From contig JAKZAP010000006.1 of assembly GCA_023053575.1 (NCBI GenBank), positions 18,237,280 through 18,301,279 of the forward strand: 64,000 bases of DNA. Direction: 5' to 3'. This stretch comes from Branchinecta lynchi (taxonomy: Eukaryota; Arthropoda; Branchiopoda; Anostraca; Branchinectidae). Positions 1-64,000 of this stretch are shown piece after piece. The position numbers were made by a program, and so were the translations under genes. Position 1 is the first letter of the stretch, and every line of letters starts with the position of its first letter. A model generated the notes under the pieces. That model had not been told where the DNA came from. It saw nothing but the letters and a program-made list of their open reading frames with translations, and did not search any database.

Positions 1-955
1 ATTATTTTCTCGCCGGACAAGCAGTTCACCCGGAATCCGGCCAACCCGGAAAGTTTTTTAAAAGTAAAAGTTTGAAGTTGATTAGCGCTTCAATGTAGAG
101 GTAAGGAAACATGCTTGCCGGACAAGTAGTTCGCCAGGAATCCGGACGAAACCTGAAATTTGCAGAAGTCGGGCTAAGGAAGGAAGTTTTGAACTCGATG
201 AGATAGTCGATATATGGTGGTCATACATGCTGAGCGCAGATCTGAAACAATTTTCTGGCCGGGCAAGTATTCACCCGGAATCCGGCGAGTCTTGCGTCGA
301 TTAGAGGTTCGGAAAAAAAGAGGTTCGCAACGGGGGCAAGAACACGGAATGAATCTATTTCTGAACTTTATTTCCTGTGTGACAAGGGATTCCACTGAAA
401 TTTGCCAAAATCTAGAAATTTGGTAGACTCGAAAAGTCAAATTTTTGAGTCGACTATTGAAATTATTAAATGCAAAGCCGTCCAGTCTCGAAGTAACATA
501 GGGAACGTCAGCTCAACCGTTAGAACGTCCGCCTGCGAGACGTTCTTGGTTTGCCTTTCGGTGTCACCAGCTATTTTGATCTGCATATATTTTGCGAAGT
601 TTTAGAGCGGGTAGGTGTCGATTAAAGAGTCGACATAAATACATACTGAACCCGTCTCTGACCTTTATTATCCTGTCGGAAAAGAAATTCGCCCGAATAT
701 AGTTAAAACAAGGAAATTCGTAATAGCAGATATGAGATATGAGGGGTAGACATGCATGCTGAATCCTTATCTCAACATGGTTTTCTCGGATGATTAGCGG
801 TTTGGCGGTAATTTATCAACAAAACACCACTACGGTATCATGTATGTTTATTATCAATCGGCTGATTAGTGATAAATGGTAAAAATGTTTAAGTAGTCTG
901 ACAAAGACCGGATATCCACCGATTGTCTGGATCAAAACTAGACCTACGTTGCCTG
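1..955 (+). repeat. Family 1 repeat, partial copy a
   Basis: Units of the form 'colour of' CGCCGGACAAG...CCCGGAATCCGG...GACATGCTGAA recur with a spacing of roughly 100-140 bp, as in the complete copy at 43863-45144. The final stretch (about 800-950) matches the last 150 bases of that copy, including the GTCTGGATCA block. The beginning is cut by the window edge. Short ORFs here are not supported as genes. Confidence 0.75.
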
Positions 956-983
956 AGCAACGTGAAGTGTTGCGGCAAACTTT

Positions 984-1024
984 GTCCGGCTTCGCCGACT
1001 AAAGTGTTGCGAGGGCAACACTTT
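984..1024. other. Two adjacent short hairpins
   Basis: AAAGTGTTGC-GAGG-GCAACACTTT at 1001-1024 is a perfect 10-bp stem with a 4-base loop. It is preceded at 984-999 by a smaller imperfect hairpin GTCCGGC-TTC-GCCGAC. Nothing coding is nearby. It may be a cruciform-forming repeat end or a relic of a foldback element. Confidence 0.5.
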
Positions 1025-1084
1025 GGTTTTGTTTCTTCACTGTCGGTTAAATGCTGAAGCAACTAATCGAAGCTTATCAAACGG

Positions 1085-2275
1085 TATGTTCTAAGAAGAA
1101 CAAAATCAATAATCACATGATCAAAGGCTATTCTTCAGTGTTGTAAAAACAACAACAAAAGAATATCGGAAGAAGGGACTAAATTGACTTTGCAGTCAGT
1201 TGACCTTTATCGTTTTCAATCGTAGACATCGTGACGGACGAAAACTTGGGACAATATCTTATATAATCTAGTTGGTATTATAAAGCTATGCCTAACTTTT
1301 CAGGATTAAAATACCATAGGTAACACTACTGATTATTACGAAACTACCTCATTGTTTTACACTATCGTTGGTACCCGTTGCGTAAACAGTTGATCCTAGT
1401 TTACAGCGGTAGACCATCGATACGAACTTTAGATTTATAGAAATCGAATACATGTGCACCAATCTGCACAAATTTCTAGCCCCTCGTGAACCGATTCCTA
1501 CTTACAAGTCTCTCTCTCATCATATACATCAAGTTCACCGGAAACAAATAGTGGGTACGCCAGCTAGCAAAAGTTGCAAACCCCTCATCGCTGAAGATGA
1601 TAACAGGTGATTATCACTATGTTCTAAATAGAATCACCACATGATCAAAAGCTATTGTTCAGCGTAGTAAAAACAACAAAAAAGAATATCGGAAGAAGGG
1701 ACTAAATTGACTTTGCAGTCAGTTGAACTTTATCCGTTTCAATGGTAGAAATCGTGACGGATGAAAACTTGGAACAATAGGCGTATTCTCGCCGTTCCCC
1801 GAGGACTCGACTTGAGGAGCCCCCGCGTTTTTCTTTGTCCCGGGGAGTCACTCCCCGTGTTCTCGCAAGTCCTCGCTGGCGGGGAATGTCCGATTATCAT
1901 CACCATCATTAAAAAGGACTCCCTTTCAGATTCGGAGGGGAATCAATTTTTGCTGATGTTGGTGCAATGTAAAATTAAATAAAATTAATCAGAATAAACA
2001 AAACCCGAAATAAAGTGGATCCCGACTAATTTCTCAACTGCATATTTTTTTGTTCGAACCAAATTTATTTTGGAAGCATTCCCCGTGTTCTCTCTGTCTC
2101 TGTACTCCGAGTCCGCGTGGAGTGACTCCCTCTATTCTCGCCGTTCCCTTTGATTCCCCGAGGTGTCCCCGGGGAACGGCGAGAAAACGCCTAATATCTT
2201 ACATAATCTAGTTGGTATTACAAAGCTATCCGTAACTTTTCAGGATTAAAATACCACAGATGACACTATTATGTA
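1085..2275. repeat. Direct duplication, second copy interrupted
   Basis: About 250 bases at 1085-1340 recur from about 1619 to 2275, sharing for example GGAAGAAGGGACTAAATTGA and CTAGTTGGTATTA. The second copy is split by the 414-bp insertion at 1779-2192. The intact first copy shows the pre-insertion sequence. Confidence 0.75.
1779..2192. mobile_element. 414-bp TIR element with 3-bp target duplication
   Basis: The left end AGGCGTATTCTCGCCGTTCC is mirrored at the right end by GGAACGGCGAGAAAACGCCT. AAT flanks both sides (1776-1778 and 2193-2195), and the undisturbed homologous copy near 1255 has only one AAT. No transposase is encoded, so this is a non-autonomous DNA transposon. A 3-bp duplication would fit a PIF/Harbinger-like or similar superfamily, but I cannot assign one. 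Confidence 0.7.
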
Positions 2276-2773
2276 AGATGGACGCTTAAAATAATGCAAA
2301 GGAGACCCGGGACGACGCCGTTGCCCCCCCCCCCCCCCATTAGGTTGCGGCGAAATGACGCTTCTGATAACATGAACTGAATGCTAGTGCTTATAACAAG
2401 TATCTGGGGAAAAGATACAGGGTTGAAACAGACGGCTCTCACGCTGGACTCAAATTGCCCTGTCACATTAATCTGTCTCCAGCCCAGCAGTTGTGGGTTA
2501 CAGCTGGAAAATCAGTGTTTCCGGATGGGGTCTTGGGCCGTCGTTTTACATTTTGTATTTAGTGTTACATTATACTTCTGCCAGTAAAGAGTTGTGTCCC
2601 GTTAACTGTCCGTTAACTGTCTGGGAATAAAGAACAGTGTGTTCGACCAGAAGCCTCAAGAACGCTACCTATCAGATCAAGAATAACGACTTATAGCATC
2701 AGAAGAAACCCCGTTATATGCTGTACGCCCCACTAAGCTGAAGGAGTTTCAGAACCAGGAAAAAGTTACCCAC
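2276..2773. other. No gene recognised
   Basis: This is intron DNA downstream (on the minus strand) of the last visible rootletin-like exon. It contains a poly-C run at about 2324-2338. ORFs on both strands are short and show no recognisable motif. Confidence 0.5.
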
Positions 2774-2968
2774 CTCTAGCTGTCGAACTTTTGCCTCCAT
2801 TCCAGTTCTCTCCAGCTTCAGTCTGCTTATCTCTTGCTCCAGCCCTTCCCCAATAACGCCGCGGTTGTCCAGGTCCATTTGTACCTGAGAGCACTCTCGT
2901 TCCAGGATAACCAGGTGGGTGCTCAAATCTTCTCTGCTCTTCTCTGACTCTTGGAGATCCATCAGATA
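2774..2968 (-). CDS. Rootletin-like protein, exon 7 (last visible)
   Basis: This minus-strand exon of 195 bases gives 65 codons in phase 0. The acceptor is AACTTTTCAG before position 2968 and the donor is GTGGGT after 2774; a GTAACT 4 bases further on is an alternative. The encoded segment is a continuous charged heptad coiled coil (LQESEKSREDLSTHLVILER) ending in VRQLE. It follows in frame from the exon at 13029-13488. The gene continues to the left of the window. The rootletin assignment rests on the style of the whole chain of exons, especially exons 1 and 3, rather than on this exon alone. Other large centrosomal coiled-coil proteins are possible. Confidence 0.6.
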
Positions 2969-2984
2969 CTGAAAAGTTTCTTTT

Positions 2985-3625
2985 TAAATATCAATATTGT
3001 TTGCAATTAAAGCTCATGGCACGGCATTCCTTCTCCAACGTTTCCCTGAAGTACAGCCTGACGAGGATCCTTGCCAAGAACGGCCAAAATATCGCTGACA
3101 AAGCCTTGTAGCTGACGTATCCGTTTTAAGCATTGTTTGAATATATATCATAACAGTAATAATATAAAATATTCACAAACTATATGCGTAGGCAGGCCTA
3201 TTATGATTTATGTGTGTGTTCATAAGTTCTATCCATGACTTTACCAAAGAAATTTGGCATGAGCCATCATAAGCTTTTAGCGAATAAAAAGATTTATCTA
3301 TCCATCATATCTATCTATCTATCTAAACTGGATGGCAGGTCGTTAAGCCTCTACAAAATTCTTAGTTTACATTTCTTCTAAATTTGCGCAAGGAGAAAAT
3401 GTCACTTGACACTATGCTCATGGCAATCATGGCGATCCATGAGATACTGAAATTTTGTTTTTGTTAATATCAATATTGTTTGCAAGGCTCATGGCATGGC
3501 ATTCCTTCTCCAACGTTTCCCTGAAGTTCGACAGCCTGACGAGGACCCTTGTCAAGAAGGGCCAAAATATCGCTGCCAAAGAATCGTAGCTGGCGTATCC
3601 GTTTCAAGCAAGGTTTGAATATATG
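2985..3625. repeat. Duplicated intronic segment of a dispersed repeat
   Basis: Two copies (about 2985-3140 and 3455-3625) share CATTCCTTCTCCAACGTTTC, a CCTGACGAGGA block and an AATATCGCTG block. Further copies lie at about 5045-5230 and 40312-40500, so this is a dispersed repeat family that also duplicated locally. A TCTA microsatellite lies near 3300-3325. Confidence 0.7.
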
Positions 3626-3699
3626 CTCATTGCAATCCTAGAAGAGGGCTAAAACAGAGGAACGCGAGGCGTCGACGCGTTGTTGTGACGTAGGGGTAA

Positions 3700-4500
3700 T
3701 TTATTTTATTCAAAATTGGTTTGAGTATCCTTTGGGTCAAAGTACAGGTCAAGTTCGTATACGGCCTGGTAGCCGCTTATCTGGGGATGGGGGAGGGGGG
3801 TTTAATCAGAGGGGTGAAACAAATATTGGTCTACAGCTAATTAGCTATTCTATTTAGAGGTAACGAGGCATGCTAAATCCATATCCAGCTTGATTATCTA
3901 GCCAGACAGGTTGTTCACCCAAAATCGTCGTTTCGAGACATAATTTAGTGGTAAGGGAATAGAGACATGCCGAAGTCACGCCTGAACTTTATCTTTTGCT
4001 GGAAAATTAGTTCTGCCGGATTTCTGCCAAAATCTGGATTTCTGCCAAATTCGGTAAAAGTAAAAGTTTTTTCTGAAGTTGATTACAAGTCGGTCCCTGA
4101 GTAAGGAGACATGCTGAGTCCGTTTTTGAATTTCATCTTCCTGCCGGACATTTAGTTTGCCTAGTATCCGGTACCGATACCGAAAATTTGGTAGAAGCGA
4201 GGTATAACCCATGCCCTGGAACTTGATGTACATCGTTTCCCGTCACCGTGGTACCGGACACTTGGTACACATCAAACTCGACAGTCGGTAACCCCTCGGC
4301 ACTTGGTGTACACCGTTTCCCGTCACCGTGGCACCGGACACTTGGTGCAAATCAAACTCGAAAGTGAGACAGTGGCCCACTGTCAAAAGTAGCCTACTAT
4401 TCGATATAGCCTATAAGGGTGAAAATGAGTGCTGAATCAATATCTGAAAATTTATTTTCTCACCGGACAAGCAATAATGCGACCGGAAACCGCAAAAAAA
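3700..4500 (+). repeat. Family 1 repeat, copy b, diverged
   Basis: It begins with the TCCTTTGGGTCAA leader seen in other copies, then shows degenerate GCCGGACA/ATCCGG/GACATGCTGA units. Positions about 4215-4365 hold a local two-unit repeat (about 94 bp) containing CGTTTCCCGTCACCGTGG. Confidence 0.65.
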
Positions 4501-4648
4501 CAGAAATCTGATTCAATTGATGCATAATTATGAAGATCATTAGAGCTTTGGTTTGGGTTAAGAAGGACTTGAAAATAAAGGGATATAGAAAGTAAGAAAG
4601 TAAAACTGGTTACTTACTGTACTTAAAAAAAAAAACGATGAGTTGGGA

Positions 4649-4945
4649 CCAGGCCCGTATCCTGGACTGTATTTGGGGGGGGGGGGGGGGGTTGTCTGCG
4701 GGTCGGACAAAAAAGTACAAAAAAGACATAGATCAGAGGGAAAAGCCAAAAAAAAAATATTATTTTTCTAATCAAACAATGTTTACAACGGCTACGTCAG
4801 CTACGATTCTTCATCAGCCGTTGTAAACATTGTTTGATTAAATGTTTCAAAGTCAGCTTGGGCTCAAAGAATATGTATTATTTTTCTATGTTGCGGGGAG
4901 TGGGTGGGGGGTGAACCCCCAACCCCGCCCTGGATACGGCCTTGG
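4649..4945. mobile_element. 297-bp TIR element with internal perfect hairpin
   Basis: The ends CCAGGCCCGTATCCTGG and CCTGGATACGGCCTTGG are inverted repeats. TTGGGA flanks both sides (4643-4648 and 4946-4951), as expected for a target duplication. Inside, 4769-4793 and 4816-4840 form a perfect 25-bp inverted repeat around a 22-base loop. No transposase is present. The superfamily is uncertain. Confidence 0.7.
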
Positions 4946-5044
4946 TTGGGACTATTTATTCTCGACCTAGATTTTTGAAAAGTATTGCCTAATGAATCTC
5001 TCTAAGGTAAGTAAATATTACTTCAGCCCAAGATGACTGCGATT

Positions 5045-5230
5045 CATGGTTAATTTGCAGTCAGTTTGGGATCACAGTTTTACTTTTCTACCTACAATCA
5101 ATCAATCATCGTATTTATTCCTGAATATCTGTTTCACAACAAGATAACCTTGAGCCCGAGGAGGAGACTTTCGAATAAGGGCCAAAATATCGCTCAAATA
5201 AAATCAGCTGACGTATCAGTTAAGCGCTTT
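5045..5230. repeat. Dispersed AATATCGCT repeat, copy 3
   Basis: It shares the AGGGCCAAAATATCGCT and GCTGACGTATC blocks with the copies near 2985-3625 and 40312-40500. Confidence 0.6.
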
Positions 5231-5289
5231 CGCGGGTTTGTATGGATTATACTTCCACAAATCTGTCTGTGTCAGGAATCAGGTAGTTA

Positions 5290-6030
5290 AAAATATTCCT
5301 CATTGGGATCCCATAGAAACCTTTGGTCTTGTTCTGATCGCGAGCAACAAGAAAAAATCACGGTCCTTGGTCTGGGGTAATGGTTTGAACTGATAATCAG
5401 GGTTGGACGGTCACGGACTGGGATTCCTGGCAGAATTTCCAGTGCCTTTAACAATTCCTTACGAAAAGATGAGTCCGCGAAAACCTGATCGGCTGTCCGC
5501 AACTGGTAACCTAAAACGGTTTAGAAATACAATAGCCAACAAGTATGGCGTTGAATCTGAAATAGGAAATCTGAATCCTCGGTTTCTCCAGCTAATAGTG
5601 CGAACACACGATCAGGATCGGGAGCTCCCGGAATGGAATTCCTGCTCGGATTTGCGGCACCATCATCACTTCCATATGGAAAAGTTGAAATTGTTTCAAC
5701 ATGATGATGAAAGTGCAGGAAATCCGGCCGGTAAATCCTCATCGTGTGTTCGCACTTTAAGAGGAACGCGTCCTAATCCTATCTCGGAGGATACACACAA
5801 AATAAAATTGGAAGAAATAGGCAACACGAGTTTGTGCATTTTAAACCGGAGTCCACGTCAACCAAAGTCTCCACGGCCACAACGATAAAGATCGTTTGTA
5901 ATTATGAGCTAAACTTGAAACTAATTTGCACATTTGACCCTATAAGCTGAATCGTTTGTAATTAGAGGTCACTTGCATATCAATGAAGGAGCAAAAAGAG
6001 CGGAAACCCGGGAAGAACTTGTTTTTTCCT
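5290..6030. other. No gene recognised; long overlapping ORFs
   Basis: GATCCCATAGAAACCTTTGG near 5307 is a family 1 terminal sequence. From 5403 to 5888 one plus-strand frame is open for 161 codons, with shorter minus-strand frames. The composition is low-hydrophobic and I see no domain, so I do not call a gene. Confidence 0.4.
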
Positions 6031-6036
6031 AATTCG

Positions 6037-6076
6037 TATAAATGGGAGCTGCAGCGCGGTATAGGGCAGTTCAGTT
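6037..6076 (+). promoter_or_regulatory. TATA box and initiator of the YYEPETTTK gene
   Basis: TATAAAT at 6037-6043 is followed about 30-36 bases later by GGCAGTTCAGTTC. This contains TCAGT, an arthropod-type initiator, placing the transcription start near 6068-6073. A short exon with a consensus donor follows, which supports a real promoter. Confidence 0.6.
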
Positions 6077-6127
6077 CTCAGCTTCGCCAAGTGAAATACC
6101 AAGGAGACGCGAGAAGTAACTATCAAG
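6068..6127 (+). other. Non-coding exon 1 of the YYEPETTTK gene
   Basis: It runs from the inferred start to a strong donor, CAAG|GTGAGT (intron begins at 6128). The matching acceptor is CCTTTTTCAG, ending at 7519 directly before the start codon. The exon holds only 5' UTR. The 1.4-kb intron carries a MITE (6484-6869). Confidence 0.55.
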
Positions 6128-6483
6128 GTGAGTCAAAAATAGTATATTTATTATCTGGGCATAAAAAGAGTTTTCTCTTCAAATTCCGTATCCAAACCTG
6201 GACTGGTTAAGCCCAATCCAATCTTCAGATAAGCCTAACCGCTGCCACCTTCAGGCATCAAAAATGATTGAACACATTTCAAGCAAGAAAGAAAATATAA
6301 ATTAAGTAAGACATCCAAAATATTACCAACGATAAAATTTCTGCATGTTGAGATCCAAAACTCGTGAATATGCCATTGCTAATTATTCCCAGACGATTCA
6401 TTAAGCTCGTGAAAAGATCTTTGAAAGTCAAGCGTCACAGAATCGTGAGAAAAAAGTGACAGGCGGATGAAGAAAGCGGTTAT

Positions 6484-6869
6484 ACACTGTCAGAAGTTTC
6501 ATAACAGATTGCGCATAACACTTTCAAGAATAGAACCTTTTCACTTAGAAATAAAGTGTTATGACCAATCAAGTTTATACTATTTCGTGCCTAGATCTCC
6601 AACAACACGTTCAATAGGTTAAAAAACTACACTGTCAGAAGTTACATAACGACAACAGAAGGATGCGCTGTTTCATCAGATAACACTTTGGGATGTTATC
6701 TGTTATGTTTCTTTCGTTCCCATTAGTATTTTTACCAACTGAAGGTGTTGTTGGAGATCTAGGCACGAAATAGTGTAAACTTAATTGTTCATAACACTTT
6801 ATTTCTAAGTGAAAAGGTGTTATTCTTGAAAGTGTTATACGCTATCTGTTATGAAACTTCTGATAGTGT
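6484..6869. mobile_element. MITE with long terminal inverted repeats
   Basis: ACACTGTCAGAAGTTTCATA at the left is mirrored by ATGAAACTTCTGATAGTGT at the right. The inverted arms extend about 120 bases each, including AGATCT and GTGTTATGA blocks. A second, related terminus lies inside at about 6630. The same family occurs at 40593-41250. Confidence 0.75.
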
Positions 6870-7261
6870 ACCCTTTAAAATAAAATGTAGTGTTGTCATT
6901 GTTTATGATACCTTGTAGGAAGGAAGTTCCACGTATCAGTTAATAGGGAGCAGCCTACAATTGGTGTTGAGAAGAACAGCTTATTTTGGGTCAGTCTTTC
7001 CGTGACCAATAAATACTCAAGCTTGTTTGATCAAGGAAAATCGTTGCAGAAATGGTCTCAACCACTGCCTCTACCAAAATAATAATTTCAGGAAAGGTGC
7101 ATCGGATTTCTATATTTTCTTTGATTTTCACAAATCTGTCGAAATTTGCGAATTCAAAACTCACAAGTTATTTTCTAGCTTGAGCCTAAATGTCGCTTGA
7201 ATAAACCTATGCTGATCTTTCCGTTTGATGTAGTCACATAATAGTTGCGTTTTTTTTTATT

Positions 7262-7400
7262 TCAATTCCCCTCACAATTCTCTCTCAATTGTCCTGTTTC
7301 GCGTTTTTTGACCATTCAGAGAAAGCCAATTCTCCTTTTCTTGCGTTTTGTCAGAATCGAGAACGGGGAAAACTTTCCAGTTCTGCAGAAACAAAAGAAA
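7262..7400. repeat. Dispersed repeat fragment
   Basis: CTCCTTTTCTTGCGTTTTGT and CAGAATCGAGAACGGGG recur at 26930-27060. It lies in the intron before the YYEPETTTK coding exon. No coding signal is seen. Confidence 0.5.
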
Positions 7401-7519
7401 TAACCTCCCACCTTGAATCGAAACTATAAGTTGTTAGCTAGTCTTTTTTTGACAAGGTGAAAACTTCAAAATAGGAAAATAAACCCGAATCCACAAAACC
7501 GTAAAGGTTCCTTTTTCAG

Positions 7520-10450
7520 ATGTCAAGATTCGCTATTCTACTGTTGCTTACTGCTATAGTCGCGGTAGTGCAGTGCGGCCGTCGCTATGATGGGATGAAC
7601 GAGGAAACGAAGTCCGATGACTGCTGTGGCGAGAAGGCTCCAGCCTACGAGAGTGGATATGCCATGCTTGGCCAGCAGCAGCATGGGAGGCGTTACCAAC
7701 GGTCATACCCCCTGTATCCAGCGATGAAAGTCAAGTCTCCTACCGCTTTGCCCGGTCAAATCTACGCAAAAGCCAAGGTACAGGTGCAAAACAAGCCAAG
7801 AAAGATAAAATACTACCAGCCGAAGGCCACAACCAAGTACTACCAGCCTGAGACCACCACCAAGTACTACGAGCCTGAGACCACTACCAAGTACTACGAG
7901 CCTGAGACAACCACCAAGTACTACGAGCCTGAGACGACCACCAAGTACTACGAGCCTGAGACGACCACCAAGTACTACGAGCCTGAGACGACCACCAAGT
8001 ACTACGAGCCTGAGACGACCACCAAGTACTACGAGCCTGAAACAACCACCAAGTACTACGAGCCTGAGACGACCACCAAGTACTACGAGCCTGAGACCAC
8101 CAAGTACTACGAGCCTGAGACGACCACCAAATACTACGAGCCTGAGACGACCACCAAGTACTACGAGCCTGAGACGACCACCAAGTACTACGAGCCTGAG
8201 ACCACTACCAAGTACTACGAGCCTGAGACAACCACCAAGTACTACGAGCCTGAGACGACCACCAAGTACTACGAGCCTGAGACGACCACCAAGTACTACG
8301 AGCCTGAGACGACCACCAAGTACTACGAGCCTGAGACGACCACCAAGTACTACGAGCCTGAAACAACCACCAAGTACTACGAGCCTGAGACGACCACCAA
8401 GTACTACGAGCCTGAGACCACCAAGTACTACGAGCCTGAGACGACCACCAAATACTACGAGCCTGAGACGACCACCAAGTACTACGAGCCTGAGACGACC
8501 ACCAAGTACTACGAGCCTGAGACTACCACCAAGTATTACGAGCCTGAGACGACCACCAAGTACTACGAGCCTGAGACGACCACCAAGTACTACGAGCCTG
8601 AGACGACCACCAAGTACTACGAGCCTGAGACGACCACCAAGTACTACGAGCCTGAGACGACCACCAAGTACTACGAGCCTGAGACGACCACCAAGTACTA
8701 CGAGCCTGAGACGACCACCAAGTACTACGAGCCTGAGACGACCACCAAGTACTACGAGCCTGAGACGACCACCAAGTACTACGAGCCTGAGACGACCACC
8801 AAGTACTACGAGCCTGAGACGACCACCAAGTACTACGAGCCTGAGACGACCACCAAGTACTACGAGCCTGAAACAACCACCAAGTACTACGAGCCTGAGA
8901 CGACCACCAAGTACTACGAGCCTGAGACCACCAAGTACTACGAGCCTGAGACGACCACCAAGTACTATGAGCCTGAGACGACCACCAAGTACTACGAGCC
9001 TGAGACGACCACCAAGTACTACGAGCCTGAGACGACCACCAAGTACTACGAGCCTGAGACGACCACCAAGTACTACGAGCCTGAAACAACCACCAAGTAC
9101 TACGAGCCTGAGACGACCACCAAGTACTACGAGCCTGAGACGATCACCAAGTACTACGAGCCTGAAACAACCACCAAGTACTACGAGCCTGAGACGACCA
9201 CCAAGTACTACGAGCCTGAGACCACCAAGTACTACGAGCCTGAGACGACCACCAAGTACTACGAGCCTGAGACGACCACCAAGTACTACGAGCCTGAGAC
9301 GACCACCAAGTACTACGAGCCTGAGACAACCACCAAGTACTACGAGCCTGAGACGACCACCAAGTACTACGAGCCTGAGACGACCACCAAGTACTACGAG
9401 CCTGAGACGACCACCAAGTACTACGAGCCCGAGACGACCACCAAGTACTACGAGCCCGAGACGACCACCAATTACTACGAGCCCCATACCACCACCAAGT
9501 ACTACAAGCCTGAGACCACCACCAAGTACTACGAGCCTGAGACCACCATCAAGTACTACGAGCCTGAGACCACCATCAAGTACTACGAGCCTGAGACCAC
9601 CACCAAATACTACGAGCCTGAGACCACCACCAAGTACTACGAGCCCGAGACCACCACCAAGTACTACGAGCCCGAGACCACCACCAAGTACTACGAGCCC
9701 GAGACCACCACCCAATACTACGAGCCAGAGACCACCACCCAATACTACGAGCCAGAGACCACCACGCAATACTACGAGCCAGAGACCACCACCCAATACT
9801 ACGAGCCAGAGACCACCACCATGTACTACGAGCCCGAGACTACCACCAAGTATTACGAGCCCGAGACCACCACCAAGTACTACGAGCCCGAGACCACCAC
9901 CAAGTACTACGAGCCGGAGACCACCACCCAATACTACGAGCCAGAGACCACCACCCAATACTACGAGCCAGAGACCACCACCCAATACTACGAGCCAGAG
10001 ACCACCACCCAATACTACGAGCCAGAGACCACCACCCAATACTACGAGCCAGAGACCACCACCCAATACTACGAGCCAGAGACCATCACCCAATACTACG
10101 AGCCGGAAACTTCCAAATACCACCCAGTCCTTCAGTATTACGCTCCAGGTGCTGAAAAGCTGGACCATCAATCAGCCGGAAGTTACAAGTATTCATACAA
10201 TTACAAGATACAATATCCGGACGGCAGCTCTCAAACCAAGGAAGAAACCAACGTGGGAGACAGCGTCAAGGGCTCTTACAACGTTCAGCTAAGTGGCGGC
10301 CAGATGCAGAAGCAACAATATGAGATCAAGAAGTCTGTAGCCCCGTGTGTGGACGGTTCAATCTGCGGTACCTATTTGTCAAGCGACTCAGCTTTGGACA
10401 GCACGCCATCGGCCACCGGAGACTACAACCGTGGAGAAGAAACGTACTGA
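7520..10450 (+). CDS. Secreted YYEPETTTK-repeat protein with cuticle-like C-terminus
   Basis: The protein has 976 residues. Residues 1-20 are a signal peptide (hydrophobic core ILLLLTAIVAVV, cut after the QCG region). A short linker follows with a CC pair and basic/tyrosine-rich sequence. From about residue 107 to 865 there are about 84 units of YYEPETTTK, a few shortened by one codon and, near the end, with Q replacing K. The tail (about 866-976) contains YKYSYNYKIQYPDG, then KEE, GDSVKGSYNV and GG, a pattern like the Rebers-Riddiford chitin-binding domain of arthropod cuticle proteins but diverged. A structural extracellular protein, perhaps tyrosine-crosslinked and O-glycosylated on threonines, is inferred. 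The ATG directly follows an intron acceptor. The coding exon lies wholly within an intron of the opposite-strand rootletin-like gene. Confidence 0.85.
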   Translation: MSRFAILLLLTAIVAVVQCGRRYDGMNEETKSDDCCGEKAPAYESGYAMLGQQQHGRRYQRSYPLYPAMKVKSPTALPGQIYAKAKVQVQNKPRKIKYYQPKATTKYYQPETTTKYYEPETTTKYYEPETTTKYYEPETTTKYYEPETTTKYYEPETTTKYYEPETTTKYYEPETTTKYYEPETTTKYYEPETTKYYEPETTTKYYEPETTTKYYEPETTTKYYEPETTTKYYEPETTTKYYEPETTTKYYEPETTTKYYEPETTTKYYEPETTTKYYEPETTTKYYEPETTTKYYEPETTKYYEPETTTKYYEPETTTKYYEPETTTKYYEPETTTKYYEPETTTKYYEPETTTKYYEPETTTKYYEPETTTKYYEPETTTKYYEPETTTKYYEPETTTKYYEPETTTKYYEPETTTKYYEPETTTKYYEPETTTKYYEPETTTKYYEPETTTKYYEPETTTKYYEPETTKYYEPETTTKYYEPETTTKYYEPETTTKYYEPETTTKYYEPETTTKYYEPETTTKYYEPETTTKYYEPETITKYYEPETTTKYYEPETTTKYYEPETTKYYEPETTTKYYEPETTTKYYEPETTTKYYEPETTTKYYEPETTTKYYEPETTTKYYEPETTTKYYEPETTTKYYEPETTTNYYEPHTTTKYYKPETTTKYYEPETTIKYYEPETTIKYYEPETTTKYYEPETTTKYYEPETTTKYYEPETTTKYYEPETTTQYYEPETTTQYYEPETTTQYYEPETTTQYYEPETTTMYYEPETTTKYYEPETTTKYYEPETTTKYYEPETTTQYYEPETTTQYYEPETTTQYYEPETTTQYYEPETTTQYYEPETTTQYYEPETITQYYEPETSKYHPVLQYYAPGAEKLDHQSAGSYKYSYNYKIQYPDGSSQTKEETNVGDSVKGSYNVQLSGGQMQKQQYEIKKSVAPCVDGSICGTYLSSDSALDSTPSATGDYNRGEETY
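7838..10110 (+). repeat. 27-bp coding minisatellite
   Basis: About 84 tandem units of TACTACGAGCCTGAGACGACCACCAAG-type sequence are present. The left and centre are highly homogenised (CCT/ACG codons). The last third uses CCC/CCA and ACC codons and carries CAG or CAA for the last residue. A 24-bp short unit recurs at about 8095, 8412, 8922 and 9217, each preceded two units earlier by a GAAACAACC variant, which shows blockwise duplication. Confidence 0.95.
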
Positions 10451-11290
10451 CCTAATAGATACAATAACCTTATAAACTGAGATTTTATGTTGATTATCTT
10501 ATTTTTCTAATACAGAACTGTTGCGTATACCTTCCCCTCTCTGTACAATAGGATGTCTGTTTATCCCCCTTATCAGGTAATTTTGGTGTTGTTACACGGA
10601 GTCGGCTAAAGTTTATCCAAACTAGCAAAGATTCATTTTTGACAGTTGACAGTTGCGGACTGAACAGCCAATAAGAACCAACGATGACCAAATTAAACTT
10701 GACCTGACCAGCACGGCAACATCAATCCGAGTTTTTCTCATCTTGGACTAATATCATATTTTCCAGCACTGCTGCATACCTTTTCAAATCTACGAGAAAA
10801 TCTGGGGAACCAATTTTTTTTTAGTTCAGACGTATCCTTTTTATGAACTGTTTCCGTTGTTACCAACAGTGGGAGGAAATAGAGCCTATCAGCAGCGACA
10901 CTAGCCTGTTTAAAAGAAATCATTCTGCATCCTACCCCCTTACCAAGGGGAAAGAAAGACATTTTGGAGTTACCACAGGCCCCAGAGTGATTTGTTGTTA
11001 CGAGCAATCGCCACACTGTCAGCAGTTTGATAACTTGATAAAATAATAGTTTGATGTTGGCTCTTTTCGTAAAACATAACGTTAAACATGGTTTGCAAAA
11101 AAAACATAACACTTAAAAGACTATAACAGAAATACTCTGTAATACTTGCAATAACACATCCTTTTGGTAAAATCTTACGAAACTTCTCACAGAGCATTTA
11201 AGTAGCCTTTGTTCCATATGTTCAAACGTTTTTGAACCTATAGACTGCCCCCTTCTGGGGGGGGGGGGGGGCGCGAGAGCCTTATTTTAT
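10451..11290. other. Intergenic, no gene recognised
   Basis: This is 3' flank of the repeat-protein gene. I see no AATAAA close to the stop; an ATTAAA lies near 10691. About 10860-11160 contains weak similarity to the ACACTGTCAG/ATAACA MITE. Short ORFs look spurious. A G-run lies at about 11258-11271. Confidence 0.45.
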
Positions 11291-11392
11291 GCTTAAAGTT
11301 TAACCGAAAAGGGCTGAGATAAAACAATCTATTTACTTCACTTAAAGTTTAACCGAAAAGGGCTAGGATACGACAGTCTAGTTACCCATCAC
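11291..11392. repeat. Two-unit tandem repeat
   Basis: CTTAAAGTTTAACCGAAAAG occurs twice about 50 bases apart, followed by similar sequence. Related GTTCAGTTAAACTTTAA blocks recur near 11810 and 12465. Confidence 0.55.
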
Positions 11393-12600
11393 TTGTTCGC
11401 TTAAATAATCTTGAAAACCCGATGAAAAAGTGTTAGTTTGTTTTTCTGATATTTCCAAATAATCGATTATCCCATTGTGCTTGCCGCTCTTCCCGTTTTT
11501 GTGATATCTCTATGGTGCCTGGAATATTTGGCAACAACACCAGCAGCAAACGAGTAAATAAATTGTGTATCAAATAAACAAAGAAGTGTCTGCAGTCTGC
11601 AGTGCCAAAAACTAGTGCTAGCTAGTGAGGTGTCTTGTGTAGTGATAGTTTAGTGATTTTCGCGGGCGAATTGTGGACGGATTCACCATGGGAAAGCGTC
11701 CACATTCCCAACGTCCCTACTGAAGACTACTGTGGACAGAATGAAAATCCCCAATAGGTTTTGTAATAATTCAATGTATTTGAATCTAAGATGTAAAAAT
11801 AAGTTGCCTGTTCAGTTAAACTTTAAAGAGGCTTGAAGACCAACTGATAAGCGCGTTACTTCGTTGCTCTCCTTTTCACGAATATTCGATTTTCGTATAG
11901 TGGAATTTCCCAGTCGGATTTGTGGTACCTCGATACGCTTGTAACTGCTGTATGCTTGACCAAAACGATTAACGAAAAATAAGTGTTCACGCAGTGAGCT
12001 CAGTGAGCAGCGAGCTCAACACTGGCCACTGAAAAGGCGAATTTGTATCGAGATTCAAATGTTCTGCGTCACAGTAGAATTTATCAAAAATCACTGATAA
12101 CAGAGCCCAACCAGCGCACGACTTTCTCCACGGCTTCCTGGCTGAAGATTGAAAATTAGTGCATTTTTCTGTGTCTTTATGCGTTTTATTTGTTTTCTTT
12201 CATTTACTCCGCTTTATCGAAATGGGGGGTTATAAATAAATTACTTACTTATTTAATTTTGGGTTGTGAGGACAGTCATAGATATACTTCAAATAGTGAA
12301 AAAAAATCCCCTAACATGATCCAATAATGCAGTGTATTCAAATAAATGATGCAGAAATAAGTTGGCTTTTCAGTTAAGCGTCCGTTTTGGGTGATTCGTT
12401 GCATTCGAGATTTACTTAGCACACATGGATCCAAAAGGCAGTACAAATCGTACTGCTTTTGGCTGTTCAGTTAAACTTTAAGCGTTCGTTTTGGCGCCTG
12501 TTTGATGTACAGACCGTACTACTTATTCCTAAGTGGAGAACTTATAAGCAAAAAGTCAGGGGGTATTAATCAGCTGCTCCAGCTCGAAAGAAGACATTAG
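11393..12600. other. Intron, repeated blocks only
   Basis: About 11745-11830 and 12310-12400 are diverged copies of one another (AATAAGTTG...CTTTTCAGTTAA). No ORF or RNA gene is recognised. Confidence 0.45.
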
Positions 12601-12612
12601 TTGCTATTTGCA

Positions 12613-13000
12613 GATACCATGGTATCTGTTACCATAGTAACTGGATCTGCACTTAGTCATTTTTGCAGTAACCATGGTATTTGATATACGGTTGCTGTGC
12701 AAAACCGACAATTCCCGAAATTGCGCTTTTCCAAGTCATCGCAAAAGAAAAACTGATATTCAGTCACATCACTAAGTGCCAAACTTCTTTCCTACCAATT
12801 TGACAAAATTGATGAAAGTGAGTTGACTTTTTCAAATTCCACGATCAGTTACCACGGTCGGACCGTGGCATCTGAATATCAGATACCACGATAACTGGCC
12901 AGATACCACGATAACAGATAAAACACCTTTGACCGTGGTATCAGATACCACGATAACTGCAAACACGACTTTAGACAGTGGTATCAGATACCATGGTATC
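12613..13000. repeat. Cluster of GATACCATGGTATC palindromes
   Basis: The perfect 14-bp palindrome GATACCATGGTATC occurs at 12613-12626 and 12987-13000. Between them are many half-sites and variants such as AGATACCACGATAAC and ACCACGGTC. The cluster ends 28 bases from the donor site of the 13029-13488 exon, inside the intron. Confidence 0.75.
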
Positions 13001-13028
13001 TCCAAAAACGCAACTAGTAACTTCTTAC

Positions 13029-13488
13029 CTTGTCTCGATCATTTTCGGCCATATGCAGAGTTTCTTGCAGAGCTTCGCAGCGGATTTCAAGCTGACTTCG
13101 AGACCTCTCTGTTTTCACCAGTTCTTCCTTCACAGCCGACAACTCCGCACGGAATTCACTCAGATCTCTGACAACAACCGACTTCTCGTGCTCTAGCTCG
13201 CGTAGAGTCAGCTCCAAGTGTGACTTTTCTTTCACAAAATTGGCACTCGCTGCTTCCAGCCGTGTTACGACATCTCGTAGGGAGAGAATTTCGGACTTGT
13301 ACCGAGTTAGGTCTGACTCGAGCTCGAGTCTTTTCTTCTCACAGGAGCTAAGGTTGGCGATAACGTCTTTCTTCTGTCCCTCGGTGAGTGCGCGGTCAAG
13401 GGTGACCCGATGGAGTTCTGCCCTTAGCTGAGTTACGCTGGATTTCAAGTCATCGCAAGCCTCACGTACGGCCGTATTTTGAGATTCC
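13029..13488 (-). CDS. Rootletin-like protein, exon 6
   Basis: This 460-base minus-strand exon has acceptor TTTGCAG before 13488 and donor GTAAGA after 13029. It begins with one base completing the serine codon split with exon 5, then gives 153 codons and ends in phase 0. The product is one long coiled coil with no proline, for example ELHRVTLDRALTEGQKKDVI and LRDVVTRLEAASANFVKEKS, a pattern like rootletin. The frame continues into the intron on both sides, so the splice sites, not the open frame, set the limits. Confidence 0.7.
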
Positions 13489-14125
13489 CTGCAAAGTGTA
13501 AAATATATAAGACGTGCAAACGACTTTATGAAAACTTTACTACCCACCATAATAACAAACCGCAAAATGGAGTAAAGAAAAAGAAAAAGGAGCTCATCAT
13601 GCGTCAAACATTGCACTCAAGACATAGTCAAGAAATAGTTTCCTTCCAGCCATGTGCCTATTCCTTCCCCGTTTTTTAAGACTGCACAAAGACTATAAAA
13701 TAGCAAGATAGGGAAAATCATGAATATAAGTGGCAGCTAAATAAGGTTCTGAAAATGGAAAATAGAATGACTGAAATCAGTGGGAATTTAAATGATCCTA
13801 AACTAGGCGTTATCCTTCTGCCAAAAGTTTAAGCTCGCAACTGTGAGAGGTAAAGAATCAATATCCTTATATTTACTTTAGTAAATCTAAAATGTGCTTT
13901 TCCAATTCGTCTGCGAATGGAAACGCTTTCAGGTATGGGAGTTTAAAGAGTTGTCATTCGGAGAGCAGGTCGCATATATCACTTAACCAACGTCATTTCC
14001 AAGGCTGCAATTGGAAGTAGTGAATTTCTTGTGGGTCATTTGAACGGAAGTTCCCAACAATAGCAAGCCGACGCCGTGACTGGCAGTTACGGCCATTGCT
14101 ATCCCGTGTCAATGGGCACTTGTGG
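13489..14125. other. Intron, no feature recognised
   Basis: This is intron DNA between exons 5 and 6. It is AT-rich with short unsupported ORFs. Confidence 0.45.
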
Positions 14126-15211
14126 AACAAGACCAAAGGTTTCGATGGGATCCCAGAAATTCAATATCTGATCCAGACAACTGGGTCTTGTCTTAGCCAG
14201 ATCCAGTCACCGCCAGACTCCTTGAACATTTTTACAGTTAAAGTTCAGGAACAGATTAAGGCCAAATAGCTAATCATCTGAGAAAACCAAGTTCAGATAT
14301 GGATTCAGCATGTGTGCCACTTCTGCCAATTTCCCGGTTTCGGCCGAACTCCAGAACTACTTGTCCGGCGAAAAAAGAAAGCTCAAAAACGAACTCAGGG
14401 TATCTTCTTTCCCCAATAAGGAACATCTAATCAACTTCAAATAAAAATTTAACTTATAACAAATTTTCCGACTCCAGCCGGATTCTGGTCGAACTATATG
14501 TCTGGGTAAAATATGATTGTCACACAGGGATTCAGCATCTCTTCTTACCCCTCAATCGCTTATCTAATAAACTAGAAATAAAACTAACTTCTAACAGTTT
14601 TCCGGTTTTGGCTGGATTCCGGGCGAACTACATGTCCGGATAGAAAATTGTTTTCACATAAGTGTTTAGCATGTCTTCTTGCCCTAAATCGAACATCTCA
14701 TCAACTCCAAATAAAACTTTTAATTTTAACAAACTTTCCTGTCTGGGCCGGATTCCGGGCGAAATACTTGTCCGTCGAGAAAATAGTTTTCATCATCGTC
14801 TTCAGCATGTCTTCCTACCCTTAAATCGAACATCTAATCAACTTCAAATAAAACTTTTACTTTCAACAAACTTTCCGGTTTTGGCTGGATTCCGGGCGAA
14901 CTACTTGTCCGATGACAAAATGGTTTTCACCATCGTGTTCAGCATGTCTTCTTACCCCAAAATTGACTATCACATTAGCTGTTTCAAAATATTTCGTTTG
15001 CCCCTTAATTTGAACCCCCACCCTTAAATCTAGGGCTACAAAGCCCATCTACGAACTTGGCTGGTCCGACGACTCAGCGAATCCTGACACCAAGTTTCAA
15101 CAAAATATCTCATTCCCTTCGAGAGTTATCGTGCTTACAGACGGACGGACAGACGGACAACTTTTACGATGTCATAGGTATCCCTCCACTTACGTTTTGG
15201 GATCCCAAAAA
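14126..15211 (-). repeat. Family 1 repeat, complete copy c (reverse)
   Basis: It starts with AACAAGACCAAAGGTTTCGA followed by TGGGATCCCA, and ends with CACTTACGTTTTGGGATCCC. The core has about six units of roughly 136 bp, each with a TCCGG pair and CATGTCTTC. It is the reverse complement of copy g (43863-45144). Confidence 0.85.
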
Positions 15212-15342
15212 TCAGTTGGATTATCTTTAGTACTATCGATGCTTGTTAGCATTTGTAAAATTTGGCTGGCAATGGTAAAAGCTCAAGCTTCTTAATACTC
15301 AGCGCTGAGAGTCTTGTTAAGGTGTTCAGCAATGAATGATGG

Positions 15343-15665
15343 TGGTGGCAGTGGCCTCACATATAGGGGGGGGGGGGCGACCCTCCTCCCCAATGTGGTC
15401 TGCCAGTCGGTACAAATTAGTCAAATCGGCGAGCAGCGCCGCGATTTCTCCTAAAAAACAGCCGATTTTTTTTAAACAGCGGATTTTTCTTCAAAACATT
15501 CGGTTTTTCGTAAAAACAGTCGTTTTTCCTAAAAAAACAGTCAATTTTTCGTCCAAGCAGTCTTTTTTCTCAAAAACAAAAACAGTCGGTAAAAATTACA
15601 AGTCAATCGGTAAATACCTTGCCCCCCCCCCCCTTCAAAAAAAAACATTCAGGCTAGTAACGCCT
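15343..15665. mobile_element. Family 3 element, copy 1
   Basis: G-run, CGACCCTCCTCCCC, an AATCGGCGAGCAGCGCCGCG block and several AACAGTCGnTTTTT units are followed by a C-run and CTAGTAACGCC. The outer ends resemble an inverted repeat (GGCGTCAC / GTAACGCC). Copies lie at 24362-24690 and 49813-49940. Confidence 0.65.
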
Positions 15666-15724
15666 CGTGTCACCCATGACATAGGAGCCGCCATCCCATC
15701 TCAGAGAAAGTCCCAACAGAAGTA

Positions 15725-16810
15725 GGACGGTCAACAACTTGAGCCTACGTGCGATCTACTTCTGTCGGAGACACAGATAACCTTCAGAGTTCATATATAA
15801 ACTAGAGATCGGTTTCGATCGATCAAGCATTGCCTATTCAACCATTCTCTTATACGTTAGTCAATGTTGTAAATATATAACTAGCTATTTCGTATACTGA
15901 CTTCGCACCAGCTTTAAAGCACAATGGTCACTTCTAATGCTTTACTTTGTATTAAATGCTTCACAAATAAACATTTCCGACTTCCTTTAGAAGTCGCTAC
16001 GAAAATCGGCCGTTTTCTTGTTATCCCTTGTCTTTACCTCTCTGGCATTTCGGCGATCCAAATCTTAGGAGCTGGGATATCGTGGCAGGAAATTCAAAAA
16101 CTCCAAGCAATACTTAAGGATGCAGATTACCTGATTGTTCTAGTGTTTCGTCAGAAGTTCCATGGCTTAAAGTGCCTATTAAAAGTTTCTCTTTATGGAA
16201 CAGTGTTGTGAAGCTTGATTAGCTTGCTTTATAAAATGTTAATATGCAATAAGCTTATAAAAAATAACATAGCTACACAAATCATTCAAAAACAAATAAC
16301 CTATTCAAATCTGAATTATACAAGCTGATTTATGCATAAAATAAAGATCTACTAAGTATTGTAAGAAACATCACTTTTATCTTTGTCCAAGCTAGTAAAT
16401 TGAGCATGTACTGGCCCGAAAAATTACGCTTTGAAATATCACAGAGAGGAAACTGTTGAAAAAGCTGCTGATCTAGGGGTTGAGCATTGTTCGTAGGTTG
16501 TTACAGAGTGGGATTAGGGTAGTTTGATTCGCCCATTGAACTTTAAGCCCGAGTACCCACTCGCACATCCCTGACACCTCTGGGTCGTGGATGATGAATT
16601 TCTGTGGTAGGATAAGCTGAGGCCCTTACAGCCGAAAACGACGAGATGACGATAACAGAGGACCTTGAGGACTTTCCATTTAAAAACTAGCTCCACACCG
16701 CTGTAGCTTAGTTTTTCGAAAAGAACTTCAAGCAATGCCTGAGAAGTTGGCAGGTCTCCGGCAAATAGCGCATTTACTCACTAACTCAGATGAGGAAAAA
16801 AGATACTTAC
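15725..16810. other. Intron, no gene recognised
   Basis: One 95-codon plus-strand ORF (15924-16211) starts with ATG and has a hydrophobic middle. I recognise no domain, and it shows no splice or promoter support. Confidence 0.4.
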
Positions 16811-16947
16811 GACTGGGAGAGCTCCAATTTCCACCTCTTTATTTGCGCAAGTAGTGACTCCTTTTCCTCCGTCCACTGCGATTTTTCTAGACTCAAGCCA
16901 GTAGCTGACAACTGAATGGAGGCTTTCTCACGTCGAAGGTGTTCCAG
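16811..16947 (-). CDS. Rootletin-like protein, exon 5
   Basis: This 137-base exon has acceptor TATTTCTAG before 16947 and donor GTAAGT after 16811. It gives 45 codons plus two bases; the last codon (TC|G, serine) is completed by exon 6. The sequence LEHLRREKASIQLSATGL is coiled coil and ends in WKLELSQ. The matching split codon is strong evidence that exons 5 and 6 are joined. Confidence 0.7.
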
Positions 16948-17083
16948 CTAGAAATAGTAGAATGTTGATTGACAGTTCGTGTCGTTCGATTAACGTCATC
17001 TAAGTGCAGGAAGGAAGTTACTGGTCATAGCGTGCATTCATTTCTTAGGTGAAAGTACTCTGACCGCCATTAATCGGTAGAGT

Positions 17084-17745
17084 ATTAGGGAGGGAGTAAG
17101 CCCCCCTTGCATTACCTTTTTTTTTTTAAGTTGGATGGAAGCAGTTATTTAGTGATTTATCGATCACTCAAAACTCTTTTGAAAATAAAAACTAGGTATT
17201 TCTTGTTAGGTAACATAGGTACTCTCGTCTAGTATGGTTCAAATTTTGAAAAAAAAAAAAAAATGTATACAATGGGACGGAGTTTAATCAAAATGGTTTA
17301 ATCGAAGATCGAACATACTCCGAGAAACGTGCCACAGATCGGAGGAAATCGCGATAAGAACTGCCGAGTTTTTTGAGAAAGATGCAGTCTTGAATGAGAA
17401 GGATGTTCTATTAGGGAGGGAGTAAACCGCCGTTGCATCCTCTTTTTTTTAAGTTGGATGAAAATAAACTGAGCATTTATTTAAAGATTTATCGAAAAAT
17501 AGTTTAAAAGTTCAAAACTCTTTTGAGAATAAAAACTAGATATTTCTTGTAGGTAACATAGGTACTCTCGTCCAGTATGGTTCAAATATTGAAAAAAAAA
17601 ATGTTAGACAATGGGACGGAGTTTAATCAAAATGGTTTAATCGAAATTCGAACATACTCAGAGAAATGTGCCATAGATCGGAGGAAATCGCGATAAGAAC
17701 TGCCAAGTTTATTTAGAAAGATGCAGTCTTGAATGAAAGGATGTG
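17084..17745. repeat. About 330-bp tandem duplication
   Basis: ATTAGGGAGGGAGTAA begins both units (17084 and 17410). They stay similar through GGGACGGAGTTTAATCAAAA to AAGATGCAGTCTTGAATGA. Poly-A and poly-T runs differ in length between units. Confidence 0.85.
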
Positions 17746-18229
17746 CTATGGACTGCTGCAGAGGTGAAAACCCGCCCTTCCGAAAGGAAGGATTTCCAGA
17801 ACAATATTCTGGACATGACTAAAGTGTTTGTATCGGGTCACGAAGACCTCGCTCCCGAGATTCGTTATCTTCGAGTCCGTTGAGGTTCTCGTTGTATCAG
17901 GTGAGGTTACAGCCACATTGACTATAGGAAAGTCAACGAACTCTGTTGCCTCAGAACGTTGCAAAGTAACTGTAGCAGGTCCAAACGGTTCTCTAGCTGA
18001 GCCCGCCCCAAGACCCACGTATGCTGTAATTCTATAGCAACCTCCAAAAGGTCTCGAAGATCCTGCCGCCCGTAAAAGTTTCATTCATCAGGCTTGTAGT
18101 GGCTCAGTCAGTAGCACTGTCGACCTGAGGCCACGGAAGAATGAGTGGCGAGTCTTGCTAGATGACAGACAACCCACTAGTTCGCTTGCCCAAGTACTTC
18201 AGAGTTCCCATAGTTCACTTGACGCCAGA

Positions 18230-18555
18230 ATGACAACTCCATTTTTCTACTGCTTCATACGCTTCGTCCCCAAAGATGTTACCCCCGAGCAAGGCTACAC
18301 AATTCGTCAAGGCTACACAATTCGGTGTTCCCCGTACCTTCAAACTATAATTTGAAAGTAAAGAAAGTTTACACCAACCTATGAACTCCCCTGTCACGTT
18401 CGGTTACTAGCGCCTGCGCATCTCTGACTTCAACACCCAGCCGCTGCTACAATTGCCAACAGTACGGCTATATCGCGAATTCGTGCAAAAATACGACCAA
18501 GTTCTCTCGTTGCGGGGGTGGGCACTTATACTCGAAACATGTGAACATGCCGTGA
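18230..18555 (+). pseudogene. LINE ORF1 remnant with zinc-knuckle
   Basis: At 18445-18486 the frame reads CYNCQQYGYIANSC, a CCHC knuckle in which tyrosine replaces the usual histidine. A second, incomplete RCGGGH motif follows before a stop at 18553-18555. Upstream frames (18230-18440) are broken but look like the preceding gag-like region. It lies just 5' of the endonuclease ORF of the same element. Confidence 0.6.
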
Positions 18556-18616
18556 AATGTGCTTTATGTGATTCCCCGGATAACCCCTGCTACAGTATAA
18601 AGTTTCGCAAACCCTA

Positions 18617-19358
18617 ATGCCCCAGTCGGAAATTAAGTTACTGACATGGAACATAGATGGAGGAGTAGTGGTAAAAATACCCCTTATTGAAAGACTCCTT
18701 TATTGCAATGAAATTCTGTGCATTCAAGAGCACTTACTAACGACGGAGGCGCTAGGACTTCTCCAAATCACCAAAGAAGTTAAAACTTTCGGAACTCCCG
18801 GCAAATCGGCTGGTCGTGGTAGACCCTCGGGTGGTGTAGCAGTTCTTGTGAGCACTAAACTGAATCCAGTGATGTTCAAACAGTCTGACTTCTTTACGGC
18901 TGTCAGATGTGGGGAAACTCTTGTACTTTCTGCTTATATGCCCACAGATTATCGCTATAGTGCTTCTGAAGGCAAATTCAGCTCTGCTTGCGCTACAAGA
19001 TTGCTACTGTCCTGGCAAACCCTGTAAGCAAGGACTGAAATGTTTCATAGTGGGTGACATGAACTGCAATTTGTCAGACGCCACGAGTGCAAGGACCCAG
19101 GTCTTTCTTGCGGCGTGTGAGAACTTACATGTGATTCCGAACGATACCGAGTTCACCTACATCCACAACTCTGGCTCAACAACACAAATCGACTTCGTAC
19201 TCTGCTCAGATAGGGTGACAGCAGTGGGACCGTCCCATGTCGACATGCACTTCTACTCTTCTGACCATTTTCCGGCATCGAACAATTTCACCGTAACTTC
19301 TAAACCTGCCCGGCAAGCCAAAAAGCCAACTAATTGGGTTTCCAAGACCGCATGGGAA
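18617..19358 (+). pseudogene. LINE ORF2 endonuclease domain, frameshifted
   Basis: The first frame (18617-19027) starts KLLTWNIDGG and has IQEHL and GGVAVLV. It passes by frameshift near 18990-19030 into a second frame with FIVGDMNCN, QIDFVLCS and SSDHFP. These are the ordered motifs of the apurinic-like endonuclease of non-LTR retrotransposons (WN, QE, GDxN, IDxV, SDH). The frame ends where the family 1 copy at 19358 begins. The element is dead. Confidence 0.85.
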
Positions 19359-20352
19359 ACAAGACCAAAGGTTTCTATGGGATCCCAACATTTTAATATT
19401 TGCTCCCGACAATTCGGTCTTATAGATGTTCGTTCTTAAACATTTTTACTTCGTATTTGACAGAGCAAACCGGATACGCCAGCTGAATTTCAACAAGTTC
19501 AGATATATTCAGATATCCGTTTTGTGCTGTTAAGTATTCAGATACGGATTCACCATATGGGTTACCCTATAGCCTACGTCGTATCTCCTTCCTTCCTTAC
19601 GTCTGCCCAACTTCCGGTTTCGGCCGGATCCCGGAAAAACTACTTGTCTGGCAAAAAACTAAAGCTCAAAAATGAATTCAACATGTCTCCTTGCCCATAC
19701 AGCCAACCTCCAATCAACTTCAAATTAAACTTTTACTTTTAACAAATTTTCCGGTTTCAGCCGGATTCGGGCGATCTATACGTCCTGTGAGAAAATAATT
19801 GTCATATGCGAATTGAATTCAGCACGTCTTCTTACCCGCAAATCGAACATCTTATCAAATTCAAATCAAACTTTTACTTTTAACAAATTCTCCGGTTTTG
19901 GCCGGATTTCGGCCGAACTAATTGTCCGGCGAGAAAATACATTTCATATTCGGACTCAGCACGTCTCCTTGCCCTAAATCGAACCTTTAATAAACTTCAT
20001 ATTAAACTTTTACTTTTCACAAGTTTTCCGGTTTTCGCCGCATTCGGGGTGAAATATTTGTCCACGGCGAGAAAATAAATTTCATATTCGAATTCAACAT
20101 GTCTCCTTACCCCTAAAAAAAACTATCTCAATAGCTTTCAAAAAATATTTTTTGCGCCCGTTAATTTGAAACCCATCCCCCACCCTCAAATATAAGGCTA
20201 TATAGCCCATCTTCAAACTTAACCTGTACTTTGACCCAAAAGATCCTCTCACCAAGTTTCATCAAACTATCTCAATCCCTTCGAGAGTTATCGTGCGGAC
20301 AGACGGACAACTTTTGCGATGTCATGTCAACTTTCCGTTTTGGGATCAAAAA
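19358..20352 (-). repeat. Family 1 repeat, copy d (reverse), inside LINE
   Basis: It runs from AACAAGACCAAAGGTTTCTA and TGGGATCCCA to TTCCGTTTTGGGATC near 20350. Internal TTCCGGTTT...CCGGATTC units show the usual spacing. It sits exactly where the LINE endonuclease frame stops. Confidence 0.8.
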
Positions 20353-20462
20353 AACTGATAAATGGCTTTACACCCAAGTACTAGATTCTGTTCTTGAGCA
20401 GATTAAAATCTCATTCCAACTACTTTAGCAAAAACCGACGATTCTCGAAAGTGAAAAGCAGA

Positions 20463-20937
20463 TTTTTGGGATCCCAAAACCTAAGTGGAGGGATACCTAC
20501 GACATCTCAAAAGGTGTCCGTCTGTCTGTCTGTCCGCACGATAACTCTCGAAGGGATTGAGATATTTTGACGAAAGCTGGTGGGAGGATCCTTTGGGTCA
20601 ACGTACAGGTGAAGTTCGAAGATGGGCTCTGTAGCCCTATATTTGAGGGTGGGGGAGGGGTTTCAAATTAAGGGGCAAAACAAATATTTTTTTAAAGCCA
20701 TTGAGATAGTTTATTTAGGGGTAAGGAGGAAGGCTGAATCCGAATGTGAAAATTATTTTCTCGCCGGACAAATAGTTCACCCGGAATCGGGCGAAAACCG
20801 AAAAATTAGTTAAAAGTAAAAGTTTAATCTGAAGTTGATTAGAGGTTGGATGTAGAGGTAAGGAGACATGCTGAACTCGTTTTTGAGCTTTAGTTTTTGA
20901 CAAATAGTTTGTCCGGAAACCGGCCGAAACCGGACCA
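20463..20937 (+). repeat. Family 1 repeat, copy e (forward), inside LINE
   Basis: TTTTTGGGATCCCAAAACCT starts the copy, followed by the GTCCGTCTGTCTGTC leader and two core units ending in GGCCGAAACCGG. It is head-to-head with copy d. LINE reverse transcriptase sequence resumes directly after it. Confidence 0.8.
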
Positions 20938-20945
20938 CGTACCAA

Positions 20946-22130
20946 ATGATTTTTAACACTGGTCTTGTTCCGGACGCTTTCTGCTCCGGGGTAATTATGA
21001 CAGTCTGTAAGAAGGGAAAAGAACCTAGTCTGTATGAATCGTACCGTCCTATCACAGTTTCTCCTGTTCTCTGCAAAGTTATGGAGGCTCTGGTGAAGAA
21101 AGAAATTAGGAGTACTTGCACTACTCGTGATTTTCAATTCGGATTTCAAAAAGGTCAAGGTCGCGAACAAGTGCACAGTCTCCTTGCAAACGTGCTACTA
21201 GAACTCACGAGTCACGGTGTACTGATTCGATGTGTTGATCACGATGTTTGATTCGGGTGTGCATCCTCAACTTCTAACATGACATAAGAGAGGTCTCGTC
21301 TCTTCAATCATTGTTCCCTACCGTGCCATGTACCTAAGCTTCATGTTAAAGTAAAATATTCTTCTAAGGAAGGACATGTAGTTTCAGATAAAGTTATTCC
21401 TGTACGCAAGGGTATTAAACAATGTGCCCTCTCCCCCTTTGTATGATAGTAGCGTAAATGAAGAGCAAAAATAGGCGAAATTGAGCTTTATTTTCCGTGG
21501 GCTTGATGTGTCGCTTCTGAATTACGCAGATGACACACTCAACCTGAGCCGTTCGATCTCCCGCACTGAAGAGAACTTTAGTATAATTAGTCGTTCGTAT
21601 GGACTCGCTTTTAACCCTAGTGAAGGTGATGTGACTATTTTTAACGGTAAAAAGTGTGATAGTTTCTCGATTAAGGTGAAGTTAGGGGACATAGTACTAA
21701 GCCCTTCCGAATCTCTAACTTACCTCGGGTTGCCGATCGGTAAAGACCTGCGATCGACACGTTCCGGCCTAATCGCGCATTTTTCCGCTAAAGTCAGAAA
21801 AGCGTAGGGTATGCTTGCTGCGTCGAAAGCAAGTTTCAACAGACTGGTGCTAGCGCAGCTGTGGCTCTTGCATTACCGCATGCACTTGCAATAGCACCTT
21901 TCTGGAAAATTTTCCACACATCTGATTTTAGAACTATTAGAAGTACTTTTTACAAATATGCTTGCTAAATTCCTGCTTGGACTGCCGCTGAGGTATCGTA
22001 ATCGACGCGTTACACGAAATCATGGAGTTAAAGATCCGTTTAAGGCTGCTTTATAGCGTCATGCTCGATTTCTGGAATCCCTCGACCCTCTAAATAGCCT
22101 CTATCCAGCGATTAAGCAATAGTTAAGAAA
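20946..22130 (+). pseudogene. LINE ORF2 reverse transcriptase, broken
   Basis: Frame 20946-21251 shows GLVPDAFCSGVI, CKKGK, YRPITVSPVLCK and FQFGFQKGQG, the early RT motifs. After stops and frameshifts, 21481-21807 carries LLNYADDTL (the YxDD catalytic site) and YLGLPIG. Fragments to about 22110 resemble the C-terminal region. Sequence between the endonuclease and this start is missing, so the insertion came with, or was followed by, deletion. Confidence 0.85.
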
Positions 22131-22183
22131 TAGTGTATTATTCATTTTTGTTGTCTCTCTTTTTATGACACTTGCCTTCTGAC

Positions 22184-24140
22184 CAAGTGCCATATAACGA
22201 TCACATTTCCGTCGGTTGGTCGGTCAGTCCGGTGTTTGCGATTTAGGGTACTTCCAGATGTGCTAGGACGATGAAACTTGGTCTTAGGGACCTGACCAAA
22301 CTAACTTGGAAATAGTCATTTGCTCGATCCGACCATCCTGGGGGGAGGAAGGGGAGCCGGAATCCGGAAATTAGTGACATGCATAACTTTCGAACGGGTG
22401 ATAGGATCTTAATGAAATTTGATATCTGGAAAGACTTCATGTCCCATTTCAAGTCCGGACCGAATCCGATGACAGTTGGGGGGAGTCGGAGGGGGAAACC
22501 GGAAATCATGTGACACGCTTAGAGTGGAATGATCGGGATGAAACTTGGTGTGAGGAAAAAGCACATGCCCTAGGTATATCATAGACATAACCGGACCGGA
22601 TTCGTGCACTGTGGGGGGAGTAGGAGGGGGGTTCCGGAATTCTGGTGATACGGAGTTAAGTTACTTCCAGGTGGGCTAGGACAATGAAACTTGGCAGGCA
22701 ACTCAGAGATCCGACGAAATTAACCTGGAAATAATCAACTTCTCGATCCGCCCACCGCGGGGAGAGTGGAGGGAGGGGAATCCAGAATCTTGAGGAATGT
22801 ATAACATTGGAACGGGTGATCGGATATTAACGAAACTTGATATTTGGAAAGACCTCGTGTCTCGGATGACCCATCCACAGTCCGGACCGAATCTGATGAA
22901 TGTGGGGGGGGGGGGGTCCGGAAATCTTGTGACACGCTTAGACTGGTGTGATTGGGATGAAACTTGGTGGGAAGGACAAGCACAAGAACTAGATACGTCA
23001 GAGATAGAACCGGATCGAATTTGGGCACTGTGAGGGAGTTAGATGGGGGAGGGGGAGTCCGAAATTCCGGCTATCGCGAGTTAACGCATTTCCAGATGTA
23101 ATAGGACGAAGAAACTTGGCTTGAACATTAGAGACTTGACATGATTGGCTCAGAAATAGTCAGTTCTCCGATCCAACCATCGTGGGGGAGTGGAAGGAGA
23201 GGAATCTGGAATCTTGAGGTATGTATAACTTTTGAACGATTGGTTTGGATCTTAACGAAACCTGATTTTTGGAAAAATGTCTTGTCTCGGATATCCCGTT
23301 TTAAGTCCAGACCGGATCCGATGAATCTGGGGGGGGGGAGACCGGAAATCTTGTGACACGCTTTGAGTGGAGCGATTGGGATGAAACTTGGTGGGAAGAA
23401 CAAGGACAAGAACTAGATACATCCGTGAGAAAACGGACCCGGTTCGGGCACTGTGAGGGGAGCTGGTGGTGGCGGTGGGGGATCCAGAATTTCGGTGTTC
23501 GCGAAGTAAGGTACTTCCAGATGTGCCAGAGCGATGAAACTTGGCTTGAACATTAGAAACTTGACAAGATCGGCTTAGAAATCGTCACTTCTCAGATCCA
23601 ACCATTCTTTGGAGTACTAATCCTAACCTTAAAGTACTAATCTTAACCACAAAGAACAAAAAATACTTTTAAGCAAAGTATACATTATAACTCAGGCGTG
23701 TTGCCTAAAACTAATTTTTAGCACCCTTAAAGTGCGTTTCTTAATCGAAAAGTCAAACAACCAAACGATATAGATTCATGATCCCCAACGGCACATGATC
23801 TTTTTGCATCAATGGTTTTGCTTACAACTGAATTTCTTAAAATACAAACAATAATTTTGAGCAAAATATACATTTTCATGATTCCAATGAGCTTATCATT
23901 TGTGCTTCATGAGTGTTCATTACAGATGAATTTCTAGCGCCCTTAAAGTGCGCATCATCAAGGCCAAATGCACAAATAAAATAGTTTTTACGAACAATAC
24001 ATTCTCGTGATTTCCAAGGACCATTCTTATATCAAGGGTTTTGCTTACAAATGATCACAACAAACCCATGAATTGACGAATTCCTACTTTTATCCTCTGA
24101 CTCAGCCTTGCAAGTGCCATATGAACTTCCAGCTCTTGTT
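22184..24140 (+). repeat. Family 2 element, copy 1
   Basis: It begins CAAGTGCCATATAACGATCA and ends CAAGTGCCATATGAACTTCC then AGCTCTTGTT. The interior has alternating units, each with GGTGATCGGAT, GGGATGAAACTTGGTG or CGATGAAACTTGG, and a G-run before CCGGAA. No coding capacity is evident; small ORFs come from the repeat. Confidence 0.85.
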
Positions 24141-24361
24141 TGAATTATGTAGTGCCAATTCAAAATCGTATCTTGTGTTGCTCATTCTTTCTTTTTATTC
24201 ATTTTCTTTTCTTATACTCCATCAGTGACATTTTATGTAAAGATGGATAATAAAGATATTCATTCATTCAAAATCCCAACTTCAAACATTTTCCCAAGCC
24301 ACAACTCCCCCATACCCACGTCGAGTCCGACCAGAACCGCAGAACGACACATCCAAGCAGG

Positions 24362-24690
24362 GGCGTCACGACTAGGGGGAGGGGGGGGCGACCCCCCCCC
24401 CCGGAATGTTCGGCAAAAAATAGCGAGTCGGTGCTAAGCGCTGCTATTTCGTAAAAACAGTCGGTTTCAAAAGCAGTCGGTTTCTGGTAAAAATAGTCGA
24501 TTTTTTCTTAAAAATAGTTGTTTTTCTTAATATCAGCAGATATTTTCTCAACACAGTTGGGTTTTTCACAATACAAGTCGTTTTAATCTACAAAAACAGT
24601 CGGTAAAAATTACCAGCCAGTCAGTAAATACCTTGCCCCCCTCCCAAAAAAAACAAACCATTTTGGCTAGTAACGTCTCTGCACCCAAGG
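24362..24690. mobile_element. Family 3 element, copy 2
   Basis: GGGGCGTCACGACTAGG, G- and C-runs, then AACAGTCGGTTTC-type units and a CTTGCCCCC run ending in CTAGTAACGTC. The ends form a weak inverted repeat (GGCGTCAC against GTAACGTC). Non-coding. Confidence 0.65.
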
Positions 24691-25003
24691 CATACGATTT
24701 TTCCAACCAACAACTATCATGGTCATCCGTCCACCCACCTGGCGTATCACAGGAATGGAGCGGCTGCATATAGAAGAAGAAGCTTTACCCGGGAGTCAAC
24801 TCGAGTCCCTTATGTACTCGCCAGATACAGCATCGACATTTTCTAATTTGTCCGGAGTCAGTAATTTTTTTAGAAGGTGCGGATAACTTCTAAACTGTTG
24901 CTTCTTCTTACCAAGTCCTACAGTAATTCGTGATATGCCATATTAGAGGGGGGGGGGGCAGTTGTCAGCAGACCGATTTACAACAAGAATATTTTATACT
25001 CAC
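24691..25003. other. Intron, no feature recognised
   Basis: Non-coding, with a G-run at about 24948-24958. Confidence 0.4.
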
Positions 25004-25240
25004 ATCTTTGGCTAACTTTCTGTAATTTTCGGATATCTCCATCTTGTCCTTGGTGGTTGACTCCAAGATGTTGTTGCAACTGTCACGTTGCTTCGTTAGT
25101 TCTTCGCAACGCTGGTTTATTGCCTGCATGTCCTCACGAAGCATCCGAAGTTCACGTTCGAACGCGTCACGCTCGGCTTTCGTCGACAAATGAGAACGCT
25201 CCGCTTCAGCCAGCTGCTGCTTCGCCGCTACGTAAGTTAG
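25004..25240 (-). CDS. Rootletin-like protein, exon 4
   Basis: The exon has 237 bases, 79 codons, phase 0 at both ends. The acceptor is CCCTTTCAG before 25240 and the donor is GTGAGT after 25004. The product begins LTYVAAKQQLAEAERSHLST and is an uninterrupted coiled coil. It follows in frame from exon 3, whose last residues are LQLHDFQ. Confidence 0.72.
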
Positions 25241-25249
25241 CTGAAAGGG

Positions 25250-26555
25250 AAAGTCTGGTTCATATGGAAATCTGAAAATAAAACCGAAACTGGAACAAGA
25301 CCAAAAGAACTGGTCATCCTTAAAGGACACCTCACACTATTTGTTGTTTATGTTCCAATATTATGAAATGCTTCAAAAGGGCTTTGTTTTTTTTACGCCT
25401 TTCTCCGGGCCCGTTGACTTCTGATAAAACACGGATACTCATCGCGAAAAATTGTCGGGAGCATCGTACGCATCAAAAATGACGAAACACGGCAAGTGTG
25501 AAAATTAGTGAGCTGTCCTTAGAGGAGTCAGAATATGGTTGGTATTTCTTCACCGGTATCCTGAAATCTACGAGCCCCAACCTCATCGTAAAAGCTTGTA
25601 ACAATGTACTTGAACCGCTGAAGCTTCGAACAGAAAGTTTTATTTGGCTTGTTGTAACGGTTTATTTTCTATGATGTGATACGTGTCACTGATCTTGTGT
25701 GGCCTTTCGGCTGAATAAATAAATATCTTATTATCGGTCTACACCATTCCACCTTTCACTTCCGTGGCCTTTGTTTTTTGTTTTTCTAGTGTAAGAATCT
25801 TCATTATCATTACTTCTATTATTACTATTACAATTACTATCATCAACAGCTAAAAATAGGCGCAAGCCTCTGCAAGCAGTGTCTAACTCACGCTTATTTG
25901 TATGTACAGTAGAGGTATGCTTCTTTGAAAAGTGGTTACATCTGAACTGTCGGTTTTAAGCTAAATGGTACTACTATAAAGAGCCCCCAAAAAGATTCAG
26001 GTGTTCTTCGGAGCCCATAATTAGCTATTATTTTATTTACTTTATTCAATAAAGGAGTATGCCATACGGCTTGTCGCATACTTGACCGGTAGTTGACTTT
26101 TGACAATGCAAGTTAAGAGAAAGGCCACTGTCCTAAGTTAACTAATTTTCAAAGAAGAGATTGGCAGATTTGCACGCAGGAAAAAATCTGAGCGTTCTGT
26201 TGCTATTATAGGTGACAAAGTCTGGAAAAGAGCTCGAACGTGTTCGTCTAAATCTAGACTTAAGGTACGTGCACAGACAGTCAGATAATATTTCGCATGC
26301 AAAACTCACGTCACCGTACCATCTTTCCATGTTTGTCTTAATAATCACTGTCTAAAGCAAGTCTGGATAGAGAAGACAATTTTCGCTCGCGTGTAAAACT
26401 CACTCTTATAAAAGGAGACTATTTTCAACTCACATCAGACCAAAGCACACATGTGATGCGTTCGAAATACGGGACGAAGGAAGAAAATCGCATCGGACTG
26501 CGAAAAGTGGACTGCGTTTGCACATTACTTCAGTGAAGTCTTTTCGCTTTCATAC
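25250..26555. other. Intron, no gene recognised
   Basis: Mostly unique AT-rich sequence. Small ORFs at 26142-26348 lack any motif. No RNA gene is seen. Confidence 0.4.
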
Positions 26556-26798
26556 CTGGAAATCATGAAGTTGAAGCTGTTTCTTGTCAAGGACGCTCCG
26601 TAGCATTGTGACAACCGAGTCAGGGAAAATCGGACCATGCGACAGTCGACTAGACTTAATATCTCCATCTCCGCTTTCCTCACAGTCATCAGCGAGAATT
26701 CGGTGTAGATCACGTAGGACTTGCAGCGTGCGCTCTAGCTCTTCCTGCGCACGGTTTCGGAGACCATGCTCCTCAACTGACCGGTTCCTCTGCTCTTG
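26556..26798 (-). CDS. Rootletin-like protein, exon 3
   Basis: The exon has 243 bases, 81 codons, phase 0. The acceptor is ATATTTTAG before 26798 and the donor is GTATGA after 26556. It starts QEQRNRSVEEHGLRNRAQEE (coiled coil), then a short acidic/serine linker, then SVVTMLRSVLDKKQLQLHDF. A serine-rich break followed by a 'VxxLRSVLxxKQLQLxDxQ' block is a feature I associate with rootletin, and this exon is the main support for that name. Orthology is inferred from pattern, not from alignment. Confidence 0.72.
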
Positions 26799-26929
26799 CT
26801 AAAATAAATATATGTTTATATTTTTGTTTCTCTTTCTTTGACTAAACATTGCGCTTAGTTATGCAAAAAGATCCTTATTACGGGAGAGCCAAAAATGCTG
26901 TCTTATTTAGCAAATCAACAATGGTTACG

Positions 26930-27290
26930 TTTTGATCCAAATTCTCCTCGCGATTCTCCTCGCAATTCTCCTATTTCGCCTTTTTGGACTATTCCGAGGA
27001 AGCGAACTCTCCTTTTCTTGTGTTTTCGTCAGAATCGAGAACGGGGGAAGCCTCGCGATTCTGCAGAGTCTAGAAGTTGCTCCGATGGTGAATTCTCGAT
27101 TCTTCTCTCTCCGTTCTCCTCCCTGATTGGTCAACAGAGTGCGGGAGTTCAATATGCATAAACAGGTATACCGGGTTTCAGACGAGCTGCCAAATCAGTG
27201 TTCTTGTCACAAGCGAGAACGGAGACATGAGAGGAGCAAAAACGTTACTTAGTACGAGAATCGAGAAGTGAGAACGGAGAACTGAGAATT
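26930..27290. repeat. CTCCTCG / GAGAACGG inverted-repeat region
   Basis: Tandem GATTCTCCTCGC units at the left and GAGAACGGAGA units at the right are imperfectly complementary. It shares CGTTTT-GTCAGAATCGAGAACGGG with 7262-7400. Overlapping ORFs on both strands are spurious. Confidence 0.5.
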
Positions 27291-27304
27291 CAGATCAAAA
27301 ACAG

Positions 27305-27485
27305 AATTCATCCCAATCTCACCAGTCTAAGCGTGTCACAAGATTTCCGGACACTCCCCCCCCCCCACATTCATCAGATTCGGTCCGGACTTTGAAGGGG
27401 TCATCTGAGACACGAGGTCTTTCCAAATATCAAGTTTCGTAAAGATCCGATCACCCGTTCCAATGTTACGGAACATTGTACAACA
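27305..27485 (-). repeat. Family 2 fragment (reverse)
   Basis: CCCACATTCATCAGATTCGG, a C-run, and GATCCGATCACCCGTTCCAA match one internal unit of family 2. No termini are present. Confidence 0.7.
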
Positions 27486-27639
27486 TCCTCGCTTGAACAA
27501 CATATTTCCTCGTTTGAACATTATATATCAACCCCTTCGACCTTCGATTACACTAGATCTCTCCGACGTCCATAGAATAAAAAAATGAATGTCGGCATCC
27601 ACGCGCAGAGCTACACTGGTTTGAGAATAAAGGGGTAGG

Positions 27640-27995
27640 GACTACTGTAGCCGAAAATTGGTCGACAAATTTTGTGTCGGGTTTTCACCGGATTCCGGGT
27701 GAACTACTGGTCCGGCAAGAAAATAGCTTTCATATTCGGATTCAGCATGTCTCCTTACCCCTGAATCAACTATTTCAATAGCTTTTGAAACTATTTTTTT
27801 GCCCCTTAATCTCCCCCAACGCTAAATATAGGGCCCATCTACGAACTAGACCATACTCTTGACCCAATGACCCAAAGTTTCATCAAAATATCTCATTTCA
27901 TTTGAGAGTTATCATGCTCACAGACATACGGACAATGTTTGCGATGTCATAGGTATCCCACCATTTACGTATTGGTATCCCAAAAAGCGGTCCAA
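27640..27995 (-). repeat. Family 1 repeat, copy f (reverse, truncated)
   Basis: One core unit (CCGGATTCCGGGTGAACTAC, GACTCAGCATG-like) plus the leader ending in ATTTACGTATTGGTATCCCA, a mutated terminal palindrome. Confidence 0.7.
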
Positions 27996-28290
27996 ACCGT
28001 GATAATAATAAGAACACTTTTTATTTCACCGTAAGCCATATAAACAACACAAAAAGTTAAAATATAACAAGCGAGTACAAACCATCTACATCATGGTGGC
28101 TCAGGGTCGAGCAAATGACTCCATATCGGAAGATTAAAGAATAGTGGGTTTGCAGCAAACTCCACTAAGTCATTCCGCGACTCCATTAGACGACAAAAAA
28201 ACGATGTTTTCAACTTCCTTTCAATTTCAATAAATGTGCAACAATGGTTCGACACAAACGCTTGGCTGATGCTAGCTCGGAATTGTAGCT

Positions 28291-29005
28291 TTGCTAACCG
28301 AAGGAAAACACGCTTATAACACGCTTGATAAGGCTTGTGTCAAAAGCACTGGCTCTACTCTCTACATCCCTGGCACTACTCTTGTTGAGTCGCCAGCTAA
28401 GGTCCCTAATGCCGTCAAAAAACATAACTTCGTGCCGAAAACCGTGCCGAAACAGGAATACAAGGAAGCAAGAAAAATGCAGCAAGAAGCTAAGGAGGCT
28501 TACGACAGAGGTACACGTCCGATCAAACCTTTTGTATCAGGTCAGCAAGTATTCCTCAATAAAACTGGACAAGCAAATAAAAGATGTATCAAGGCCACAT
28601 TAGCCAGTATCTATACGATGAATCAGGTAACCGCTCAATGACTGCAAGACAGAAGACGGAGCGGTATATCGACGCAAAAGGAAGTTTATACACGCCAGAC
28701 CCAGTATTAACGAGTGCACCTACTTGCAACGTCGCCCGTGGCACCTGAACCGTCGTGTCTGTCACCGTCCGTCACCTGAATCCCCCACAATCACGAGTCC
28801 ATCAAGCGATTTCAGTCGAAAGCTTAGCCTGCCTGAAGAATCCTTTCAGACACCAAGAGCAAACCGACAACCAGACGTTCAGGAACCGCAAAGCACACTT
28901 TTTGGTTTCAAAGCAGGAACTACAGCGCAAGGAAACCTGAAGACTACAAGATCAGGCGGGGCTATAAAAGAGCCGGCTGGACCACGCCGGCTAGACCACC
29001 TTTAA
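28291..29005 (+). pseudogene. Ty3/gypsy-type pol C-terminus, frameshifted
   Basis: Frame 28291-28641 encodes a lysine-rich stretch with AYDRGTRPIKPFVSGQQVFL, the loop before the integrase C-terminal SH3-like fold. After a frameshift near 28600-28650 another frame reads EDGAVYRRKRKFI, then a proline/serine-rich tail ending TRSGGAIKEPAG before the stop at 29005. The 'YRRNRR' and 'TRSGR-xKxP' blocks are typical of the end of gypsy-type polyproteins. No RT or protease is left. Confidence 0.7.
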
Positions 29006-29240
29006 CCATGACATCCCGGTTTAGTTACTTGAAGAAACAACAAATCCAAAGAAGGAAGATATACCATTCTCCATTTAAAGTGATCTGACAACGGTTCTGC
29101 TTACTTAATCTATTTTTATTTTGTAGGTGCTTGGGCTGCAATATATACTTAATTGCTTACCTGCTTGATGTTTACCTGCTTGCTGTTTACTCGCATGATG
29201 AATAATAAACTCGACAGACATGACTGACATGACTAACCAA

Positions 29241-31256
29241 AGCAAGAGCTACGAGCTCATATGGCACTTGTTATAAGTAGGAGGTACAAGAAAGTAGATG
29301 AAAACGTCCCAAAATACACCCGCCATCCAAAAATGCGGTTCGGAAATAGAAATAAGATATTTAGTTTCACAAAATTCGAAGCAGTTCTCGCATCGTCTCG
29401 GATTATCTTTAGCAAATGCGCCTGACTGTTCAAACTTCCAAGATTCAGCCCAATAAATCCTCTCGTTTGATCCCTAGACGCTCTACAGAATTTTGGGTAG
29501 CCTACTACCTCCATCTCCCGCTACCGTGGCTGAATCTGGTTCGGACTAAAAAACGGATCATCTAAAGCATCTTCTTTCATAACATCTATCAAGTTTCACT
29601 CGAATCTGAGTATTTTGACCCCTATGCGAGCTTCAAAGTTTCCTGCAACCTCCGTCTAACTCCCCCCACTGTGGCCGAAGAGGAGTTTGAAACGTTTATC
29701 AAGTTTTACTGAAATCCGAGCATAGCCTATCTGTCAATTTTCGGTACCCCCCCCCCCCCCCCCCCCCCCCTATCTTGGCCGAATCCAGCCTGGACGCCAA
29801 ATAACAAGTCTAGACCGCATAAACTCGGCACTGTCGAACTTGCATCTCATTCGGTCCATCCGTTTGGTTTTTTGTATGTCAAAAATTTCTGACCCCACCC
29901 CAAAAAAAATCCCACAATCGTGGTCGCATATAGTTCGAACGGATGTTTTACATGTCTAGGTCATTGATTCTTATCACCCATTAAGTTTCACTGGAATCAG
30001 ACCACTCGTTCGCAATTTGCAGAAGTCAATTTCCATATTTCCCTTCCCTCGCTAGTGCTCGGAACTAGGAACGGAAGTTTCCGGGGGTATGTTGTGTCGT
30101 CAATTAAGTCGGGTCATTAATATGCCTTCAAATTTCTGTTGTCTTAGTACATCTGGATCTATTCTAACTCGCGACTACCGGAATTCCAGGAAACCCCCTG
30201 CAACTCCCCCCACAAAGCCCTGAAACCATCTGGCTCCGTCAATTTCGTCTCTAGCCCTAATGCTTGGTCTTTCCATTAAGTTCCTTCCCAATCCCTCTGC
30301 TTTAAGCGTTTCTTGAGTTTTCTGGCCTCCCCTCCCCCCAATACCCCACAGGTATCGGCCCGACCCGGACTTGACACTGAACAGCTGAGGCGATAGCTCT
30401 TTCTACCTGACAAGTTTCATTAAAATCCAATCACCCGTTCAAAACTTATGCATGCCACTAGATTCCGGACTCCCCATCCATCCACTCACCCCACGATGGT
30501 CGGATCGGGGAAACGACTATCCTCAAGCCAATCTGTACGGATAACTGACATACCTGCCAAGTTTCATCGTCCTAGCATCAGGAAGTATGCCGAACTCGCA
30601 GGATCGCTAGAAATCCGGCCCCCCCCCCCCCAACTCTCCCACAGTGCCCGGATCTGGTCCGGTTACATCAATGACGTATCTAGGACTTGTGCTTGCTCTT
30701 CCCACCAAGTTTCATCCCGATCCCTCCACTCTAAGCGTTTCTCAACTTTCATCAAGGTCCGATCACCCCTTCGCAGGTTAAAAATACCTCAATTTTTGGC
30801 TTCCCCCTCCCTCCATACCCCCCTCCCCCCCAAATGGCTCCGGTTATGTCAGTCACGTATCTAGGACTTGTACTTCTTCTTTCCACCAAGTTTCATCCGG
30901 ATCTGTCCACTCAAAGCGTTTTCCAAGATTTCTGGTTTCCCCCTCCAACTCCCCCCAATGTCACCGGATCCGGTCTGGATTTAAAACGGAACGTGTGAGA
31001 AACGAGGTTCTTCCATAGATCAAGTTTCATTAAGATCCGATCACCCGTTCGTAAGCTAAAAAATATTTCATTTTTCCTAATTTTTTCCGGATTTCCTCTC
31101 CATCCACTCCCCTTCCAGATGGTCGGATCGGGGAAGCAACTATTTATAATTTAATCTGATGCGGTTCCTGACACGCCCGCTAAGTTTCATCGTCCCGAAA
31201 TTAGCAAAACCGGGACCGACTGACCGACAGAAATTACAATCGCTATATGGCACTTG
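29241..31256 (-). repeat. Family 2 element, copy 2 (reverse)
   Basis: It begins with GCAAGAGCTACGAGCTCATA-TGGCACTTG and ends with ACAATCGCTATATGGCACTT, the reverse complements of the family termini. Internal units carry C-runs, including 24 consecutive Cs at 29747-29770. Confidence 0.85.
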
Positions 31257-32044
31257 GCCGAAGGTCGGCGACCGAATATCCCTTTTCCTTGTTACCACTT
31301 TTATCAAAACAAAGAACGCCGAAGTGTTCTACAACCAAGTGTTGAGCAAAAACAGAGGCTCGATTCAGCAACATGTTCTTCATTTGTATCGGCTTCATTT
31401 AGCTGCGGGAAATGGACGAAGGGAAATGAACAAAGAAAGGAAATGGCGTTGCAAAAAAAAATCTAATGGAGGGTCTCTGCAATCAGTGAGCTATTGTCTG
31501 CTGTAAACGAGCATTTCCAGCTACAGAAAAATAAGAAGCTGGCGATCTTTACTGGTCCATTACAATCTCCGAAACACACGATCTTACAGTTCGTCAAGAG
31601 AGCTGTCAAGTGCCTGGCATGCATTTTTCACACGAACAGACGGTTAACGCCGAGTTGTCGCCATATAAATCAGGCTCGTTGAGGCTTCTTGGGCAACAGG
31701 AAACCCGGTGGTGATTCCTTAACACAAAAGAAAGAAAGCACGAAGTCCCAAGACTCATTTCACTACTAGCCTGGTCTAAGACGCTTAGCTACAACATAAC
31801 ATGGGGCCTCGATGTCAGAATCCTTAATGTCATGAGAATCGCCAGTCACTCAGCTTGAAGTCCTTTTATATATCATAAGCATGTGGTTACAACCTTTCAT
31901 TTGCAATCTCCAACGCTTCCTTGATGATATTTTATACAGGGGTGCACATCCTTCTGATATTAATCTACAGCGGAAATGTGCGTCTTACCTCTTGGTCTAG
32001 GCGAGGTTGATATTTTTGCAATGAGTTTGCTCATTTGAGTATGC
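31257..32044. other. No feature recognised
   Basis: Unique sequence between two family 2 copies. ORFs at 31159-31682 are short and unsupported. Confidence 0.4.
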
Positions 32045-33309
32045 TCAAGTGCCATATAGCGATCGTAATGTCCAGCGGTCTGTCCCGTTTTTTGCTAGTT
32101 TGGGCACTTCCACATAAGCTAAGACGATGAAGCTTGACAGGCGCATTAGCGGCCTGACCAAACTGACTTAGAATAATCGGAGCATTGTGGGGGAGTTGGA
32201 GGGGTTTCCCCGAAATTCCGGTGATCGCGAGTTAGGGTACTTCCAGATGTGCTAGGATAATCAAAATTGGCAGGCGGATCAGGGACCTGACCAGATAGAC
32301 TTGAAAATAATCACTTCGCGGATTCGATCATCGCGGGGGGAAAGGAGGGATGGGAAATCCGAAATCTAGTGTCATGCATAACTTTCTAACAGGTGATCGG
32401 ATATGAATGAAACTTGACAAGTGACTAAAGCAAGTGTCTCAGATTTGGAACTTGGGTATCAACATATCTTCGTCGCCAGAGTCATTGGCACCTCGTGCCC
32501 TTTTATCAGGTCGGTCAATTTGATTTCTGTCGTCAGCCATTGGTAAGTTGGGTACTGAACTCCTGCGATACATAATCTCCAAATAGTCTCTTCCCCGATT
32601 CGATCATCGTGATTGAGTAGAAGGATGGGTAATTCGAAATATAGTGGCATGCACAATTTTTGAACGCGTAATCGGATTTGACGGAAACGTGACAAGTGGC
32701 AAGATGTGGCTCAGATGTTCCATTTAAAGTTAGGACCGGATCCGACAGCAGCGGGGGGAACTGGTGCAGGGGGGGGGGGCACTGGAAATTCCGTGAAGCA
32801 ATTATAATTAAGGATCGGGATTGAACTCGGGGGAAGAACCAGCATAACCGCTAGATATATTATTGACAGAACAGGACCAGATCGGGTCACATCGGGAGCT
32901 GAAGGGGCTCTGAAATTCTGTTGATCGCGAGTTAGGGTACTTCCAGATGTGCTAGGACGATGGAACTTGACAGACGCATTAGGGGCCCGACCAGATAGAC
33001 ATGCAAACATTCACTTCCCCGATCCGGCAATCCTGGGGGGAGTGGATGGAACAGCAATCTGGAATGTTGTATCATGCATGACTTCAGAACGGGTGATCGA
33101 TGAACAAAACTTGATAATTGACAAGAGGACGTTTCTCTAGTGTTTTGAAACAGTCGTCAACGAATGGAATACCTTTCCAAATTCGCTATATCAGCCCCGT
33201 TCCCACGAAAGGGATTTTGGGAGAGACACCCAGCCTTGACAGCGCAAACCTTATGTGATAAACATGCTAACTACCTTTACAATTGCCATATGAGCTTTCA
33301 GCTCTTGTT
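32045..33309 (+). repeat. Family 2 element, copy 3
   Basis: CTCAAGTGCCATATAGCGAT at the left and TTGCCATATGAGCTTTCAGC-TCTTGTT at the right. It is the shortest complete copy (about 1.27 kb), with fewer internal units. Confidence 0.85.
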
Positions 33310-33741
33310 AAATGGTCTTCGACGTTGTTATTCCGACATCAACCAAGATGAAGGTAAATTAACTGTTATGACTTTTTAGAACAGAATGTAATTCTTGTTA
33401 AAAAGTTTATTTCTGTAATGGTTATAATTTTTTATTTTATTTTTTTATTTCTGAAAGTATTTTTTTTTTACCTTTCAGTGTTTGAGTAAAACCTCTCAAT
33501 GCGACTCTGAGGTTAATACGACATAATATCCACCTCGACTAAAGTCATTGTCATAATACAACCAACTAACCGATATGCATTACATATCTATTCGAGAAAA
33601 GTTATTGGCACATGTTTTTTTCCAAAACATAGTGATTGGCTGCTGGAACGCCCTAAGAGCGATCTATCCAATGCTTTCAAGAATTCCTGTGTCAACGTGT
33701 ACACCCAAATAATATAAGTAAGAGATAATCAATTAACTTAC

Positions 33742-33927
33742 CAGGTGATCTACCGTTTTGTTCAAGTTCTGTATTAGGCTATCGCGGTCTCGCAGACGAG
33801 AGACAAGGCCTCTGTTCTCTATCTTGAGCACTTCGATTTGGGCGTGGAGGCTGTCTTTCTCAGCTGCGATTCGCCCGACGTCGGCTTGTAAGGTCTTGAT
33901 ACGCTGCCAGCAGGTTGTCAGACCGTC
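33742..33927 (-). CDS. Rootletin-like protein, exon 2
   Basis: The exon has 186 bases, 62 codons, phase 0. The acceptor is TTTCATTACAG before 33927 and the donor is GTAAGT after 33742. It encodes DGLTTCWQRIKTLQADVGRI, a coiled coil ending LNKTVDHL. It connects in frame to exon 1 upstream and exon 3 downstream. Confidence 0.7.
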
Positions 33928-34127
33928 CTGTAATGAAAGATGAGAATAGAGATGAAGACCATCCTTGCTCGAGATGCTAAAGTCGAGTTTCCAACTGTTC
34001 ATTAAAGATTCAAGTACGTCGCGTCGGCTTACTTGTTGCTGTTACACCAAATCCTCATCCATAGACATATCTCCCCAAATGTACAAGAGTTGGACTTGAG
34101 ACCTGTCATAGACGAACTTAACTCATG

Positions 34128-34330
34128 GGAAATCTGGGCCCAGCTGCCCATGAACGGGAGGGGGGGGGGGGGGGGGGGGGTCGGGACCGATCAAAATGCG
34201 TATTTTCGCCTTTTTTCCTCAAGTATACCAGCTTAGAGTTTGATTCCAGTCACGGGTCAAAAACTTCTTTCATGGGCAATTTTCGGCCCACTTGCCCAGG
34301 AACGGGGGGGGGGGGGCTCCGGTCCCTATG
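34128..34330. repeat. Two-unit repeat with long G-runs
   Basis: ATGGGAAATCTGGGCCCAGC-like and ATGGGCAATTTTCGGCCCAC-like starts are each followed by TGCCCA(T/G)GAACGGG and a G-run (18 and 14 Gs). Non-coding. Confidence 0.6.
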
Positions 34331-34896
34331 AACCAAAAGCAACAAAGGAAATTCATCGCCTTATCTCCAATTATTGTCTAATTAAAAACATTAAAAAAAA
34401 GGGCAATCTGAAAATCAAGGGGACTAGAAAGCGGTCTGTAGGATAGATCAGATCGGGTTTATGATGTAAAATTCTTAAGCCCCATATCAATCAGTTTGTA
34501 CAGAGCTCATAGCCGCCTAATCTGAATAGACGACACTTACGATATATCTAGAGCCGGCCTTTCTGGGACGTCCAAACTCTGTCTGAAGTGGTAGGACTCA
34601 TGGCTCCTTAAAGAATTTTCCTGAACATCTTAAAAGAAAGTACAGGCAGCACATACAGCGGGAAAAAAAACAAATTGCAACAAAGTAACTAACAATTACG
34701 AAGGGTCTTCAGCCTTTCTGGTTAGCAAACAAACCTAAAAAAGGCAAAACAGAAATTAACGATCAGCATGGCGATCAAACATCAATCGAACAAACCTCAG
34801 AACATGAGTAGGTAAAACGTTCGCGTCTATCTGGCCGGCCTCCATAACTCGTAACTACACCAATTACTCCAGTCATCAGAATAAGACCCCACTTAC

Positions 34897-35109
34897 TCCT
34901 TCTTTGCAAAACTCGCAGCCAGTAAGTGCCATGAAGTTCGTCATCACCGACGACGCATTTCTTGCAGATGAGTTGAAGTCCATTTGAATTTGCTTCAACT
35001 GACGCTCCACTTCACCTTTCACGTCGACGAAGGAACGTCTCAACTTCAAAACGTCCTGCCAGAGGTTAAGAAGTCGGATGTGCTCGATAGACTGAAATTC
35101 GCTGCAGGC
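34897..35109 (-). CDS. Rootletin-like protein, exon 1 (first visible)
   Basis: The exon has 213 bases, 71 codons, phase 0. The acceptor is ATCTTCTTCTAG before 35109 and the donor is GTAAGT after 34897. It reads ...IEHIRLLNLWQDVLKLRRSF, then VDVKGEVERQLKQIQ. The 'LW-x-x-V-x-x-(L/F)-R-R-x-F-x-x-(V/L)-K' block is a hallmark I associate with rootletin, and it identifies this chain better than the generic coiled coil. The gene's 5' part lies beyond this exon, probably beyond 36 kb or outside the window. No further exon was found up to 50 kb. Confidence 0.68.
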
Positions 35110-35707
35110 CTAGAAGAAGATAACCCTTTCAAACTGGATTGGCTGAGAAACAGACACAAAAAATACCAAATGACCGCGAATGGTAAGCAACAAACAAAGG
35201 AAAATCGACGATACCGAGAAGCGTAATGACGACTCAGACGGCGTTCGTAAAGCGCGTGAAGTCGTTTAAAAGTCAACAAAGTTGCTCTGCTAACCCGCGT
35301 AACGTACTTTAGGGAAGGAGGAAAGAAGCTAAACTTTAATTAGCTTTTTCGTAAAGTTCGTAAGGACCAATAGGAGAAGAGATCCAAAACAGAATTTTAA
35401 AAGAAACTTGAAAATGTGGGATCAGGAAACTGAAAAATGCCGAGATGATGCTATTATGGTTTATATGTGCTAATAATAAGGTCAAATAATTTGAAACATT
35501 TTTTTTTCAAGAATAATTAGAAACATTTTTTGCATATTTTTGTTCTTGTTGGTTTTTGTCAAGCTGAGTCTGGAAGAAAGGATTGCTTATTGGATTATAA
35601 TTGTTTGAAGTTGATTTATTTATTTACTAACTTTCTTTGGAATTTATTTATTGGAACTGGAAGGTACTATTTTGTATCTAAATATAAACTATGACTCATT
35701 AGGACTT
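35110..35707. other. Intron, no feature recognised
   Basis: Non-coding AT-rich sequence. The plus-strand ORF 34984-35226 is the antisense shadow of exon 1 plus intron. Confidence 0.4.
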
Positions 35708-36449
35708 TTAAGTGTCGTGCACACAAACACAGCCGGAATTTCGCAGTCCGGTGCGAATTTCGTTCTTCTCTCCGGAATTTTGACGAATGCCATGCGGGTT
35801 CGGTCCGATGATTTCGTTGCGATTTGAGTAGATAATCTTCTACTTTTTCCGGAGCGAATTTTAGACGCATGCGAAATTGTGCTCTGAGAATTGAAAAAAT
35901 AAAAGCTGTGTTTGGAATTTCTAATGTTTATGCGACCTATTTAATGTCAGCTGCAAGACCATGTTTGTTAGAGAAAGATCTTGGCTGCAAGTGTCTGCTG
36001 AATGCAAGCTACCAGGTAAGCAAACTTAAATGTTTACTAGGCTATCTACAGGAAGTCTGAATATTTTTACTGTTTATCTTTTTACAGTTGAACAGCGACA
36101 TTTCATACACTTGCTGCAATAAAATAAAATACTGGTCAATCAAAGCAGTTCCTTAATTGTATTTTTCTTTGATACTTTTCAGAACTGTTCAAAGTTACAT
36201 AGGCTACATCTCCTGTATTTTATATAAACAATATAAAATAGACATTTTTTAATGAACAGAGCATTTGCAAACATTCGGCAGCCAATCAGGATCATCTGAC
36301 TGTAGGCTAGGCAGTGGATTTTTCAAATCCGGGGCCAAGTTTCCCGTCCGAATTTCGTTTTATCTGAAAAACCTGTCGGGCATAGTGACGCGAATTTGCA
36401 TGCGCGTTTTCGCGTGCGGAATCTTACCGGACTGTGTGTGCACTTAGCT
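35708..36449. mobile_element. Possible TIR element, diverged
   Basis: AAGTGTCGTGCACACAAACA at the left and GGACTGTGTGTGCACTTAGC at the right are imperfect inverted repeats. Further paired blocks inside (CCGGAATTTCG, GCGAATTT, GCATGCG) support this. No transposase and no clear target duplication. Confidence 0.4.
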
Positions 36450-37414
36450 TTAGTGTTAGTACATATCAATCTATCTATCTATCCTTTATCTGTGGTAATT
36501 TGATAGTAAGGTCGAATAATGTTAAACTTTATTTCAATATTGAATTGCCACACAAAATTTTCGTAGATTTAAACAAGGTGAAATTCTCGTCTGATCCGCG
36601 ACAACCTTTAAGAACCTTACGAACGCAACTCAACGCGAATATTATTAGTTGCGTTTTTGATCGAAGTTTGAAGTTACCTTCAACCTCAAAGGTCTTTGTT
36701 TAATTACTGTTTTTGGTCTACGGTCACAGTTCCTTCGTCCTTCAATTTTCAAATTCTGACCGTCGAACTTCGTCAGCTAGCAAGTTCGAAGTTTGCCTGA
36801 ATCGTCGAAGAAACTTCAAACGGGCAAGGATCGCCGGAGTCATAAAAACACAAATTAAGCAAACGCTGAACTTCGACGGCGTTTGAAAACGGAAATTAAC
36901 TAACCGGCTACGCTAACGGCGAACAAAACTTTGATCAAAAACGCAACTATTATCTAGATTCTAGACGAAACTAAAAAGGTAGAGAGGGAGTTGAAAAGAG
37001 TAACAACTATTTGCGCTAGGTGGTGGTGCCAGATTTGCCTGCGCGAGAGCGCGAACTGAGCCTTACGCGAGGGCGGGAGTATCAAAGCACTTCCAGGAAC
37101 AAAATCAAACTGGCTTGGAAGACATGAGTCAACATTCAAGAAGCCATTTAGAGTCACGAAGATTGAAGGATCGTATGTTTCCGTGACTTTCTAAGCCAGC
37201 TTTTCGTCGCTTTATATTTCCAAGAAACAAAGTGAACAAAAGCTATCAATTGCTTGACAAGGGACAGCTATTAATCATGCCTGCTATCGACAGATAAGCC
37301 TGTTATTACTGGTAGAACGATATCACATGACCAAAAACACCTGGTCGCAGCTGAAAAATTTCCAGAACGAATTCCGCCTTTTACTACATTACTTCCAGTC
37401 TAATACGGTGTTTT
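36450..37414. other. No feature recognised
   Basis: A TCTA microsatellite lies near 36465-36485. Short ORFs only. Confidence 0.4.
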
Positions 37415-40286
37415 CGAGCCATATAGCGTTAGCAATTTCTGTCCGTCCGTCGGTCTGTCGGTCCCGGTTTTGCTAGTTCGTGCACTTCCACATAAGCTAG
37501 GACGATGAAACATGGCAAGCAGACCCGACCAGATTAAATTAGAAATAGTCACTTCCCCGATCCGACCATCTGGGGGGGGGGGGGGCTTTAATTTACGAAA
37601 GGGTGATCGGTATCTTAATGAAAATTGACATATAAAGAGATCTCGTGTTTCGGATATCCCATTCTAAATCTGGTCCGGACCCGGTGACATTGGGGGGAGT
37701 TGGAGGGGGGAAGCCTGTAATCTTGGGAAACACTTAGAGTGGAGAGACCGGGATGAAACTTGGTGGAAAGAACAAGCACAAGTCCTAGATACGTTACTGA
37801 CATAACCGGATCGGATCCTCTAACTGTGAGGGAGTGGGGGGGGGGAGGGATCCAAATTTCTAGTAATCCTACAAGTCCGGTACTTCTTGATGTGCTAGGA
37901 CGATGAAACTTGGCAGGCATGTCAGGGACCCAAAAAGATTGACTTGAGAACAGTCGTTTCCCCCATTCGACCATCTGGGGGGGGGGGAGTGGAGGGAGGC
38001 GGAATCAGGAAAGTGAGGTATTTTTATCTTACGAACGGGTGATCGGATCTAGAAAGACCTATTGTCTCAGGCCTTCTATTTTCAATCCGGACCGGATCCG
38101 GTGACATTCGGAGGAGTTGGAGGGGGGGGGACTGGAAATCTTGGAAAACACTTAGAGTGGAGGGTTCAGGATGAAACTTGTTGTGAAGAACAAGCACATG
38201 TCCTAGATACGTGAATGACATAACCGGACCCGATCCGGTCACTGTGGGGCAATTGGCCGGGGGGGGTGGGGAATTTCTAGTGATCCCGAGAGTTCGGTAC
38301 TTCCTGATGTGCTAGGACGATGAAACTTGGCAGGCTGGTCACCAACCCGAAAGGATTAGCTTGGGATTGTAGTTTCCCCGATCCGACCATCGTGGGGGGG
38401 AGTGGAGGGATGGGGAATCTGGTGGCAAGTTCAGCTATTGGACGGGTGATCAGATTTAAGTAAAACTTGATATTTAGAAAAACCTCGCGCCTCGGACGTC
38501 CCATTTTAAACCTGGACCGAATCCGGTGACATGGGGGGGAGATGCAGGGGTGGGGACCGGAAATCTTTGGAAACAGTATAGAGTGGAGGGATCGGGATGA
38601 AACTTAGTGGGAAGGACAAGCACAGTCCTAGATACGGCATTGAATTAATAGGACCGGATTCAGGATAGGGAGTTGGGGTGGGGGCTGATTTTTAGTTATC
38701 GCACGAGTTCGGTAGCCTACTTCCTGATGTGCTAGGATGATGAAACTTGGTAGGCGAGTCAGGGTCCCAAACAGATTGGCTTGAAAATAGTTTGCCTCGA
38801 TCCGACCATCGTAGGAGGAGTGGAGGGATGGGGAATCCGGAATCTAGCGGCATGGGCAGCTTTTAAACGGGTGATAGGAACGGAATGTATGTCAACTGGA
38901 AAGAGCTATCGTCTCAGATGTTCTATTTCAAGTCCTGTCGGATTCAATACTTGTGGGGGAGAGGGGAGGAGGGCACCGGAAAAACGATTGAAACGCTTAG
39001 AGTCGAGGGATTGGGGAGAACACGCATTAGGCCTTAACTGATGGAGCCAGATCGTATCGGAGCTATGTGTGGGGGGGAGTTCGAGGGAGTTTCCCTGAAT
39101 TCCGTTGGTCGTGAGTTACAATAGTTCCAAACGTGCTAAACAATGAAACTTGGCAAGCATATTTGGTGACCCGACCTAATTGACTTAAGAACCCGAAACA
39201 ATGACCTAGGAAAACTTCAATCGTTCGTGGATCCGACCGTTTTTGGGGGAGTGAGGAAAGGGGAATACGGAAATTGTTGCGAACGGGTGAGCCTGCAGAT
39301 TGTATCGGAGCTATGTGTGGGGGGGGGAGTTGGAGGGAGTTTCCCTGAATTCCGTTGGTCGTGAGTTACAATAGTTTCAGACGTGCTAAACGATGAAACT
39401 TTGCAAGCATATTTGGTGACCCGACCTAGTTGACTTAAGAACCCGAAACAATGACCTAGCAAAACTTCAATCGTTCGTGGATCCGATCGTTTTTGGGGAG
39501 TGAGGAAAGGGGAATACGGAAATTTTTGCGAACGGGTGGTATACAAAATATGCGTTGGAAGGGTGGGGGATCTTGAAATGCAGAAAAACCAAAATGGACC
39601 GAATGGGATGCAAGTTGGACAGTACCAAGTTTATGCGGCCTAGATTTGTTATTTGGCGTGCGGGCCGGATCGGGCCAAGGCAGGAGACGGGAGTTGGAAC
39701 CGGAAATTTGCCGATAGGCTATGCTCCAATTTCAGTTAAACTTGATGGACGGGAAGAGGAGACGTAAGAGATACGATGTTTATGTTTTCAAGTCGTATTC
39801 GGCCACAGTGGGGTAATTTGTGGTTCGCATAGGGGTCAAACGAGTGCAGCGATGAAATATAGAGAGATCATATGCCCTAGATGACATATTCAGGATCGGA
39901 ACCGGATCCGACCACGGGGGGGGGGGGGTACCGGGATTTTCCAAAAATGCTCAGATTCGAGTGAAAGCTGATAGGTAAGATGATCCTTATTCACGAGTCC
40001 GGACAGGATTAAGCCGCGGTAGGGGGACTTCCGGAAACCGTGTGGCAGATCCCAGGATCAAACGAGTGGATTTATTGGGCAGAAACTTGAAAGTTGTAAG
40101 AGTCATTTGCCACAGATGATCCGAGGCGAAGCTGAAAATGCTCAGACTTGAGTGAAATTATATATTCTATTTCTAGGTCCGAACCGCATTTTTGGATGGC
40201 GGGTGTATTTTGTAACGTTCTCATCTACTTTATCGTACCTATGGTTACCTATTTATCGGAACTTATGAGCTTGTAGCTCTTGTTCT
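37415..40286 (+). repeat. Family 2 element, copy 4 (longest)
   Basis: It begins GAGCCATATAGCGTTAGCAA and ends TATGAGCTTGTAGCTCTTGT. It has more internal units than other copies, with an extra duplicated block of about 265 bp around 39050-39540 (GAGTTCGAGGGAGTTTCCCT and its repeat). Confidence 0.85.
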
Positions 40287-40311
40287 TAACAGCACAGCCA
40301 TAAATACTCCT

Positions 40312-40500
40312 TGAGCCCAAGCTGACTGGGAAACATAATTTCAAACAATGCATAAAACAGAACCTGCAATCAGCTTTGTTCCTTCCGCAACTTTGTCCCT
40401 GAAGTTCGGCAGCCTGACGATGACGCTTGCCAATAAGGGTCGAAATATCGCTGCCACAGCATCATAGCTGACGTATCCGTTTTATGTATTGTTTGAATAT
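40312..40500. repeat. Dispersed AATATCGCT repeat, copy 4
   Basis: CAGCCTGACGATGACGCTTG, GAAATATCGCTGCC and GCTGACGTATCCGTTTTA match the copies at 2985-3625. Confidence 0.65.
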
Positions 40501-40592
40501 AAGCATAGCCATATGAAACAAAAAGCGGGACTTTTTCAAAAGCCGCGTGTTCGAAGTTACCCCTGATGGAAGACTTAAAAGAGCCCTAGACT

Positions 40593-41250
40593 ACACTGTC
40601 AGAAGTTTAATAACACTTACACAAGAATGCGCAATTTCAACAGATATGAGAAAAAACACTGCTACAGAATATTTCGGTTATGACCTTATGTGTGTTATTT
40701 TTCGCTAAAATAATAATTAACTGCATCAAACATACTTTCGCCACTACCTAACTCGAAGAGAACCACGCCAGTGATTACCTAAAATACTAAAATTACAAAA
40801 CACTCAGGCACACAAGGATGCGAAATACTCTTGATGACTAACTTTTCTTGCCGATACAAAATAGCCATGTACCTAGCGGAAGAGCCGGAAGTGGTATCAC
40901 AGCTGCTCCCAAACATCGCCGTGATGGGTTAACACAGAGTTGAGTTGTTGAGTTTGAATCGTTCGTTAGTGCTACATTTTCTCGTTCTTCCCGAGGATCA
41001 CTGACTTAGTCATATATTGTATTTCAACAGAAATGAGAAAACACTTCTACAGAATATTTCGGTTATTACAGTGTATGTGTTATTTTTTAAGCTACAGTAA
41101 CGATAGCATGTTTAGTGTTATGCTTCACAGAAAAGTACAGTTTAAAGACGCACAACACAACTGTTCTGTAACAATAACAGATAGTGTGTTATGTCATACC
41201 CGTTGAAATTGCGCATCCTTGTGTAAATGTTATGAAACTTCTGACAGTGT
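40593..41250. mobile_element. MITE, ACACTGTCAGAAG family, second copy
   Basis: ACACTGTCAGAAGTTTAATA and TATGAAACTTCTGACAGTGT are inverted termini. Inner arms continue with TGCGCAATTTCAAC against GTTGAAATTGCGCA. Same family as 6484-6869. Non-coding. Confidence 0.8.
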
Positions 41251-42023
41251 AACCTACCCATCCAACTGACGGCAACATAACACTTAATTTTCACTAAGGA
41301 AAACAGGAATACCTAACTTCTTTTTTGAATTTGCCACTCAGGCTGCGAGGAAGTGGGCATGAACTAAATCCCTAGTACTTCCCCCAACTGTAGATATTTG
41401 CTAACTCTCCGGTCCACATTCGTCACTTTACACGGATAGCTTTTCAAGTTACTATGCACTAATAACCTAATATAGGCAAAGTATCACAAAAACTGCATAT
41501 CCTACGACTGGCTTTTCCAAAGAAAAATCTCGCAGCAGCACACTATGTTGCTGCCTCGTCCCAACTAAAGAAATGTGATTCAATCTTACCGCAGTTTTCT
41601 AAGACGGTTTGCGCCGAGGTGTGCGCAGCCCAGTCATGCCACGGTCCAGGCCTATTCCATTAACAAAGTACTCACATTACCGAAGGCTATCACCTGCGTG
41701 AAGCACAATTAACACTAATTTCCCTGTAAAATCCCATCCACAGGGACTTCGATTCTCGTAGCAAAACTTGCTTGTCAAATACTTTTAAAATGTTGTTGTT
41801 TGGTTGCCTTGGTTACGCCGCATACTACACATGGATGTTTAGTTAAAGTCAGACAACAGGGGGCTTTAAACGAAGGGATAGAATCTGAGGAACAGTGTCG
41901 GTTTGTATGCTGAGGGGAGAGATAACGCGCAAAAAAAAGATTGCGTCTTAAAATCAAACTCGTACTCTTGCTCTTCTTCTTTCTGCTCTTCGTGCTCACC
42001 AAGCATACAACACAGGTACAAGT
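41251..42023. other. No feature recognised
   Basis: Short ORFs on both strands near 41775-42081 overlap each other and run into the MITE at 42024. No domain seen. Confidence 0.4.
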
Positions 42024-42272
42024 CGCTCCACCAGAATGAAACTATCCCATCTCCAATATGCTCCGGAAAAAAGGCAAACATGGATTAGTAGCTTAAGTCT
42101 TGTGCGAAATTGTGCTGAATCCGACCCAGAATCAACGCAGCCCCTCAAAGCTAGGTGTCTTCAAAATCGCCTTTGCTGGCTTTACTGAACGGTGAAGCTA
42201 TTCTATGTGCAGCTCCAAATGACTCTCCCGATAAGTGTTTTTGACACAGGATAGTTTCATTCCGGTGGAGCG
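42024..42272. mobile_element. CGCTCCACC MITE, copy 1
   Basis: Termini CGCTCCACCAGAATGAAACT and AGTTTCATTCCGGTGGAGCG are inverted. AAGT lies immediately on both sides (42020-42023 and 42273-42276). The 249-bp body is nearly identical to 45292-45543, so insertion was recent. No ORF of note. Confidence 0.85.
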
Positions 42273-42833
42273 AAGTGCATAAGGGTACCACAAGTCTTCA
42301 ACCTCTTTAGGTGAATAAGCAATGTGTCACTAGACTGTCCGTTCTCGGCCCTTTTCGATTGAACTTTAAAGGCCATCCGAACCCCTGACAAGGCATTTCC
42401 AAATCACGCTTTATGTGGGTATCTCATACAGCCGGGACCATATCACGAGAAAAGTTTTCACGAGACAATCGGCTTTTGACACGTGTCACTAGGCAAATCC
42501 GCACGAGGCAATCAGAGCATTAGACAAACCTTCGAGAGGCAATCATTCATTAGAAAACCCTTCCACGAGACAACCCGGATTAAGAAAAGTAGGTTTAAGA
42601 CAATCAATTTCAATTCATTTTTTTTTCAATTTCAATTTATTTTCAAAATTCCTTCACGGGCAAGCCGAACATTGGATTTTTCGTCATAAATATGATAACA
42701 TCAACATCTTTATCATAGTTTTGTCGTAAATAATAAACTTATATACAATTCGAATCACTGTAAGTGATCATTTACTGAAAATCAAATAACTATCACATAA
42801 ACAAGAGTTACGACGAATTATGCATTTCGACGA

Positions 42834-42893
42834 ATGACGTCTCTACTCTAGAATGACGTCTCTACTCTTGAATGACGTCTCTACTCTAGAGGG
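42834..42893. repeat. Three 19-bp tandem units
   Basis: ATGACGTCTCTACTCTAGA occurs three times with one variant base. Each unit holds a TGACGTC (CRE-like) core. Confidence 0.85.
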
Positions 42894-42907
42894 TACACGT
42901 TAGGATA

Positions 42908-43190
42908 GTGGTCAGTTTTGATTTTGGAAACCGAATGTCAACCCAAATCCAGTTAGAAATGGTGAAAACTGAAAGAGGAGGGACTGCAGTCCATACTAGT
43001 GGCTACAAGGTCGTTCTGTTTTCAACATCTTCAGAAAGCAGCTATTACAGATGCTCTGACAAAGGCTGTCGAGTAGGCTACGAGGGAAAGAATATAATGG
43101 CAAGTTTACTCTAACTTCCGCGGCTGACCATAACCACATATGTAACCCCGCAAGTACACTCCCGCAGCGATTGTCACCCGAATGGAAATA
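42908..43190 (+). pseudogene. FLYWCH-type zinc finger fragment
   Basis: The frame from 42908 reads SGYKVVLFSTSS..., then YYRCSDKGC. After a one-base shift near 43080, another frame reads GKFTLTSAADHNHIC. This order, aromatic strand then C-x4-5-C then H-x-H, is that of FLYWCH fingers, common in host DNA-binding proteins and in MULE-type transposases. Flanking TTGCCTCGT/ACGAGGCAA motifs (42440-42600 and 43670-43790) suggest a transposon shell. It is short and broken. Confidence 0.4.
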
Positions 43191-43269
43191 ATTCAAGTCA
43201 TCGTATTATGGGACATATTTCCAATTGTAAACAGTTGAAAACAATTGGAAGCAATCGTAAACACTTTTT

Positions 43270-43390
43270 TTTTTACATTGGAAACAGTTGTTTACGATTG
43301 TAAACAGTTGTTTACGATTGTAAACTGTTGTTTACGATTGTAAACTGTTGTTTACGATTGTAAACAGTTGTTTACAATTGTAAAAAGTTA
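43270..43390. repeat. 20-bp tandem repeat
   Basis: Units of GTTGTTTACGATTGTAAACA, each a near palindrome (GTTTAC-GATT-GTAAAC), occur about five times and decay on both sides. Confidence 0.85.
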
Positions 43391-43862
43391 CGATTGTATT
43401 TTCACGATTGAATCTGATTGTTTCAGATCGTAATTTTACGACTGGAAACAACCGTTGAACTTTCTCGTTGCAACGACAAAGTTCGATCCCGGTTCTCTGG
43501 TTTTTGATCTGTTTACATTTTAATTTCCTACTTTGTGTTTTAGTTTAGTTTTGTGTGTGCGTAAAGCAAATAAAATTCAGCCGCTGATAAATTTCAGTAG
43601 CAAATACAATTCAGTCGCTGAAATTTATAGAACGTCTTTATGCCGGATTTGTGTCACGGAAATCTGTCTTGAGCAAGGTTTGCCTCGTGATTTGTCTCCT
43701 GGTAATTTGTCTGGTGAAAAATTGCCAAATGACGCGAAAATTTGTCTAGAAATTTTTGTCTCGTGATAGACTTGCCTCGTGATAGCTAGCCCATACATAC
43801 TGCCTTAGGCCCCTCCACAAAAGGGCCTCTAGTATTGGTTCCGGCACTGTACACATTATATG

Positions 43863-45144
43863 TTTTTGGGATCCCAAAACGTAAGTGGAGGGATACCTAT
43901 GACATCGCAAAAGTTGTCCGCCTGTCCGTCCGTCCGTCCGTCTGTAAGCACGATAACTCTCGAAGGGAATGAGATATTTTGATGAAACTTGGTGTGAGGG
44001 TTCGTTGGGTCGTCGGACCAGTCAAGTTCGTAGATGGGCTTTGTAGCTCTACATTTAGGGGTGGGGGAGGGGATTCAAATTAAGGGACAAACCAAATATT
44101 TTGAAACAGCTAATGTGATAGTCGATTATGGGGTAAGAAGACATGCTGAACACGATGGTGAAAACCATTTTGTCATCAGACAAGTAGTTCGCCCGGAATC
44201 CGGCCAAAACCAGAAAGTTTGTTGAAAGTAAAAGTTTTATTTGAAGTTGATTAGATGTTCGATTTAGGGGTAGGAAAACATGCTGAAGACGATGGTGAAA
44301 ATTATTTTCTCGACGGACAAGTATTTCGCCCGGAATCCGGCCCAAACCGGAAAGTTTGTTGAAAGTAAAAGTTTTATTTGAAATTGATTAAATGTTCGAT
44401 TTAGAGGTAGGAAGACATGCTGAAGACGATGGTGAAAACTATTTTCTCGAAGGACAAGTATTTCGACTGGAATCCGGCCCAAACCGGAAAGTTTGTCAAA
44501 ATTAAAAGTTTTATTTGGAGTTGATTAGATGTTCGATTTAGGGCAAGAAGACATGCTGAACACTTATGTGAAAACAAGTTTCTACCCGGACATGTAGTTC
44601 GTCCGGAATCCGGCCAAAACCGAAAAACTGTTGGAAGTCAAAGTTTTATTTCTAGTTGATTAGATAAGCGATTTAGGGGTAAGAAGAGATGCTGAGTCCC
44701 TCTATGACAATCGTATTTTACCCGGACATATAGATCGACCGGAATCCGGCTGGAATCGGAAAATTTGTTATAAGCTAAATTTCTATTTGAAGTTGATTAG
44801 ATGTTCGTTACTGGGGAAAGAAGATACCCTGATTTCGTCTTTGAGCTTTCTTTTTTCGCCGGACAAGTAGTTCTGGAGTTCGGCCGGAACCGGGAAATTG
44901 GCAGAAGTGGCAGGAAGTTTTCGTCAAAACAGATATGACTTATAGGGGTAAACACACATGCTGAATCCAAATCTGAACTTGGTTTTCTCAGGTGATTAGC
45001 TATTTGGCCTTAATCTGTTTCTGAATTTTAATTGTAAAAATGTTCAAGGAGTCTGGCGAAGACTGGATCTGGCTAAGACAAGACCCAGTTGTCTGGATCA
45101 GATATTGAATTTTTGGGATCCCATCGAGACCTTTGGTCTTGTTT
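43863..45144 (+). repeat. Family 1 repeat, best complete copy g
   Basis: It runs from TTTTTGGGATCCCAAAACGT to TTTGGGATCCCATCGAGACC then TTTGGTCTTG. After a GTCCGTCCGTCCGTC leader and GATGAAACTTGGTGTGAGG come about seven units starting at ATGCTGAA, positioned 44143, 44280, 44417, 44552 and 44688, so the period is 135-137. Each has CCGGAATCCGGC. No protein is encoded; the internal ORFs are by-products of the repeat. Confidence 0.9.
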
Positions 45145-45291
45145 TCTTTGTATTCGACCCGATTATTGAATACTATTGTAACACAAACAAATAGTATATA
45201 ATAACAGTAATACTTTATTATGGACCAAACTAAGAAACCAAAATTGCATATTGCATAAAGATTACGTAAAGTAATAGTATATTATGTACTT

Positions 45292-45543
45292 CGCTCCACC
45301 AGAATGAAACTATCCCATCTCCAATATGCTCCGGAAAAAAGGCAAACATGGATTAGTAGCTTAAGCTATCTTGTGCGAAATTGTGCTGAATCCGACCCAG
45401 AATCAACGCAGCCCCTCAAAGCTAGGTGTCTTCAAAATCGCCTTTGCTGGCTTTACTGAACGGTGAAGCTATTCTATGTGCAGCTCCAAATGACTCTCCC
45501 GATAAGTGTTTTTGACACAGGATAGTTTCATTCCGGTGGAGCG
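45292..45543. mobile_element. CGCTCCACC MITE, copy 2
   Basis: Same termini and body as 42024-42272, in the same orientation, with a few extra bases after CTTAAG. ACTT flanks both sides (45288-45291 and 45544-45547). Confidence 0.85.
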
Positions 45544-45863
45544 ACTTGTATGTTAGTGAATTTTTATTGACATTTTCCTATGCTATTTTCCGCAATGAAA
45601 TTTTTTTGGATGAATAAAGTGAATTTGAAATTTGATGTCTGATACCAAGATTATGCACACATCCCACAGATACTGTTTTTTTTTTTTGTAAGCACCGTTA
45701 CGACGTGTCTGAAATTCAACGAATAATTTACTAATTAAACCGTTAGTCTAACTAATCAGTCTCTTACTAATTAGAATGTGACTGCTTATAGACAGTTTGA
45801 AGTGATGAAAAAGATTTTTATATTTGGGTTATTGACTGGGGGCGTGTTTGTCTGTTTGTTTTT

Positions 45864-48168
45864 ATGGCACTTGAGCTTACTCAAGTGCCATATAGCGATT
45901 GTAATTTCTGTCCGTCAGTCGGTCTGTCGGTCTGTCGGTCCCGGTTTTGCTAGTTCGGGCACTTCCAGATAAGCTAGGACGATGAAACTTGGCAGGCATA
46001 TCAGGAACTGTACCAGATTAAACTTAGAAATTGTCGCTTCCTCGATCCGACCATCTGGAGGGGAGTGGAGGAAGGGGGAATCCGGAAAAAATAGGAAAAA
46101 TGAGATATTTTTAGCTTACGAACGGGTGATCGGATCTTAATGAAACTTGATATATGGAAGGACTTCGTGTCTCAGACCCTCCATTTTAAATCCAGACCAG
46201 ATCCGGTGATACTGGGGGGAGTTGGAGGGGGAAACCGGAAATCTTGGAAAACACTTAGAGTGGAGGGATCCGGATGAAACTTGGTGGAAAGTACAAGCAA
46301 AAGTCCTAGATACGTGACTGATATAACCAGAACGGATCCGCTCACTTTGGGGGAGTTGGGGGGGGGGGGAGAAGTCCGAATTTGTAGTGATCCCGCGAGT
46401 TCCGTGCTTCCTGATGTGCTGGGACGATGGAAATTTACAGGTATGTCTGGGACCCGACCAAATTAAATAGGAAATCGTCAATTCCCCGATTCGACCATCT
46501 GGGAGGGGGGAGTGGAGGGAGGGTGAAGCCAAAATTTGAGGTATTTTTTGCTTGCGAACGGGTGATCGGATCTGGATGAAAATTGATATTTAGGATGACC
46601 TCGTGTCTCAGACATCTCACTTTAAATCCGGGCCGGATCCGATGACACTGCGGGGAGTTGGAGGAGGGAACCGGAAATTGTGAGAAACGCTTAAAGTGGA
46701 GGGATCGGGATGAAACTTGGTGGGAAAAACAAGCACAGGTCCTAGACACGTCATTGACATAACCGGACTGGATCAGGGCACTGTGGGGGAGTTGGGGTGG
46801 GGGTCCGGATTTCTAACGATCCAGCGAGTTCGGCATACTTCCTGATGTCCTAAGGCGATGAAACTTGGCTGGTATGTCAGGGATCCGAACAGATTGACTT
46901 GAGAACAGCCGTTTCCCCGACCCGACCATCGTGGGGGGAGTGGGTGGATGGGGAGTCCGGAATCTAGTGGCGTGCATAACTTTTGAACGGGTGATCGGAT
47001 TTGAATGAAACTTGTCTGGTGAGCTATCGCCTCGGACGTTCAGTGTTACGTCCGGGTCGGGTCCGATACCTGTGGGGATGGGGGGGGGGGGGGGTGGAAA
47101 ACTCAAGAAACTCTAAAAGCAGAGGGATTGGGACGAAACTTAATGGATGGAACAAGCATTAGGCCTAGATGAAATTGACGGAGCCAGATGGTTTCGGGGC
47201 TCTGTGGGGGGAGTTGGAGGGGGTTTCCTGGAATTCCGGTAGTCGTGAGTTAGAATAGTTCCAGATGTAAAACGACAACGAAACTTTGCAGGCATATTAG
47301 CGACCCGAATTATCTTGACTTAAGAACCTGACACAACATACCCCCGGAAACTTCCGTTCCTAGATCCGAGCATTTTTGGGGGAGCAAGAGAAGAAAAGTA
47401 TGGAAATTGACTTCCATAATTTGCGAACGAGTGGTCTGATTCGAGTGAAACTTCATGGGTGATACGAATCGATGGCCTCGACATGTAAAACATGCGTTCG
47501 AACCATATGCGACCACGATTAGGGGAATTGGGGGTGGGGGGACTTTTGACATGCACAAAACCAAACGGATGGACCGAATGAGATGCAATTCGACAGTGCC
47601 GAGTTTATGCGGCCTAGATTTGTTATTTGGCGTCCGGGCCGGATTCGGCCAAGGTAGGGGGGGGGGGGGGTACTGGAAACTTGCATATAGGCTATGCTCC
47701 AATTTCAGTCAAACTTGATGGACAGGAACAGGGAATTAAGAGATTGGGCCCGAACCGGCTCCGACAACGTTGGTGGGAGGGGGGGGGGGTACCGGAACTT
47801 TTCAAAAATGCTCAGATTCGAGTGAAACTTGATAGATGGTATAAACGAAGATACTTTAGGTGGTCGATTTTTTTTATTCCCAACCAGATTCGGCCACGGT
47901 AGGTGGAGATAGAGTGAGTACCGGAAATCGTGTAGCACGTCTAGGGATCAAACAAATAGACTTATTGGGATGAAAGTTTGAACAGTCATGTGCATTTGCT
48001 ACAGACAATCGAGACGATGCCGGAACTGCTCAGAAATGAGTGAAACTAAATATCCTATTTCTATTTCCGAACCGCATTTTTGGATGGCGGGTGTATTTTG
48101 TGACGTTCTCATCTACTTTCTTGTAGAGCCTACTCGTACAAGTGCCATATGAGCTCGTAGCTCTTGTT
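45864..48168 (+). repeat. Family 2 element, copy 5
   Basis: The left end is a perfect 13-bp hairpin, TATGGCACTTGAG-CTTA-CTCAAGTGCCATA (45864-45893), then TAGCGATTGTAATTTCTGTC. The right end is CAAGTGCCATATGAGCTCGT-AGCTCTTG, itself with a GAGCT-CGT-AGCTC hairpin. The interior consists of G-run units as in other copies. Confidence 0.85.
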
Positions 48169-48879
48169 CTTTCAAGAATATGTGCGTAGCAAGTCTTAAA
48201 CTGTTTCAGAAATGTCGTTTTCAGGAAACACTGATAACTTCCCGGTGGAATTAGCGATTTTCTTCTTCACGCTCTCCGACGTGGAAGGTTGGACGCAAAA
48301 TATAAGAAAAATGCGCGCACAAGTGAATCAAAAATTGAATCTACTCATGCCATTTTTATTGAAAGATTTGTTAACGGACATGTGAAGCTTTCGGCGAAGT
48401 TTGTGCCCCACGACTGACAAACTCGGGTCAGCCGAAAAATAGCTAAAAATTCGCGGTTGCAAAACGAAAGAATGGCGAAGGGCGGGATTTCTGAAGCTTA
48501 TAATTCCACAGCAGAGCTTAAGACATTCTTATTGCTGCAAAGTGGATTAGTTTGTGTTCAGTATTGTTTAAGACTCTGGCATCAGACAGACACGCCGTGA
48601 CGCCCAGCGCGAAAGAGAAGAAACAAATTTATCTTTGCTTGGGTTTCTTGTTCGGTTGTGTTACGACACAGATTTTCAGTTAACCACTGAAGTACTGCCC
48701 ATGCATCAGCTTGGGTTCGAACTCCACCCAGAACTACACTAAAAGATGTGATGAGATCCCGAAGGTGAACAATTACTGAACATCTCCAACGATTCTCCTA
48801 AGATTTGTCTCCAGGTCAGATTACGACCAAAATACCGAAGCTGGTTAAACTGAAAACCCATAAAATACTGTAATCAAAT
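48169..48879. other. No feature recognised
   Basis: Unique sequence between family 2 copy 5 and the family 1-like block. No supported ORF. Confidence 0.4.
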
Positions 48880-49812
48880 ATGATTGTTACACCATATTAT
48901 GAAATTTTAAGAGTGAAAGTGCTGGTTTTGCGCGGATTAGAGCTAAACCACTCATCCACTTAGAAGATATATGGATTTAGCAATGCAATCCTGCCCCCAA
49001 ATCTAAGCTTGAACGACTTCAGAATTAATTTTTAATTATAGCGAATTGCTGGATTTGGCCGAATCCCGGACGATTTCCTTATCCGGCGAAAACGAAGTTT
49101 AGATATGGATACAGCGTATATTTTTACTCCAATGCTGAATCACTAACAACTTCTGGAAAAAACTTTTACTTCTAAAAACTCTACTGTTTTGGCCGAATCC
49201 GGGCAATCCGTCAAGACAGTAACTTAACAAACGGAGTCAGCATGTTTAGTTACCCCTTTACAGAATCTCTATAACTGATTTCGGAAATAAAGATTCCGCG
49301 TAACTACTTGTCAAGCAAGAAAATATAATTCAAAAATGGATTCAGCAGGACCCTGTCACGAACATCTTAATCGATTTCAGAAACAACTTTAACCTGTACA
49401 AAATTTCCAACTCCAATCAAGACGGATTGCCCGGATCCTTATCCGGCGAAAACGAAGTTTAGATATGGATACAGCGTATATTTTTACTCCAATGCTGAAT
49501 CACTAACAACTTCTGGAAAAAACTTTTACTTCTAAAAACTCTACTGTTTTGGCCGAATCCGGGCAATCCGTCAAGACAGTAACTTAACAAACGGAGTCAG
49601 CATGTTTAGTTACCCCTTTACAGAATCTCTATAACTGATTTCGGAAATAAAGATTCCGCGTAACTACTTGTCAAGCAAGAAAATATAATTCAAAAATGGA
49701 TTCAGCAGGTCCCTGTCACGAACATCTTAATCGATTTCAGAAACAACTTTAACCTGTACAAAATTTCCAACTCCAATCAAGTTCAAATATGGATTCTGCA
49801 TGTCTCCTTACC
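48880..49812 (-). repeat. Family 1-like block with 360-bp tandem duplication
   Basis: Positions 49077-49420 recur at 49437-49780 with one mismatch seen (CAGGACCC against CAGGTCCC), so the duplication is recent. The units are diverged family 1 cores (TTTGGCCGAATCCGGGCAAT, GTCAGCATGTTTAGTTACCC). Confidence 0.9.
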
Positions 49813-49940
49813 AGGGCGTCACGTATGGGGGTGGGAAGCCCCCCCCCCCCTCCTCGATGTTATCGGCCAGTCTGTCAAAAATAACCGAGTCGGCGCGAAG
49901 CGCCGCGATTTTCCGTATAAACAGTCGATTTTTTTCTTGA
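49813..49940. mobile_element. Family 3 element, truncated copy 3
   Basis: GGGCGTCACGTATGGGGG, a C-run and GTCGGCGCGAAGCGCCGCGA match the other copies, but homology stops after CAGTCGATTTTTTTC near 49940. The missing right half makes 49940 a candidate edge of the Polinton insertion. Confidence 0.6.
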
Positions 49941-50566
49941 AAGCATTTTCAAGAGTTTTTTCGAGAAAATAATAATTTTTTTCTATCAACCTTTCGTAAA
50001 TACGTCATCAAATTTTTAACCGGGCATATTTTAGGTATTCTCTAACTTCGGAAAATGAATAATTGGGTGAAGAGATCCTGGTTTCTGGTTCTTAGCTTTA
50101 AAATTTGGAGCGACACGCAAACTAACTCCAAAATCTGAGAACTGGACTCCAGCTACTACCAAAACATGTAACTCGCTTCTTCTGTGCCCAGAAGTCAAAC
50201 TAGTTTGAGGCAACACAATAATGACAGATCTCAGTGGTATAACAAAAAGACGCCTGGCTTCATTTGCTCCTCGTGTAACTCCAAGAGTCTGACAATATGC
50301 GTTCACGATTTTTAGATAAACTAGAGTAGTATAAGATCGCCGCTCCCACTCCACCCTCCCCCCAATTTCAAAACCCCATTTTAACATCAATTTCTTAAAT
50401 TTTAACATCCTTTTTACCAAATTATCCCCCTTTTTAAGAACATTTTTATTTTCTTACTTCCAAAATAAAGGATACAAGAAATGAGAATATTACCGTTTCC
50501 TACATATAAAATACTACAATATACTACTACTTCTTTTTTTTACATTTTTCATTTTTTATTCAAATA
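49941..50566. other. Candidate left end of the Polinton element
   Basis: The sequence changes from host repeat to unique DNA here, about 0.6 kb outside the first element gene. A 129-codon minus-strand ORF (50031-50420) has no recognisable domain. The true terminal inverted repeat cannot be recognised because the right end lies beyond the window. Confidence 0.35.
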
Positions 50567-50875
50567 TTACTGAGTAAACAGTTCTAAATCCACATATGTT
50601 TCTTTGTTCTTGTTTTCGCGTACAATAGGCTGCAAAACCAGATTTTTCTTTAAAAGTAATTCGTTAGCAATGGCATTATATTTCTGAGTTATAAACAAAT
50701 CACAGGGTTTGTCATTATGATTAATAACTACAACCAACTTATCACCATATTTTGTCTTAGCAATTCTCATTTTAACAATAGTATATTTCAGTCCTAGAAC
50801 TAGTTCTTCTTTCCTGATTGTCTCATTGTATTTATTCATCCTGATTGTATTCAAGACTTCCTTTGTGGACTCCAT
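50567..50875 (-). CDS. Small OB-fold-like ssDNA-binding candidate of Polinton
   Basis: This protein of 102 residues has a central VLGLKYTIVKMRIAKTKYGD, then KLVVVINHND and a C-terminal strand TYVDLELF. The order of strands, with TKYG followed by hydrophobic strands and a lysine-rich loop, is like the small single-stranded-DNA-binding OB-fold proteins found beside polymerase B in many Polinton-like elements. That is recognition by pattern, not alignment. It is on the minus strand, divergent from the polymerase. The start is fixed by TAATAAATG; the block before it, CCCCTA, is shared only with the polymerase gene. Replication accessory protein is the inference. Confidence 0.5.
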   Translation of the reverse strand: MESTKEVLNTIRMNKYNETIRKEELVLGLKYTIVKMRIAKTKYGDKLVVVINHNDKPCDLFITQKYNAIANELLLKKNLVLQPIVRENKNKETYVDLELFTQ

Positions 50876-50885
50876 TTATTAGGGG
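50873..50885 (-). promoter_or_regulatory. CCCCTAATAAATG start motif, replication type
   Basis: On the minus strand the gene starts in CCCCTAATAAATG, preceded by AT-rich TTAATAAAATCAT. The polymerase start at 52394-52406 is CCCCTATTAAATG preceded by TTAATAAAAAATG. Confidence 0.6.
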
Positions 50886-51092
50886 ATGATTTTATTAAAT
50901 AAAAATCCAGGCTCACAAACTCACATACATATTTTTATTGATAATATCTAATGTAAAAAAAAAAAAAAATCCAAATCAATATTCATCACATCATCAAATT
51001 AAAATCTCCTCAACGTATCCAACAAAAAAACAGAAAATCTCATTGCGCATTAGTATTCACATCACAAAACATTTCGTTGCGGAGATTCTGCA

Positions 51093-51290
51093 GGCCCCGT
51101 TAGTGTAGTGGTCTAAGATGTTGCAACGTCTTAGATCAACCACTTCATCAATGATGTCGTGAGATCGAATCCCGCCATCAACTTGAGGTTAATGGTGAGG
51201 ATGGCGAACAAAAAACTCAGAGGGTTTCCTCCCCTCACGGGGCACCCCAGACACACCATAAAAAATAATAAGACGACAAATAAACATCTT
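51093..51290 (+). mobile_element. tRNA-derived SINE-like sequence
   Basis: TAGTGTAGTGG (51101-51111) fits a pol III A box and GATCGAATC (51163-51171) a B box, about 60 bases apart with a CTAAGA/TCTTAG hairpin between. Downstream GGTTTCCTCCCC resembles the core of several SINE families. Then comes ACGGGGC (51237-51243), complementary to GCCCCGT at 51094-51100, and an A-rich tail. A tRNA gene with an intron is less likely because the arms do not fold as a normal cloverleaf. It lies between two minus-strand element genes. Confidence 0.5.
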
Positions 51291-51329
51291 CAATCTTCAA
51301 AGTCTGGGGTGGGAGGTTTTGCAAAAATT

Positions 51330-51752
51330 TTATATTTTTGGTAAATTTTCTTGTATTTTGATAGTTTCGTTCTTGCAATATTTATAGCCATTCAGACGGA
51401 CTTGTTTCATGTATTTTTCGCGAGGAAAAAATCGAAAGGTTTTACGCATCTCTGTTTCTCTCTGAATTACCTCCTCAATTGTTAATTGTCCGCATTTTAG
51501 CATTGACAACAACTCAGTATAAAAATCATAAATAGTCCTAAATTCTGCTTTTCTATCAGCAATGCTTAATTGCTTTTCAATTATTTCGATGATAACAGCA
51601 CCCAAACTTAACGAAGCTAACGGTAGCACTAGAAACGCAGACATTCCTGCTGCCGAAAAGAGGAATTTGGATACAAGTAAGCTATTACTTATACGATTGT
51701 AGTACTTGTAACTGCGACGGTAAACATACATTTTCTCTTCTAATTCTTCCAT
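51330..51752 (-). CDS. Two-helix membrane protein of Polinton
   Basis: The protein has 140 residues. The N-terminal YRRSYKYYNRISNSLL is amphipathic. Two hydrophobic stretches follow (about residues 24-56, FLFSAAGMSAFLVLPLASLS and GAVIIEII), joined by a short turn. A cytoplasmic-like C-terminal half has EFRTIYDFYTELLSMLKCGQ. The architecture (helix-TM-turn-TM-helix pair) resembles the small membrane proteins with SLATT-like topology found in many Polintons; the function is unknown. The start is TACATAATAAATG, again with TAA directly before ATG. No break is seen. Confidence 0.55.
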   Translation of the reverse strand: MEELEEKMYVYRRSYKYYNRISNSLLVSKFLFSAAGMSAFLVLPLASLSLGAVIIEIIEKQLSIADRKAEFRTIYDFYTELLSMLKCGQLTIEEVIQRETEMRKTFRFFPREKYMKQVRLNGYKYCKNETIKIQENLPKI

Positions 51753-51845
51753 TTATTATGTAATAAAATTGTTTCAGAAATTATTTGATTGAATGAAAGG
51801 TTCGCGATTCGGAACACATCCGCCACCTGCTAAACTGTACGGAAT

Positions 51846-52320
51846 CTTTCTTGACTGATCGGAGAGGATCTAGATAGCGCTTGCTCCGTGAAACACAAAA
51901 CAATCTGCTATCTACGGAACTCTACTGAAACTTTCTTGACTGATCGGAGAGGATCTAGATAGCGCTTGCTCCGTGAAACACAAAACAATCTGCTATCTAC
52001 GGAACTCTACTGAAACTTTCTTGACTGATCGGAGAGAATCTAGATAGCGCTTGCTCCGTGAAACACAAAACAATCTGCTATCTACGGAACTCTACTGAAA
52101 CTTTCTTGACTGATCGGAGAGGATCTAGATAGCGCTTGCTCCGTGAAACACAAAACAATCTGCTATCTACGGAACTCTACTGAAACTTTCTTGACTGATC
52201 GGAGAGAATCTAGGTAGCGCTTGCTCCGTGAAACACAAAACACATCTGCTATCTACGGAACTCTACTGAAACTTTCTTGACTGATCGGAGAGAATCTAGA
52301 TAGCGCTTGCTCAGTGAAAC
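51846..52320. repeat. 85-bp iteron array upstream of polymerase B
   Basis: Units begin CTTTCTTGACTGATCGGAGA at 51846, 51931, 52016, 52101, 52186 and 52272, so the period is 85 (86 once), with the last unit incomplete. Each unit contains TAGATAGC and GCTATCTA about 28 bases apart, an 8-bp stem. The array ends about 70 bases before the polymerase start. A replication origin, telomere-like or promoter role is plausible but unproven. Confidence 0.85.
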
Positions 52321-52393
52321 GCATACTGAAACCAGTGCTTTTCTTTACGACTAAGAAAACGCAGTCGGGAGAAATTCATTAATAAAAAATGTT

Positions 52394-52406
52394 CCCCTAT
52401 TAAATG
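52394..52406 (+). promoter_or_regulatory. CCCCTATTAAATG start motif of polymerase B
   Basis: TAA is immediately followed by the ATG of the polymerase. The short overlapping frame ATGTTCCCCTATTAA lies across the motif. The CCCCTA block is absent from the structural-gene starts. Confidence 0.55.
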
Positions 52407-55400
52407 ATGAATACTGCAGAGGTTATTCAGCTTTGTAAAAAGGTTATATCAAACAACAAAGCGGTTATACAAAGATTATCGCTATACACATATAATGAAC
52501 TGCGGACTTATGCGAAAATTAATAAAATCAAAACAAATGGAGCTAAGAAACATGAAATAACAAATAATACAATAAACCATCTTAATAAGTACATTTTGAT
52601 AGCTGAAGATAAAATTAAAATTGAACGCAGAAACGAAAGAACTCATAATAAGAACAGACCATTCGACTACAAACCAGAACCGAGATTACGAACCATTCTG
52701 GAAGATGAGATAAAAGAAAATAATATCACCATTACAAAACTAAAACAAGAATACAATGATAACAAAGAAAAAGAGACAAGCGAATTAAAGAAATTTCAGA
52801 AAAACAAGAACCTATCAACTCGCGGAAACCGAGAAGAAGTACTAAAAAGAGTTGGAGAATACTATAATAATATTATTACCAAACATAAAGATTCCGTACA
52901 GAAAAATAGAGATATCATAAGAGATCAAACAGAAAGACGTGATAACAGTAGACAGAAACCAATTGGTTTATCAACTCTCTTCATAAATAAGGAAAAAATC
53001 CAAGTAGAAAAATTAATTCCTGATCATTTATTTAGAACTGAAGAAGAACAACAACCTACTATCTCTAGGGAAAATGAGAATTTGTACACTGTAAACGTAT
53101 CAGTTGAAAGCAATGGAAGAGATGAACATACTCTTATTGCTTTTACTTTCGCCGATTTACAGCGGCGGATGAATGAACTTTATCAATATAGAGTTCAGTT
53201 CGTAACTCGTGTTATTTTCCATCGACAGGAGAATGATGAAGAAGTAGTAGTGTATTACAACAGTACTTCTTGGATTATAAATAAAAATAGCATTCTTACT
53301 CATAATCATTTGGATGATAATAACAAGAGACTTAGTTCTTTAAGTAATACCCCTCGATCTGGGCTACAATTTAGTCGGTATGAAGGAATTGATTATAGGA
53401 TGACACGAATAGAATCTTACATGGGAGGAAAGTTTAAAATACTGCCAGATTTCGTAAAAAATAAAAGAGCTTGCTTGAATATTGAAAATAACGACCAGAA
53501 ATGTTTCCTTTGGTCTATCTTAGCAAATCTACATCCAGCTAAGGATCATCCGGAAAGAATTTCGAAATATAAACGATATGAGAACGAATTTGATTTCGAA
53601 GGGGTTACCAACTTCCCAATGGATACTAAAGATATACACAAATTTGAAAATAGATACAACATTAAGATTTGTTTATTTCAAATTGAAAAAGAGAAAATTA
53701 TCAGAAGTCATATACTAAAAAGTACAATCAATGGCAAAACAGCTAAACATGTTATTAATTTATTGTATTTCGATAATCATTATGTACTGGTAAAGGATCT
53801 GAGCAGATTAGTTGGTCCTCAAATATCTACAAGACAAAAAAAGACATACCTCTGCACTTTTTGCGGAATGCATTTTACAAAAGAAGAACAATATGAAAAA
53901 CATGAGAGTAAAAATAATTGCGAAGATCCTGATATTATAATGCCTCCTGAAGGTTCAAGTATACAATATAAAAATATTGCAAAACAAATGAAAGTACCTT
54001 ATTGCATAATAGCAGACTTTGAGTCTTATAACGAAGAATACAATCAGGTAAACGGAAAGAAAACAATAAAAGTGGCCAAACAGAAACCATTTGCTTACGG
54101 ATTTCAGGTATGCTGTTCCTTTGATACAAACCAGAACAAATACTATGACTATTTCGGTGAAGACGCTGCAGAAAATTTTGTTAAAACCGTTACAAAAGTA
54201 TCCACAGAAATTGCAAACAAATATGAAAGCAGATAAAGAAACCATACTTACACCAATGCAGAAATTACCGAAAAATGGAAAAATCTAATGAATAAGACTT
54301 GTCACATCTGTACAACTGAAATTACTGAAAATCCTCACTTTGATCACGACCACATGACAGGAGAAGATAGGGGATTTGCTCATGCTGAATGTAATATGAA
54401 ATACAGGATTCCTAGGCATATCCCGGTAGTAATGCATAATTTATCAAAATATGACTCTCATTTATTTGTTAGAGAATTGATACCTGATAACGGAATTTTT
54501 GAAAGTGCAGAAAATTTCATCTCATTCTCGAAATCAATAAGTATTACAAAAGCGGATACGAAAATAAAATATGAGATGCGGTTTATAGATTCAATTAGAT
54601 TTATGGCTTCATCTTTAGACAAACTATCAGCAAATTTAGCAAAATGTGATTGCAAAGTACCTTGTAATCATCTAAGACAGAATTTCAAATTCACATCTAA
54701 CAGTTTCAAAAATGACGATGAATTCAAAGAAATAATTAAAAAAGGGGTGTATCCCTATGAATTCGTAGATAATTTCGATAAAATGAAATGTACAAAGTTA
54801 CCACCAATAGAAAGCTTTTATTCTAGGTTGACGGGGAAAGGTATAGACAAAAGTGATTATAAAAGAGCGGTATCTATATGGAAGCAATTTAACTGTGAAA
54901 CATTACTTGATTATACTAAATTATACCTAAAAAGTGATGTTTTAATATTGTCGGATGTTGTAGAGAATTTCAGAAATGTGTGTATACATAATTATGATCT
55001 GGATCCACTTCATTACTTCTCAGCTCCAGGACTAACATGGGATGCTTTCCTAAAGCATTCGAAAGTAGACTTGCCGTTATTCTCAAAGGAAGACATGTAT
55101 ACCTTTATAGAAAAAGGAATAAGAGGTGGTGTATCCCAATGTATAAAAAGATACGCAAAAGCAAATAATAAATATACAAGTGATTATAATAAGAATAAGC
55201 CATCTAATTATTTAGTGTATTTAGATAAAAATAATTTATATGGGTGGGCAATGTCGCAGAATTTACCAGCGAATGATTTCCAATTCATTTCCATACCGGA
55301 TGATTTGAAAGAATGGAATGAATACGAATCAATCGAGTATTACAACCATCTGAAAAGTCATATCAATTCGGTGATTACGATTAAGTCGGTGAGACAAGAT

Positions 55401-56478
55401 GTGGGTGCTATATATGAGGTAGATTTAGAATATCCAAAAGAACTACACGAATTACACAAGGATTTACCATTAGCACCCGAACACTTTAACGGTAAGCTAT
55501 GTACCACAGTATTAGATAAAACCATCTATGTAGTTCACCACAGGAACCTAGAATTTTATTTACAAAAAGGCTTGATATTGAAAAGAGTACACAGAATACT
55601 AGGATTCACTGAAAGTGCTTACTTAAAAGGATATATAGACCACAACACAGCACTTAGAACTAAAGGTACAAATGATTTTGAGAAGGATTTCTTTAAGCTT
55701 ATAAATAATGCTTGCTTTGGAAAAACTATGGAAAACGTAAGGAAGCGAGCGGATATGGAAATAATAACGGATGATGCAACAAGAGAAAAAATAATAAAGA
55801 AACCCAACTTTAAATCTGAAATAATATTCAGTGAAAACTTTTCAGTAGCAAGAATGTCAAAGGAAAAGATAAAATTAGACAAACCAATGTATATCGGCTT
55901 TGCTGTATTGGAACTATCCAAGTTATTGATGTATGAATTCCATTATGATTATATGAAGCCTAAATATGGAGATAAAATTGATTTGTGTTATATGGACACT
56001 GATTCTTTCATATATGATATTAGAACTGAAGATTTTTATCAAGATATCAAACAGGATTTGAATGAGAGGTTCGATACATCTAATTATGCGAAAGATAATC
56101 CATATAGGTTTCCTAATGTAAATAAGAAAGTGATAGGAATGATGAAAGATGAATTAGGTGGACAGGTTATGACAGAGTTTGTTGGATTACGATCAAAAGT
56201 ATATGCTTATTTAAAGGACAACCAAGACCCTTCAAAGGCTAGCAAAAAACTGAAAGGAATAAAAACCAATATAGTTAAAGATAAAATTACGATTCAAAAC
56301 TATAAGGATGTACTGTTTGGTAAAACGGAAAACCTTTCTATAACCCAGTAACTTAAGATCATACAAGCACAATATGTTTCTAGAAGAACAGAATAAAAAA
56401 GCGTTAGATCCTAAGGATGATAAAAGGATAGTAACAAGCGATAAAATACACACTTTACCTTTAGGTTATAAACATTAA
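52404..56478 (+). CDS. Polinton DNA polymerase B, interrupted by one stop and one frameshift
   Basis: Replicative, protein-primed family B polymerase of Polinton/Maverick elements. Frame 52404-54236 (610 codons) has an N-terminal SAP-like region (YNELRTYAKINKIK), a domain with KCFLWSILANLHP and HYVLVKDLSR typical of Polinton polymerases, a C2HC finger (CTFCG...H...C) and ExoI (IADFESY). A single in-frame TAA at 54234-54236 separates it from the next segment (54288-56351), which stays in the same frame. That segment holds an endonuclease VII-like CxxC...DHDH...HxxC block, ExoII (HNLSKYDSH), ExoIII (YLKSDVLILSD), motif A (LDKNNLYGW, near codon 310), motif B (NNACFGKTMEN, near 473) and motif C (YMDTDS, near 567). 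A one-base shift at 56343-56349 puts the last about 40 codons (SYKHNMFLEEQNKKA...) in another frame, ending at 56478. About 1,350 codons in all, normal for the family. Whether the stop is real or a sequence error cannot be seen. Confidence 0.9.
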
Positions 56479-57265
56479 ATTCAAGTACCTACTTAAAAAA
56501 TTCAAGTACCTACTTAAAAAATTCAAGTACCTACTTAAAAAAATCAAGTACCTACTTAAAAACTTCAAGTACCTACTTAAAAAATTCAAGTACCTACTTA
56601 AAAAATTCAAGTACCTACTTAAAAACTTCAAGTACCTACTTAAAAAATTCAAGTACCTACTTAAAAAATTCAAGTACCTACTTAAAAAATTCAAGAACCT
56701 ACTTAAAAAAATCAAGTACCTACTTCAAAACTTCAAGTACCTACTTAAAAACTTCAAGTACCTACTTAAAAAATTCAAGCACCTACTTAAAAAATTCAAG
56801 TAACTACTTAAAAAATTCAAGAACCTACTTAAAAAAATCAAGTACCTACTTCAAAACTTCAAGTACCTACTTAAAAAATTCAAGTACCTACTTAAAAAAA
56901 TCAAGTCCCTACTTAAAAAAATCAAGTACCTACTTAAAAACTTCCAAGTACCTACTTAAAAAATTCAAGTACCTACTTAAAAAATTCAAGTACCTACTTA
57001 AAAAATTCAAGAACCTACTTAAAAAAATCAAGTACCTACTTCAAAACTTCAAGTACCTACTTCAAAACTTCAAGTACCTACTTAAAAAATTCAAGTACCT
57101 ACTTAAAAAAATCAAGTACCTACTTAAAAACTTCAAGTACCTACTTAAAAAATTCTAGTACCTACTTAAAAAATTCAAGTACCTACTTAAAAAATTCAAG
57201 AACCTACTTAAAAAAATCAAGTACCTACTTCAAAACTTCAAGTATATACTTAAAATACTCAAGTA
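56479..57265. repeat. 21-bp array of AAGTACCTACTT dyads
   Basis: About 37 tandem units of TTCAAGTACCTACTTAAAAA(A) start at the polymerase stop codon and end about 30 bases before the ATPase. The core AAGTA-CC-TACTT is a dyad, so each unit can bind a dimeric protein or form a small hairpin. Variants (CAAGAACC, CTTCAAAACTT) form a higher-order pattern that repeats every about 130 bases. One unit near 57240 is the perfect palindrome AAGTATATACTT. Confidence 0.9.
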
Positions 57266-57296
57266 AATCTTATAATGAAAAATTCTTCCTAAGTAA

Positions 57297-57974
57297 ATGA
57301 ATGAAAAGGCTCCAATCAAAGTCTATGACTTTAGTGAAAAGAACACTTATCAGAATAAGCACGACCTTGCACCTCAGTGGCCATTTAGACTCTTAATTTG
57401 TGGTAGTTCTGGAACAGGGAAAACTAACCTTCTTTTGAATTTAATTTATGAATATCTTTGTTTCAACCGAATATACTTGTATGCAAAAGATCTTGAAGAA
57501 GATAAATACCAAGACCTTATAACCAATTTGACCACTTTGGAGTCACAATGCAAATCGAAAGTCTTAACAATAAGTAACAATCTTGATGATATTGTCGATG
57601 TTGACGACTTAGACCCTGAGTCCCAAAACTTGATTATCTTTGACGATTTTGTCACTGAAAAAGACCAGAAGAAAATAGAAGATTTATTCATAAGAGGAAG
57701 AAAGAAAAATGCTTCAATTATTTACTTGTCACAGAGCTATCATAAAACGCCAAAGGTGGTAAGGCTCCAGTGCAATTATTTTGCATTCTTTCAGTATTCT
57801 AATCCAAAAGAAGTAAAATTAATAAGACAAAGCCATGTATCCAGTATAGACAATGAAAAATTTCTCAAACAATTCGAGGCTGCAACCAAGGGCTACGGTT
57901 TTTTCTTCATAGATTTAAAAACAAAAGATAAAACCCTGAAGTACAGGAAAAACTTTGAAAAATTTACCGGATAA
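57297..57974 (+). CDS. FtsK/HerA-type DNA packaging ATPase
   Basis: This protein of 225 residues is the virion genome-packaging ATPase (A32-like branch) of Polintons. Walker A GSSGTGKT lies at 36-43, Walker B LIIFDD at 112-117 and a sensor-type IIYLSQSYHKTP further on. The short N-terminus and total length fit the family. The frame is intact. Start AGTAAATG with TAA before ATG; the polymerase-side dyad array lies directly upstream. It opens the structural gene cluster. Confidence 0.9.
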   Translation: MNEKAPIKVYDFSEKNTYQNKHDLAPQWPFRLLICGSSGTGKTNLLLNLIYEYLCFNRIYLYAKDLEEDKYQDLITNLTTLESQCKSKVLTISNNLDDIVDVDDLDPESQNLIIFDDFVTEKDQKKIEDLFIRGRKKNASIIYLSQSYHKTPKVVRLQCNYFAFFQYSNPKEVKLIRQSHVSSIDNEKFLKQFEAATKGYGFFFIDLKTKDKTLKYRKNFEKFTG

Positions 57975-57990
57975 TTTATTTCTATAATAA

Positions 57991-58716
57991 ATGAATAAAT
58001 TTGGTAGTGTTGGAAAAAAGGTTAGTAACGAATCGAAAGTTACTGACGAAAATGGTAACATTAACCTACATGATAGACGAATTATAAATTTAGGTGATGC
58101 CAAGGCAGACAAGGATGCTATTAGCTTAAGATCTATGACTGTGATTATGAATCAATTTAAAGAACAAATGACTGCAGGACAAGTGCAAGCCAACCAATAC
58201 TTTAGCGAAGATATCAACAGATTAACTGCGACAGATGATTCTCCTGATAATTCGTTGGTAAGGAACAAAGATAAAGGGTTATTTGTAAAACAAACAATTG
58301 GAGTTAGTGAAAAAGAACTTGATGCTGGGAATAAAGTAATCACAAATGTTCAAGATCCTAGAAACAAACATGATGCTGTTAATTTAGGAACGTTAACTAC
58401 GTATCTTTTAGATTTTGACAAAAAGCTCGAAAACCAACAAGCCCTTAGCAAAAGTATTGAAACGAAGATTGGCGACCTTAGCAAAAGTATTGACAAAAAG
58501 CTTCTTTACCTTAGGAAAAGTATTGACAAAAAGCTCGAAAACCAACAAAAAATGAGCAGTAATATTAGTTCAAATGATTTGGACCAAGATCTGCATATCA
58601 ATGGTATTGAAAGAGCAGTCGTAAACATTTTAAAAAGGCTTTTAGAGCAAAAACCTGTTGATCAAGATTTTGTTAAGAAAACAGAAGACTTCATGAAAAC
58701 TAAACTAAAGAAATAA
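57991..58716 (+). CDS. Fibre-like trimeric coiled-coil protein
   Basis: The protein has 241 residues. Residues 29-49 (RRIINLGDAKADKDAISL) and about 112-132 (ITNVQDPRNKHDAVNLGTL) match the repeating 'I-x-N-(L/V)-x-D-P/A-x-x-x-x-D-A-(V/I)-x-L' module of phage and adenovirus-like fibre shafts. Residues about 133-190 form a coiled coil with duplicated SKSIDKKL/RKSIDKKLENQQ segments. The C-terminus is a short lysine-rich tail rather than a large knob. A receptor-binding or vertex fibre role is inferred from these modules and from the position between the ATPase and the protein-X-like gene. Start: TATAATAAATG. Intact. Confidence 0.6.
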   Translation: MNKFGSVGKKVSNESKVTDENGNINLHDRRIINLGDAKADKDAISLRSMTVIMNQFKEQMTAGQVQANQYFSEDINRLTATDDSPDNSLVRNKDKGLFVKQTIGVSEKELDAGNKVITNVQDPRNKHDAVNLGTLTTYLLDFDKKLENQQALSKSIETKIGDLSKSIDKKLLYLRKSIDKKLENQQKMSSNISSNDLDQDLHINGIERAVVNILKRLLEQKPVDQDFVKKTEDFMKTKLKK

Positions 58717-58734
58717 AATTTATATGATAAATTA

Positions 58735-58749
58735 ATTTTCTAATAAATG
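58735..58749 (+). promoter_or_regulatory. TTTTCTAATAAATG start motif, structural type
   Basis: TTTCTAATAAATG is shared almost exactly by the starts at 58747, 59683 and 61604 and closely by 57991. The starts at 60769, 62351 and 62738 have TATAAATG. In all of them TAA abuts ATG. Confidence 0.6.
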
Positions 58750-59295
58750 GTTGAAACATTTGAGTATACAGTTTATTTATCAAAGCTTCAGAAAGGAAAG
58801 CTGAAGAAATGTTTTGGTGCTAAACAAAAATGTAAGATACGTGTTAGTCACAGTAGACAAAATGAACGGGAACCAATCAAGTTACTTTTAAGTAAACGAC
58901 AAATTGATAAAATTGAAACATGTAAAATGAATAATAAGGGTTGTGACATAGATGTATCATACAAGCAGATGAGAGAAGCGATTCAAAAAGGTGGATTACT
59001 TCCATTCTTAATACCGTTAGCTGTAGCCCTTGGTAAGGCAGCTTTAACAAGCGGAGCTGCTGCTTTGGGTACATTCGCTGGTAAGAAATTGGTGGATAAC
59101 ATAACCAACACAGGTGGGGCGCTTACACTTCCTGGAACACAAAAAGTTGTGGGACGTGGAAGACCTAGGAAGGAGGATACCACAGGTGGCGCGCTTACAC
59201 TTCCTGGAACGCAAAAAGTTGTCGGTCATGGGGTACGTGGTAGACCTAAGAAGCCAAAAAACGGGGACATCAAAAAAGAAGCAAAAGTAAAGTAG
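58747..59295 (+). CDS. Protein-X-like core/minor capsid protein with AT-hooks
   Basis: The protein has 182 residues. A cysteine-containing N-terminal part (1-80) is followed by the glycine/alanine-rich hydrophobic segment GGLLPFLIPLAVALGKAALT and AAALGTFAGKKLVD (about 82-115), the signature of the pX/pVI-like proteins of Polintons. The C-terminus holds a duplicated module, GGALTLPGTQKVVG, each followed by an AT-hook-like core (GRGRPRK, then VRGRPKKPK). DNA binding or genome condensation in the virion is inferred. Start TTTTCTAATAAATG. The protease frame begins, without its own ATG, inside its last 45 bases. Confidence 0.6.
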   Translation: MVETFEYTVYLSKLQKGKLKKCFGAKQKCKIRVSHSRQNEREPIKLLLSKRQIDKIETCKMNNKGCDIDVSYKQMREAIQKGGLLPFLIPLAVALGKAALTSGAAALGTFAGKKLVDNITNTGGALTLPGTQKVVGRGRPRKEDTTGGALTLPGTQKVVGHGVRGRPKKPKNGDIKKEAKVK

Positions 59296-59651
59296 GACCT
59301 CTAACTAATTTTGATATTATGGATGCATTAGGGAGTATACCACAGTTTCGAGGTGTTTTCTCTTTAGATACGCTACCCAAACATATAAACGATTCGGAAT
59401 ATGGTGTAATCAACTATGACAAACGTGGAATGCCTGGAACACATTGGGTTGCCTATTGTAATCTACCTGAATCCCCCTATGTCGAATTTTTCGATTCTGT
59501 CGGTATTCCTCTAGGAAAAGAAATAGTTAAATATCTAAAAACTTCAAAGAAAAAGATAGTTTATGAAAATCTTGCTGTTCAAAATATAGATGAATTAAAC
59601 TGTGGTTTTCACTGCATTTCCTACATCCAGCGGAAAATGAAGAGTTGGTAG
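59250..59651 (+). CDS. Adenain-type (Ulp1-like) maturation cysteine protease, start broken
   Basis: Cysteine protease that processes virion proteins in Polintons and adenoviruses. GTHWVAY carries the catalytic histidine, EFFDSVG the acidic residue and NCGFHC the cysteine. The first ATG of the frame is 59319, but the conserved N-terminal segment PLTNFDI lies in frame just before it (from about 59298) with no ATG. The frame is open back to 59250, overlapping the end of the preceding gene in another frame, with an A-run at 59272-59277 in the overlap. Either the true start was lost by a one-base change or it is made by frameshifting from the upstream gene. Unlike the other genes, 59319 has no TAAATG motif. 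Confidence 0.75.
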   Translation, partial: EAKKRGHQKRSKSKVGPLTNFDIMDALGSIPQFRGVFSLDTLPKHINDSEYGVINYDKRGMPGTHWVAYCNLPESPYVEFFDSVGIPLGKEIVKYLKTSKKKIVYENLAVQNIDELNCGFHCISYIQRKMKSW

Positions 59652-59682
59652 CTTTTCGTTTAAGAAAATTGTTTTCTAATAA

Positions 59683-59850
59683 ATGGAGATTTATTGTATG
59701 AAATGTAAAAAGAGCACTGACACTGAATCAATGTTTAAGGCAGTGTCACAAAAAAATAATGTTCCAATGCTGAAAGGTAATTGCGTTATCTGTGGTTCAA
59801 TGAAAAATCGCTTTTTAAAAAAAACCTCAACGCAGAAACAGATATTTTAA
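59683..59850 (+). CDS. Small zinc-ribbon protein
   Basis: A protein of 55 residues starting MEIYCMKCKK, with a second pair in GNCVICGS, so two CxxC knuckles about 30 residues apart form a zinc ribbon. It resembles the DUF5679-type zinc ribbons common in Polintons and large DNA viruses. Start TTTTCTAATAAATG. From 59781 it overlaps the integrase frame, and A8 at 59817-59824 lies in the overlap. The part after the A-run (about residue 48 on) looks out of frame. Confidence 0.65.
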   Translation: MEIYCMKCKKSTDTESMFKAVSQKNNVPMLKGNCVICGSMKNRFLKKTSTQKQIF

Positions 59851-60752
59851 AGACGTATTATTCTAATTATTCAGGTGTGAATGATATTTACAGAAAATTA
59901 AAAGAAAATGGTGTTAAGGTTTCCAAGGATAAAATAAAAAATGTGTTGCAAAATGAGAATGTGTATACGTTACACAAACCTTCCTATCATAACTTTGAAA
60001 GGAGGCGAGTGTATGTTCACTATGTTGATGAGCAATGGCAAGCTGATTTAGTTGACATGCAGAAATATAAAAAAGAAAATAATAAAACAAATTACATTTT
60101 AACTGTTATTGATTGCTTTAGTAAATATGCTTGGTGTATCCCTCTGAAAGACAAAACGGGTGCTGAAATAATAAAAGCATTCAGTGTTATATTTAAAGAA
60201 AGAATTCCTAAGAAACTACAAACTGATAAAGGTAAAGAATTTGTGACGAGAAATGTTAAAACTTTTTTGAAAAATAACGGCATACACTGGTTTGCATCTG
60301 AAAGCGAATTGAAAGCGCAAATTGCAGAACGATTCAACAGAACGCTAAAAGAAAAGTTATGGAAATATTTCACTCACAATAACACTACTAATTGGATTGA
60401 TATTTTACCTTTATTTGTGAGTAATTATAATAACTCGTACCACCGTTCAATACAAATGAAACCAGTTGATGCTAGTAAAAAGGTTAATCAGAAAAAGGTT
60501 TTTAGTGCTCTGTTTCCTCCAGTAGACGACTACAAAATCACAGGAAACGTCAAAGTAGGGGATTTAGTCAGAATTAAAAAAGAAAAAAGTATTTTCGATA
60601 AAGGATATTTACCTAATTATACGGATGAGGTATTTCAGATAGCAACCATCAGACCTACCATTCCCATTACTTATGAAATATCTGACAAAAGTGGGGAATT
60701 AATTCAAGGAGGGTTTTATGAAAAAGAACTTTCAAAATTTATTATGAAATAA
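59781..60752 (+). CDS. Retroviral-type integrase of Polinton, no in-frame ATG
   Basis: DDE integrase that inserts the linear element. The open frame from 59781 has 323 codons. The core has WQADLVDM (first Asp, residue 89), LQTDKGKEF (second Asp, 149) and QIAERFNRTLKEKLW (Glu, 183), the D,D-33-35-E pattern. An N-terminal region with YTLHKP and a C-terminal GNVKVGDLVRIKKE SH3/chromo-like segment match Polinton integrases. The frame is closed by TAA at 59778 and contains no ATG before residue 93, inside the core. It therefore cannot be translated from its own start. The zinc-ribbon frame upstream overlaps it at an A8 run. Otherwise intact. Confidence 0.9.
   Translation: MRYLWFNEKSLFKKNLNAETDILKTYYSNYSGVNDIYRKLKENGVKVSKDKIKNVLQNENVYTLHKPSYHNFERRRVYVHYVDEQWQADLVDMQKYKKENNKTNYILTVIDCFSKYAWCIPLKDKTGAEIIKAFSVIFKERIPKKLQTDKGKEFVTRNVKTFLKNNGIHWFASESELKAQIAERFNRTLKEKLWKYFTHNNTTNWIDILPLFVSNYNNSYHRSIQMKPVDASKKVNQKKVFSALFPPVDDYKITGNVKVGDLVRIKKEKSIFDKGYLPNYTDEVFQIATIRPTIPITYEISDKSGELIQGGFYEKELSKFIMK
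59815..59825 (+). other. Possible slippery site, zinc ribbon to integrase
   Basis: In the zinc-ribbon frame the run reads TTA AAA AAA ACC, so A AAA AAA is a possible -1 slippery heptamer. A -1 step there moves translation into the integrase frame. Equally, loss or gain of one A would explain the break. Confidence 0.4.
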
Positions 60753-60768
60753 AATTAGTTGTATATAA

Positions 60769-61600
60769 ATGGATTCAAGACGCTTGAGTGATATTTTATC
60801 GGATATAGTGAAGAACAGAGAAATTCAGAGAAGAAAGGTTCAACAAAATGAGATGGAGAAGGCAGGATTTCGGGAATATGCTTCAGAATTAAACGCTCCA
60901 GTTATTATAGCACAAAAAGAAAACACTAAAGATACCATCAAAAAACTACAAGAGAACGCTGAAACGATAATTAATAAACTACAGGAAGGTGATAATAATT
61001 CAAGAAGACGGTTTGTCAGATTAGGTGATACATTTAAAACAGCTTTACAGACCACTACTTCAGAGGAATCGAGTCGAGCTCCCACTCATGCTATAGAACC
61101 CAATCTAGAAAAACCATATGACGTAAATCTAAACTTATATATTGATGTGGAATTATTAAATCAAATTAATTTAAAATATAAAGATGACTGGAATGATACC
61201 GATAATTATTTTAAAATGCCTCATTATTACCTTAAGCATCCTAACGAAATAGATGGGGCTCTGAATTATTTAACATCTATAAGTCAAAGTTATGGTGGTC
61301 TGAAAAGTAAAAGTTATAGTTCTAGTAAGTATGATAAAATTATTTTATTTATACAAGACTATAAGGATAGATTAAAAAAAAATTCAATCTAGTATACCCT
61401 TTATCAAACAACAAGGAACTGGAATATTTATGAATTGTGATGAAATGATTTCAAAACTATACACTTTGATAGGTAGCAGAGTAAACGGAAATACATCTGA
61501 TGAGGTGAGAAATGAAGCTATTGATATTTTGGATTCGTTAATGCGAAATAAATTTCTTACGAAGAGATATTACAATTCAATATATAAAAAATATTTCTAA
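60769..61600 (+). CDS. Unknown virion-type protein, frameshifted at an A9 run
   Basis: Frame 60769-61392 encodes 207 residues: a charged helical N-terminus (LSDILSDIVKNREIQRRK), a KKLQENAETIINKLQEGD coiled coil, a serine/threonine linker and a C-terminal HYYLKHPNEIDGALNYLTSI block. At A9 (61374-61382) the frame ends shortly after, while another frame is open exactly from the run (61376) to 61600. That frame continues with a 56-residue segment after an ATG at 61430 (SRVNGNTSDEVRNEAIDILD, then KKYF). In related elements the two parts look like one protein, but I recall this only as a family pattern. It lies between integrase and penton. Start GTATATAAATG. Function unknown. Confidence 0.5.
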
Positions 61601-61603
61601 TAA

Positions 61604-62318
61604 ATGGTGTTGTTAAACATTGAAGGTAATGAAAGTATCATTGATATAACATTTAGTCAACCAATCGAATTGAATCGTAATTGGGATTATGAAATAGGTT
61701 TGAATCAGTGTACTTTGTGGTATTCATGGCATAATATAAGTGATAAATTTGGAAATAATACATTTCAATACAGGAAAGATGAAGAGGGGGGATGGATGAA
61801 TGTTACTATTCCTAATGGGATTTATAACGATGATTGTTTGCATTATTTTTTGTGTCAGTATTTTGATACCCCAAAAGATAAATGTCCTATTGTAATTTCA
61901 TCCAATCCAGCATCTATGAGATTTGTCATACTATTACAAGAAAAATATGTGTTTAGATTTAATAGTGACTTGTGTCAGATTTTAGGATTTGAGAAGGATA
62001 GTGAGATATCTAAGAAAATCAATGAAGGTACAAAGCTTCCGAATATAAAAAAGAAGCGTTGATAAAATTCAAATTCACTGCTCTCTCGTAAACAGTTCTA
62101 TCGTAAACAAAAGTACATCAGATGTCATTTGGACATTTGTTCCGAATACAGAACCGGGTTGTCAAATTGTTGAGAATCCTAGACAATTAATCTACCTTCC
62201 TATTAATACAAAAGACTTTATTTACTCCTTGAGAATGACAATTACTGATCAGTTGGGAAGACCTATCGATTTGAATGGTGATAACGTTGGATACGTGCTG
62301 CATTTAAGAAAAGCTTAA
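61604..62318 (+). CDS. Penton-like minor capsid protein, frameshifted
   Basis: Single-jelly-roll vertex protein of Polintons. Frame 61604-62062 (152 residues) has IDITFSQPIELNRNWDYEIG, IPNGIY and DLCQILGF. A second frame open from 62049 to 62318 has WTFVPNTEPGCQIVENP, LIYLPIN and ITDQLGRPIDL. These blocks, in this order, are typical of one protein of about 235-240 residues. The break falls between 62049 and 62059, at an A6 run (62047-62052). Start TTTCTAATAAATG. No second start motif precedes the second frame. Confidence 0.75.
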
Positions 62319-62350
62319 AGGATTAGTGAAATAAAATTATTTACCTATAA

Positions 62351-62707
62351 ATGTTGATTAATAATAAGCGATTACTTTATAAAAGGCAGTATGGAAGTGG
62401 AATCGGTAGTGTATTCAAAAACATTGTTAATTCCCAGTTATTTCAAACGTCAGCAAAACAAATAAAAGATGGGGCTATGTCAATGTATAATAATATTATT
62501 AAACCGAGATTTGAGTTGTTGAAAAACAGAGCAATAGAATATGGGAAAGATCTGATCAATGTAAACAAGAAGGAACTCATTGATGTAATTGGAAACAAAA
62601 AATCGATGAAGGATCTTATCGGTACAAATAAAAGGATTTTAAATCAAAGAAGTCAGGACTTGATCAAAACGTTAATGACTGGAAGTGGATTAAAGATTCT
62701 GAAATAA
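62351..62707 (+). CDS. Small basic minor capsid candidate (pVI-like)
   Basis: The protein has 118 residues. The N-terminal KRQYGSGIGSVFKNIV has glycine-serine repeats followed by an amphipathic helix, and the rest is basic and helical (SMYNNIIKPRFELLKNRAIE). Near the C-terminus MTGSG fits the adenain consensus (M/I/L)-x-G-x|G. Size, position between penton and major capsid, and the cleavage-like site suggest a membrane-active or internal minor capsid protein processed by the element protease. Start ACCTATAAATG. Intact. Confidence 0.5.
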   Translation: MLINNKRLLYKRQYGSGIGSVFKNIVNSQLFQTSAKQIKDGAMSMYNNIIKPRFELLKNRAIEYGKDLINVNKKELIDVIGNKKSMKDLIGTNKRILNQRSQDLIKTLMTGSGLKILK

Positions 62708-62737
62708 GTTTTATTTAATAATTTCTTTCTTATATAA

Positions 62738-63993
62738 ATGGCAGTAAATAAAGTTATCAGTCCGCAATGGAACATTTTTGATGAACCGCTTGTGGATGAT
62801 ACAGTGGTTAAATCTGAATTTAAAGAAATTCGAGAAACAGATGTTAATGTATCTAATAAATCAGAGTTTGAATTCATAACAAAGAAATTAGATTCTTGGT
62901 TTTATCCAAGTGAAAGTTATCTTGATGTCAGTGTAAGAATAGTAAACGAAGATGGGACTCCTATAGCTGCAACCGATGTTGCTAATTTAACGAATAATGG
63001 ATTTAATTTATTCAGTACCGCTGAGTATGTAATAAACGATGAATCGGTTGAAAAAATTAATAATGTTGGTATTACAACTACTGTTACAAAGTTGATTGAA
63101 TACTCTGATGATTATTCTAGAAGTGCTGCAAGAAATCATTTCTGGTATAAAGATTATAATCAGGGGAAAGAAATCAATCCTGTAATTGCTTCGTTTACTG
63201 CAGGGGCTGGAACAGTCAGGTTGATCAATAATGATAATTATAATAAAGGATTTGAAAAAAGATATAACAGAACAAAGTAAATATGTATTTACCATTATCA
63301 GAACTGTTTGGATTCTTAAAAGGAAACAAACGATTCTTCAGAGGTGCATCGCATAAAATATTTCTAAGGAGAAATGATGATAACAACATGATTATAAGAA
63401 ATGGAAATACTAATTTCAAAGTAGTCATCGAGTATTTATCATGGAAGATCCCTATTGTAGCTCCTAGTATTGAAATGATGAGTAACTTAGAAAAGGGATT
63501 GGCAAAGGACAGAAAGCATAATCTGATGTGGGAAGCATGTAATATTTATAAAAGCGATGTTAGTCAAAATAAGGAACACACTTGGAAAGTTATTTCTGAG
63601 AGAAACAATCCAACAAAAGTAGTTGTGATGCTACAGAAAAATGAAAAGCATAACAATCAATTAATGAATATTATGGTGTTTGATCATATGAATTTAACAG
63701 ACATAGAACTTAGAATTAATGGGGATAAATATCCTGAAGAACCACTTAAATGTGATTTTAGCGATGATAAATGTAAATACTCAAATCTTTACAATAGGTT
63801 CATACATTTGGGTTATAAACAATTAGCATTTGATACTGGTAGTGTTGTTAGTATAGAAGAATTTAAAGAAGTATATCCACTATTCTGTTTCGATGTTTCC
63901 AAACACGAGTCAAATATTTATAATGGAACAACTGCTGATATTGAAATAAGTTTAACGTTGAAAGATAATCAACCCGTACCATATAATGTTTAC
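62738..63993 (+). CDS. Major capsid protein (double jelly roll), frameshifted and cut by gap
   Basis: Frame 62738-63280 (180 residues) begins AVNKVISPQWNIFDEP and contains LDSWFYPSESYLDVSVRIVN and FNLFSTAEYVINDESVE, the first jelly roll. A second frame (open from 63268, ATG at 63283) carries MYLPLSELFGF, LSWKIPIVAPSIE, MVFDHMNL, LGYKQLAFDTGS and YPLFCFDVSKHE, the second jelly roll. The break lies between 63268 and 63277. The protein runs into the Ns at 63994-64000 and lacks its end. The motif order is that of Polinton capsid proteins. Start TCTTATATAAATG; no such motif at the second frame. Confidence 0.85.
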
Positions 63994-64000
63994 NNNNNNN
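63994..64000. other. Assembly gap (Ns)
   Basis: Seven Ns end the window inside the capsid gene, so the right end of the element is not visible. Confidence 1.

Follow-up and report, generated by a model that had tools for sequence, protein, structure and literature searches.

Intermediate and late promoters of poxviruses (vaccinia, mpox) have a TAAA(T) initiator over the start codon and an A/T-rich core shortly upstream (PMC11423596, PMC5294985), and late cores are reported 5-7 bp from TAAAT (PMC5294985). In the DNA polymerase promoter of Invertebrate iridescent virus 6, AAAAT occupies positions -19 to -15 of the start site (PMC5294985). Cytoplasmic linear plasmids of yeast combine an upstream box with a TAAAN initiator at 12 genes, the box lying at a median of 11 nt from the start (PMC6211774), and mavirus and EMALE virophages share the promoter motif TCTA, which matches the late promoter of CroV (PMC8547959). 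Vertebrate Mavericks carry the Polinton gene set, terminal inverted repeats and intronless genes, and Polinton virions have not been observed so far (PMC8097293). Among the titles and abstract openings listed in our literature search, no earlier report of a start motif or promoter was found for Polinton, Maverick, adintovirus or polintovirus. The locus described here lies in a 64,000-nt stretch of Branchinecta lynchi DNA, which was analysed as a whole (the window).

A young, virus-like Polinton

The element is a young, virus-like Polinton with about 68% A+T and open ORFs. It contains an A32-type packaging ATPase (Pox_A32, E 1.2e-13), a retroviral-type integrase (rve, E 1.1e-11), a double jelly-roll major capsid gene (PF21738, E 5.9e-27 for the natural ORF of copy L066) and long terminal inverted repeats. 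In blastn searches, the left-end repeat (50325-50955) was inverted behind the capsid gene in 4/4 right ends (L065-L068, of which L067 is cut by the locus end) and direct in 15 of the 20 left-end loci (L069-L088). The gene set of the mavirus/EMALE virophages is comparable to that of the element. The features are as follows, in window coordinates.

50325..50955, left terminal inverted repeat, about 630 bp, from blastn of the left end
50567..50875, minus strand, 102-aa ORF within the inverted repeat, no assigned function; start context AAAAT-N10-TAAATG
51330..51752, minus strand, 140-aa ORF; start context AATTT-N10-TAAATG
52386..52406, plus strand, start signal of the PolB-like gene: A-run box, 10-nt spacer, TAAATG at 52401-52406
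52404..56351, plus strand, PolB-like gene in two ORFs (52404-54236, 54288-56351) with SAP and endonuclease VII domains
56477..57265, array of 21-bp tandem repeats 5' of the ATPase gene
57279..57974, plus strand, start signal and packaging ATPase (Pox_A32); AAAAT box at 57279, ATG at 57297
57973..58716, plus strand, start signal and fibre-like ORF (weak phage tail-fibre match); AATTT box, ATG at 57991
58729..59295, plus strand, start signal and lysine-rich ORF; AAATT box, ATG at 58747
59319..59651, plus strand, protease ORF without start signal, in another frame directly behind the preceding ORF; weak adenain match in copy L066
59665..60752, plus strand, start signal and integrase in two ORFs; ATG at 59683, rve domain in 60057-60752
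60751..61392, plus strand, start signal and ORF (273-278 aa in other copies); AAAAT box, ATG at 60769
61586..62062, plus strand, start signal and ORF at the penton position (238-240 aa in other copies); AAAAA box, ATG at 61604
62333..62707, plus strand, start signal and 118-aa ORF; AAAAT box, ATG at 62351
62720..63993, plus strand, start signal and major capsid gene; AATTT box, ATG at 62738, broken at 63280, Ns from 63995

The PolB-like gene matched SAP and endonuclease VII alone in Pfam, with no PolB match up to E 0.1; from motifs recognised by eye in 52404-56351, it may encode a protein-primed family B DNA polymerase. The tentative protease assignment derives from a Peptidase_C5 match below the cut-off (E 0.0089) in copy L066, and the window ORF matched no family. 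The 102-aa ORF had no Pfam match above the cut-off and two homologues, one of which is the window's own.

TAAATG and an upstream box at the gene starts

A sequence-only reading of the window had claimed that TAA stands directly 5' of ATG at 11 unambiguous gene starts, and it was present at 11/11 coordinates checked. The context is TAATAAATG at six starts (57991, 58747, 59683, 61604 and, on the minus strand, 50875 and 51752) and TATAAATG at three (60769, 62351 and 62738), whereas 52404 reads TATTAAATG and 57297 reads TAAGTAAATG. On both strands of 50401-63994, only 9 of the 437 other ATGs followed TAA (Fisher p = 5e-17). Because that reading had picked its starts after seeing the motif, motif-blind ORF rules were added, with the ORF start defined as the first ATG after a stop. 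Among ORFs of at least 40 codons in the element, TAA was found at all 11 named starts and at 0/28 others; among those of at least 20 codons, it was found at 2/82 besides the named starts, and at a length of at least 100 codons in 50325-63994 it preceded ATG in 10/13. Window positions 1-50400 gave 1/54 for ORFs of at least 60 codons. Control stretches from IMG/VR were chosen for carrying the 21-nt form of the motif, of which there are at least 120. In 120 such viral stretches, mostly AT-rich, TAA preceded 44 of 885 ORFs of at least 100 codons (34/642 in the 92 stretches with GC <=0.36; 36/586 in 80 of the 120 taken alone), and the pattern scan returned one match each, with no stretch carrying two, among the 80 listed.

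The absence of the motif from supposed frame-break starts was also confirmed: 61430 and 63283 are internal ATGs, and single ORFs of 273-278 and 445-452 aa, respectively, occur there in 4/4 other copies. Positions 54288 in the PolB-like gene and 60057 in the integrase gene are likewise internal ATGs without the motif. At 59319, the motif was absent from the window copy and from 4/4 other copies.

Upstream of TAAATG, an A/T box (AAWWT) occupies -18 to -14 in 10/11 starts; over all starts, the forms AAAAT, AATTT, AAATT and AAAAA occur at this place. AA is found at -18/-17 in 11/11 starts, T at -14 in 10/11 and a pyrimidine at -10 in 11/11; T is frequent at -28, -27 and -24, and the 10-nt spacer between box and TAAATG is pyrimidine-rich. 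The pattern AAWWT-N10-TAAATG has 10 matches in the element, every one at a named start, and none in window positions 1-50400. When the spacer was relaxed to 8-12 nt, box and TAAATG were found at 11/11 starts, with no other match in the element or in 1-50400. When -30 to -7 alone was scored by leave-one-out, no start fell outside the top 1% relative to 26,189 control positions. The starts carry 16.0 bits of information; the highest value among 5,000 random ATG sets was 9.3, and 5,000 sets drawn from positions with at least 80% A+T did not exceed 10.4. The high A+T content of the element would favour chance or base composition as the source of the motif, but the count at other ATGs, the AT-rich control sets, which never matched the observed information in 5,000 draws, and the low frequencies in viral stretches leave this explanation a negligible probability. 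The observation is confirmed and goes beyond what was first noted. An effect of composition, of the ORF finder or of picking starts after the fact was rejected on comparison with the remaining ATGs and ORFs, with AT-rich positions and with viral stretches.

Stop-to-start gaps measure 16-30 nt at 57991, 58747, 62738 and 60769, and in 4/4 other copies the ORF corresponding to 61604 begins 3 nt after the preceding stop, with its box inside the preceding coding sequence. Such gaps leave little room for a separate promoter plus leader. Gaps of 16-30 nt and the presence of AATAAATG in 6/11 starts would also suit another reading, in which TAATAAATG serves the gene before it as poly(A) signal AATAAA and overlaps the start that follows. 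However, AATAAATG is missing from the other 5/11. Between the divergent starts at 51752 (minus strand) and 52404 lies a repeat array, and neither has an element gene ahead of it on its own strand. The start at 50875 (minus strand) is separated from the stop at 51330 by 454 nt, and 57297 is preceded by 0.9 kb consisting mostly of repeat array. On these grounds a poly(A) origin is very improbable.

Translation-initiation context alone, that is, an A-rich leader with an in-frame TAA blocking upstream read-through, would account for the frame and position of TAA directly 5' of ATG, and G follows ATG in a Kozak-like manner in 7/11 starts. Contrary to Kozak, position -3 is T in 11/11 starts and never a purine, and the fixed box at -18 together with the frequent T at -28, -27 and -24 requires a distance-bound reader. 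We regard this explanation as improbable, since a second box at a fixed upstream distance makes a DNA-level promoter the likelier source. Two other candidates were rejected: a spliced-leader or intron acceptor before ATG (the nearest YAG lies at -13 or farther in 11/11 starts) and the baculovirus-type DTAAG (3/11 within 60 nt, at scattered positions).

Conservation among copies

The host chromosomes carry very many copies of the element. TAAATG was kept in 155 of 159 copy-starts, with loci of the same place merged. In raw counts over 73 distinct haplotypes, sites unlike the window numbered 1/219 in TAA and 3/219 in ATG, compared with 29/1606 in +3 to +24 and 49/1460 in -48 to -29. Box sites differed in 19/365 among near-identical copies, so base-by-base conservation of the box was not above that of its surroundings. 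In the diverged copy L088, 4/10 spacer bases were changed, and the box class, distance and TAAATG were kept; the start signal of the 140-aa ORF (51752, minus strand) was kept in a copy with 77-80% DNA identity. The signal is bipartite, has fixed spacing, is restricted to gene starts and persists in a diverged copy. The G at -4 of start 57297 is private to the window copy, as 60/60 aligned loci differ there.

A host-genome search with two distant ATPases, with 150 candidates scored for each, gave measured loci 87-100% identical to the window ATPase; therefore, no deeper Polinton family was reached in the host genome. Searches of IMG/VR and of GTDB genomes yielded no close Polinton DNA of another species. 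The search for relatives in IMG/VR gave five loci: L009, one contig represented by both L010 and L011, and two weak matches (L012, L013). For ORFs of at least 90 codons on these distant ATPase-bearing or weakly matching contigs, TAA stood at 1/12 starts in L009 (GC 0.27), 0/13 in L010 (GC 0.30), 0/16 in L012 and 1/31 in L013. One host gene start that was inspected follows an intron acceptor and is uninformative on start context.

Reading of the signal and comparison with known systems

The earlier proposal that the element carries its own promoter code was sustained as far as a repeated start signal, independence from composition and likeness to the poxvirus TAAATG are concerned; from its sequence features, the bipartite signal is probably a promoter. 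The explanation that appears likely for the whole is a bipartite core promoter of a single class that overlaps the start codon and would give near-leaderless messages. Every gene but the protease ORF would then be served by a separate short promoter core of roughly 30 bp that extends over its start codon; in this core, the AAWWT box (-18 to -14) would fix the position and be followed by the 10-nt pyrimidine-rich spacer and TAAATG. Transcription would begin in the A-run of TAAATG, and the message would be almost without templated leader; placing the start site within TAAA is, on balance, the better estimate from the sequence. The PolB-like, integrase, ATPase and capsid genes have one common signal class, which fits an element using one stage of another's programme rather than its own cascade.

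The suggestion of a dedicated or cytoplasmic polymerase was not borne out by the element itself: Pfam scans of its ORFs returned no RNA polymerase domain, including any of a viral multisubunit enzyme, and the strict poxvirus patterns fit 0/11 starts. The NCLDV capsid (PF04451) and VLTF3 (PF04947) had no matches in the host genome, and 0/14 control genomes matched either. The very many copies in host chromosomes, the lack of an RNA polymerase domain in the scanned ORFs and, as far as a search silent in its controls can show, the lack of a helper match would suit host RNA polymerase II reading an unusual initiator-type promoter in the nucleus, with very short leaders and no helper virus. AATAAA within -60 to +3 of 9/11 starts points the same way, since it would allow host polyadenylation of the genes upstream. 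Against this, the usual polymerase II elements of arthropods do not occur where they could serve (TCAKT in 2/11; TATAAA in 4/11, three of them overlapping the start codon), and a TATA role for the -18 box would place the start inside the ORF. Transcription by host polymerase II is accordingly judged rather unlikely. If the signal is a promoter, the tentative candidate for its reader is a cytoplasmic RNA polymerase of NCLDV type, brought in by a co-infecting virus in the way known from the virophage mavirus. An avoidance of poxvirus early-termination words (3 on the coding strand, 49 on the opposite strand) was rejected as not significant once composition was modelled, with 7.7, 7.2 and 3.2 expected on the coding strand under Markov orders 1-3 and the opposite strand also below expectation.

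More speculatively, and with considerable doubt, animal Polintons, or at least this arthropod-like lineage, might be virophage-like. They would be silent in the nucleus, and the cytoplasmic RNA polymerase of a co-infecting NCLDV, poxvirus- or iridovirus-like, would transcribe them as a single regulon through AAWWT-N10-TAAATG, a promoter either taken over from the helper or similar to the helper's own by convergence. The mode of Polinton expression is apparently an open question in the literature, and the start signal makes it directly testable. As a one-class signal of 30 bp, it predicts start sites to the base, could tell host polymerase II from helper-virus transcription and is usable for finding true starts and candidate helpers. 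Should the helper reading hold, the genomes of animals would harbour many elements that respond to large DNA viruses, which has been proposed, not demonstrated, for vertebrates in the available portion of PMC8097293.

The element resembles vertebrate Mavericks in its Polinton gene set and terminal inverted repeats, with intronless genes there and open ORFs here; no promoter motif is named in the available portion of PMC8097293, whereas the element has a probable one. It shares with mavirus and the EMALEs a single motif, here a putative promoter, common to the genes of a small integrating DNA virus, but their helper is known, while here the motif is of TAAATG type rather than TCTA and no helper was found. 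As in the reported promoter of Invertebrate iridescent virus 6, AAAAT precedes a T-rich stretch that leads up to the start, although positions in the element are counted from ATG rather than from a mapped start and its box varies. Yeast cytoplasmic linear plasmids differ from the element in encoding their own RNA polymerase and in having the box ATNTGA. An exact poxvirus promoter class was rejected: the Group I and Group IIB patterns (Table 1, available portion of PMC11423596) and the intermediate pattern AT-N8-TAAAAA-N14-TAAA, also when reduced to TAAAAA-N14-TAAA, each fit 0/11 starts, and a loose T-N9-TAAATG fits 5/11 but has 12 matches in the rest of the window. Unlike poxviruses, the element has one signal class for all genes and no viral RNA polymerase was found; its spacer is 10 nt, compared with the 5-7 bp reported for poxvirus late promoters. 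The likeness to poxvirus intermediate and late promoters lies in the TAAAT initiator at 11/11 starts with an upstream A/T box nearby, and by analogy we read the signal as one that would work like these promoters and those of the yeast linear plasmids.

The Polinton and its gene starts

The element at ~50325-63994 is a Polinton, because it combines an ATPase (Pox_A32), an integrase (rve), a capsid gene of the double jelly-roll type and a PolB-like gene carrying SAP and endonuclease VII domains with a weak adenain match and terminal inverted repeats of ~630 bp. What we take to be the polymerase motifs of the PolB-like gene were picked out visually and have no Pfam match behind them. The named gene starts, and two tandem arrays flanking the PolB-like gene inside the element, are as follows.

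52404, plus strand: start of the PolB-like gene
57297, plus strand: start of the ATPase gene
59683, plus strand: start of the integrase gene
61604, plus strand: start at the penton position
62738, plus strand: start of the capsid gene
57991, 58747, 60769 and 62351, plus strand: further named starts
50875 and 51752, minus strand: further named starts
51833-52320: tandem array, 85 bp x 5.7
56477-57265: tandem array, 21 bp x 37.5

TAA had been claimed to stand directly 5' of ATG at these 11 starts in the sequence-only reading, and it does so at 11/11, versus 9/437 remaining ATGs in 50401-63994, both strands combined. Since the named starts had been picked with the motif in view, the counts were redone under rules blind to it, with an ORF start defined as the first ATG after a stop. 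Among ORFs of at least 40 codons, TAA was present at all 11 named starts and at 0/28 others; among those of at least 20 codons in the element, it was present at 2/82 starts other than the named ones. At a threshold of at least 100 codons, TAA preceded 10/13 ORFs in 50325-63994 and 10/14 under slightly different borders, the four without it being 50408 on the minus strand (which runs out of the element), 54288, 59319 and 60057. For comparison outside the element, TAA|ATG was counted in the 120 IMG/VR stretches listed when searching with a 21-nt version of the motif, where it stood at 44/885 ORFs. Four contigs with distant or weak ATPase matches yielded 1/12 (L009), 0/13 (L010), 0/16 (L012) and 1/31 (L013); the A+T content of L009 and L010 equals or exceeds that of the element.

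An upstream box at fixed spacing

Aligning the 11 start contexts revealed a second part of the signal that the sequence-only reading did not include. AA occupied -18/-17 at 11/11 starts, T occupied -14 at 10/11 and a pyrimidine occupied -10 at 11/11, with T also enriched at -28 (9/11), -27 (10/11) and -24 (9/11). The box AAWWT (-18 to -14) takes the forms AAAAT, AATTT and AAATT, and once AAAAA. When scored on -30 to -7 only, with TAAATG left out and each start left out of its own model, every left-out start ranked in the top 1% of 26,189 control positions. The information of this interval was 16.0 bits, compared with a maximum of 9.3 bits over 5,000 sets drawn at random from the other ATGs and of 10.4 bits over 5,000 sets of positions with at least 80% A+T; these statistics rest on 11 starts of one element, one lineage and one genome, on two strands and with differing neighbours. 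Counting both strands, AAWWT-N10-TAAATG had 10 matches in the element, all at named starts (10/11), and none in 1-50400. Widening the spacer to 8-12 included the eleventh start and still gave no match away from starts. The full box-N10-TAA form was found at 9/13 element ORFs versus 3/885 in the 120 IMG/VR stretches. The signal and its confinement to gene starts are demonstrated.

The start context argues against several other readings. A Kozak context is disfavoured by the lack of a purine at -3 in 11/11 starts, even though G directly follows ATG in 7/11. No YAG lies nearer than -13, so the ATG is not directly preceded by an acceptor site for an intron or a spliced leader. A poly(A) signal was dismissed because AATAAATG occurs in only 6/11 and the starts at 52404 and 51752 (minus strand) have no preceding same-strand element gene. 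TCAKT was found at 2/11 starts, and TATAAA at 4/11, overlapping ATG in three of those.

Copies of the element and conservation of the signal

The host genome (576 Mb) contains very many copies of the element. Among 1046 first-look ATPase candidates, the best 150, which are therefore no sample of all copies, had 97-100% identity and no internal stop; near-identity without internal stops among these best 150 of ~1,000 points to a strong recent expansion. The window copy runs into Ns and is damaged relative to 4/4 other copies, in which ORF lengths are 445-452 aa for the capsid gene, 238-240 aa at the penton position and 273-278 aa for the 60769 type. These longer single ORFs identify 61430 and 63283 as internal ATGs, in agreement with their earlier description as frame-break pseudo-starts. 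By eye, no ORF of at least 60 aa resembling an element gene was seen in the next 6 kb past the window copy (locus L064).

With same-place loci merged, TAAATG was kept in 155/159 copy-starts (191/196 unmerged); this count dropped matches not spanning -49 to +24, excluded the window's own place (L001, L019), L064 and the IMG/VR loci, and represented 6/11 starts by just 4 to 8 copies. Across 73 distinct haplotypes, sites differing from the window numbered 1/219 in TAA and 3/219 in ATG, compared with 29/1606 at +3 to +24 and 49/1460 at -48 to -29. On these raw counts, TAA appears more conserved than its surroundings. The box differed at 19/365 haplotype sites, including gaps in the A-run of 52404 (present in 14 or more of the 19 loci for that start), and its base-by-base conservation among near-identical copies is no higher than that of its surroundings. 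The diverged left-end locus L088 is the more telling case. Its 51752-type gene has 77-80% DNA identity, and at the start AATTT has become AAATT and 4/10 spacer bases have changed, with the distance and TAAATG kept. Furthermore, the 61604-type start lies 3 nt past the stop of the preceding ORF in 4/4 other copies, so that the box is inside coding sequence, yet it is still present.

Several further features were observed. The terminal inverted repeat at 50325-50955 contains a 102-aa gene preceded by a start signal, which would therefore occur twice in a copy having both ends; besides the window's own protein, a protein search found one homologue, an ENA protein with 81% identity. The protease ORF (59295-59319 region) lacks the start signal in 5/5 copies (window and L065-L068) and lies directly behind the 58747 ORF in a different frame, an arrangement possibly due to a shared frame change or to joint expression by frameshifting. 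In the same five copies the integrase is split, the rve-bearing ORF starting at an internal ATG (59683-60057 region) and the signal preceding only the first part. The diverged subfamily carries, near the 51752-type gene, an extra ORF without start signal, of 258 aa in L088 and split in two in the left-end locus L073, possibly cargo or an adjacent gene. Outside the element, a host ORF at 7505-10450 with 82 YYEPET repeats, cuticle-like by eye, produces the maximum in GC and skew between 8 and 10 kb. This cuticle-protein-like ORF, together with mitochondrial COI fragments translated under the invertebrate code, suggests as a matter of judgement that the host is an arthropod.

Promoter reading and known systems

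We read the signal as a bipartite core promoter with its initiator within TAAATG. We infer transcription from the signal, which would begin in TAAA and give near-leaderless messages. No RNA polymerase domain was found among the element's scanned ORFs, and the signal would be read either by host Pol II or by an outside enzyme. Searches for a helper with NCLDV capsid and VLTF3 families gave no match in the host genome, but matched 0/14 control genomes as well, so the result does not speak for the absence of a helper. A promoter motif for animal Polintons was found neither among the titles and abstract openings listed (under narrow terms, with subscription papers mostly outside) nor in the available parts of PMC8097293, PMC10328495, PMC8547959 and PMC3671162.

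The likeness to poxvirus promoters proposed earlier holds in part: TAAATG appears to work like such promoters, whereas the strict published patterns each fit 0/11 starts, so the signal resembles that class in working without being a member of it. Vaccinia intermediate promoters have a 10-11 bp spacer. According to the accessible text of PMC11423596 and PMC5294985, poxvirus intermediate promoters pair a core with a TAAA initiator, and TAAATG is found in late ones; the intermediate consensus in the former, as excerpted, places N14 between TAAAAA and TAAA. Yeast cytoplasmic plasmids have an upstream box at a median of 11 nt from the start, a TAAAN initiator and messages with non-templated 5' poly(A) (PMC6211774, in part), and the IIV-6 DNA polymerase promoter has an essential AAAAT at -19 to -15 (PMC5294985, in part). 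These three systems are the closest working models. In type 4 virophages, the motif matches that of the giant-virus helper (PMC8547959, in the portions available), and as in these virophages, the PolB-like, integrase and capsid genes of the element share one signal class.
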